A stretch of 37,677 bases of DNA from Deltaproteobacteria bacterium. GTDB lineage: Bacteria > Desulfobacterota > Binatia > Binatales > Binataceae. Under the pieces are notes generated by a model. It searched no databases. It was given only the letters and a program-made list of their open reading frames with translations, and was not told the origin of the DNA. Made by a program: the position numbers and the translations under genes. Shown piece by piece: positions 1-37,677 of the stretch. The DNA lies in the NCBI GenBank assembly GCA_021799495.1, contig JAJZAI010000035.1, positions 1-37,677 on the forward strand, in the 5' to 3' direction. Within the stretch, counting starts at the first letter, position 1, and every line of letters begins with the position of its first letter.

Positions 1-817
1 GCGCAAGGGTCTTGAAGTTGGATGAAGCGTAATCGAACGAATTTTCGACGGTCGCGTTGTGGCGATGATTCGAGCCTTGCGCGGCGGCCATGATGTAAGC
101 CGGCTTTTTGCGGGCGTCTTTCGCGCGATCCGCGGTGGTCAGAATCAGCGCGGCCGAGCCGTCGTTCTCCATGCAGCAGTCGTAGAGATGAAACGGCTCG
201 ACGATCCATCGCGACTTGTCATATTGCTCGCGCGTTAGCGGCCGGCCGTACATCACGGCGCGCGGATTGAACTGAGCGTGGTAGTAATCGGCCATCGCGA
301 CCGCCGCCAGCGGCTCCTGATTGATGCCGTACTGATGCATGAAGCGGCGGGTGCGCAGGGCGACCCATTGGGCGGGCACGTAAAGTCCATACGGAGCGGT
401 ATAGGCGGCGGTTCCGGAGACGTGATTCGTCACCGGCGCCTGGCCGAAGCGTCCGAACTGGCCCTGCGCCAAGGCGCGGAATACGACGCAATACTTGCTG
501 TAGCCGGCAGCGACCGCCGCGGCGGCGTTGCCGACCGCGCCTGAACCGCCGCCGCCGCCGCCGCCCCAGACCATCCCGGCGAAACCGAGATGCTTCAGGC
601 CGAGCGCGGTCGCCAGCCGCGACGCCTCATTGCGGTCGTCGGCATAGCCGGAGATTCCGTCGATATCGCGGACATCGATTCCGGCGTCGTCGGCGGCCTT
701 GATAATCGCTTCGCAGGCGAGGCGGAACTCCGCAACGGGCGCCTGTCCGCGCTTGTAATAAGCCGTCTCGCCGACGCCGATAATCGCGACCCTGTCCTTG
801 ACGGTATATTCGTTCAT
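1..817 (-). CDS. Thiolase-like (SCP-x/lipid-transfer type) acyl-CoA enzyme, 3' end cut by window
   Basis: About 272 N-terminal residues are visible; the reading frame stays open to the window edge, so the C-terminal half is missing. The product begins MNEYTVKDRVAIIGVGET, a start typical of thiolase-fold SCP-x/lipid-transfer proteins, and contains a glycine run followed by SGAVGNAAAAVAAG (about residues 85-105), the nucleophile-elbow region of thiolases. The usual Cys before SG is replaced by Gly. That is common in the non-condensing thiolase-like subfamily, including mycobacterial Ltp2-type retro-aldolases, which usually work with a DUF35 partner (known family behaviour, partner not seen here). 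The ATG at 817 has a GAGGTG ribosome site. It is the last gene in a minus-strand run after an LLM and a crotonase, which suggests acyl-CoA side-chain or ring-product processing. A true thiolase activity is unlikely without the Cys. Confidence 0.8.
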   Translation of the reverse strand, partial: MNEYTVKDRVAIIGVGETAYYKRGQAPVAEFRLACEAIIKAADDAGIDVRDIDGISGYADDRNEASRLATALGLKHLGFAGMVWGGGGGGGSGAVGNAAAAVAAGYSKYCVVFRALAQGQFGRFGQAPVTNHVSGTAAYTAPYGLYVPAQWVALRTRRFMHQYGINQEPLAAVAMADYYHAQFNPRAVMYGRPLTREQYDKSRWIVEPFHLYDCCMENDGSAALILTTADRAKDARKKPAYIMAAAQGSNHRHNATVENSFDYASSNFKTLA

Positions 818-869
818 CGACACCTCATGGTTGCCGTGTGGAATTGATCAAAATATCGAGCGCAAAGAT

Positions 870-912
870 GCCGCGATCGGCGCCCGGCAATTTACCGGAC
901 GCCGATCGCGGC
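870..912 (-). terminator. Strong hairpin after the LLM gene
   Basis: A 13-bp perfect stem (870-882 with 900-912) plus an inner CCGG/CCGG pairing lies between the stop of the minus-strand LLM gene and the start of the thiolase-like gene. On the minus strand it is followed by a short T-containing stretch (ATCTTT). It may end or attenuate transcription between the two genes. Confidence 0.5.
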
Positions 913-926
913 GTTTGAAATCAGCT

Positions 927-2042
927 TCAGCCCGGCCGGGCCGCCTCCGCGCCGGCGCCGTTCAACCGCCGATCCTGAAAATGCGGCAGGACTTCCTCGG
1001 CCAGCAGCCGCATCGATTTCAGCCACGGCGCCGGATCGTCGGCGTAGTCGAAACCGAACAGCAACAGCGTGCCGAAACCGCCCAGTTCCTCGTACATTTC
1101 GCCGAGCTTGCGCGTGACCGTCCGCGGCGAACCGACCAGCCATCCGTGATCGACCAGATATTCCGGCGTCACGTCCGAGTCGGGAATTTTTTCGTCGGGC
1201 TTGAGGAATTTGGTGAACTGGAAGTCGGCGAACAGCGGCAGCAGATACTCGCGCATCATGCGGCCCATCGCGCCCTTGACGCATCCGCGATAGGCCTCGT
1301 CGTCGGTATCGGCGACGAAGATTTCGCGCACGATTCGCCATTCGGAGCGGTCGGGCGTGCGTCCCGTCCGGCGCGCCCCCTCGACCACCGCGTCCCAATG
1401 GCTCGCGACGTAGGCGGTGCTCAGGTTGAGGCTGAGCGGAATGAAGCCGCGTTCGCCGGCCAGCTTGAGCGTGTCGGAATTGGGACTGAAACCGGCGATT
1501 CCGATCGGCGGATGAGGCTTCTGAAACGGCTTGAGATGATGCTTTAGTGTGCGCAGCATCGGATTCGGCACGCTGACCTTCCAATACTTGCCGTCGTATT
1601 CGAGACCGCCGTCGCTCGCCCAGGTTTTCAGCATGATATCGAGCGATTCGCGCGTCATGTCGCGGGTCTGGCCGCCGTAGCCGTCAACATGAAAAAGCTG
1701 CCAGTCGCTGGGCAGGCCGCTGGCGCCGATGCCGAGCATGTAGCGGCCCTGCGCCAAATGGTCCATGAAGGCGACCCGGCAGGCCAGCTCGGCGGGATGA
1801 TGATATGGCAGCAGATGCGCTCCGGGCGCGAGCTTGATTCGGCTGGTTTGCATCAGCGCCTGCGCGATCAAAAGGTCCGGCGCCGGATTCGGCTCCCACG
1901 GCGACGTGAAATGCTCGCCGATCCACGCCTCGCTGTAGCCAAGGCGGTCGGCGCTGCGAATAACTTCAAGGTCCCACTCCTGGCCGGCCTTGAAGCCGCG
2001 TTCTGGCGGATGGGAAGGCATCAGGAACACCCCAAGTTTCAT
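927..2042 (-). CDS. LLM-class flavin monooxygenase, diketocamphane/limonene monooxygenase-like
   Basis: A 371-residue luciferase-like monooxygenase (TIM barrel, reduced-flavin dependent, cytoplasmic). It starts MKLGVFLMP. The segment around residues 51-110 (NPAPDLLIAQALMQT, APGAHLLPYHHPAELA, GRYMLGIGA) and the C-terminal VGSPRTVTRKL ... DYADDPAPW segment resemble, from memory, the oxygenase component of 3,6-diketocamphane monooxygenase and LimB more than the F420-type LLMs elsewhere in this window. Those relatives are type II Baeyer-Villiger or epoxidising enzymes that use FMNH2 from a separate reductase. The ATG at 2042 is chosen because AAGGAG lies 8 bases upstream; the frame is open further 5' but would run into the next gene. 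It follows the 6-oxocamphor-hydrolase-like gene on the same strand, so a shared alicyclic substrate is inferred. No flavin reductase gene is nearby. Confidence 0.85.
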   Translation of the reverse strand: MKLGVFLMPSHPPERGFKAGQEWDLEVIRSADRLGYSEAWIGEHFTSPWEPNPAPDLLIAQALMQTSRIKLAPGAHLLPYHHPAELACRVAFMDHLAQGRYMLGIGASGLPSDWQLFHVDGYGGQTRDMTRESLDIMLKTWASDGGLEYDGKYWKVSVPNPMLRTLKHHLKPFQKPHPPIGIAGFSPNSDTLKLAGERGFIPLSLNLSTAYVASHWDAVVEGARRTGRTPDRSEWRIVREIFVADTDDEAYRGCVKGAMGRMMREYLLPLFADFQFTKFLKPDEKIPDSDVTPEYLVDHGWLVGSPRTVTRKLGEMYEELGGFGTLLLFGFDYADDPAPWLKSMRLLAEEVLPHFQDRRLNGAGAEAARPG

Positions 2043-2097
2043 TCCCCGCTCCTTTTGCGCGGCGACCCGTGACCATCCGCCGCTCGCGCCTTTTCTA

Positions 2098-2964
2098 TCA
2101 CGATTTCGACCGTTCGGGTCTATCGCCGGCGAGACGGTCGCGGCCGTCGGTCTTATCGCGCGTGCGCGCGCCCGGCCATGATTGGGCGGCGCCAAGGCCT
2201 TCGAGCGCCAACCCATAGCCAAGATTGTCGAGCATCAGTTTCTTGAGCTGCTGGGTCAGCGCGACGCGCGCGTAGCGGACCGCGAGCGCCGGCTTGATCG
2301 TGATTTGCCGCGCAAGCTCCCAGGCGCGCGCCACCAGCCGATCCTTCGGCATCACCTCGCTCACCACGCCGAGATCGAACGCTTCCTTCGCGGACAGCTT
2401 TTGCCCGGTCAGCAGGAAATAGCGGCCGCGGTTCGGTCCGAGCACGAGCGGCCAAACGACATGCACGCCGTCGCCCGGCACGATTCCGTTGGGAAAGTGC
2501 GGCGCATCCTGGAACGCCGCGTTTTCCGACGCGATCACGATGTCGCAGAGCACGGCGAGTTCCGCGTGAATCAGCGCGGGACCGTTCACCGCGGCGATCA
2601 TCGGAACCTCGATATTGAGATGGTTCATCAGCAGGTATTTGGCGTCGTTGTAGATATGGTCCCACGTCGTCGAGCGGACGCCGGCCGGCTGCGGCGCGCC
2701 GTCGCCCGTGATTTTGACGCCGCGTCCCTGCCCGCCGTCCACCTCGGCGCAGAATGCGTCGCCCGTGCCGGTGATAATCACGCAGCGGTTGTCGTGATCG
2801 CGCGCGACGTCGTTGAACGCGTACGACAATTCCTCGTGCGGACCCATGCCCCATTTCAATTCCCTGTCGTTCGTATGCAGCGTCATCTGCAGGATGCCGT
2901 CGCGCCGCTCCATCCTGATGTGCTTGTAGCGATTTGCGTAATCCTCGAACTTGTAGAGCGCCAT
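2098..2964 (-). CDS. 6-oxocamphor hydrolase-like crotonase-fold C-C hydrolase
   Basis: A 288-residue crotonase-superfamily protein. Residues 6-30 ([15 protein letters not shown]) and the block [14 protein letters not shown] (153-166) match my recollection of Rhodococcus 6-oxocamphor hydrolase. Its catalytic His122, His145, Asp154 and Glu244 align with His133, His156, Asp165 and Glu255 here, with spacings of 23, 9 and 90 residues preserved. That family carries out retro-Claisen cleavage of cyclic beta-diketones without CoA. The start at 2964 ([10 protein letters not shown]) has a GGGAG-type site upstream; an in-frame extension reaching 4002 only lies antisense to the neighbouring CoA-transferase gene and is not real. 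A short C-terminal tail rich in Arg/Asp is unlike the core. It is divergent from the IpdA-like gene at 3133 and probably co-transcribed with the LLM at 927-2042. Substrate unknown. Confidence 0.85.
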
Positions 2965-3132
2965 GTCCGCCTGCTCCCTTCGCGAAATATCGGTTGGCGC
3001 GAGTTTACTAACGGCGGCGCGAAATCTCCAAGCGCCCGATGCGAACGCATTTAGCGCTTGCCGGCGCGCACGGTTTCGGCTCAAACTGGGGCGAATTTGC
3101 GGGCTTGCTGATTCAATTGAAAGGCGGCGGCG

Positions 3133-4011
3133 ATGAACACGCGGCGAAGGGAGCGCATTATCGACGAGGTCGCGGCGGGCGGCTGGATCGAAAACGGCAT
3201 GACCATCGCTATCGGCCAGCCGACCCCGATGGCGCTCGTGCGGCAGATTATCCGCCGGAGAGTCAAAGACCTCACGGTCGTCGACGCCGGCTTCTCGCTG
3301 GACCTGCTGATCGCCGCCGGATGCGTCCGCAAGGTCGTGAGCTACTACGCGGGCGGCGGCTTCGGCTATCCGGTCACGCCGATGTTCCGGCGCGCGGCGG
3401 AGCGCGGCGAAATCGAAGTGTGGGAATGCGAAGAGGGAATCCTGTGCGCGGGCCTGCAGGCCGCCGCCCAGGCGCTGCCGTTCCTGCCGTGGCGCGGCGC
3501 GGTTGGAACGTCGCTGCCCGAGATCAATCCGGACCTGAAGGCGTTCGCCGATCCGATTCGCGGCGAAACGCTGATCGCCGTGCCGCCGATCAAGCCCGAC
3601 GTGGCGATTCTGCATGCCGCGCACGCCGACGCATACGGCAACGTGCGCCATCTGGGCGGCCCCGGATGGATCGATCTGTTCATGTACCGCGCGGCCGATC
3701 GCACGATCGTGCAGGCCGAGCAAATCGTCCCGAACGAGGAGATTCGCGCGAATCCGTGGGCCACGACGATCGCCGCGGCGGACGCGATCGTGCGCGCGCC
3801 CTTCGGCGCCCATCCGTTTTACTCGCGCGGCTTCCACGTGCAGGACAACGAGCATTTGAAGGCCTACGCCGACGCCGCGCAAAGCGCCGCCGGCGGCGAT
3901 CGCAAGGCGCTCGACGGCTTCCTCGACCGTTACTGCCGCGAGCCGGCGACTCACGCCGATTATCTCGAGCGAATCGGAATCAGGCGGCTGCTTGGCCTGC
4001 ACGAATACTAA
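3133..4011 (+). CDS. CoA-transferase family subunit A, IpdA-like
   Basis: 292 residues, family I CoA-transferase alpha fold (glutaconate CoA-transferase A/IpdA type). Visible features include the [29 protein letters not shown] segment (in pieces, residues 74-102) and [15 protein letters not shown] near 161-175, which is typical of the family. In Mycobacterium, IpdAB is not a transferase but a hydrolase that opens the last steroid ring; an IpdA Glu is catalytic there, and Glu100/Glu101 here are candidates (inference). The ATG at 3133 has AAGGCGG just upstream. The partner subunit is at 4725, after an intervening membrane protein gene. The C-terminus ([13 protein letters not shown]) is the usual family ending. 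Confidence 0.85.
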
Positions 4012-4061
4012 ATCGGCATCCGGATATCTGAAATAGTCAATGAAAGGATGATTGGCTATTT

Positions 4062-4709
4062 GTGGACAAGCATAATTCAGCCATGGCGCCAGTCTCCGCC
4101 GGTTCGCCCCGGCAAGGCAGCATCGCCACCAATTTCGGCGCGCTCGGATGGATCGTGTACTCGGCGCTGAGCATCCATGGATGGTGGATCGGCGGCGCGC
4201 TCGCCGGGCTCGCGGTGTTCGCGGCGATTCTCGCGCACGAATACAGCAGGGACGCGGTGAAGCTGATGGATTGCGTGGCGGCGGCGTTTTTCGCGTTCGC
4301 TGCGATCGTCACGGCGCTCGCCGGTCCGTGGCTGTTCCTGCGCTACAACATCTTGATGGTCTGGGGCGTTTTCGCGGTCGTGGCGTGGATCACCATTTTG
4401 ATCGGACGGCCGTTCACGCTTCAGTACGCGTATGAGCAGGCGCCGCCTGAAATCTGGGACCATCCGCTGTTCAGGCGGCTCAATGTGTTTCTGACTCTGG
4501 TCTGGTGCGGAATTTTAAGCGTCAACACGTTGTTCGGCTTCGCGGCGTTTCTGACCGGCCGGATTATCTCGCTCGGCCTGCTGATTCCGCTGGCGATTTT
4601 TATCGCCGGCCTCGTGTTCAGCCGGCTCTATCCGAAGCGGTTCGATGCGCAATTCGCGGCGGCCGCCGCTGCCGCGCCGGAGCCGTCACGCCATCTCAAC
4701 CCGCGTTAG
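4062..4709 (+). CDS. Polytopic membrane protein between the CoA-transferase subunits
   Basis: 215 residues from a GTG at 4062, or 208 from the in-frame ATG at 4083. A GAAAGGA stretch 13-14 bases before the GTG mildly favours it. There are about six hydrophobic segments (roughly residues 26-58 as two, 68-88, 92-112, 144-166, 170-190), and between segments four and five lies a conserved-looking loop, [22 protein letters not shown] do not recognise a named family; the loop is reminiscent of small septation-protein-A-like membrane proteins. It sits 50 bases after the A subunit and 15 bases before the B subunit, so it is almost surely co-transcribed with them. A role in substrate entry or membrane tethering is speculation. 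Confidence 0.75.
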
Positions 4710-4724
4710 CCTGGGGATTCCACG

Positions 4725-5513
4725 ATGAACGAAAAATACTCGATCCCGGAACTGATGGCGGTGTTTCTCGCGCGCCAGCTCAACGACGGCGAGGTCCTGC
4801 GCGTCGGCGTCGCTTCGCCGGTGCCCGAAGCCGCGGTGCGGATGGCGCATCTGACGCACGGCCCGAATATGGAGCTGGTCTTGCTGGGCGCGCGCATGAA
4901 CGTCGCCCATCTGGAGACGATTCCGATGCCGGCCTACGGATGGGACCGCCGCGTCGTGCGCTGGGCCGAATCGTACAGCGACACCGGGCATCGCTTCGAC
5001 CGCGTGAAAGACTGGAGCAACCACGTTTTCTTCATCGGCGGCGTGCAGGTGGACGCCTATGGCAATACGAACCTGATCGGCGTCGGAAAAGATTACCGCA
5101 AGCTCAGGTTCCGCGGTCCCGGTTCGGTCGGCACGCCCACCTTGAGCACGCACGTCGGACGCTATTACATCGTTTTGAACAATCACAATCCGCGCGTGCT
5201 GGTCGAAAAATGCGACTATATCAGCGCCTTCGGATATGGCCGCGGCGGCGCGGACGCGCGTGCGAAGTTGGGAATTCCGGGCGGCGGGCCGCGGCTCTGC
5301 GTCACGCCGATGTGCGTTTTCGACTTTGACGAGGGCGCGAGCCGGATGCGCCTCGCCTCGGTGCATCCGGGAGTGACGCCCGAAGATGTTCGGAGCGCGA
5401 CCGGTTTCGAGCTGGAAATTCCCGAACATGTTCCGGCCACGCCGCCGCCCTCGGACGAGGAGTTGGCGACCCTTCGCACCCGCGTCGATTTGGCCGGACG
5501 GCTGCGGCGCTGA
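4725..5513 (+). CDS. CoA-transferase family subunit B, IpdB-like
   Basis: 262 residues, the beta partner of the family I CoA-transferase-like pair. Family marks include FFIGGVQVDAYGN (102-114), GGGGP-like loops and CVTPMCVFDF near the C-terminal third. At the place where true transferases carry the thioester-forming Glu (an E-S-G type motif after the first beta strands), this protein reads LVLLGARM (51-58), with no Glu. That loss is what distinguishes IpdB-like ring hydrolases from CoA-transferases (family knowledge from memory). The pair is therefore more likely to hydrolyse a C-C bond in a CoA-linked cyclic diketone than to move CoA. The start ATG at 4725 follows the membrane protein stop by 15 bases. 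Confidence 0.85.
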   Translation: MNEKYSIPELMAVFLARQLNDGEVLRVGVASPVPEAAVRMAHLTHGPNMELVLLGARMNVAHLETIPMPAYGWDRRVVRWAESYSDTGHRFDRVKDWSNHVFFIGGVQVDAYGNTNLIGVGKDYRKLRFRGPGSVGTPTLSTHVGRYYIVLNNHNPRVLVEKCDYISAFGYGRGGADARAKLGIPGGGPRLCVTPMCVFDFDEGASRMRLASVHPGVTPEDVRSATGFELEIPEHVPATPPPSDEELATLRTRVDLAGRLRR

Positions 5514-5525
5514 CGCGGCTTCGCG

Positions 5526-6266
5526 CTATCCCGGCACGTGCACGAAAACCGCGTGCCAGTAGGCGCGAAACCACGGCTGCGTGTTGCGCATCCCATACAC
5601 GCTGCCGATTACGTGCATCCCGTCGGGCTCTATCTGGCATTGCAGCTTGGTGATTTCATCCACCGGAAAGGTCAACCCGCTGAAATAACCGCGGCTGTGA
5701 TACTCGTCAAAATGCAGCAGCGCGCGCATCGTGGCGTAGGTCCGGCCGTCCGTCGAGATCACATCCATCGTTCCCTGCGCATTCGTGATCATGCGGTTGC
5801 GCCGGATGCCGGCCTCCGTGAATGTCATTTCAAACGGGCCATATCCGACGCGCTTGTAGCACATCCGATAGGTCTTGGGCGTCCAGTAACCGATCGGCGG
5901 CGCGCCCGGTAATCGTTCGATCGAATCGAGCACCGAAACCTCGCCCTCCCAGCATCCGCGAAACACCGCGGGCAATATCGGTTGCGCCGGCGGCGCGACC
6001 GCCTCCGGTGGCGTAGGAGGCGGGGGCGGGGGTGGAATCGGAGTCGGCGCCGGCGTCGGCTGCACCGGGACCGTCACGACATTGTGTTGCGGCGGCGTCG
6101 GCCGGGGCGTGGGACGGGGCCGGTAAGCCGGCGTCGGCTGGTTTTGCAATTCCGGAGCCGGAATCACGAACGAGTTCTGTGCGTACGCCGCCGTCGCGCA
6201 ATATCCCAAAATGGCGACAGTCAACCAAATCAGGCGCCGTCCGAAAGCCGATGAAATCCTTTTCAT
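5526..6266 (-). CDS. Secreted proline-rich hypothetical protein
   Basis: 246 residues with a clear N-terminal signal peptide (KR-rich start, hydrophobic core to about residue 24, likely cut after AYA at residue 29). Residues 33-100 are a low-complexity Pro/Thr/Gln linker with eight or more consecutive prolines. Residues 101-246 form a compact domain beginning VFRGCWEGEV and containing several aromatic and Cys residues. I do not recognise the domain. It converges with the IpdB-like gene, stopping 12 bases from it, and diverges from the SDR gene at 6358. Periplasmic or cell-surface location is inferred from the signal peptide; nothing ties it to the ring-cleavage genes except position. Confidence 0.75.
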   Translation of the reverse strand: MKRISSAFGRRLIWLTVAILGYCATAAYAQNSFVIPAPELQNQPTPAYRPRPTPRPTPPQHNVVTVPVQPTPAPTPIPPPPPPPTPPEAVAPPAQPILPAVFRGCWEGEVSVLDSIERLPGAPPIGYWTPKTYRMCYKRVGYGPFEMTFTEAGIRRNRMITNAQGTMDVISTDGRTYATMRALLHFDEYHSRGYFSGLTFPVDEITKLQCQIEPDGMHVIGSVYGMRNTQPWFRAYWHAVFVHVPG

Positions 6267-6357
6267 TCGCGAAAATTAAATGTTATTCGATTGCCGTAGA
6301 TAATTGCAGCATGATCGGCGCCGCCGAGCCACGGCGCCGCGAGGAAGGGAGATTATC

Positions 6358-7113
6358 GTGAGACTCGCCAACAAAATCGCGGTCGTAACCGGCGCCGGCT
6401 CCGGGATGGGCAAGGCCGCCGCCATGCTTTTCGCCAGGGAAGGCGCGCGCGTCGCCGCCGCCGATATCAACGAAGCGCAGGTCAAAGAGACCGCGGCCGA
6501 GATCGGCGCCGCGGGCGGCCATGCGATCGCGATTCGCGCCGACGTTTCAAAAAGCGAAGACGCCCGCCGCATGATCGACGAAACCGTCGCGAAATTCGGC
6601 CCGCCGAACATCGTGTATAACAACGCCGGCATCGAGGGCGATTCGAATTACGTCGCCAACATGACCGAAGAGCAGTTCGACCGCGTGATCGCGATCAACC
6701 TGCGCGGCGTATTCCTCGGCATGAAGTACGCGCTGCCGCACATGGTCAAAGCGGGCGGCGGCTCGATCATCAATCAGGCCTCGATCGCCGGGATGGTCGC
6801 GATCAAGGGCGGCGCCGCCTATTCGGCTTCCAAGGCCGGCGTGATCGCGCTCACCCGCGTCGCGGCGCTCGAATACGGCCGTTACAATATCCGCGTTAAC
6901 GCCATCTGCCCGGGCGCGATCGAAACGCCGATGGCCCAGCGGATACGCAAAGGCGAACCGCCGAAACAGCACGCTCTCAACCGCATCTCGGTGTTCGGCA
7001 GGATGGCCGAGGCGGACGAAATCGCGAAAGTCGCCCTGTTTCTGGCGAGCGACGACGCGTCGTTCGCGACCGGCGCGCCGTTCGTGATCGACGGCGGCTG
7101 GACCATAAGCTGA
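6358..7113 (+). CDS. SDR-family NAD(P)-dependent dehydrogenase
   Basis: 251 residues, a classical short-chain dehydrogenase/reductase. The nucleotide motif TGAGSGMG is at 11-18, NNAG at 88-91, catalytic Ser at 142, and YSASK (Tyr155, Lys159) is intact. PG and ET residues after strand 6 are in the usual place, and the C-terminal TGAPFVIDGGW is canonical. The GTG at 6358 is chosen because GGAAGGGAG lies 7-15 bases upstream and the protein then begins right at the first beta strand; the frame is open back to 6304 but lacks such support. It probably oxidises an alcohol or reduces a ketone for the pathway; an alcohol dehydrogenase step before retro-Claisen cleavage is a plausible inference. The LLM at 7151 follows 37 bases later. 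Confidence 0.9.
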   Translation: MRLANKIAVVTGAGSGMGKAAAMLFAREGARVAAADINEAQVKETAAEIGAAGGHAIAIRADVSKSEDARRMIDETVAKFGPPNIVYNNAGIEGDSNYVANMTEEQFDRVIAINLRGVFLGMKYALPHMVKAGGGSIINQASIAGMVAIKGGAAYSASKAGVIALTRVAALEYGRYNIRVNAICPGAIETPMAQRIRKGEPPKQHALNRISVFGRMAEADEIAKVALFLASDDASFATGAPFVIDGGWTIS

Positions 7114-7150
7114 ATCGCCGCGGATTGCGGCGCCGCGGCGCATCGATGCA

Positions 7151-8530
7151 ATGAAGACAATTCATCTCAACGCCTTCAATCAATGTTGCGCGGCGCTGCA
7201 ATCGTTCGGCCAGTTCCGCAATCCGCGCGATCGCACGTCGCAGGATTACAAGCGCCTGGGCCATTGGGTCGAACTGGCGCGGATGCTTGACGAGGCCGGC
7301 TTCGATTCGCTCTTTTTTGCCGACGTCCACGGCGTTTACGACATTTACAAAGGCAACGCCGAGACGGGCGTGCGTCACGCCGTACAGTTCCCCGGCAACG
7401 ATCCGACGGTGCTCTTTCCGGCGCTCGCGATGGCGACGCGGCGGCTCGGCTTTATCGCCACTTACAGCACTACTTACTATCCGCCGTTTCATACCGCGAA
7501 ACTGTTCTCGTCGCTCGATCACTTCACCGGCGGGCGCGTCGGCTGGAATATAGTCACTTCATATCTCGAAAGCGCCGCGCGCAACGGGTTGGGCGATCGC
7601 CTGCCTCACGACGAACGCTACGAGCGCGCCGAAGAGTACATGGAGGTGGTGTATAAACTCTGGGAGGCGAGCTGGGACGACGGCGCGATGGCGCGCGACG
7701 GCGCGCGCGATATGCATATCGATCCCGCGCGCGTCCATCCGATCGATTATCGCGGACGCTACTATTCCGTCGCCGGTCCGCATATGTGCGAGCCGTCTCC
7801 GCAGCGTACGCCCTTTCTGCTGCAGGCGGGGCAATCGGGCCGCGGCGTGCGTTTCGGCGCGCGCCACGGCGAGGCTATTTTCGTCACCTACCCGAACGTC
7901 GAGGCGGCGCGTCCCCGCGTCGCCCGCATCCGCGCCGCCGCCGCGGCCGAAGGCCGGGATCCGCGCCACCTCAAGCTGCTGGGCGGCCTTGCCGTGATCG
8001 TCGCTGAAACCGACGAAGAAGCCCGCGCGAAGGAAGCGCGGCTCCGTTCGTACGCCAGTCCGGAAGGCGGCCTTGCGCTGTTCGGCGGATGGACCGGCAT
8101 CGACCTTTCGCAATTCAGGGACGACGATCGCCTTGACCAGCTCGACTCCGAAGGCATCAAGGCGGCGGCGCGATGGTTCACCGCGGCCCATCCCGGCCGC
8201 ATCGCAACGCTTGCCGACGCGCGCGAGGAAATGAAACTTGCGAGCCTGATTCCGCTCGCCGTCGGCCGTCCCGAACGGGTCGCCGACGAAATCGAACGCT
8301 GGGCCGACGAGGCCGGCCTCGACGGCATCAACCTTGTGCCGATTTATCAGCCCGGAAGCTTCACCGATTTCATCGAACTTGTCGTGCCCGAATTGCGGCG
8401 CCGCGGCCGACTTCCAGAGCCGGTCCGCGATCTTACGCTGCGGGAAAGTTTCTTTGGCGCGGGCCATGCGCGCCTCGCCGCGGACCATCCGGGATGGCGC
8501 CTCGCGGGCGTCCAGCCGCCCGGTAAATAG
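7151..8530 (+). CDS. NtaA/SnaA/DszA-type FMN-dependent monooxygenase
   Basis: 459 residues, the long LLM type. It begins MKTIHLNAFNQCC and has the family blocks YYPPFHTAKLFSSLDHFTGGRVGWN (around 115-140, shown in part), NWGLG-like YLESAARN, the YERAEEYMEV segment, and PFLLQAGQSGRG near 222-233. Members (nitrilotriacetate, dibenzothiophene-sulfone and pristinamycin-synthase-like enzymes) use FMNH2 from a separate reductase to cleave C-N or C-S bonds or hydroxylate; the substrate cannot be predicted. It shares the strand with the SDR 37 bases upstream and is probably the distal gene of that unit. No good ribosome site precedes the ATG, which suggests coupling to upstream translation or a weak start. 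Confidence 0.9.
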   Translation: MKTIHLNAFNQCCAALQSFGQFRNPRDRTSQDYKRLGHWVELARMLDEAGFDSLFFADVHGVYDIYKGNAETGVRHAVQFPGNDPTVLFPALAMATRRLGFIATYSTTYYPPFHTAKLFSSLDHFTGGRVGWNIVTSYLESAARNGLGDRLPHDERYERAEEYMEVVYKLWEASWDDGAMARDGARDMHIDPARVHPIDYRGRYYSVAGPHMCEPSPQRTPFLLQAGQSGRGVRFGARHGEAIFVTYPNVEAARPRVARIRAAAAAEGRDPRHLKLLGGLAVIVAETDEEARAKEARLRSYASPEGGLALFGGWTGIDLSQFRDDDRLDQLDSEGIKAAARWFTAAHPGRIATLADAREEMKLASLIPLAVGRPERVADEIERWADEAGLDGINLVPIYQPGSFTDFIELVVPELRRRGRLPEPVRDLTLRESFFGAGHARLAADHPGWRLAGVQPPGK

Positions 8531-8575
8531 CCACTCGCAATTCGAACTTTTTTAATTCCGTCGCCGGATCGGCGC

Positions 8576-8612
8576 AAAAAAAGGCGCGGCGTCCTCGCAG
8601 GCGCCGCGCCTT
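8576..8612 (-). terminator. Rho-independent terminator between convergent genes
   Basis: An 11-bp perfect stem (8581-8591 with 8602-8612, AAGGCGCGGCG and complement) has a 10-base loop. On the minus strand the stem is followed by seven T residues, so it should terminate the amidohydrolase gene at 8658-10337. On the plus strand only TT follows, so it is weaker for the LLM gene. Confidence 0.8.
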
Positions 8613-8657
8613 GACTGACTATCTATTTTCCGTCCGATTCGCCCTTTCGCGACGATC

Positions 8658-10337
8658 TCACTCGGCGGGCGTCGAACGCACCACTTCGCCCGGCAGCGCT
8701 CCGGTATGCTTGCCGTGCTCGAACAGGACGCCGCCGTTGACGATCGTGTACTCGATTCCCTCAGCCGGCATCACGAGCCGGCGCGCGCCGCCCGGCAAAT
8801 CATTCTGCATCCGCGCGCGCTTGCCCGAATCGACGGTGTTGTAATCGAAAATCGTGATGTCGGCCTTGAGCCCCGCTTTCAGCCGGCCGCGATCGCGGAT
8901 TCCGAAAAAGTCCGCCGGTTCGGACGTGATGCGCTGGACCGCGCGCTCGAGCGAAATCGCCTCGCGCCGGCGCACCCAGTTGCCGAGCAGATAGGTGGCG
9001 TAGCCGGCGTCGCAAAGCATATCGACATGCGCGCCGCCGTCCGACAGGCCGATCATCGTCCGAGAATCGTTGATCAGATCGCGGATTCCCTCTTCGTGGT
9101 ACTGCGCCATCGTGAACTGGATATTCAGGTCGTCTTCGATCGCAAGGTCGAGGAAGGTATCCAGCGGGTCCTCGCGCCGTTCCTCCGCGACCTCGCCGAC
9201 GGTCTTGCGCTCGTACTTCTTGAGCGCGGGATTCGCCGCCTCGAGGATTTCAACGCGATGCCACTTGCCGTTGAACAGATGCGGGCTTTGCAGATCCTTG
9301 CGAAACGCCGCGCGAAATTCCGGCTCCGCGTAAATCCGCTTCTGCTCTTCGACCGGCTGGTTGAAGGCGCGGTTCCACGATTGCATGTCCGAGAACGTGA
9401 ACGGATTGCGCAGATCGAGCTGCGCGACGAACGGCTTGCACAGCACTTGCGGCAGTCCGCCACGCCGGATCAGCGGCTCAAGCCGCGTCAGCGTTTCATT
9501 GGCGCGCTCCGGATTCTTGGGCGTCGTCGCCATCGCCAGCCAGGTCACCGGCCGGCCGCTCTCGGTCAGCAGCATGTCCAGCAATTCGTATTCGCTGTCG
9601 CTCACGCGGCCGATCTTTTTCGTCAGCGCCACCTCAATCGATCCCTTGCGCTGGCGTTTGAGCACGTTGGCGTACGATTTGAGTTCATCCTTGCTGGCGA
9701 GCCGGCAGGCCAGCGGCGTGCCCTGAAAGCCGATATGCTGCGCGAGCGTGGTGGTCGAAATTCCCATCGCGCCCGCCGCCATCGCCTCGTCGATCAGCGC
9801 GGCGATCTGCCTGGTTTCCGTTTCGGTCGCCGCGCGCTCCATCGACTCTTTGCCCATCACAAAATGGCGGAACGGCGTCAGCGGCGCGAGGAATCCCAGA
9901 TTGATTCCGGCGCGGCGCTTTTGCGCGGCGCCCATGAATTCCGGAAAAGTCACCCAATCCCAGGTCACGCCCTTGGCCAGCGATTCATAGGGAATCGCCT
10001 CGACGTTGGTCAGGTCCCACGCCGTGACTTCGCGATTGTCGGGCTTGCACGGCGCCACGCCGACGCCGCAGTTACCCATCACGACTGTGGTGATTCCATG
10101 CCACGACGTGCAACTGAGCATCGGATCCCAGCAGATCTGCGCGTCATAATGGGTATGCGGATCGACGAAGCCCGGCGCGACGATCAATTCCGACGCGTCG
10201 ATTTCGCGCTTTCCGCGTTCGCTCACCTTGCCGATTTCGGCGATTCGGCCGCCCTCCACCGCCACGTCCGCGCGAAAACGCGGCGCGCCGAGGCCGTCAA
10301 CCACCGTGCCATTTTTGATTACCAAGTCGTACGCCAT
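8658..10337 (-). CDS. N-acyl-D-amino-acid deacylase-like amidohydrolase
   Basis: 559 residues, D-aminoacylase branch of the amidohydrolase superfamily (metal-dependent TIM barrel flanked by a beta-sandwich). Visible are the first metal motif PGFVDPHTHYD (His61, His63), GNCGVGVAPC containing the bridging-type Cys90, and GLSDGGAH with the catalytic Asp near residue 450. The C-terminal sandwich includes GLKADITIFD. The (S/T)HxR segment that usually gives a metal-ligand His near the middle appears replaced (GSIEVALTKK), so one metal site may differ. Relatives hydrolyse N-acyl-D-amino acids or cyclic amides, but many environmental members have unknown substrates. The ATG at 10337 has AGGGGAAA upstream. 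It lies in tandem with another amidohydrolase 86 bases upstream. Confidence 0.85.
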   Translation of the reverse strand: MAYDLVIKNGTVVDGLGAPRFRADVAVEGGRIAEIGKVSERGKREIDASELIVAPGFVDPHTHYDAQICWDPMLSCTSWHGITTVVMGNCGVGVAPCKPDNREVTAWDLTNVEAIPYESLAKGVTWDWVTFPEFMGAAQKRRAGINLGFLAPLTPFRHFVMGKESMERAATETETRQIAALIDEAMAAGAMGISTTTLAQHIGFQGTPLACRLASKDELKSYANVLKRQRKGSIEVALTKKIGRVSDSEYELLDMLLTESGRPVTWLAMATTPKNPERANETLTRLEPLIRRGGLPQVLCKPFVAQLDLRNPFTFSDMQSWNRAFNQPVEEQKRIYAEPEFRAAFRKDLQSPHLFNGKWHRVEILEAANPALKKYERKTVGEVAEERREDPLDTFLDLAIEDDLNIQFTMAQYHEEGIRDLINDSRTMIGLSDGGAHVDMLCDAGYATYLLGNWVRRREAISLERAVQRITSEPADFFGIRDRGRLKAGLKADITIFDYNTVDSGKRARMQNDLPGGARRLVMPAEGIEYTIVNGGVLFEHGKHTGALPGEVVRSTPAE

Positions 10338-10423
10338 CGAATTTCCCCTGCCCGGAGCGGCGCTCCGTTACGCCGCCGCGCGATTTTCGGCGCGCGGCGC
10401 GATCCTCGCCGAGGATCGAATAC

Positions 10424-11575
10424 TCAGTTCAAATCTATGCGATACAGCTCCGCCGCGTTGCGGCTGATTATCTTGTTCTTCACGTCTTCCGGCACGCCGC
10501 GGAAATCCTCTTCGATCACCCTGAGCGAATTCGGCCAGGTGGAATCGGTATGCGGAAAGTCCGAGGCCCACATGAACCGATCCTCGCCGAAAAACCTGAA
10601 CAGCATCGGCCCGATCGGATCGTCCTGGAACGTCGCCCACATCTGGCGCCGCACGTACTCGCTCGGCTTCATGTCCAGCGGTTCACTCGACAGCGCGCCG
10701 AATTTCTCGAACGCATGATCGAGCCGGTACATGTAATGCGCGATCCAGCCCGTGTCGTTTTCCGCCGAAACGATGCGCAGTTCCGGAAAGCGCATCAGCA
10801 CGCCGCCGAAAATGATGTCAGTCAGCGACTTCTGCACCTCGTGGATCAGGTTCATGTAGCCGCGCGCGAACGACGGATTGCGCGATTTGATCTTTTCGCG
10901 CGCCTCCTTCGATTTCGGCGGCTTCTTCCCCGTCACGACGTGCAGCGACAGCGGCATCCGCAGCTCCTGCGCCGCCCGCCAGAACGGATCGTAATCGCGC
11001 AGATAGTAGGGCTTATCGCGCGGCGGCGCGCCCCAGATCATCGCGCCCTTGAGCCCTATCTTAGCCGCCCGTTCCAGTTCCCGCACCCCCTCGCCGATAT
11101 CCTCGAGCGAGACCAGCGCAATCGGATGGAACCGCTTGCGGTCGTGCGACGCGAACTCCGCCACCCAGTCGTTGAAGACGCGGAAGCAGGCGCGCTGCAA
11201 CTCCGCGTCGTCCAGTCCGAACAGCGGCATCCCGAGCGTCGTGTAGAGCACCTCGGCGCGCACCCCGTCGATATCCTGATCCTTGATCCGCTCGACCGGA
11301 TCCCATCCGCTCGGCCGCGCCGCCTCGTATCCGTCCTGACGGTTGGCGCGCCCGAGGAATTCTTTCAACTCCTTGCCGCTGCGCCCCGCCGCGAATCCGC
11401 CCGCGACCGGAAACGGCGAGATTCCCGGCGCAACGAACAGAAAATCGCCCTTGCTTTCGCTGCGGATTACGCGCGGCGCGCGCTCGCGGAATTTTTCGTC
11501 GAGCCGTTCAGTCCAAAGCTCGGCCGGCTCCATCATATGCGAGTCGGCCGAAATCACCGGATTCTCCGGCGCCAT
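10424..11575 (-). CDS. Amidohydrolase-2 family metal-dependent hydrolase/decarboxylase
   Basis: 383 residues, TIM-barrel amidohydrolase of the aminocarboxymuconate-semialdehyde/gamma-resorcylate decarboxylase-like family. Family marks are SADSHMMEP at 9-17 (the D-x-H first metal motif with following Glu), LSLHV near residue 214, SAENDTGW around 291-298, and ASDFPHTDSTWP near 340-351 with the last metal Asp. Such proteins decarboxylate or hydrolyse ring carboxylates or lactones and are common in aromatic and steroid degradation gene sets. An AGGAGGGA site precedes the ATG at 11575. It is probably co-transcribed with the amidohydrolase downstream. Confidence 0.88.
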   Translation of the reverse strand: MAPENPVISADSHMMEPAELWTERLDEKFRERAPRVIRSESKGDFLFVAPGISPFPVAGGFAAGRSGKELKEFLGRANRQDGYEAARPSGWDPVERIKDQDIDGVRAEVLYTTLGMPLFGLDDAELQRACFRVFNDWVAEFASHDRKRFHPIALVSLEDIGEGVRELERAAKIGLKGAMIWGAPPRDKPYYLRDYDPFWRAAQELRMPLSLHVVTGKKPPKSKEAREKIKSRNPSFARGYMNLIHEVQKSLTDIIFGGVLMRFPELRIVSAENDTGWIAHYMYRLDHAFEKFGALSSEPLDMKPSEYVRRQMWATFQDDPIGPMLFRFFGEDRFMWASDFPHTDSTWPNSLRVIEEDFRGVPEDVKNKIISRNAAELYRIDLN

Positions 11576-11750
11576 CGGCAGTCCCTCCTAATGATTTAGT
11601 GAAGGCTTGTTTATATCTTCTCTATCGCAGGTCGCGCGCCAAAGGGCAAGGACAACCGGTTTCGCGTTTCCGGCGAATATCAGCCGAAAATGATACCGCT
11701 TCGCCTATTCCACGCCGTATCGGCGCCTTGCCGGGCGCGGCGAATTTTTG

Positions 11751-11795
11751 CGGATGGATGGCCGGGTCAAGCCCGGCCATGACGCTCAAACATGA
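11751..11795. repeat. REP-like palindrome, copy C (inverted)
   Basis: A perfect 9-bp hairpin, ATGGCCGGG-TCAAG-CCCGGCCAT, spans 11758-11780. It is the inverse orientation of the first hairpin in the repeats at 12541 and 22379, with similar flanks (GGATGG and CATGAC). The rest of 11592-11936, between the divergent amidohydrolase and the secreted protein gene, shows no gene. Confidence 0.7.
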
Positions 11796-11936
11796 CGCTC
11801 GGATCAGTGACGCGCGACCATCGTGACGCAACCTCGCGCCGGAAACCCGGCTTCCAAGTGAGCCGCCGTTTCGATAAAACGCTCGCAATGCCACTACGGA
11901 CGCGGATTTCGAGGCAGCCGCGAGGGGGGCGACAGC

Positions 11937-12440
11937 GTGATCGGAAAACCAAACATGCCGGAGCGAAAAATTCCGCCGCGCGCGCTGACCGTGCTCGCGA
12001 TCCTCGCCGCCGTCGCTTGCGCAATTTTCACGTCCGCACCCGCCGCGCGCTCGCAATCCCGTCCCGCCCCCAGCGCTCAGGCGAGTCCCAAAGCCTCCGC
12101 CAAGGCCGCTCACGCCAAAAACGAAAACAAAAAAGAAAAGCCGGCCAAAAAGCGCCGCATCATCGCGATTTCGGTCGAAAAAGGCGGAATCTATACCATC
12201 ACCGGATTGAAAAAGGGCGCCGGCGTCCAAACCAAAACCGTCTCCAATCCCAACGCCCTGACTGTCGAGCCTCAATCGTCTGGCGATATCGTCCTGCTCG
12301 GAACCGAAGCGGGCCATTCCAGAATCGACGCCACTCTCGCCAACGGCGAGCAGGTCACCTACGACGTGACGATCAGCGCGGGCACGCCGCCGATCAATTC
12401 GCTGCGGTCCGGAACCGCGCCCAAATCGATCGCGCCCTAA
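11937..12440 (+). CDS. Exported small protein with pilus-N-terminal/BIG-like beta domain
   Basis: 167 residues from GTG 11937, supported by GAGGGGG upstream; an ATG at 11955 is the alternative. It has an N-terminal signal sequence (hydrophobic stretch about residues 17-32, likely cleavage after ARS or SQS), a basic Ala/Lys linker (40-73), then a beta-rich domain (77-150) with the pattern IAISVEKGG...VSNPNALTVEPQSSGDIVLLGTEAGHSRIDATLANGE. This resembles the N-terminal domain of CpaC/RcpA secretins (a BON-neighbouring, BIG-like fold). There is no secretin domain, so it is a stand-alone version. Extracytoplasmic, function unknown. Confidence 0.7.
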   Translation: MIGKPNMPERKIPPRALTVLAILAAVACAIFTSAPAARSQSRPAPSAQASPKASAKAAHAKNENKKEKPAKKRRIIAISVEKGGIYTITGLKKGAGVQTKTVSNPNALTVEPQSSGDIVLLGTEAGHSRIDATLANGEQVTYDVTISAGTPPINSLRSGTAPKSIAP

Positions 12441-12499
12441 GGAAGCTCCGCACCAGCCTGTTAGTCATTCCGAGCGTGGCGCGGCGGGAACCGCGCGCG

Positions 12500-12640
12500 C
12501 ATTGGCGAGTTCCGTTTGTTGGCCATGCCCGCGCATCTATCGATTTGGCGAGTTCCTCCTGTCAGTCATGCCCGGGCTTGACCCGGGCATCCATCGATTT
12601 GGATTCGCGGGTCAGGCCCGCGAATGACGCGGCGGTCGCT
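12500..12640. repeat. Double-hairpin interspersed repeat, copy A, with degenerate partial copy
   Basis: The full unit 12541-12640 contains two perfect 9-bp hairpins: 12568-12590 (ATGCCCGGG-CTTGA-CCCGGGCAT) and 12603-12625 (ATTCGCGGG-TCAGG-CCCGCGAAT). Its first 47 bases are identical to those at 22379-22425. A shorter degraded version of the left half (TTGGCGAGTTCC ... CATGCCCG ... CATC-TATCGATTT) sits immediately upstream at about 12500-12545. It lies between convergent genes and could act as a bidirectional transcription end. Confidence 0.8.
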
Positions 12641-12642
12641 CG

Positions 12643-13212
12643 TCAGCGCAGACGCTCGGCCGCGAACGCGATCGCCAGCGCGATCAGGATCGCGCCCGCC
12701 GCCCGTTCCGCCCCGCGCTTGTATCGTTCGCCCAGCCGCCCGCCGAATTTCAGCCCGACCAGAGTGAAGCTGGTCGTCGTTCCACACAGCATGATCAGCA
12801 GCGGCGCAAGCGGAATTCTCGCGGCCGGCAGCGCCGCGCCGACGCCGAGCGAATCCAGGCTGATCGACAGCGACGTCATGACCAGGCCGAGTCCGCGCGT
12901 CGCCTCGAAATTCGGCTCCGGCTCGTCGCGCATGGACTCCCGCATCAGCATCGCGCCGACCGCGACCAGCAGCGCGATTCCCGCGTACGCGCCGATTTCG
13001 CCGAGCAATCTGCCGGCCCCCACGCCAAGCTGGTAGCCGATCACCTGCATCGCTATCTCGGCGCCGGCGAACGACAACCCCAGCCTGATACTCGCCTCGC
13101 GCGATACCTGCGCGATTCCCACGCCGACCGAAATCGCGAGCACGTCGAGCCCCACAGCCAGCGCGACCGCGAAGGTTTTGCCCAGAGTGATCAGATCATG
13201 ATGGATGCCCAA
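12643..13212 (-). CDS. mntP: MntP-family manganese efflux pump
   Basis: 189 residues with six hydrophobic segments arranged as two repeats of three. The duplicated acidic motifs are present: ALAVGLDVLAISVGVG (Asp23) and SLSISLDSLGVG (Asp120), the hallmark of the MntP/DUF204 Mn(II) exporters in the inner membrane. The length matches the family. The start ATG 13212 is the only one consistent with the N-terminal helix. In Enterobacteria mntP sits under a yybP-ykoY Mn riboswitch; I see no such structure upstream here, and the upstream DNA is an IS remnant. This gene seems unrelated to its neighbours. Confidence 0.85.
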   Translation of the reverse strand: MGIHHDLITLGKTFAVALAVGLDVLAISVGVGIAQVSREASIRLGLSFAGAEIAMQVIGYQLGVGAGRLLGEIGAYAGIALLVAVGAMLMRESMRDEPEPNFEATRGLGLVMTSLSISLDSLGVGAALPAARIPLAPLLIMLCGTTTSFTLVGLKFGGRLGERYKRGAERAAGAILIALAIAFAAERLR

Positions 13213-13303
13213 GATTCTTGTCCCGCACCACGCCGCCCGTCAGTTCAAAAGTAGAGTCGGTTGTCATTTTCCCCCGCAGGGGGCGGAATCAGTTTCTCCG
13301 TCT

Positions 13304-13620
13304 TCAGTTGCGCGAAGTTGCATGGTCGATCCGCGCCAGACTGCAAGCGTGCCGCTGGCTGAACCCATGACGCTCCATGATATGAGCCATCGGCGTCCGC
13401 TACGGCGCAGGCTTCAGCAGTTTTTACCGAACAGGTCTTTCAATGCCGCGTTGTCCAGCATCGCTTCGGCTAGCAGCGTCTTGAGCCGGCGGTTCTCATC
13501 TCTCAGCCCTTTGAATCTGTTCGCATCTGACACTTACATGCAGCCGTACTTGGCTTTTTACTTATAAAGGGTTGCGTCAGAGATCTCGTGGCGTCAGCAC
13601 ACTTCTTCCAAAATTCATGG
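13304..13620 (-). pseudogene. IS3-family transposase remnant (orfA with stops, orfB start fragment)
   Basis: Reading the minus strand, 13414-13620 encodes a recognisable IS3 OrfA C-terminal half: E-V-C-stop-RHEISDATLYK-stop-KAKYG, then C-M-stop-VSDANRFKGL, then DENRRLKTLLAEAMLDNAAL and KDLFGKN up to its normal stop. Three in-frame stops interrupt it. Immediately downstream, in a different frame (13304-13399), is the opening of OrfB: MAHIMERHGFSQRHACSLARI, ending at a premature stop. The rest of the element and its inverted repeats are gone. It borders the restriction-modification genes and marks a past insertion. Confidence 0.85.
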
Positions 13621-13628
13621 GCGTAAGA

Positions 13629-14234
13629 TCAAAAACCCAAGATTGTGGCGACGAATCGAGTCCGCGCGTAGAATGCGCGGCTTTTGCTCCCATGTCCCGG
13701 CCCCTTTGTTCGCGGTTGAACAAGCACACCCATCGCCCCGGTCAATTCGTCGAAGCCTTTCGTTGCAATTGTCATTCGAACAGATTCGTAATCCGCTTTG
13801 ACCTGATTTAGGATATTCGGATCATCGAGGTTAAACGTTGAGACACGCACCAGCAGACTTCGCTCTTCCTTTTGCGATTCAAAGACTCGCGCGCACACGA
13901 CCGCCTTTCGTAACTTGTTGAACAGGTGGCTTTGTTCAAACGGAGTCTGTAGCACGTTGTAGGCGTCGATCATCGTGATCGCCATCGTCTCCTTCACTTG
14001 CAAATCGCCCCTGGAGTTTCGTTTCAGCGGAACGACCTTCAGTTCCCACGATCCGAAGTTTGGCGATTGAGCAGAGTTGATGGGCAATCCCAGATAGCGC
14101 TCCAGAACATGGCCCGCCCACCCTTTGTTCTTCTTCCCGCCTCGCCAAACAGTTACCTGATACTTGCCTGCCAGCGCTCGGAGGTCATGGCCTTCGAGTT
14201 CCTTCAGCTTCGCAACTGCTTGCTCGCGTTCCAT
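13629..14234 (-). CDS. MutH/Sau3AI-like type II restriction endonuclease
   Basis: 201 residues. It matches the MutH/Sau3AI fold: NKGWAGHVLERYLGL (36-50, aligning with MutH around its Glu56), SPNFGSWELKVVPL (57-70, the catalytic E-x-K with Glu64 and Lys66), FEQSHLFNKLRK (99-110), and a C-terminal KSRAFYARTRFVATIL like the MutH end (FYLKKNFTSALLA). The first catalytic acid, Asp70 of MutH, is Asn59 here, so activity may be lost or the residue may differ in this subfamily. It begins 8 bases after the methylase stop and has no clear ribosome site, so translation is probably coupled. With a DpnA-type methylase the expected target is GATC (inference). Lower GC than the surrounding genes. Confidence 0.85.
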   Translation of the reverse strand: MEREQAVAKLKELEGHDLRALAGKYQVTVWRGGKKNKGWAGHVLERYLGLPINSAQSPNFGSWELKVVPLKRNSRGDLQVKETMAITMIDAYNVLQTPFEQSHLFNKLRKAVVCARVFESQKEERSLLVRVSTFNLDDPNILNQVKADYESVRMTIATKGFDELTGAMGVLVQPRTKGPGHGSKSRAFYARTRFVATILGF

Positions 14235-14242
14235 AACGGCAT

Positions 14243-15271
14243 TCAGAGAATCGACGCTGATGCCTTTGGTTTTTGCGCAAACAGATCTTGGGATTCTTGG
14301 TTCTCTGCCGTGACCCTAGCCATCGATAACGCGATATGATCCTCATCCGCTTCGATACCTACGCAGTGTCGCCCATTACGAATCGCTGCAATCGCCGTCG
14401 TGCCCCCACCGATAAATGGGTCCAGCACAACGTCACCTTTGTTCGTTGAGGCGAGCAAACAGCGCTCGACGAGGGCGACAGGCTTCTGAGTCGGGTGCTT
14501 GCCGCACGATTTCTCATCACCACCCGGCGAGGCGATCGTCCAGACGGTTTTCATCTGCTTGCCGCGGTTGATGTGGCGCATGAGGTCGTAATTGAAGCAG
14601 TGCTTGCTCTTCTCATTTTTGGCCGCCCAGAGGACGGTCTCAGTTGAGTGGGTGAAGTAGCGGCAGGAGAGGTTTGGCGGCGGGTTGGGTTTTTCCCAAG
14701 TGATGTCGTTGAGAATCTTGAAGCCAAGCTGCTGCATCGCATAGCCGATGGAAAAGATGACGTGTAGCGTGCCGCTGACCCAGATGGTGCCGTTGGGTTT
14801 GAGCACGCGCTGGCAGCGGCGTAGCCATTCGAGGTTAAACTCGTGATTAAGTTCGGGTCCGCGCGATTTGTCCCAATCGCCCTTGTCCACCTTCACCATC
14901 TTACCAGCGTGGCAGGTGATGCCTCCGTTGGAGAGGAAATAAGGTGGATCGGCAAAGATGCAGTCGAAACGGCCGTCGGGATATTTCGCGGCAATAGCGT
15001 CGAGGAGTTCGAGGCAGTTGCCGTGGTATATCCACACGCCGCGGGCATCGTCACGGTAGGCGAGACGCGGAGGAGGGAGCGCAGCCCGCTCCGAATGCCC
15101 GAGTGACGGGACGTCGTCCTTTGGTTGGACGCTGCCATCTTCGCGAAGAACGAAGGACGCCGTGGCAACCGGCACGGCGTCTGAATCGCCAAACGGAGCC
15201 CCGTTCTCGGCGGCCGGAGGCGGTGTTGAGCAGTGACCACGCTGCTTTTGCTGTTTAAGTTTCTTCGCCAT
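14243..15271 (-). CDS. DpnA-like N6-adenine DNA methyltransferase (beta class)
   Basis: 342 residues. The core from about residue 78 (GVWIYHGNCLELLDAI) runs through ADPPYFLSNGGITC (motif IV, DPPY at 108-111), WVSGTLHVI, WEKPNPPPNLSCRYFTHSTE, HPTQKP and DPFIGGGTT (motif I, near residue 290). Order DPPY before FxGxG makes it a beta-class enzyme. The PPYFLSNGG and CRYFTHSTE blocks match what I recall of DpnA (M2.DpnII), which methylates adenine in GATC. About 75 N-terminal residues before the core are extra and low in conservation-like features, so the true start could be later. Together with the MutH-like gene 8 bases downstream it forms a restriction-modification unit, or a surviving methylase if the nuclease is dead. 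Confidence 0.9.
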   Translation of the reverse strand: MAKKLKQQKQRGHCSTPPPAAENGAPFGDSDAVPVATASFVLREDGSVQPKDDVPSLGHSERAALPPPRLAYRDDARGVWIYHGNCLELLDAIAAKYPDGRFDCIFADPPYFLSNGGITCHAGKMVKVDKGDWDKSRGPELNHEFNLEWLRRCQRVLKPNGTIWVSGTLHVIFSIGYAMQQLGFKILNDITWEKPNPPPNLSCRYFTHSTETVLWAAKNEKSKHCFNYDLMRHINRGKQMKTVWTIASPGGDEKSCGKHPTQKPVALVERCLLASTNKGDVVLDPFIGGGTTAIAAIRNGRHCVGIEADEDHIALSMARVTAENQESQDLFAQKPKASASIL

Positions 15272-15369
15272 CCCACGATCAATTCGTCAGACTAGCGCGC
15301 AGGTCAAGTTATACTTATCGCCTGATGCATGTTGTTGCGACGAACGCCTCGGCTCAGACAAGAAATCCC

Positions 15370-15543
15370 TTAGCTTTCGGTGGGCGAAGGCGCTGAATCG
15401 GCGGGCGTTTGAGCTGTAGGTCTCACGCCAATCCATAGCTTCACACTCGGAACAAGCAGCGGCAATTCATCGCCTTGGTCGAATGGAATTTTCTCCGCAG
15501 CTCTTGACAGAGGCAGACAATCCGGCGTGGTGAGCGATTCCAT
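15370..15543 (-). CDS. Small hypothetical ORF in the defence insert
   Basis: A possible 57-residue product starting MESLTTPDCLPLS and ending TPADSAPSPTES. No recognised domain and only a weak ribosome site. It lies between the methylase and the tRNA fragment and could be the end of a broken gene or no gene at all. The remainder of 15272-15649 holds only the tRNA fragment. Confidence 0.25.
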   Translation of the reverse strand: MESLTTPDCLPLSRAAEKIPFDQGDELPLLVPSVKLWIGVRPTAQTPADSAPSPTES

Positions 15544-15588
15544 GTCCGTGTTAATCTCAGAAAACTCGGCGATTTCGCTTGATTTCTT

Positions 15589-15638
15589 TGGAGCCGCCCG
15601 TCGGATTCGAACCGACGACCTGCTAAATCCAAATCGGC
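15589..15638 (-). tRNA. Truncated tRNA, 3' half only (probable attachment-site scar)
   Basis: On the minus strand the end of a tRNA is readable: CCA at 15591-15589, U73 at 15592, a 7-base acceptor 3' strand (15593-15599, GGGCGGC), a perfect T-arm (15600-15616, GTCGG-TTCGAAT-CCGAC), a 5-base variable loop and an anticodon arm (15622-15638, one stem mismatch, loop TTTGGAT). No D-arm or acceptor 5' strand follows; the stop codon of the esterase gene begins 11 bases further on. It is therefore a fragment, not a functional gene. 3' tRNA halves are typical integrase att duplicates; here it lies at the edge of the lower-GC insert. Confidence 0.6.
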
Positions 15639-15649
15639 GAGCGCCCCCC

Positions 15650-16537
15650 TCACACGTGTCGGTGCAGGAAGTCGAACAGCTTGCGCAGCGAGTCGTTCGA
15701 CGCCGACAGCATCCACACTTGGATATAGCCGTGCGGCATGTCGGGTACGATATGCAGCTCGTGCTCGATTCCGGCCTTCCGGCACGCCTCCGCCATCGCA
15801 TGCGACTCCGGCAGCAGCGGATCGTCGTCGCCGCAAATGATGAACTGCGGCGGCATCGCGCCCGCCTTCACCGCGTTGAGCGGACTCACCCGCGGATCGT
15901 TCAGCAGCGCCGGATAGCCGCCGGCCAGATACGCCCGCGCCATCATGTCGAGATTCATCGACTTGTCGCTCCGCCCCAGCACGGCGGGAACGTCGAACAA
16001 TCCGTAAATCAGCACGCCGGCCTTGAACCTGATCGGGTTCGGATCGGCGCCAAGCGCGATTGTCGCCGCCGCCGCGAGATTCGCCCCCGCCGAATCGCCG
16101 CCGATCGCGATCCGCGCCGGGTCGCCCTTGTAGCGCGCCCCGTTCGCCAGCGCCCAGCGCGCCGCGAAGATGCAATCGTCGAGGCCGGCCGGAAACGGAT
16201 TTTCCGGCGCGAGCCGGTAGTCCAGATTGATCGTCAGACAGCCCGCCTCCGCGAACTGCATCCCGAGCTTCTGATGGCTCTTCGCGCTGCCCGCGACCCA
16301 TCCGCCGCCGTGCAGATAAAGCATGATCGGAAACGGCCCCGCGCCTTTGGGCACGGAGATGTCGGCGCGCAAACCGGGGCGCAATTCGACGTCGGGATGG
16401 AACTCGCCGATCTCCGGCGCGCGCGCATTGAGCGCGCCCTGCCCCTTTTCGATAAATCCGCGCAGCGAAGGAATGTCCTTCGCCGGCGACCTCATCCCGG
16501 CTTTTACTTTGGCGAGAATTTCCGCTTCGCTGGCCAT
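15650..16537 (-). CDS. Alpha/beta-hydrolase, HSL-family esterase
   Basis: 295 residues, hormone-sensitive-lipase-like carboxylesterase. The oxyanion motif HGGGW is at 76-80, the nucleophile elbow GDSAG at 147-151 (Ser149), the acid lies in GDDDPLLPES (Asp around 238-239) and the His in DMPHGY (His269). YRLAPENPFPAGLDD (107-121) is the typical HSL segment. GGGAGGC precedes the ATG. No signal peptide, so cytoplasmic; it probably hydrolyses short-chain esters or lactone products, which would suit Baeyer-Villiger-type chemistry by the LLMs (inference). It diverges from the GST gene at 16774, and its 3' end abuts the tRNA fragment. Confidence 0.9.
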   Translation of the reverse strand: MASEAEILAKVKAGMRSPAKDIPSLRGFIEKGQGALNARAPEIGEFHPDVELRPGLRADISVPKGAGPFPIMLYLHGGGWVAGSAKSHQKLGMQFAEAGCLTINLDYRLAPENPFPAGLDDCIFAARWALANGARYKGDPARIAIGGDSAGANLAAAATIALGADPNPIRFKAGVLIYGLFDVPAVLGRSDKSMNLDMMARAYLAGGYPALLNDPRVSPLNAVKAGAMPPQFIICGDDDPLLPESHAMAEACRKAGIEHELHIVPDMPHGYIQVWMLSASNDSLRKLFDFLHRHV

Positions 16538-16691
16538 GTTCGATGCCTCCCCGGTAAAGTCCGCGTGCGGCCGGCGCTTTCGCCGTCGTCCCCGCCGCTT
16601 GCGGCTTGCCCGCTAAACTGCATCAGGCGCGCCCGCGATGTAAAGCGCCGCGCCGATGGCCCGCGCGGCGGCCAATCGGCCGGAATATCGA

Positions 16692-16723
16692 GGTTGCATG
16701 ATGCAACCGGGAGTTTCTATAGT
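16692..16723 (+). promoter_or_regulatory. Palindrome overlapping a putative promoter for the GST gene
   Basis: A perfect inverted repeat GGTTGCA-TGA-TGCAACC at 16692-16708 is followed by TATAGT at 16718-16723, 50 bases before the GST start. The TTGCAT inside the palindrome is spaced 18 bp from TATAGT, so a repressor bound here would cover the -35 region. Which regulator is unknown. Confidence 0.45.
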
Positions 16724-16773
16724 TCGCTGGTGCGGCCGGTCCGCGCCGCACGATCCATCTCGCGGAGGCGTCA

Positions 16774-17382
16774 ATGAAAATCTACGATTCGCAGGCAGCT
16801 CCAAATCCGCGCCGGGTGCGCGTCTTTCTCGCCGAAAAAGGCATCCAGGTCCCCTACGAACCGGTCGATATCGTCAAGGCCGTGAACCGCGGCCCGGAGT
16901 TCCGCAAGATCAATCCGATGGCGGGCGTGCCCGTGCTGGAGCTTGACGACGGCGCGCATATCGCCGAGAGCGTCGCGATTTGCCGCTACTTCGAGGAGAC
17001 CAATCCCGAGCCGCCGCTCTTCGGCGTCGGCGCAAAAGAGCGCGCGCTGGTCGAGATGTGGCAGCGGCGGATGGAACTCAATCTGCTGCTTCCGATCGCC
17101 GACTCGTTCCGCCAGCGGCACGACTTCTTCAAAGGGCGCATCCGCCAGGTGCCCGATTACGCCGAGGCGCAGCGCCAGAACGCGGAAGAGGCGCTGGCGT
17201 GGCTCGACGGCGAACTTGCGAGCCGCCGCTTTATCGCGGGCGACAGGTACACGATCGCCGATATCACCGCGATGATCGCGATTGACTTCGGCCGCGTCTC
17301 GAAAATAACGATCAAGCCGGAGCAGAAGAATCTCGCGCGATGGCACGCCGAGGTGTCGTCGCGGCCGAGCGCCAAGGCGTGA
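16774..17382 (+). CDS. Glutathione S-transferase family protein
   Basis: 202 residues. N-terminal thioredoxin-like domain (MKIYDSQAAPNPRRVRVFLAEKG, shown in part; FRKINPMAGVPVLELDDG with the cis-Pro at about 53; AESVAICRYFEE, where Glu64-Ser65 bind the gamma-glutamyl group in the family) and an all-helical C-terminal domain ending with FIAGDRYTIADITAMIAI, the N-capping box. GGAGGCG lies before the ATG. Likely conjugates or isomerises an electrophilic intermediate, cytoplasmic. An operator-like palindrome lies just upstream. A second, only distantly similar GST is at 24341. Confidence 0.9.
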   Translation: MKIYDSQAAPNPRRVRVFLAEKGIQVPYEPVDIVKAVNRGPEFRKINPMAGVPVLELDDGAHIAESVAICRYFEETNPEPPLFGVGAKERALVEMWQRRMELNLLLPIADSFRQRHDFFKGRIRQVPDYAEAQRQNAEEALAWLDGELASRRFIAGDRYTIADITAMIAIDFGRVSKITIKPEQKNLARWHAEVSSRPSAKA

Positions 17383-17509
17383 GCCGGAGCGCTGCGGACA
17401 TCGAGCGGCGTCAAGCGGCGCTTCGGGACGTGCCGGGACACGCCGGGACGCCATTTGGCGCCGAATCGGCGATATTGAAGGTAATCAAATCAGCTAAGGA
17501 AGTGATGTC

Positions 17510-18361
17510 ATGGCAACTTTTGGCGTAATGATGTTCCCGACCGATTATGCGGTCCAGCCGGCCGAGCTGGCCCGGGCCGTCGAGGAGCGCGGCCTCGATT
17601 CATTGTTCTTTCCTGAGCATACGCATATTCCAACGAGCCGTAAGTCGCCATGGCCGGGCGGCGGCGAACTCCCGATGGAGTACTCGCACACGCACGACCA
17701 GTTCGTCGCGCTGACCGCCGCGGCGATAGTGACCAAGCGGATCAAGCTCGGCACCGGCATCTGTCTGGTGATCGAACGCGACCCGATTCTGCTCGCAAAA
17801 GAAGCGGCGTCGCTCGATTTTATCTCCGGCGGCCGGCTGATCCTTGGAATCGGCGGCGGATGGAATGCCGAAGAGATGGAAAATCACGGGACCAACTTCA
17901 AATCACGATGGAAAATCCTGCGCGAGCGGATTCTTGCGATACGCGCGATATGGTCGAAAGAAGCCGCCGAATTCCATGGGGAATTCGTCAATTTCGATCC
18001 GATTTGGAGCTATCCGAAGCCGGTTCAGGCGGGCGGGCCGCCGATTCTGCTCGGCTCGGAAGCGAAACGCGCGCCGGAACGAGTCGTCGATTATTGCGAC
18101 GGGTGGATGCCGATCAATCGCAAGCCTGAACAGCTTGCCGAAGGCGTAAAGGCGCTACGTGAGGCGGCGAATCGCGCCGGACGACGCTTTGAAACGATCC
18201 AGCTCGGACTGTTCGCGGCGCCAGGCAAGGAAGATGCGGCGCGGCGCGTGATGGAGATGGGCTTTACTCATCTTATTTTTCCCTTGCCGCCGGCGAAGGC
18301 CGACAAGGTGATGCCGCTATTGGATGCTTACGCGACGTTAAGCGAGAAATTGCGGAAATAA
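17510..18361 (+). CDS. LLM-class (probably F420-dependent) oxidoreductase
   Basis: 283 residues, short luciferase-like TIM barrel without large insertions. Marks: FGVMMFPTDYAVQPAELA start, FFPEHTHIP near 32-40, KRIKLGTGICLV (75-86), GGRLILGIGGGWNAEEM (107-123), PPILLGS and a final FPLPPAK. This layout matches the F420-dependent LLM branch (TIGR03619-like) rather than the FMN-type at 927 or 7151; F420 use is inference. AAGGAAGTGA precedes the ATG. It is monocistronic as far as can be seen; the 127-base gap before it and the hairpin after it isolate it. Confidence 0.88.
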   Translation: MATFGVMMFPTDYAVQPAELARAVEERGLDSLFFPEHTHIPTSRKSPWPGGGELPMEYSHTHDQFVALTAAAIVTKRIKLGTGICLVIERDPILLAKEAASLDFISGGRLILGIGGGWNAEEMENHGTNFKSRWKILRERILAIRAIWSKEAAEFHGEFVNFDPIWSYPKPVQAGGPPILLGSEAKRAPERVVDYCDGWMPINRKPEQLAEGVKALREAANRAGRRFETIQLGLFAAPGKEDAARRVMEMGFTHLIFPLPPAKADKVMPLLDAYATLSEKLRK

Positions 18362-18382
18362 TTCATCCCTGCCGTTAAGATG

Positions 18383-18415
18383 CCTGGGCGTGCCGGAATA
18401 TGCCGGACGCCCAGG
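18383..18415 (+). terminator. Hairpin downstream of the LLM gene
   Basis: CCTGGGCGTGCCGG pairs with CCGGACGCCCAGG with one bulge, 21 bases after the LLM stop. No T-run follows, so it is a terminator-like or message-stabilising hairpin rather than a strong intrinsic terminator. The rest of 18416-18610 is AT-richer with no gene. Confidence 0.5.
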
Positions 18416-18610
18416 TTATCAACAGATCGCAAAGATTCCTCGAAAACTGCGGCAAGAGATCGACCCAACCGCAAATCAGTCTTCTAAGTTATTGATTTTA
18501 TTGAATAAAATTAAACAGCCGCCGAGTCGCCGAACTCTTTATCAAGTATTGTCCTTCAAGTTATTCACGGATTTTCCACAGGTGCGCCCGGACAGTACAA
18601 TGGCGGACAC

Positions 18611-18653
18611 TTGATGTACGGGGTGTGTCCCGTTGATGTACGGGCATGTCCCG
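18611..18653. repeat. Tandem 22/21-bp repeat abutting the MDR stop codon
   Basis: Two head-to-tail units, starting TTGATGTACGGG and ending TGTCCCG, lie at 18611-18632 and 18633-18653. Each contains an ACGGG/CCCGT inverted pair, giving two small hairpins directly after the stop of the minus-strand reductase gene. The nearby bases GGACAGTACAATGGCGGACA resemble insertion-sequence ends seen elsewhere, but no transposase is present. Confidence 0.6.
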
Positions 18654-19670
18654 TCAAGCCATCCGCAGGAGTTGCTTGCCCCAATTGGCGCCCGTGAAGA
18701 GCCGGATCAGCGTCTCCGGACAATGTTCGAGTCCCTCCGCCAAATCGATCTTGTTTTTGATTTTGCCCTCGGCGTACCACTTCGACAGGTCGGCGACCGC
18801 CTCCGGGTAGCTCTCGGCGAACTGAAAGACCAGGAAGCCTTCCATCCGCGCGGCGCGAAAAACCAGATTGAAATAATTCTTCGGGCCGGCGCCGAAAACG
18901 CCCTTGTCCTCGTTGTATTGCGATATCGCGCCGCACAGCACGACGCGCGCGCGGTTCGCCAGATGCGCCAGCGCGTGGTCGAGGATTTCGCCGCCGACGT
19001 TGTCGAAATAGACGTCGATTCCTTTGGGACAGGCGCGGCCGAGCGCCTCGCCGACGTTCTCGCGCTTGTAATCGATCGCGGCGTCGAAGCCGGCCTCGCC
19101 GGTCAGCCATGCGCACTTCTCCGGCCCGCCCGCGATTCCGACCACCCGGCATCCCTTGATCTTGGCGATCATTCCCGCGACCGAGCCGGTCGCGCCCGCG
19201 GCGCCCGAAACGACAAAGGCGTCGCCCGCACGCGGCTGGCCGACCGCGAGCGTTCCGAAATAGGCGGTCAGGCCGGTGATTCCGAACAGCGAGAGCGCGA
19301 GCAACGGGTCCGTCCCCGGCGGGAGCTTTTGCATCGCGAACAGTCCGGCGCCCTCGCTGACCGTGTAGTCCTCCCATCCGAACAGCCCCTGCACGAGGTC
19401 GCCCGGCGCGAATCCCGGCATTTTTGATTCGACGATTTCGCCGACCGCCGCGGCCATCATCGGCCGCCCGAGCGGAATCGCGGGGATATAGGTGTCGAAG
19501 GACATCCAGCCGCGCTGCGTCGGGTCGAAGGAAAAGGCGAGATTGCGGACCAAAACTTCGCCGTCCTTGAGGGGAGGAACGATCGCTTCGTTCCATTTGA
19601 AGTCGGAAGTTTTAATCAGGCCCTGGGGGCGGGCGGACAGCAGCCATTGGCGGTTTTTTCGTTCAGCCAT
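18654..19670 (-). CDS. NADP-dependent MDR oxidoreductase (PTGR/curcumin-reductase-like)
   Basis: 338 residues, medium-chain dehydrogenase/reductase without zinc ligands. It starts MAERKNRQWLLSARPQG, the usual opening of the leukotriene B4 dehydrogenase/prostaglandin reductase group, and has DPTQRGWM, GDLVQGLFGWEDY, VSGAAGATGSVAGMIAK (cofactor loop near 167-183), GIDVYFDNVGGE and RMEGFLVFQF. The group reduces the C=C bond of alpha,beta-unsaturated ketones with NADPH. That would fit saturating an enone in a terpenoid or steroid route, but the same enzymes detoxify reactive enals. Full length; faces the LLM gene at 17510. Confidence 0.9.
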   Translation of the reverse strand: MAERKNRQWLLSARPQGLIKTSDFKWNEAIVPPLKDGEVLVRNLAFSFDPTQRGWMSFDTYIPAIPLGRPMMAAAVGEIVESKMPGFAPGDLVQGLFGWEDYTVSEGAGLFAMQKLPPGTDPLLALSLFGITGLTAYFGTLAVGQPRAGDAFVVSGAAGATGSVAGMIAKIKGCRVVGIAGGPEKCAWLTGEAGFDAAIDYKRENVGEALGRACPKGIDVYFDNVGGEILDHALAHLANRARVVLCGAISQYNEDKGVFGAGPKNYFNLVFRAARMEGFLVFQFAESYPEAVADLSKWYAEGKIKNKIDLAEGLEHCPETLIRLFTGANWGKQLLRMA

Positions 19671-19863
19671 CGCGGACGCTCCTTGCGGACGCGCGGATCA
19701 GGATCGCGCGCAGTTAAGGTTAGCACCGCCGACCCCGCGAGGTTAGGAAAAAGCTACGGCGAATCACGCCCCGGCCACGCATAGGCCGAACCGCAAACGG
19801 CTTTGTAATTGGCGTAAAACTTCGGATGAAGTCAGCAGGAATCCCGCGGGTGTCTTTGGCTTT

Positions 19864-20643
19864 TTAATCTTTGAATCGCACCGAGTAGGCGCGACATATC
19901 CGATCGATCATCCGGGCGTATTCCGCATCCACGTCAATACCCAACGTGTTCGTACGTTCAATCCGCGGCGGATTAACGTTATCGACGAACACAGGCACGA
20001 GCAGCACGAAATCATATCCCTTCACGTGAGTCTGTCCGATCGGACGAGTTGGTAATGAGCGGAACTTCTCGATGGTTTTCTGCGCATCACGAGGATCATT
20101 CTCGCTAATCGCGAATTGAAATTCATCCCATAGCGTCAGATCGCCTGATGAAAGCCGCGGCAACACATAATTAGCGAATTTCTCGGTGTCTTTACGGTAA
20201 TGTTTTTTGACTTGATCGGCGACGTTAAGCACTCGCGTTGCCACGCCAACGATTACCGTAGCCACCAGAACCGCTTCAGACTTGACGCTGTGGATCACCT
20301 GCAGTGCGTCGTTGAGATCGTCATATCGCGCGTCAACGTTGCGATGCGCCGTCCAGACGGATTTATTCTCAACGCAGATTCTGAGTTTCCGCAAGTCCGG
20401 CTTCCCGTCGCCGGCGGCCTCTCCCATGAGGAGATCAATTTTACGGCCACGCGCTCCGGGTGTTTTGGAGTTCAACCATGTCCGGATCTGCCCTGAGTCA
20501 ATATCGGCGCGCAGCGTTCCACAATTTTCCTCAAGGTCGCGAACGATGCCCTGGCTCGCCAAATCGGAATGAATCTGCCGACGTTGATTATGATATCGTT
20601 CGCCGGCGATACGGTCGACCACCGAATCAAACGGCGTGCTCAT
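19864..20643 (-). CDS. Putative type II restriction endonuclease paired with the gamma-class methylase
   Basis: 259 residues, no family I can name. A PD-(D/E)xK-like core is plausible: Asp70 in GRKIDLLMG followed by LRICVENKSVW (Glu92-Asn-Lys94). ENKS after a hydrophobic strand is a classical nuclease signature. The start ATG overlaps the methylase stop by 4 bases (ATGA), so the two are translationally coupled. Position, size and motif make restriction endonuclease the best call; target unknown. GC content is clearly lower than the catabolic genes on either side. The upstream gap 19671-19863 shows no gene. Confidence 0.7.
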   Translation of the reverse strand: MSTPFDSVVDRIAGERYHNQRRQIHSDLASQGIVRDLEENCGTLRADIDSGQIRTWLNSKTPGARGRKIDLLMGEAAGDGKPDLRKLRICVENKSVWTAHRNVDARYDDLNDALQVIHSVKSEAVLVATVIVGVATRVLNVADQVKKHYRKDTEKFANYVLPRLSSGDLTLWDEFQFAISENDPRDAQKTIEKFRSLPTRPIGQTHVKGYDFVLLVPVFVDNVNPPRIERTNTLGIDVDAEYARMIDRICRAYSVRFKD

Positions 20644-22079
20644 CGCATGAAATCGAGCGAACCGGACGTACCGCGGTGAGACCGACGATCAAGAGCCTTG
20701 TTCCCGGACATCGCCGGAAACGTATCAGTCCCACTATTTAGCCGGGCGGCAATTTCCGCCGGGATTGGCAGCCGGCTTAAAATGCGGCTTTGGAGACGAA
20801 GGAAATCGCCAGCCGCCCGTTGACAATTGGCGTGGAGCCATGCGGTCGAAAGGCCGGAATTGAGGAATTCACAAAGGCCATCCACGACCGCCGGATTTCG
20901 AGGCACAATATAATAGACCGAGTGTCTGGGAACTATTTGACCGCTCCGATCGATCCAAAAACGCGGAGATGCAACGATATCTTTGCACAGAATCTTTGGA
21001 TTCAAGATATCCCGCAAGGGCGGCGTCTCGTGAAATGCGTACCACGGTTTTCTGCGAACGCACGTTCTCGCAACAAGTTTTTGGGCAATCCCGTCCTGTC
21101 GAAGGTAGAATCCGAGAGAACCCAGCCTTGATTCATTAATCAGGCGGCCGTCGCTTGAATATGGAACAAGCATCGAGCATTGAGCGGCAAGACGCGGATT
21201 TCCATCTCCTAATTCCCGACCAGCTATCGTCGGATATGCAAAGGGCCTGAGCGAGCCGTCGATCTTCTCATTTCTCAAAACAAATACTTCGTCCGCTCCA
21301 GTCGCAACGCCCGCGCTGATTCGAAGACAGAAATCGCCAAGAGTTGAATCCGATTCCGGCTGGCTTTCGCCGGCGATTAAAGGCATCCAGGACTGTCCAT
21401 CGCCGCAAAGCGCAATATATTTTATCGCGCCGTCCCGCCGGATCACTTTCGTATGGCCGGAATACCGGCGCCTGGAAACGGTGGTCACCGTGGGATAGGT
21501 AAGCAACGGTTCAAATGTCGTTTCATCCACCAAGTCGATTTCTTCAACGTCGAATCGATTTAGTAAAATTCGCAGCGGATTCGCAGTATCAACATATAAA
21601 AATTTCTCGGGCGTGATAAAGACTAATCGGCCGCCCTCGTTCAAGAGGCGAAGCGCCTGTTCAAAAAACAGCAGATAGAGATCGAATCGGCCGCGCGCGG
21701 TTGAAAAGCGGGTGCGATAAAGCTGTTTTTCAGCCTCGGACAATTCCAAAATGGACACATACGGAGGATTGCCGACGATGAAGTCAAAAGAATCATCACA
21801 GGGATCGGCGAGAAAATCCGCATTTCTAATCTGAATTTCAGGAATTCCGCCGAATTCGCGCTCCGCACGGCGCCGTCTCCGGCTATCCGACTCCACTCCG
21901 ACTATACGGGGAAGCGGTCCGCCATTTCGATCGCGCCACCGGACGAGGCCGCGGATAAAGGCGCCTTCGCCGCATCCGGGGTCGAGAACTGTAGTCTTCG
22001 ACGAAGGCCGCCGGTCGCGGAACAGGCGCTCAACCATCCGATCGACGACAAAATCAGGCGTGGGAACGAATCCCTTCAC
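20640..22079 (-). CDS. Gamma-class N6-adenine DNA methyltransferase (TaqI/Eco57I type)
   Basis: 479 residues. Motif I LDPGCGEGA at 32-40, an acidic residue in VGVESD at 60-65, NADFL at 86-90 and catalytic NPPY at 104-107 give the gamma-class order. LLNEGGRLVFITPEKFL follows, and the C-terminal half (about 240-450) has the IxxGVATGADEVFVL and LLNSxLS-like pattern of TaqI-type target-recognition domains. GTG at 22079 with GAGGG 7 bases upstream is the start; the protein then opens KGFVPTPDFVVDRM, the usual beginning for this class. The nuclease gene follows with a 4-base overlap. Unrelated to the beta-class methylase at 14243, so this is an independent system. Confidence 0.88.
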   Translation of the reverse strand: MKGFVPTPDFVVDRMVERLFRDRRPSSKTTVLDPGCGEGAFIRGLVRWRDRNGGPLPRIVGVESDSRRRRRAEREFGGIPEIQIRNADFLADPCDDSFDFIVGNPPYVSILELSEAEKQLYRTRFSTARGRFDLYLLFFEQALRLLNEGGRLVFITPEKFLYVDTANPLRILLNRFDVEEIDLVDETTFEPLLTYPTVTTVSRRRYSGHTKVIRRDGAIKYIALCGDGQSWMPLIAGESQPESDSTLGDFCLRISAGVATGADEVFVLRNEKIDGSLRPFAYPTIAGRELGDGNPRLAAQCSMLVPYSSDGRLINESRLGSLGFYLRQDGIAQKLVARTCVRRKPWYAFHETPPLRDILNPKILCKDIVASPRFWIDRSGQIVPRHSVYYIVPRNPAVVDGLCEFLNSGLSTAWLHANCQRAAGDFLRLQSRILSRLPIPAEIAARLNSGTDTFPAMSGNKALDRRSHRGTSGSLDFMR

Positions 22080-22378
22080 AAAATACCCTCATATGTGCAC
22101 CTATCATTTCGCCAACCGTTCGCTCAACCGGTCTCAGCGAATTGTTTCAACAGCACGAATTTAAATGTCTTTCAGTAATGGTTGCGGCGGAGGCCGCGAA
22201 GGTCGCGCAGTTTGCGAATGTATTCTTCGACCAGGTTCAATGACGAACGGATATAGCAATCTGTTCAAACACGGAGCAATCTCGCGTACGCCCGATCGGG
22301 CCGTCGCGGTGCGCCCGAAGGTTCGATTGGCCGCTGGCCGGGAACGGGCGGCCGGCGTGGCGTGCCGTTGATAACTTT

Positions 22379-22480
22379 CGATTTGGCGAGTTCCTCCTGT
22401 CAGTCATGCCCGGGCTTGACCCGGGTACCCAGCGCTATGGATTCGCGGGTCAAGCCCGCGAATAACGCTGTGGGAGTCGC
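22379..22480. repeat. Double-hairpin interspersed repeat, copy B
   Basis: The first 47 bases are identical to 12541-12587. Hairpin 1 (22406-22428) has decayed at the outer pairs (GTAC end instead of GCAT), while hairpin 2 (22441-22463, ATTCGCGGG-TCAAG-CCCGCGAAT) is perfect. It lies between the R-M pair and the receiver gene; the remaining part of 22080-22378 shows no convincing gene. Confidence 0.8.
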
Positions 22481-22489
22481 GACCCCGCG

Positions 22490-22897
22490 TTATTTGCGGG
22501 GCGGAGACAAAGTAGAGCGTTGCAGATCGGGGAAGTATTTGCGGAGTTGGTCGGCGAGGCGGCGGAAATCGACCGGTTTGCGCTCGTACACGATCGCGCC
22601 CGCCTTGAGAAAGCGTTCGCGATGGGCGGGAAAGGCCGAGGCGGTAATCACCGCGATTTCGCAGCGCGGGTCTTCGCTTCGGATCGCGTCGAACAGGCCA
22701 GCGGCGTCGAGCCCGTCGAATTCCGGCATCTGGATATCAAGCGTAACCAGGTCCGGATGCAATTCGCGGAAACGGCTCAGGCCGTCGCGCGGATTATCCG
22801 CCGCGCCGACCACTGCGCATCCGATATGCTCCAGGCGCAACGCCAGCAACCGCTGCGTCACCGGTTCGTCTTCGACAATCAGGGTGCGCACCGCCAC
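22490..22897 (-). CDS. Single-domain response regulator (CheY-like receiver)
   Basis: 135 residues, receiver domain only. Acidic pocket Glu9/Asp10, phospho-acceptor Asp54 in LVTLDIQMPEFDG, Thr85 in AVITAS and Lys107 in ERKPVDF are all in place, so it should be phosphorylatable. No DNA-binding or output domain follows; the C-terminal 20 residues are short and polar. No sensor kinase gene is in the window. The start is GTG 22897 (no strong ribosome site), with another GTG two codons later. An orphan signalling protein, possibly part of a phosphorelay elsewhere. The 22898-23223 gap upstream holds nothing I can identify. Confidence 0.88.
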   Translation of the reverse strand: MAVRTLIVEDEPVTQRLLALRLEHIGCAVVGAADNPRDGLSRFRELHPDLVTLDIQMPEFDGLDAAGLFDAIRSEDPRCEIAVITASAFPAHRERFLKAGAIVYERKPVDFRRLADQLRKYFPDLQRSTLSPPRK

Positions 22898-23223
22898 AAT
22901 CGCGATTCCCGCCGAATCAATTCAGGCCGCATCGCGCGGCATCCGGTTCGTGGCGCGCCGAAGATGCGGCGGCGGCAAATAATTGCCGCGCTCGATAATC
23001 CGCCGCGGCGGCGCGCCGCGAATTCCAGCCAGCCCAGGCGCGACGCCCGGCCTCGAGCGGAAATTGAGCAAACGGCGTGCCGCGCGCTGCCGCGCCGCGC
23101 GGCTGGCCGGCGAGATTACATGGCGCTGGCGTTTTCGTATCGGTGCGGCTATTCGTAGCGGCGAAACGGCGGACGGCCCGGCGAATCCGCGGCGGCGTCC
23201 GAATCGGGAGAGGAGGCGACTCG

Positions 23224-24273
23224 ATGAACTTCGGCCTGTTGATGTCCTTTCGCAATTCCTCGCGCGACGAGCTTTCCTATTCGGAACTCTATCGCAAGCA
23301 TGTCGATCTTGCGGTCGAAGCCGAGGACCTGGGCTTCGACACCATCTGGCTCACCGAGCATCATTTCGTCAAAGACGGTTATTCGCCCGCGATGATGCCG
23401 CTGGCGGCCGCGATCGCGGCGCGCACCAAACGAATCCGGATCGGCACGTTCGTGCTGCTGATGCCGCTGCATCATCCGATACACGTCGCGGAGCAGGCGG
23501 CGACGATCGACGCGCTATCCAACGGGCGGTTCGATTTGGGCGTCGGGCAGGGCTACGTGCCGAGCGAATTCGCGGCGTTCAATATTCCGCGCGCGGAACG
23601 GAGCCTGCGCCTGCGCGAGGGAGTCGAAATCGTGCGGCGGCTGTTCACCGAGGACAACGTCACCTACGAAGGACAGCACTATACGGTGCGCAACGCGACG
23701 CTCTATCCCAAACCGACGCAGCAGCCGCATCCTCCTATCTGGATCGGCGCGCGCACGCGGCCGGCGACGGAGCGGGCCGCCCGCAACGGCTATCATCTGG
23801 CGGGCACCGGATCGCGCCAGGCCGAGCTTTATCGCGCGGCGCTGAAGGCGGCGGGGCGGAATCCCGACGATTTCAATATCGCGCAGTTGCGCTTCGGCTA
23901 CGTCGCGGTCAAACGGGAAAAGGCGTGGGACGAATGCGAATTCGGCCTGCACTACCTGATGACGCGCTACGGCCAGTGGATCGCCGAGGCGAACGACGTC
24001 AAGGGCGACGAAAATTATCGCGCGATTCCGCCGCTGGGCGAATTCCGCCGGCGGGCGGCGCTGGGCGATTTCGACCTGATGGTCGGCACGCCGGACGACG
24101 CGATCGCGCATCTGGAGAGCATCCAGTCGTTCACGACCCATCTGGCGCTGGGACTGGCGCTGCCGGGAATCGAGCCGAAGAAGCTGCGCGCGTCGATGAA
24201 ACTGTTCGCGGACAAGGTGATTCCGCACTTCCGCAAAAAATCGCGAGCGGCGCGCGGCAAGTCCGCCGCGTAG
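23224..24273 (+). CDS. LLM-class flavin-dependent monooxygenase
   Basis: 349 residues, bacterial-luciferase alpha-like. The start MNFGLLMSFRN at 23224 has GGGAGAGGAGG upstream; an open frame extends 5' to 23077 but is unsupported. Family blocks: DTIWLTEHHFVKDGYSPAM (shown in part), RIRIGTFVLLMPLHHPIHVAEQ, NGRFDLGVGQGYVPSEF, YPKPTQQPHPPIWIGA. TEHHF and LPLHHP-type segments are the standard luciferase-like LLM pattern, with FMN as the likely cofactor. No associated reductase. The C-terminal tail is Lys/Arg-rich. Ends at a terminator hairpin shared with the convergent GST gene. Confidence 0.9.
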   Translation: MNFGLLMSFRNSSRDELSYSELYRKHVDLAVEAEDLGFDTIWLTEHHFVKDGYSPAMMPLAAAIAARTKRIRIGTFVLLMPLHHPIHVAEQAATIDALSNGRFDLGVGQGYVPSEFAAFNIPRAERSLRLREGVEIVRRLFTEDNVTYEGQHYTVRNATLYPKPTQQPHPPIWIGARTRPATERAARNGYHLAGTGSRQAELYRAALKAAGRNPDDFNIAQLRFGYVAVKREKAWDECEFGLHYLMTRYGQWIAEANDVKGDENYRAIPPLGEFRRRAALGDFDLMVGTPDDAIAHLESIQSFTTHLALGLALPGIEPKKLRASMKLFADKVIPHFRKKSRAARGKSAA

Positions 24274-24276
24274 CGA

Positions 24277-24314
24277 AATAAAAACGGCGCGGCGTGTTCG
24301 CGGCGCCGCGCCGT
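24277..24314 (-). terminator. Rho-independent terminator between convergent LLM and GST genes
   Basis: 11-bp perfect stem 24284-24294 with 24304-24314 and a 9-base loop; on the minus strand it is followed by TTTTTATTT. It should end the GST transcript. The core stem GGCGCGGCG is the same as that in the terminator at 8581-8612. Confidence 0.8.
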
Positions 24315-24340
24315 TCGTTCGATCGGAAATTCCGCGCGCT

Positions 24341-24991
24341 TCAGCGTCCGCCGCCGAGCATCGCCTTGAGCGCTTCTTCCATCTCGGCGAGCGCTTTTTT
24401 GACCGAGGGACGTTCCCGCACCTTCGTCCACCACGCCGCGAGTTTCGGCCGGCCTTCGAGGGGAGGCTTGGCGCCGAAGCCGGGCATCATGTTGACGACG
24501 AAAAAGACGGTCGGCGCGAGCGCGCAATCGGCGAGCGTGAAATCGGCGCCGGCGGCGTAGCCGCCCGCGGCGAGCATCGCTTCGAGCTGATCGAGCCGGC
24601 CCTGCAATTCGGTGAGCTTTGCGGTGACGACCTGGTCGTCGCGGGTCTTCGGATTCAGATGGCCGAAGAGCGCGCGCAGCGGCGGTTCGAGATAGAGATC
24701 GTGAAAGCGGGTGAAGAGGCGCACGCGCGCGCGATCCTCGGGCGCCGCGGGCAGCAGGCGCGGATCGGGAAATTTTTCCTCGAGGAATTCGTTGATCACT
24801 TCGGATTCGGGAATGATCAGGCCGTCGGCGTCGAGGCAGGGAATTTTGCCGAGCGGATTGATCGCGAGATACTCCGGCGATTTGATCCCGGCGCCGGGCG
24901 GCGGCGCGATTTCGACGTTCGCGCCTTTTTCGTAAATCACGATTCGCGACTTGGTCGCGAAGTTGGAAAGATTCGCGTTGTAGAGTTTCAT
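24341..24991 (-). CDS. Glutathione S-transferase family protein
   Basis: 216 residues. N-terminal thioredoxin-like half: MKLYNANLSNFATKSRIVIYEKG (shown in part), EYLAINPLGKIPCLDADG with cis-Pro, and PESEVINEFLEEKFPDP. C-terminal helical half with GGYAAGADFTLADCALAPTVFFVV. In the N-terminal active-site loop Ser9/Asn10 are present, no Cys. Only distantly like the GST at 16774. Followed by a terminator. Upstream by 88 bases is the small lipoprotein gene, and beyond that an LLM; the three could be one minus-strand unit. Role in conjugating epoxide or enone products is inferred. Confidence 0.9.
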   Translation of the reverse strand: MKLYNANLSNFATKSRIVIYEKGANVEIAPPPGAGIKSPEYLAINPLGKIPCLDADGLIIPESEVINEFLEEKFPDPRLLPAAPEDRARVRLFTRFHDLYLEPPLRALFGHLNPKTRDDQVVTAKLTELQGRLDQLEAMLAAGGYAAGADFTLADCALAPTVFFVVNMMPGFGAKPPLEGRPKLAAWWTKVRERPSVKKALAEMEEALKAMLGGGR

Positions 24992-25079
24992 GCCGATGAC
25001 ATCCCCCGCGCCGCGATCTTGACGCGCGCCAGAGTCGCGTTATCGCAGGCGTCCAGAAACGAGACAAGCCGCCGCGCGC

Positions 25080-25373
25080 TCAGTCGCCGTCTTCGGCCGC
25101 GCGCGCGCGTTGCATTTGATCGATATGATCGGCGACGCGATTGATTTCGAGGGTCGCATCGTCAACCGCCTTCTGCGCCTGATCCGCGGCGAGCTGCGCC
25201 TTGATCGCGGCCTGACGCGCCCGCTCGGCCGCGGCCTGCGCCTGTTCGGCGCGTTGCTGCGCCGCGGCGGCCTGGGCTTTGGCTTGCGCGATCTGCGCCG
25301 CCGACGGCCCGCATCCGCCGGCGGCGATCGCGAGCGCGATCGCCGCCGGCGCGAGCAAGCGGCCGCGAATCAC
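25080..25373 (-). CDS. Small coiled-coil lipoprotein (Lpp-like)
   Basis: 97 residues from GTG 25373, whose GTGA overlaps the stop of the upstream LLM by 4 bases. Signal peptide VIRGRLLAPAAIALAIAAGG followed by Cys21 gives a lipobox-like site (AAGGC, with a slightly unusual Gly-Gly). Residues 26-95 are Ala/Gln/Glu-rich heptad-type sequence, a continuous coiled coil like murein lipoprotein or alanine-zipper proteins. Expected to be anchored in the outer membrane facing the periplasm. Translational coupling to a cytoplasmic monooxygenase is odd. A longer frame from 25700 overlapping the LLM is not supported. Confidence 0.75.
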   Translation of the reverse strand: MIRGRLLAPAAIALAIAAGGCGPSAAQIAQAKAQAAAAQQRAEQAQAAAERARQAAIKAQLAADQAQKAVDDATLEINRVADHIDQMQRARAAEDGD

Positions 25374-26245
25374 TTCGGCGCGAGCGCTTCCATCGTGCGC
25401 TCGTCGGGCAGCGTCTCGCTGTCCACCTTGAGCGGCAGGATGCAGACGTGGGTCGCGCCGGCCTTCAGATGGGCGTCGATACGGTCGCGGATTTTCGTCT
25501 CCGTGCCCCACGCGACGATCGCATCGACCAGCGCGTCGCTGCAGCCGTTGGCGAAATCCTCGTCCTTCCAGCCCAGGTTCTTCAGATTGTTGGTGTAGTT
25601 GGGCAGGCGCGGCACGTAGGTCTTCATGTACGTGCGCGCGGCCGCGCGGGCTTTCGCCGCGTCGCTCTCGAGCAGGACGGCTTGCGCGGCGCAAATCCAC
25701 GGCTTCGGCCCGATCGCCGCGCGCACTTTCGCGGTATGCTCCGGCGGCACAAAATAGGTATGCGTGCCGTTGGTCTCCGCGGCCGCCAGCGCGAGCATCT
25801 TCGGATGCAGCGCCGCGATCACGATCGGCACGTCCTCTTTCGGCGCCGGCGCCCGGTACAGCGCCGACTTCATCTTCGGCAGATAGTCCTTCATATAGCT
25901 GTAGGGCTTGTCATACGAATGGCCGCGCAGGTTCGCGACCAGCGGCTTGTGGCTTACGCCGATGCCGAGCAGGAAGCGTCCGTTGGACAATTCGCCGACG
26001 GTCTTGGACGCCGCCGACATCGTGATCGGATCGCGCGCCCAGATATTCGCGATGCCGGTCGCGAAGATCAGGCGTTCGGTATGCGCCGCAAGATAGCCGG
26101 CATGCGCGAACGGCTCGCGGCCGACCGCCTCCGGAATCCACAATGCGCTATAGCCGAACTTCTCGACCTTGCGCGCGAACGCCGCCGTCTCCGGCGCCTT
26201 CATTCCGTCAAGAAAAAACCATACTCCGTGTTTGCCGATTTCCAT
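25370..26245 (-). CDS. LLM-class (probably F420-dependent) oxidoreductase
   Basis: 291 residues, TIGR03620-like layout: MEIGKHGVWFFLDGM start, EKFGYSALWIPEAVGREPF (30-48), RLIFATGIANIWARDP (58-73), NGRFLLGIGVSHKPLV (87-102). SHKP and the NIWARDP block are typical of this LLM branch, thought to use F420 (family inference). GGAGGG lies 14 bases upstream of the ATG, rather far. It diverges from the tandem LLM pair at 26363 across a 117-base gap and overlaps the lipoprotein start by 4 bases downstream. Confidence 0.88.
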   Translation of the reverse strand: MEIGKHGVWFFLDGMKAPETAAFARKVEKFGYSALWIPEAVGREPFAHAGYLAAHTERLIFATGIANIWARDPITMSAASKTVGELSNGRFLLGIGVSHKPLVANLRGHSYDKPYSYMKDYLPKMKSALYRAPAPKEDVPIVIAALHPKMLALAAAETNGTHTYFVPPEHTAKVRAAIGPKPWICAAQAVLLESDAAKARAAARTYMKTYVPRLPNYTNNLKNLGWKDEDFANGCSDALVDAIVAWGTETKIRDRIDAHLKAGATHVCILPLKVDSETLPDERTMEALAPK

Positions 26246-26362
26246 GGCTTCGTAATAACCCTCCGCGCCGTCCGCGTAAAGCCGTCCGCGAGCGTTTCCC
26301 TTCGGCCCGCCGGCCGCGCTAAAAGTCCCTCAATAATCTTTTCGTCCGAGGAGCGCCGCAAC

Positions 26363-27223
26363 ATGAAAATCGGCCTGATGTTCGTAAATTCCGGTCCGTT
26401 CAGCAATCCCGACCTGCTCGCCCATCTGGCGGTCACGGCCGAAAAATGCGGCGTCGAATCGCTTTGGACGGTCGAGCACGTCGTCATTCCACAGGGCTAC
26501 CAATCGCCCTATCCATATTCTAAGAGCGGCAAAATCCCCGGCGGCGAGGACGTTTCGATTCCCGATCCGCTGATTCCGCTCGGTTTTATCGCGGCGGTCA
26601 CTTCGAAGGTGAAGCTCGCGACCGGCATCCTGATTCTCCCGCAGCGCCATCCGCTCTACACCGCCAAGGAAGTCGCCACGCTCGACGTGCTTTCGCACGG
26701 CCGCATGATCCTCGGCATCGGCTCGGGATGGCTCAAGGAGGAATTCGACGCGCTCGGCCTGGATTTCCACAAACGCGGCGCGCTGACCGACGAGGCGATT
26801 CAGGCGATGCGCGCGGTCTGGAATGAGAACCCGTCGAGCTATCGCGGCAAACATTTCAGTTTCGGACCGCTGATGAGCTTTCCCAAGCCGATCCAGAAAG
26901 GCGGCGTGCCGATTCACGTCGGCGGCCATTCGCCCGCAGCCGCGCGCCGGGCCGGCAAATACGGCGACGGCTTCTTCCCGGCGATCGGCGATCACGCGAA
27001 GCTCAAGGAGCTGTTCGGCCTCATGCGCGACTCGGCGAAGCAGGCCGGCCGCAATCCCGACGCGATCGAACTTTCGTGCATGGGCCGCGCCGACGCCGAC
27101 GCGCTCAAGTCGTATCGCGACATGGGGATTTCGCGCGCGGTCCTTGCGCCGCCGGCATTCGACAAGGACGGCCTGACGCGCGGACTCGAAAAACTCGCCA
27201 ACGACGTCATCGCGAAGCTCTGA
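26363..27223 (+). CDS. LLM-class F420-type oxidoreductase, tandem copy 1
   Basis: 286 residues from ATG 26363, with GAGGAG upstream. Marks: MKIGLMFVNSGPFSNPD, SLWTVEHVVIPQGY (residues 33-46), VKLATGILILPQRHPLYTAKE, GRMILGIGSGWLKEEFDALG, VPIHVGGHSPAAARRAGKYGDGFFP. This is the TIGR03619-like branch, with the conserved GGHS phosphate-binding segment. Its neighbour at 27265 has the same blocks almost word for word, so the two arose by tandem duplication. F420 use is family inference; no F420 biosynthesis gene is in view. A long frame running 5' to 25448 is antisense to the preceding LLM and is rejected. Confidence 0.92.
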   Translation: MKIGLMFVNSGPFSNPDLLAHLAVTAEKCGVESLWTVEHVVIPQGYQSPYPYSKSGKIPGGEDVSIPDPLIPLGFIAAVTSKVKLATGILILPQRHPLYTAKEVATLDVLSHGRMILGIGSGWLKEEFDALGLDFHKRGALTDEAIQAMRAVWNENPSSYRGKHFSFGPLMSFPKPIQKGGVPIHVGGHSPAAARRAGKYGDGFFPAIGDHAKLKELFGLMRDSAKQAGRNPDAIELSCMGRADADALKSYRDMGISRAVLAPPAFDKDGLTRGLEKLANDVIAKL

Positions 27224-27264
27224 CGCGCGCGTGCGCCGCAACACGATCGAACGGAGTCGCAAGC

Positions 27265-28122
27265 ATGAAAGCGGGAATCATCTTCGCCAATTCCGGTCCC
27301 TTCAGCCGCCCGGAGCTGTTCGGACAACTCGCGCGCGAGGCCGAAGGTTTCGGCTTCGAATCGATCTGGACGGTCGAGCACGTCGTCGTTCCGCAGCCGC
27401 ATACGCCCTACCCCGGCTCGAAGGACGGCCAGATGCCGGGCGGAGACGACGTTGCGATTCCCGATCCGCTGATTCCGCTTGGCTACGCCGCCGCCCTCAC
27501 CAGCCGCATCAAGCTCGCCACCGGCATCGTGATTTTGCCGCAGCGCCATCCTCTCTACCTCGCCAAGCAGCTCGCGACGATCGACCTGCTGTCGCACGGC
27601 AGGATGATTCTCGGCATCGGCAGCGGATGGATGAAGGAAGAGTTCGACGCGGTCGGCGTCGATTTTCATCGGCGCGGCTCGATTACCGACGAAGCGATTC
27701 AGGCGATGCGCGCGGTATGGAACGACAATCCCGCCAGCTTCCACGGCAAACATTTTCATTTTCACGACGTCAAAAGCCTGCCCAAGCCGGTCCAGCCCGG
27801 CGGCGTGCCGATTCATGTAGGCGGCCATTCGGCGGCGGCCGCGCGCCGTGCCGGACGCTTCGGCGACGGCTTCTTTCCAACCATCGTCGATCCGGCCAAA
27901 CTGAAGGCGATTTTCGCGACTGTCCGCGAGGAGGCGAAGCGCGCGGGACGCAATCCGGACGCGATCGAGTTCACCGCGATGGGGGCGGCGAAGCTCGACG
28001 CGGTGCGCGCCGCGGAGGACGCCGGCGTGCGGCGTGTCGTTTTCGGGCCGCCGGCCAGCGACCCGGCCAAGCTCCGCGCCGGACTGGAACGGATCGCGAA
28101 CGACATCATCGCGAAAATCTGA
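27265..28122 (+). CDS. LLM-class F420-type oxidoreductase, tandem copy 2
   Basis: 285 residues, ATG 27265 with ACGGAG about 10 bases upstream, 41 bases after copy 1. MKAGIIFANSGPFSRPE, SIWTVEHVVVPQPHTP, KLATGIVILPQRHPLYLAKQ, HGRMILGIGSGWMKEEFD, VPIHVGGHSAAAARRAGRFGDGFFP and the C-terminal NDIIAKI mirror copy 1. Differences cluster in the segment after EHVV (Q-P-H versus Q-G-Y) and in the GKHFHFHDV region versus GKHFSFGPL, places that line the substrate pocket in this fold. Distinct substrates for the two copies are a reasonable inference. A SnoaL-like gene follows 21 bases later. Confidence 0.92.
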   Translation: MKAGIIFANSGPFSRPELFGQLAREAEGFGFESIWTVEHVVVPQPHTPYPGSKDGQMPGGDDVAIPDPLIPLGYAAALTSRIKLATGIVILPQRHPLYLAKQLATIDLLSHGRMILGIGSGWMKEEFDAVGVDFHRRGSITDEAIQAMRAVWNDNPASFHGKHFHFHDVKSLPKPVQPGGVPIHVGGHSAAAARRAGRFGDGFFPTIVDPAKLKAIFATVREEAKRAGRNPDAIEFTAMGAAKLDAVRAAEDAGVRRVVFGPPASDPAKLRAGLERIANDIIAKI

Positions 28123-28143
28123 AACCATAGGGAGACCTGCACG

Positions 28144-28542
28144 ATGGACGGTTTATCGATGACTCGCGAGCAACTGGCGGATCTGACGCGGCGGTTCGTC
28201 GATGCGTTCAACCTGATCGATCTCGACGCCGTGATGGATTTCTTCGCCGACGACGCGATCTACGACGAATTCAACGGCCGCCGCAATCGCGGACGCGACG
28301 CGATTCGCGCCGCCTTGACGCCGCAATTCACGGGCGCGTTCGGCCGGATGCAATTCCTCGACGACGACCTTTTTATCGACGCGGCGACCGGCAAGGTGAT
28401 GGCGAGCTGGCGATGCACGCTCGATGTGAAGGGCCATCCGACTTCATGGCGCGGACTCGACCTGCTGCACTTCCGGCCCGACGGCAAGCTTGTGCAGAAG
28501 CTCACCTACGCCAAGGCCAAAGCCCCGTTGTTCGAGGATTAG
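28144..28542 (+). CDS. SnoaL-like/NTF2-fold protein
   Basis: 132 residues, cone-shaped NTF2 fold: FVDAFNLIDLDAVMDFFADDAIYDEFNGR (residues 18-46, in part), GRDAIRAAL (49-57), then strands with GKVMASWRCTLDVKGHPTSWRGLDLLHFRPDGKLVQKLTYAK. Such proteins act as isomerases, lyases or epoxide hydrolases on small hydrophobic ligands, including steroid ketoisomerase and limonene epoxide hydrolase, but many have unknown roles. It has GGGAGA ahead of the ATG and follows the tandem LLM pair closely, probably in one transcript, so it may act on their product. Confidence 0.85.
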   Translation: MDGLSMTREQLADLTRRFVDAFNLIDLDAVMDFFADDAIYDEFNGRRNRGRDAIRAALTPQFTGAFGRMQFLDDDLFIDAATGKVMASWRCTLDVKGHPTSWRGLDLLHFRPDGKLVQKLTYAKAKAPLFED

Positions 28543-28586
28543 CGGCGCGCGGGGCGGGAATCGCGCTTTTCCCACCCAGCCCGCGT

Positions 28587-29372
28587 TCAGACCGATTTGA
28601 TTGCGCCGCCTTCGATCCGAATCAGCGAGCCGGTGATATAGCCCGCGAGCGGACTCGCGATAAACGCCGCGAGCGCGCCGAATTCCGCCGGATCGCCCAT
28701 CCGGCCCACCGGAATGGACTTCGCCGCGCGTTCGGCGAATTCGTCGGCCGAGATCTGTTGCCGCGCCGCCATGCTCCGCTGCACCTGCATCACGCGGTCG
28801 GTCTTGAACGCTCCGGGCAAGAGGGTGTTGACGGTGACGCCCTCCGCCGCGACCTCGCCCGCCAGCGTCTTGGCCCATCCGACCACGGCGCCGCGCAGAG
28901 TGTTCGATACCGCGATTATCGGAATCGGCTGCACCACCGATTCGGAAGCGACGTTGATTACCCTGCCCCATCGGCGCGAGCGCATGTCGGGCAGCGCCAG
29001 TTCGGTCACGCGGAACGTGTTGAGCACCATCGCGCGGAACTGCTGCTCCCAAACTTCGGGCGCGACTCCGATCGCGCGCGACGGCGGCGGTCCGCCCGAA
29101 TTGTTGAGCAGGATATCGATCGGCCCGAGTTCCTTGCGCGCGTGCGCGACCGCGCGCTCAATACTCGGCCAATCCGACATGTCGGCGGCGACGCCGATCG
29201 CGCGTCCGCCGCGTTGGTTGATTTCGGCGACCGCTTGATCGATCCCCTCCTGGCCGCGCGCCGCGACCGCGACTGCGACTCCTTCACCGGCGAGCGCGTC
29301 GGCGACGCCGCGTCCGAGTCCCTTGCTCCCGCCAAACACGATCGCGGTCTTTCCCGCCAGTTTCAGGTCCAT
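28587..29372 (-). CDS. Atypical SDR-family protein lacking the catalytic Tyr/Lys
   Basis: 261 residues, Rossmann-fold SDR with nucleotide motif GGSKGLG (14-20), NNSGG (90-94) instead of NNAG, and a C-terminal GSLIRIEGG. Where classical SDRs have Tyr-x3-Lys the sequence is SNTLR (156-160), giving Ser156 and Arg160; VASES (141-145) precedes it. NSGGPPP plus S-N-x-L-R is a recurring subfamily pattern, so the change is likely ancestral rather than decay, but it argues against simple dehydrogenase chemistry. It converges on the SnoaL-like gene, ending 44 bases from its stop. Confidence 0.85.
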   Translation of the reverse strand: MDLKLAGKTAIVFGGSKGLGRGVADALAGEGVAVAVAARGQEGIDQAVAEINQRGGRAIGVAADMSDWPSIERAVAHARKELGPIDILLNNSGGPPPSRAIGVAPEVWEQQFRAMVLNTFRVTELALPDMRSRRWGRVINVASESVVQPIPIIAVSNTLRGAVVGWAKTLAGEVAAEGVTVNTLLPGAFKTDRVMQVQRSMAARQQISADEFAERAAKSIPVGRMGDPAEFGALAAFIASPLAGYITGSLIRIEGGAIKSV

Positions 29373-29529
29373 CGCTCGATCGCTCCTTCAGATCTATGCT
29401 GTGCGCTCCCCGCGCCCCGCCATCTTCGCCGAACAAAACACAAAATTCCAATCGCTCTTTCGAGAGCCTTGAACGATTAAGTCAGCGTTGAGAAGCCTGT
29501 GGAGAGTGTGGAGAAAAGAGAGTCGACCG

Positions 29530-29568
29530 TCTTCGTCAAATATTCGCCGTGCTGGTATAATTTCAGCA
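29530..29568 (+). promoter_or_regulatory. Promoter giving a leaderless OLD-nuclease transcript
   Basis: A consensus -10, TATAAT, lies at 29556-29561, with TTCGTC 18 bp upstream as a weak -35. Six bases separate the -10 from the ATG at 29568, so transcription would start at or next to the start codon. No ribosome site precedes that ATG, in agreement with a leaderless message. The 29373-29529 stretch otherwise shows no gene. Confidence 0.6.
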
Positions 29569-31229
29569 TGATCAAGGAGCTGCATTTCAAGGCCGGCTCT
29601 TCGAAGAGACAACCGCCTCTTATCCTCGAAGATGTTGGCCCGATGACGGTTTTCGTCGGGCCGAATAATGCCGGAAAGAGCCAGGCACTGCGCGAGATCT
29701 TTCAGTTCTGTCAGTCAGGACAACCGCACCTTTTAAAAGTTATCTTTTCGGCTCTTCCATTTAGGCATCGAAGTGAAGAGCTAGCTTCGCTTGCGCTTTC
29801 TAGAATTTCAACCGAACCGCTAAACGATACTTCTCTGGCGGGAGACGATTTAAGTATTCTTCTAGGAGCGGCGACTCAACACGTTAGTAGACGGTATTTT
29901 CTAGAAATGTTGAAAAATCCGTCTCAAAGTCCTAATGCTTTTGCGACTCAGTACTTACAACACAGAATAATTAATTTGGATGGTGGTCAGCGTCTCTCGA
30001 TATTGAATCCACAACCGATCATGGACGTTCGGCATCCAAATTCGTCTTTAGCAAAACTCGCAATATATCCCGATAAACGTATAACACTTCGAAATGATAT
30101 TCGAGATGCGACAGGCATGTATGCCGCTTTGGACGCGACCCACGGCCAATATCAGATGCGCTTTTCGGAAGAAGAGCCACCCGATGAAATGAAGCTCGAT
30201 AGCGTTGATTTAAGAAACTATATGGATGAGGCAAAGCCCGTCGAAGCCGTGAGCGATGGCGTGAAGGCCTATTCGGGCATTCTTCTTGCACTTTATGCGA
30301 GCGATCCAGAGATTATCTTTATAGATGAACCTGAGGCTTTTCTTCATCCGGCCCTGAGCGCAAAGCTTGCAAAGAGTATGGCGGCTATAGCGTGTTCGCA
30401 AGCCAAACAGATTTTTGTTGCCACCCATAGCCCTCATTTTCTAATGGGCGCGATTCAGTCAGGCGCCGAAATAAACATCGTGCGCTTAACGTATGACGGC
30501 GAGACAGGAACCGCGCGACTTTTGCCTGCGGATAGGCTTGTGAAATTAATGAGAGATCCTCTTTTGCGCTCTGTCGGCGTGATCGAGGGACTCTTTTACA
30601 ACGCCGTGATTGTTTGCGAAGGAAATTCCGATCGAGCCTTTTATCAGGAAGTCAATGAGCGCCTCGTACGCTCAGACGATACGCGTGCTATCCCGCACGC
30701 GCTTTTCTTGAATGCGGAAAATAAACAAACGGTATCTCGCATCACCAAAGTTTTGAGGAGCCTGGGAATACAATGTGCCGAAATTCTCGACATTGATGTT
30801 TTAAAGGACGGAGGTGACGAGTGGGCTCGCCATCTTCGCGCCTGTGGTCTTCCAGAAATAGAGCATCAACCTTATGGAAATCGCCGTAATTCTATTCTCA
30901 AATGTGTCAACGATCGCGACAAGGATTTCAAGATAAGAGGTGGCATTAATCTTCTTACCGGTAAGGACCGGGAAGCTGCGGAGAATCTTTTGTCAGATCT
31001 TGCGAAATACGGTTGTTTCGTCGTTCCGAAAGGCGAGGTAGAAGCTTGGCTCGAATATTTGGGAATACCAAAATCGAAGAAAAATTGGCTCCCCCGGATT
31101 TTTGAGAGAATGGGAAGCGATCCTGATTCGGTGGATTACGTCAGACCCTCTCAGGGAGACGTGTGGGATTTCATCGGCGAAATTAGCAAATGGCTCCGTG
31201 ATCCACACCGGAAGGGCATTCCGGTGTGA
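29568..31229 (+). CDS. OLD-family ATPase-TOPRIM nuclease (putative phage-defence gene)
   Basis: 553 residues. An ABC-type ATPase domain: Walker A GPNNAGKS at 31-38, signature-like SDGVKAYSG at 229-237, Walker B IIFIDEPEAFLHP at 249-261, switch His in ATHSPH at 285-290. A C-terminal TOPRIM domain follows: VCEGNSDRAF (Glu351), DID at 408-410 and PKGEVEAWL (488-496). This is the OLD (overcome lysogenization defect) layout. Gabija GajA has the same architecture but is paired with a UvrD helicase, absent here: the next genes are a SnoaL/SDR pair and a crotonase. ATG 29568 is preferred over one 69 bases upstream because a TATAAT lies between them. Codon use is much more AT-rich than its neighbours, which indicates horizontal transfer. 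Confidence 0.88.
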   Translation: MIKELHFKAGSSKRQPPLILEDVGPMTVFVGPNNAGKSQALREIFQFCQSGQPHLLKVIFSALPFRHRSEELASLALSRISTEPLNDTSLAGDDLSILLGAATQHVSRRYFLEMLKNPSQSPNAFATQYLQHRIINLDGGQRLSILNPQPIMDVRHPNSSLAKLAIYPDKRITLRNDIRDATGMYAALDATHGQYQMRFSEEEPPDEMKLDSVDLRNYMDEAKPVEAVSDGVKAYSGILLALYASDPEIIFIDEPEAFLHPALSAKLAKSMAAIACSQAKQIFVATHSPHFLMGAIQSGAEINIVRLTYDGETGTARLLPADRLVKLMRDPLLRSVGVIEGLFYNAVIVCEGNSDRAFYQEVNERLVRSDDTRAIPHALFLNAENKQTVSRITKVLRSLGIQCAEILDIDVLKDGGDEWARHLRACGLPEIEHQPYGNRRNSILKCVNDRDKDFKIRGGINLLTGKDREAAENLLSDLAKYGCFVVPKGEVEAWLEYLGIPKSKKNWLPRIFERMGSDPDSVDYVRPSQGDVWDFIGEISKWLRDPHRKGIPV

Positions 31230-31326
31230 ATCCCAGCGGCAATCGCCCCTGTCGCTTTTCACCCGGCGGGGAAATGTGCTCAAAGAATCATCGAAACACG
31301 CGCCAGCGTCAGCGAGGTTTGCGCCG

Positions 31327-32121
31327 ATGAGCACCGCCGAAAAACCCGTCCTGGTCCATCATGAAGCCCCCCTCGGATGGATCATCATCAACCGCCCGCA
31401 GGTCAAAAACGCACTCAACTTCGAGGCCTGGAAGGGCATCGTCAGCGCGGTCGAGGAGCTTAACGCCGACCCCGGCGTGCGGGTTATCGTGATGCGCGGC
31501 TCGACGCTCGACTCTTTTATCTCCGGCGCGGACATTTCCGAATTCCCGAGCCATCGCGCGAACGCCGAACAGGCGCGCGCCTACCGCTCCGCCCCCTCCA
31601 ACGCGACCAGCGCGCTGGCCAACTCGCCGAAGCCCGTGGTCGCGATGATCGCCGGAATCTGTATCGGCGGCGGCCTGCAGGTCGCGCTCTCGTGCGACGT
31701 CCGGATCGCGGCGCGCGGCACGCGGATGGGAATCCCGGCGGCGCGGCTCGGCCTCGCCTATCCGCTCGACGGCGTGCTCTCGCTGATGCAGATCGCGGGA
31801 CCGGCCAACGCGCGCGATATACTGATGTCGGCGCGGATTTTCGACTCCGAAGAGGGCTACGCGATGGGCCTTCTGAACAAGCTGGCCGACAAGGACGAGC
31901 TGGAGGCCGTCGTGCGCGACTACGCCGGCCGGATGGCGATGAATGCGCCGCTGACGATGGCCGCCGCCAAAATGACGATCCGCGAGGGACTGCGCGACGG
32001 CGCCGAACGCGACAGCGCAGCGATCGCCGAGATGGTCGCGCGTTGCTTCAACAGCGAGGATTATCGCGAAGGCGTCAAGGCGTTCATGGAGAAGCGCCCG
32101 CCGCGTTTTCAAGGTCGATAG
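31327..32121 (+). CDS. Crotonase-superfamily protein lacking both catalytic Glu
   Basis: 264 residues, enoyl-CoA hydratase/isomerase fold: INRPQVKNAL (21-30), SGADISEF (66-73), AMIAGICIGGGLQVALSCDVRIA (106-128, in part), ending with KAFMEKRPPRF, the typical hydratase tail. Of the two catalytic glutamates of classical hydratases, the first (GGGxE) is Gln118 and the second (PE) is Ala138 in GIPAAR. The oxyanion-hole glycines remain. It could be an isomerase, hydrolase or other CoA-ester crotonase rather than a hydratase. It starts 97 bases after the defence gene and ends before the TetR promoter; an ordinary host-like gene again by GC. Confidence 0.85.
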   Translation: MSTAEKPVLVHHEAPLGWIIINRPQVKNALNFEAWKGIVSAVEELNADPGVRVIVMRGSTLDSFISGADISEFPSHRANAEQARAYRSAPSNATSALANSPKPVVAMIAGICIGGGLQVALSCDVRIAARGTRMGIPAARLGLAYPLDGVLSLMQIAGPANARDILMSARIFDSEEGYAMGLLNKLADKDELEAVVRDYAGRMAMNAPLTMAAAKMTIREGLRDGAERDSAAIAEMVARCFNSEDYREGVKAFMEKRPPRFQGR

Positions 32122-32194
32122 GCGGCGCTTGCGTCACGAATCCGTCCTAATCATTTGAAATCGTTGAATAATTGAAGATTATTAGATTTTCGAG

Positions 32195-32239
32195 TTGACA
32201 AACAGTCAAGACTGATTGTAACAGTCCGGTTTGATTGTA
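32195..32239 (+). promoter_or_regulatory. TetR promoter with tandem 19-bp operator-like repeats
   Basis: TTGACA at 32195-32200 with TGTAAC at 32217-32222 (16-bp spacing) forms a likely promoter. Overlapping it are two head-to-tail units, ACAGTCAAGACTGATTGTA (32202-32220) and ACAGTCCGGTTTGATTGTA (32221-32239), 14 of 19 bases identical. The first holds the inverted repeat CAGTC-AA-GACTG. The position, just upstream of a tetR gene, suggests autoregulation of the tetR-P450 operon. Confidence 0.6.
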
Positions 32240-32325
32240 AATCTGGCCGTTAAGCGGCGCCCGATGGCGCTGCAAGCCGCCGCAGGACAATCCCGGCGCG
32301 CGCGCGGGCCGGATCAAACACGACG

Positions 32326-32976
32326 ATGTCCGGATTGCAGGAAGAACGCAGCGCCGAAACCCGGCGCAAACTGCTCGACGCGACGCTCGAATGCCTGCAC
32401 GAGTTCGGCTACGCGGGCACGACCACGATCGAAATCGCGCGGCGGGCGGGAGTGTCGCGCGGCGCCCAGTTGCATCACTACCCCCGCAAGCAGGAACTCG
32501 TCGCAAGCGCGCTGGAGCATGTGTTCACGCTCCGGCTCGAGCAGTTCCGCAACGCCGCGGTCGAGCTTCCGGCCGGCCGCGAGGCGCGCGTCAACGCCCT
32601 GATCGACCTGCTCTGGCCGGCCTTCCGCGGCCCGGCGTTCTACGCCTGGCTGGAGTTGGTGGTCGCGTCGCGGACCGACCCCGCCCTGCGCGACGCCGTG
32701 CGCGCCGCCAGCCAGCGCTTCGCCGAGGGCGTCCGGCGGATACTGGCCGCGATTTTCGGAGTCAGCGAGGATGCGCGCGGCGCGGCGGGCGCGATCGAGT
32801 TCGTGATCTTCGGCCTGCTCGAATCGCTCGCGATCGAGCATTCGCTGCGCGACGCCCAAGGCGCCGATCGCGCCGAGTTCGAGGCCGCAATCGGGTTTCT
32901 GAAAAATCTTGCGAATTTTATCGTGGACCGGTCCGTCGGCCCGGTTTGCAATTCGCCGGACGAGATGGGCCGCTGA
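32326..32976 (+). CDS. TetR-family transcriptional regulator
   Basis: 216 residues. N-terminal helix-turn-helix: TRRKLLDATLECLHEFGYAG (12-31, in part), TTTIEIARRAGVSRGAQLHHYPRKQELVASAL (33-64 region), the canonical TetR DNA-binding domain. The rest is a helical ligand-binding domain with no assignable ligand. Its stop overlaps the start of P450-1 by one base (TGATG), so it is the first gene of a tetR-P450-P450 unit and most likely controls it from the operator-like repeats at 32202-32239. ATG 32326 is used; the nearest purine-rich region upstream is weak. Confidence 0.9.
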   Translation: MSGLQEERSAETRRKLLDATLECLHEFGYAGTTTIEIARRAGVSRGAQLHHYPRKQELVASALEHVFTLRLEQFRNAAVELPAGREARVNALIDLLWPAFRGPAFYAWLELVVASRTDPALRDAVRAASQRFAEGVRRILAAIFGVSEDARGAAGAIEFVIFGLLESLAIEHSLRDAQGADRAEFEAAIGFLKNLANFIVDRSVGPVCNSPDEMGR

Positions 32977-34175
32977 TGGACGAACAGATTTATTTCAATC
33001 CATGGGATCCCGCGTTCCGCGACAATCCCTATCCGCACTACAAGCCGCTCTACCGCCGCCCGCCGCATCTGCTGAACCTGTTTATCCCGATGGCGCTGGT
33101 CGCGAATTACGCCGACGCGGTCGAGATTCTCGGCGACCATCGCCGCTTTTCCAGCTCGGACCAGGCGAATCGGACGTTCGAGGAGCAAGACCGAACGCTT
33201 TTCGCGGGCGCGGCGACGATGCTGTTTTCGGATCCGCCCACGCATACGCGGCTGCGCAAGCTGGTCAGCCGCGCGTTCACGCCCAAACGAATCAGGGACC
33301 TCGAACCGCGGATTCGGGAAATCACCGCGACGCTGCTCGATCGGGCGGCCGGACGCGGCGCGTTCGAGGTCGTCGCCGACCTCGCGACTCCCCTGCCGGT
33401 GATGGTGATCGCGGAGATGCTCGGCGTTCCGCCCGGCGACTACGAACGGTTCAAGCATTGGTCGGACACGATTATCGAGAGCGACAATGTGCCGCCCGGG
33501 ATGCCGCTGCCGGACGCGATCAAACAGGCGGCGCAGGAGTTGCGCGGCTACTTCGCGCAGGCGATCGAGATACGCCGGCGCGAACCCGGCGCCGATTTGA
33601 TCAGCGCGCTGGTCGCCGCGCACGACGAAGACGACGCGCTCAACGCCGGCGAATTGCTCGCGTTCGTGCTGCTTCTGCTGCTGGCCGGCAACGAAACCAC
33701 GACCAATCTGATCGGCAACGGGATGCTCGCGCTCGGGTGCAATCCCGAACAGACGGAATTGCTGCGCGCACGGCCCGATTTGACCGCGCAGGCCGTCGAA
33801 GAGATGTTGCGTTATGACGGCCCGGTGCAATCCACAGTCCGCTACAACGCCGAGTCGGTCGAAGTGGGCGGCGCGCGGATCGAGCCGAACACGACGATTT
33901 TCGTGATTCTGGCGGCGGCGAATCGCGACCCCGATCGCTACCGCGACCCGGACCGTTTCGATATCGCGCGCGAGCCGATCGGCCATCTCGCGTTCGGCGA
34001 CGGAATTCATTTTTGCCTCGGCGCGGCGCTGGCGCGGCTGGAGGCGACGATCGCGTTCGGCGCGGCGCTCGAGCGTTTTCCGCGGCTGCGGCTGGCCGAG
34101 CGCGACGCGTCGTTGCAATACAAGGGTTCGTATTTTCTGCGCGGCTTGGGCGCGCTCAAACTGGCGATAGATTAA
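32976..34175 (+). CDS. Cytochrome P450 (tandem copy 1)
   Basis: 399 residues, soluble bacterial class I P450. I-helix AGNETT at 237-242, K-helix E276-x-x-R279 (EEMLR), heme-binding FGDGIHFCLG with Cys347 as thiolate ligand. It opens MDEQIYFNPWDPAFRDNPYP. ATG 32976 overlaps the TetR stop (TGATG). It needs a ferredoxin and reductase that are not in the window. Hydroxylation of a hydrophobic ring compound is the usual activity; family number cannot be assigned. A second P450 with the same opening (FNPWD...NPYP.Y..LYRRPPHL) follows after 14 bases. Confidence 0.93.
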   Translation: MDEQIYFNPWDPAFRDNPYPHYKPLYRRPPHLLNLFIPMALVANYADAVEILGDHRRFSSSDQANRTFEEQDRTLFAGAATMLFSDPPTHTRLRKLVSRAFTPKRIRDLEPRIREITATLLDRAAGRGAFEVVADLATPLPVMVIAEMLGVPPGDYERFKHWSDTIIESDNVPPGMPLPDAIKQAAQELRGYFAQAIEIRRREPGADLISALVAAHDEDDALNAGELLAFVLLLLLAGNETTTNLIGNGMLALGCNPEQTELLRARPDLTAQAVEEMLRYDGPVQSTVRYNAESVEVGGARIEPNTTIFVILAAANRDPDRYRDPDRFDIAREPIGHLAFGDGIHFCLGAALARLEATIAFGAALERFPRLRLAERDASLQYKGSYFLRGLGALKLAID

Positions 34176-34189
34176 AGCGAGGCAAACCG

Positions 34190-35401
34190 ATGGCGGCGGC
34201 GATCGAGAACGAACCGATCTATTTCAATCCATGGGACGAGGCGTACCGCGCGAATCCGTATCCGTACTACGCGCCGCTCTATCGGCGTCCGCCCCATCTG
34301 ATGAATCTTTTCATCCCGATGGCGCTGGTGGCGCGGCATGCCGACTGCGCGGCGATTCTGCGCGATTACGAAAACTTCTCGAGCGTGCCCCCGATGTCGC
34401 CGTTCCTCGAACAACGCCTGGCGGTGTTCGGCACGGCGCCGCGCGTCGTCTTTTCCGATCCCCCCGTCCATACCCGTTTGCGCAAGCTGGTCAGCAAAGC
34501 CTTCACGCCGCGGCGGATTCGCGATCTTGAGCCGCGGATTCGCGAAATCGCGGCGTCGCTGATGGCCAAAGCCAAAGCGAATGGGAAATTCGAGGTGATG
34601 GCCGACCTGGCGAATCCGCTGCCGGTGATGGTTATCTCAGAGATGCTCGGCATCGAGGCGCGCGATTACGAGAATTTCAAGCACTGGTCCGACGTCGTCG
34701 TCGAATCCGACATGATTCCGCCGGGCGTGCCGCTGCCCGACCGGGTGAAGGAGTCGTTCGGGGCGTTGCGCGCATTTTTTATCGAGGAAATCGAACGGCG
34801 GCGGCGCGAGCCTGGCGACGATCTCGTCAGTGCGATGGTCTCGGCGCGCGACGACGCCGACGCCCTGACCGAAGAGGAACTGATCGCGTTCGTGGTCCTG
34901 CTGTTGATGGCCGGCAACGAGACCACAACCAACCTGATCGGCAACGGGATGCTCGCGCTCGGGCGTAATCCGGATCAACTCGAACTGCTGCGGACGCATC
35001 CCGAATTGACGCCACGGGCGATCGAGGAGATGCTGCGCTACGACTGTCCGGTTCAGTCGGCGGCGCGCTATCCCAAGCATGACGTCGTAATTGACGGCGT
35101 CGAGATCAAGGTCAACACGCCGACTTTTATTATCGTCGCAGCGGCGAATCGGGACCCGGAAAAATTCGACCATCCGGAGCGATTCGAGATCACGCGCGAT
35201 CCGAACGAGCATCTGGCGTTCGGCGACGGTATCCATTTCTGCCTCGGCGCGTCGTTGGCGCGGATGGAAGGCGCAATCGCAATTAGCACGACATTGCAAA
35301 CCTTCCCGCGTTTAAAATTGTCCAATCCCGATGCGCCTTTGACGTACAAAGGCTCGTATTTCCTCCGCGGCCTGAGTTCGCTCACAATGGCGGTGGACTG
35401 A
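34190..35401 (+). CDS. Cytochrome P450 (tandem copy 2)
   Basis: 403 residues. I-helix AGNETT at 241-246, E280-x-x-R283, and FGDGIHFCLG with Cys351. Same N-terminal block and heme region as copy 1, so a local gene duplication; the substrate-facing B'-C region differs (VPPMSPFLEQRLAVF versus DQANRTFEEQDRTLF). GCGAGG lies before ATG 34190. Third gene of the tetR operon. A different substrate or regio-preference from copy 1 is inferred from the altered B'-C loop. MFS transporter gene 51 bases downstream. Confidence 0.93.
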   Translation: MAAAIENEPIYFNPWDEAYRANPYPYYAPLYRRPPHLMNLFIPMALVARHADCAAILRDYENFSSVPPMSPFLEQRLAVFGTAPRVVFSDPPVHTRLRKLVSKAFTPRRIRDLEPRIREIAASLMAKAKANGKFEVMADLANPLPVMVISEMLGIEARDYENFKHWSDVVVESDMIPPGVPLPDRVKESFGALRAFFIEEIERRRREPGDDLVSAMVSARDDADALTEEELIAFVVLLLMAGNETTTNLIGNGMLALGRNPDQLELLRTHPELTPRAIEEMLRYDCPVQSAARYPKHDVVIDGVEIKVNTPTFIIVAAANRDPEKFDHPERFEITRDPNEHLAFGDGIHFCLGASLARMEGAIAISTTLQTFPRLKLSNPDAPLTYKGSYFLRGLSSLTMAVD

Positions 35402-35452
35402 ACGCGCCCAGGCTGTCCCGAGCCGTCCGGAGGCGTCCCGACGGCGCCGCGG

Positions 35453-36817
35453 ATGGCCCGAGACGGCGCCCGCTTGCCCATCCGCATGAGCGACGACCAG
35501 ATCGTAACGCCAACCCCGGCCGAAGAGGGCCACGACGCCCCGCGTCTGCCGGCATGGCTGCGACTGCCGCCGTTTACGCCGCGCCAATGGCGCGTGTTCG
35601 GCATCTCGACGACGGCGGGCTTCTTCGACCAATACGACAGCGCCTTGCTCAGTCTCGCGCTCAAGCAGATTCAGCGCGGCCTGAATATCGCTGAGGGCCA
35701 GCTTGGCGCGATGCTCTCCGTGATCCGGCTGGGCTATCTGCTGTCGCTCCTGATTTCGCCGCTGGCGGATATCTTCGGCCGACGCGGCCTGCTGATGTAC
35801 ACGATCATCGGTTACACCATCTTTACCGGCGCGAGCGCCCTGGCGCCGAGCCGGCACGGTTTCGTCGCGTCGCAGTTCCTGGCGCGTGGCTTTTCCGGCG
35901 CCGAAGCGACGGTTTCGCTGGTGATTCTGGCTGAAGAGGTTGACGCCACGGTGCGTGGATGGGCGATCGGCCTGCAGGGCGCGTTGGCGTTAAGCGGCTA
36001 CGGACTCGCCGCGATCGTCTTTTCGCTGATTGCGATAATTCCTTACGGCTGGCGTGGTCTTTATGCGCTCGCGCTGCTGCCGCTGGTCTTAATCGTTCCG
36101 TTGCGGCGGATGCTGCCTGAGAGCCGCCGCTTCGAGTCGGAAACGGCGGCTCGGGCGGAACGGCGGCGCCTGTTCGATCCGATCATGGCGCTGGCGCGGG
36201 AATCGCCGGGGCGGGTCGCGATGGTCGTGGCGGTCGCGTTCCTGAATGCGATGGGCTGGAGTCCGGCCAGCCTGTTTTTCCCCAAGTACCTGCAAGACGC
36301 CCATCATTGGAGTCCCGGGCAGGTTTCGAGCCTGATCGTTTTCGGCGGCGCGATCGGGATTCTGGGCAGCGTCGTCGCCGGCCGGATGAGCGACCGTTAT
36401 GGACGGCGCACGATGGGCGCGCTGTGCCTGCTGTTCGGACCGATTTTCGCAATCTGGATGTACGCGGCGCGCAACGATGCGGTGATCGGAATCTGGATTG
36501 TTCGGCTGTTCTTCGATACCGCCGGCGCGACGATATTGGTCGCCTACAGCGCCGAACTTTTCCCGACGTCGCATCGTTCGGCCGCCGCCAGCGCCACCAC
36601 GGTCGCGGGCACGACGGGCGCCGCGCTCGGCCTGCTGCTCGAAGGATATCTTTACGCGGCGAGCGGATCGCACTGGCGCGCGATTCAGTTCCTGATGGGG
36701 TTTTCGATCGCGGCGGCGATCCTGATGTACCTGACGTTTCCTGAAACCGCCGGACGGGAGCTGGAAGAGATCGCGCGCGAGCATGGCGGCGCTGCGCGGC
36801 GCGCGGCTATCAGTTAG
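35453..36817 (+). CDS. MFS transporter, sugar/aromatic-acid symporter-like
   Basis: 454 residues (442 if the in-frame ATG at 35489 is used; neither start has a clear ribosome site). Twelve predicted transmembrane helices; the conserved loop motif appears twice as LADIFGRRG and GRMSDRYGRR. FFDQYDSALLSLAL in the first helix is like the substrate:H+ symporters for sugars and aromatic acids. C-terminal FPETAGRELEEI is the family ending. Located in the inner membrane. Likely imports the compound oxidised by the preceding P450s, or exports a product; direction cannot be told. The DUF192 gene follows closely. Confidence 0.9.
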   Translation: MARDGARLPIRMSDDQIVTPTPAEEGHDAPRLPAWLRLPPFTPRQWRVFGISTTAGFFDQYDSALLSLALKQIQRGLNIAEGQLGAMLSVIRLGYLLSLLISPLADIFGRRGLLMYTIIGYTIFTGASALAPSRHGFVASQFLARGFSGAEATVSLVILAEEVDATVRGWAIGLQGALALSGYGLAAIVFSLIAIIPYGWRGLYALALLPLVLIVPLRRMLPESRRFESETAARAERRRLFDPIMALARESPGRVAMVVAVAFLNAMGWSPASLFFPKYLQDAHHWSPGQVSSLIVFGGAIGILGSVVAGRMSDRYGRRTMGALCLLFGPIFAIWMYAARNDAVIGIWIVRLFFDTAGATILVAYSAELFPTSHRSAAASATTVAGTTGAALGLLLEGYLYAASGSHWRAIQFLMGFSIAAAILMYLTFPETAGRELEEIAREHGGAARRAAIS

Positions 36818-36827
36818 ATTGGCGCGC

Positions 36828-37322
36828 GTGAACCCCACCCCCCGCAACTTCATATATCGGCGGATTACGCTCGCGGCGCTCGCCGTCTTCATGCTGATCT
36901 CGGCCGCCGCGCTCGATGCGTGCGCGCAGGGGCCGCGGATCGAAATCGTCGCGCCGGACGGCGCGGTCCGCGCGACCGTGAAGGTCGAAATCGCCGACAC
37001 CGAGGCGTCGCGCGAACTGGGCCTGATGTACCGGCGGCATCTGGACGAAAACGCCGGGATGATTTTCGTTTTCGCGAAACCCAGCCATCTGCAGTTCTGG
37101 ATGAAGAACACGGTGATTCCGCTGGACATGATTTTCGCCGGCGCGGATCGCCGGATTGTCGGCATCGTGCGCGAGGCCCGGCCGTTCACCGAAACGATCG
37201 ACGCCGTCGATGGCGATTCACAATATGTGCTGGAAGTAAACGGTGGTTTCTGTGCGCGCCACGGCGTCGCGGCGGGCGACAGATTGGCGTTTCTCGGCTT
37301 CGCTCCTCAATCCCGCGACTAG
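36828..37322 (+). CDS. Exported DUF192 family protein
   Basis: 164 residues from GTG 36828 (an ATG at 36783 inside the MFS gene is the alternative start). Signal peptide: basic NFIYRR then a hydrophobic stretch to about residue 27, ending DACAQG, so likely periplasmic. The DUF192 core follows: VEIADTEASRELGLMYRRHLDENAGMIFVF, LQFWMKNTVIPLDMIF, VLEVNGGFCARHGV. The MxFWMKNTxIPLDMIF signature is diagnostic. Function is unknown for this family; it is widespread in bacteria and often near exported proteins. No link to the P450 operon other than position. Confidence 0.85.
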   Translation: MNPTPRNFIYRRITLAALAVFMLISAAALDACAQGPRIEIVAPDGAVRATVKVEIADTEASRELGLMYRRHLDENAGMIFVFAKPSHLQFWMKNTVIPLDMIFAGADRRIVGIVREARPFTETIDAVDGDSQYVLEVNGGFCARHGVAAGDRLAFLGFAPQSRD

Positions 37323-37402
37323 CGTTATGTCCCGTAATTAGCGCGCATAATTCTTGCTCGCATAACCGGCGTCACTTCCGTTTAAGGAGAGGTGTCGCCG
37401 GC

Positions 37403-37465
37403 GTGGACGATCTCCCGCGGGAGGAACTGTGCGCGAATCTCGCCACGCCGCGCGAGGCTGCCTAA
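37403..37465 (+). CDS. Possible 20-residue small ORF
   Basis: GTG at 37403 is preceded by GGAGAGG ending 10 bases upstream, giving MDDLPREELCANLATPREAA. It lies in the 355-base stretch after the DUF192 gene, which otherwise has no gene until the transposase start. Short, one Cys, charged. I do not recognise it; it may be a chance ribosome-site-plus-frame combination. Confidence 0.2.
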   Translation: MDDLPREELCANLATPREAA

Positions 37466-37637
37466 CGAGCCCCAATTAATTTCTTAAAAAGGTCTTTTCG
37501 GTTAAGACGGATCGTACGCGGCTGTTAATTAGGAACTTTCAACAAAAGACTAGAAGCAGTCTCATAAATGGTTTGGTCGAGGTTATTGGGGTATTCTGAG
37601 CCGTGGGCGGACGACCCGAGGCGGAGGTGGAAGTGGG

Positions 37638-37677
37638 GTGGAGCTTGCCGAGGAACAGTGGGAGGTGGTGCGGGGAC
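37638..37677 (+). mobile_element. Start of an IS5-type transposase, cut by window end
   Basis: The last 40 bases encode V-E-L-A-E-E-Q-W-E-V-V-R-G, the standard opening of IS5/IS427-type OrfA (E-L-T-D-E-Q-W ... in relatives). A GAGGTGG stretch precedes the GTG at 37638. Around 37547-37570 the sequence AGACTAGAAGCAGTCT followed by CATAAATGG may be the left end, but only 13 codons are visible, so the assignment is tentative. Confidence 0.5.

Follow-up and report, generated by a model that had tools for sequence, protein, structure and literature searches.

What does a locus degrade in which a relative of 6-oxocamphor hydrolase is encoded next to a relative of diketocamphane monooxygenase? The initial annotation placed such a crotonase and a luciferase-like monooxygenase (LLM) adjacent on one strand and read them as a union of the two bacterial routes of camphor ring opening. 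We analysed the whole stretch of DNA (the window, a complete contig of 37,677 bp), which belongs to a 3.43-Mb metagenome-assembled genome, about 98% complete by estimate, of an uncultured soil bacterium of Candidatus Binatia. Both genes were found side by side on the minus strand. We give a probability of roughly 0.55 to the reading that the locus consists of two divergent catabolic transcription units for an alicyclic, steroid- or terpenoid-like compound, held by one Candidatus Binatia family (Table 1).

Table 1. Features of the locus, with position in the window, strand and basis of assignment
Feature	Position	Strand	Basis
Ltp2-like thiolase-fold aldolase, 5' part, cut by contig end	1..817	-	full-length orthologue L046
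Luciferase-like monooxygenase (LLM), 371 aa	927..2042	-	phmmer, profile, tree, active-site residues
OCH/beta-diketone-hydrolase-type crotonase, 288 aa	2098..2964	-	phmmer, tree, catalytic residues, model
Divergent intergenic region, 168 bp, between the two transcription units	2965..3132	.	conserved arrangement
IpdA-like alpha subunit of an IpdAB-type ring hydrolase, CoA-transferase fold	3133..4011	+	best PDB match 6con
Membrane protein without assigned function, between the IpdA and IpdB genes	4062..4709	+	position conserved in relatives
IpdB-like beta subunit without the catalytic Glu of CoA transferases	4725..5513	+	PDB 1poi_B, 6con_B
Exported-looking protein of no known family	5526..6266	-	signal-peptide-like N-terminus
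SDR dehydrogenase, possibly associated	6352..7113	+	NCBIfam/Pfam SDR; nearby in several relatives
NtaA/DmoA-family FMN monooxygenase, possibly associated	7151..8530	+	TIGR03860 at 487 bits, over the cut-off; close by in relatives of genus g1

On the minus strand the crotonase gene is transcribed first, followed after a gap of 55 nt by the LLM gene and then by the start of a thiolase-fold gene that runs into the contig end. The plus-strand unit opens with the IpdA-like gene, and the membrane protein gene, for whose product no Pfam match was obtained, separates it from the IpdB-like gene. GC content at the third codon position, the order of the orthologues and the catalytic motifs rule out that the crotonase and LLM genes are chance reading frames; orthologues reach 98% identity with the order unchanged. 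The intergenic region, whose divergent layout is conserved and which holds blocks of identical bases across six relatives, likely contains the promoters of both units. As to the surroundings described by the initial annotation, the IpdAB-like and SDR genes are indeed adjacent, but the P450 genes lie about 30 kb away and are 'nearby' only in a loose sense.

Using phmmer against the PDB, the best solved relatives of the crotonase were 6-oxocamphor hydrolase (OCH; 1o8u, E value 1e-79) and beta-diketone hydrolase (ABDH; 2j5g, 5e-74), with a drop to 1e-20 at the next structure. In a 60-row tree, built with a quick method and SH-aLRT support without bootstrap, the protein fell inside the OCH/ABDH clade and apart from ordinary enoyl-CoA hydratases (SH-aLRT 100), as the initial annotation had supposed. 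It shares about 50% identity with the Rhodococcus OCH (1o8u/1szo) and the Anabaena beta-diketone hydrolase (2j5g/2j5s), and all five catalytic residues are present, H43, H133, H156, D165 and E255 corresponding to OCH His45, His122, His145, Asp154 and Glu244. The AlphaFold model (pLDDT 81) reached a Z score of 38.1 to 1szo (Z 38 for OCH, 1szo/1o8u, and 36 for ABDH; rmsd 1.4–1.6 Å), versus 29 for the best ordinary crotonase.

At the position of OCH His122 (here His133), 47 of 48 clade members have His and all 12 ordinary crotonases have Gly, a residue that we assign to the oxyanion hole for the thioester. Since His replaces this Gly, the chemistry would be independent of CoA, and the protein is predicted from its sequence to be a CoA-independent retro-Claisen C–C hydrolase. 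However, the likeness to the two solved hydrolases has limits. OCH pairs with Rhodococcus sp. 008 in the 60-row tree, whereas the window protein lies outside the OCH sub-clade proper, in a separate group of 17 rows, and its gene neighbours are others. Because its loop 78–95, modelled with low confidence, is about 13 residues longer than the OCH loop holding F82–H88 and unlike it, the substrate pocket probably differs from that of OCH.

Alternatively, the crotonase could act on a CoA thioester rather than on a free diketone and, like EchA20, serve as the ring hydrolase that partners IpdAB. EchA20 is also a crotonase and catalyses the step before IpdAB when steroids are degraded, so that the pairing of families is alike, but it was reported to cluster with MenB (PMC5380842), whereas the window protein belongs to the CoA-independent OCH/ABDH clade and carries the clade's His in place of Gly. 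We consider action on a thioester unlikely, though worth keeping in mind.

The best solved relative of the LLM was 3,6-diketocamphane monooxygenase (CamE36, a DKCMO; 4uwm, 2e-72), the next structure scoring 5e-19 and the best F420 enzyme 2e-7. Its family profile gave 301 bits to 3,6-diketocamphane monooxygenase and 120 to the structure ranked second, while no F420 enzyme exceeded 52. In a 44-row tree it formed a clade (support 98/94) with DKCMO and a Rhodococcus opacus PD630 protein annotated as limonene monooxygenase. Equivalents of DKCMO His46, Glu52 and Ala77 are present: His44 and Glu50 match the first two, which are cavity residues common to both DKCMOs (PMC4631483), and Glu50 together with the Ala75–His76 pair matches the DKCMO group. 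The His is common in all LLMs, while the Glu is more specific. The LLM is nevertheless no CamE36 orthologue, since the closest companions of DKCMO in the tree are proteins from ES2-1 and S. xenophagum and the window LLM stands in a sister group. The FMN-ring-binding His10 and Ser44 of CamE36 are replaced by Met8 and Gly42, two positions that are also not kept in 2,5-DKCMO (PMC4631483).

The LLM is closer to the limonene-annotated PD630 protein (44% identity) than to DKCMO (39.5%), so its sequence is compatible with Baeyer–Villiger oxygenation and with epoxidation, the reaction of its LimB relatives. It might therefore be a LimB-type alkene epoxidase, or another oxygenase, that prepares a terpenoid for other enzymes to open. 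Both relatives share one supported clade with it, but its neighbours would act on ketones and diketones and fit a ketone oxygenase at least as well. On balance an epoxidase seems improbable, if still a serious contender.

The neighbouring genes point towards steroid-type chemistry. A full-length orthologue (L046) of the truncated thiolase-fold protein had Ltp2 as best PDB match (6ok1, 5e-78), and the catalytic tyrosines of Ltp2, Tyr294 and Tyr344 (PMC12329534), are present in 10 of 10 full-length copies, the window copy being cut by the contig end. In relatives, a DUF35 gene with the zinc-ribbon and OB-fold domains of ChsH2 stands directly downstream. Judged by sequence, such a pair marks a side-chain aldolase rather than a thiolase. 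Compared to the Ltp2–ChsH2(DUF35) steroid side-chain aldolase, it differs in the motif (YEHF here, YDHF there), and its neighbours are not those of the known steroid side-chain operon. In the divergent unit, the IpdA-like protein is closest to IpdA of M. tuberculosis (6con, 2e-34). Its partner is nearer to glutaconate CoA-transferase B (1poi_B, 1e-28) than to IpdB (6con_B, 4e-21), but it and its relatives have Leu at the position of GctB Glu54, and IpdB likewise lacks the CoA-transferase glutamate (PMC5380842).

We then asked how far the arrangement is conserved. Of 41 genomes from one Candidatus Binatia family, 12, distributed over four genera (g1, g5, g7 and g13), have the order crotonase–LLM–aldolase–DUF35, with the end of the unit cut by the contig edge in the window and in one relative (G001). 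The adjacency noted in the initial annotation is conserved. Ten of these 12 genomes carry the IpdAB unit beside it in divergent orientation; in the two genomes of g5 that unit is found at another site, again followed by its usual downstream gene. An IpdA orthologue (at least 75% identity) occurs in all 12 operon genomes versus one of the 29 other family genomes (Fisher p = 2e-9, without correction for shared ancestry); in that one the match stands at the start of a contig. Since IpdA is retained in the two genomes where it is not adjacent, the link between operon and IpdAB is not merely physical. The exported-looking protein (5526..6266) adjoins the ipdAB-like pair even where that pair has relocated (L207, L208).

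Beyond the family, no further case of the operon was found in a phylum-wide sample and 80 public crotonase loci, about half of them OCH-type. Within 6 kb on each side, where the contig allowed, none of these 80 loci had a DKCMO-like LLM beside an OCH relative, except in Binatia family members; a few have distant LLMs of 26–30% identity. Could the genes thus be unrelated catabolic genes that merely stand side by side in one LLM-rich lineage? With 58 LLM-like matches in a 3.43-Mb genome, an LLM neighbour is likely to occur anyway, and LLM orthologues in other genera (g2, g4, g15 and g17) do not lie in such an operon. But the four-gene order persists in four genera, with short intergenic gaps, even where protein identity falls to about 80%, and it co-occurs with IpdAB even where the two are unlinked. 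Mere juxtaposition is therefore quite unlikely.

A Rhodococcus oxybenzonivorans plasmid was considered as a second instance of the system and rejected, as the thiolase encoded there carries a YDCY motif and the crotonase shares no more than about 35% identity. There (L066, 10825–16131), the thiolase-like gene, an OB-fold gene and an LLM gene near a flavin reductase gene are interspersed with transposases and IS elements. Further paralogues of the OCH clade in Binatia were seen at three loci (L192, 6045–10370, G012:C20; L190, 6068–9138; L191, 5566–7149). One has an acyl-CoA dehydrogenase and two LLMs as neighbours, and one of these LLMs is 39% identical to the window LLM; the others occur in pairs, in tandem or a short distance apart, with a family III CoA-transferase, an amidase or an acyl-CoA dehydrogenase in the vicinity.

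The 58 matches amount to an extreme expansion of LLMs, several of which pass F420-family cut-offs, and the contig itself carries at least seven LLM genes (927–2042, 7151–8530, 17510–18361, 23077–24273, 25373–26245, 26372–27223 and 27271–28122). A similar expansion is described for SAR202, where many flavin monooxygenase paralogues are proposed to attack alicyclic compounds (PMC5395668); SAR202 belongs to another phylum, and the accessible text describes no such conserved operon. The genome also encodes an F420 ligase, so F420 may be available to other LLM paralogues. Hence the LLM of the locus might be an F420-dependent oxidoreductase without oxygen insertion, as many paralogues may be, the more so as several other window LLMs pass F420-family cut-offs. 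But it scores far under every F420 model cut-off, its Glu50 and Ala75–His76 pair are those of the DKCMO group, and it groups with the FMN-type DKCMO and LimB proteins. Of the five F420-type window LLMs, four fall elsewhere in the tree, while the fifth (25373) sits on a very long branch and its placement is unsure. We regard F420 dependence as very unlikely.

How could the enzymes work together? In its logic, the best reading resembles the final stage of steroid degradation more than it does the camphor routes. The sequences establish the enzyme families, the catalytic residues and a conserved gene order; the following scheme, with its reactions, step order and substrate, is a proposal modelled on steroid HIP degradation. 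The Ltp2-like/DUF35 pair would cleave the side chain of a hydroxyacyl-CoA by a retro-aldol reaction, leaving a ring ketone. Next to a ring ketone the LLM may insert oxygen, with FMNH2 supplied by a flavin reductase whose gene lies outside the locus. The crotonase would act on a cyclic 1,3-diketone that is not a thioester and open a ring by retro-Claisen hydrolysis, and the IpdAB-like enzyme might hydrolyse a remaining ring that bears a CoA thioester. Against the scheme, neither a flavin reductase nor a CoA ligase is encoded inside the conserved block. The LLM differs from CamE36 also in having no flavin reductase gene adjacent; four flavin reductases (PF01613 proteins) are encoded in the genome, none of them in the locus.

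In steroid HIP catabolism, two successive ring openings fall to the crotonase EchA20 and to IpdAB, in this order (PMC5380842). The KstR2/HIP pathway thus likewise has a crotonase and an IpdAB-type enzyme side by side, with a beta subunit lacking the CoA-transferase Glu, but its crotonase belongs to another clade, and the window unit has an LLM and an aldolase. A search for the KshA 9-alpha-hydroxylase (PF19298) yielded no match in the genome; among 14 control genomes a single one gave a match, below cut-off, so that the control is weak. The absence of KshA_C, a marker of the classical (9,10-seco) steroid ring pathway, speaks against that pathway. The proposed LLM step has precedents: an LLM of the Caenibius tardaugens pdc cluster is a type II BVMO acting on the steroid progesterone (PMC12239570), and Sphingobium AntQ-1 is an anthraquinone BVMO encoded next to a hydrolase gene (PMC9836352). 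Both resemble the window LLM as type II BVMO-like ring or ketone oxygenases, but the AntQ-1 neighbour is an alpha/beta hydrolase, not a crotonase, and the accessible parts of the two papers report no IpdAB or Ltp2 for either system.

Does the camphor reading survive? That the locus degrades camphor or a close bicyclic monoterpenoid by Baeyer–Villiger and retro-Claisen routes is suggested by the closest solved relatives of the crotonase and the LLM, both camphor enzymes, but is extremely improbable given that neither protein is an orthologue of a camphor enzyme, that the crotonase loop departs from the OCH F82–H88 loop, that the conserved block holds no camphor-type P450 and ferredoxin pair, and that a Rhodococcus OCH locus differs clearly in having P450, ferredoxin and AMP-ligase genes and no LLM gene. 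To our knowledge, the aldolase/DUF35 pair and IpdAB have no place in the known camphor routes. The actual partners of the pair, the Ltp2-like aldolase, the ChsH2-like DUF35 protein and the IpdAB-like hydrolase, are characteristic of the way steroid side chains and rings are degraded, not of camphor degradation. With LimB-type epoxidation equally open to the LLM, the supposed union of two camphor routes is not supported.

Instead, the two divergent units look like an undescribed pathway for a ring-shaped natural compound, and camphor as that compound is unsupported. Each enzyme comes from a known family, and none is novel in kind. We found no description of the combination, in agreement with the initial annotation: a literature search, which covered few subscription journals and thus weighs little, returned no locus in which a crotonase of the OCH type is joined by an LLM resembling type II BVMOs, nor either of them by Ltp2/DUF35 and IpdAB. 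The Binatota genome survey makes no mention of camphor, terpen, steroid, Baeyer or luciferase (PMC8262859). Binatota are widespread and uncultured, and the conserved C–C-cleaving locus offers a concrete hypothesis on the diet of one family.

Outside the locus, two patches of lower GC content (54–55%; 13629–15271 and 19864–22079) carry a DNA methyltransferase gene beside a MutH/MvaI-like restriction enzyme gene, and an Eco57I/TaqI-type methylase gene. These are probably acquired restriction-modification genes. An OLD-family ATPase with a TOPRIM domain, encoded at 29499–31229 in a patch of 51% GC, possibly serves in phage defence.
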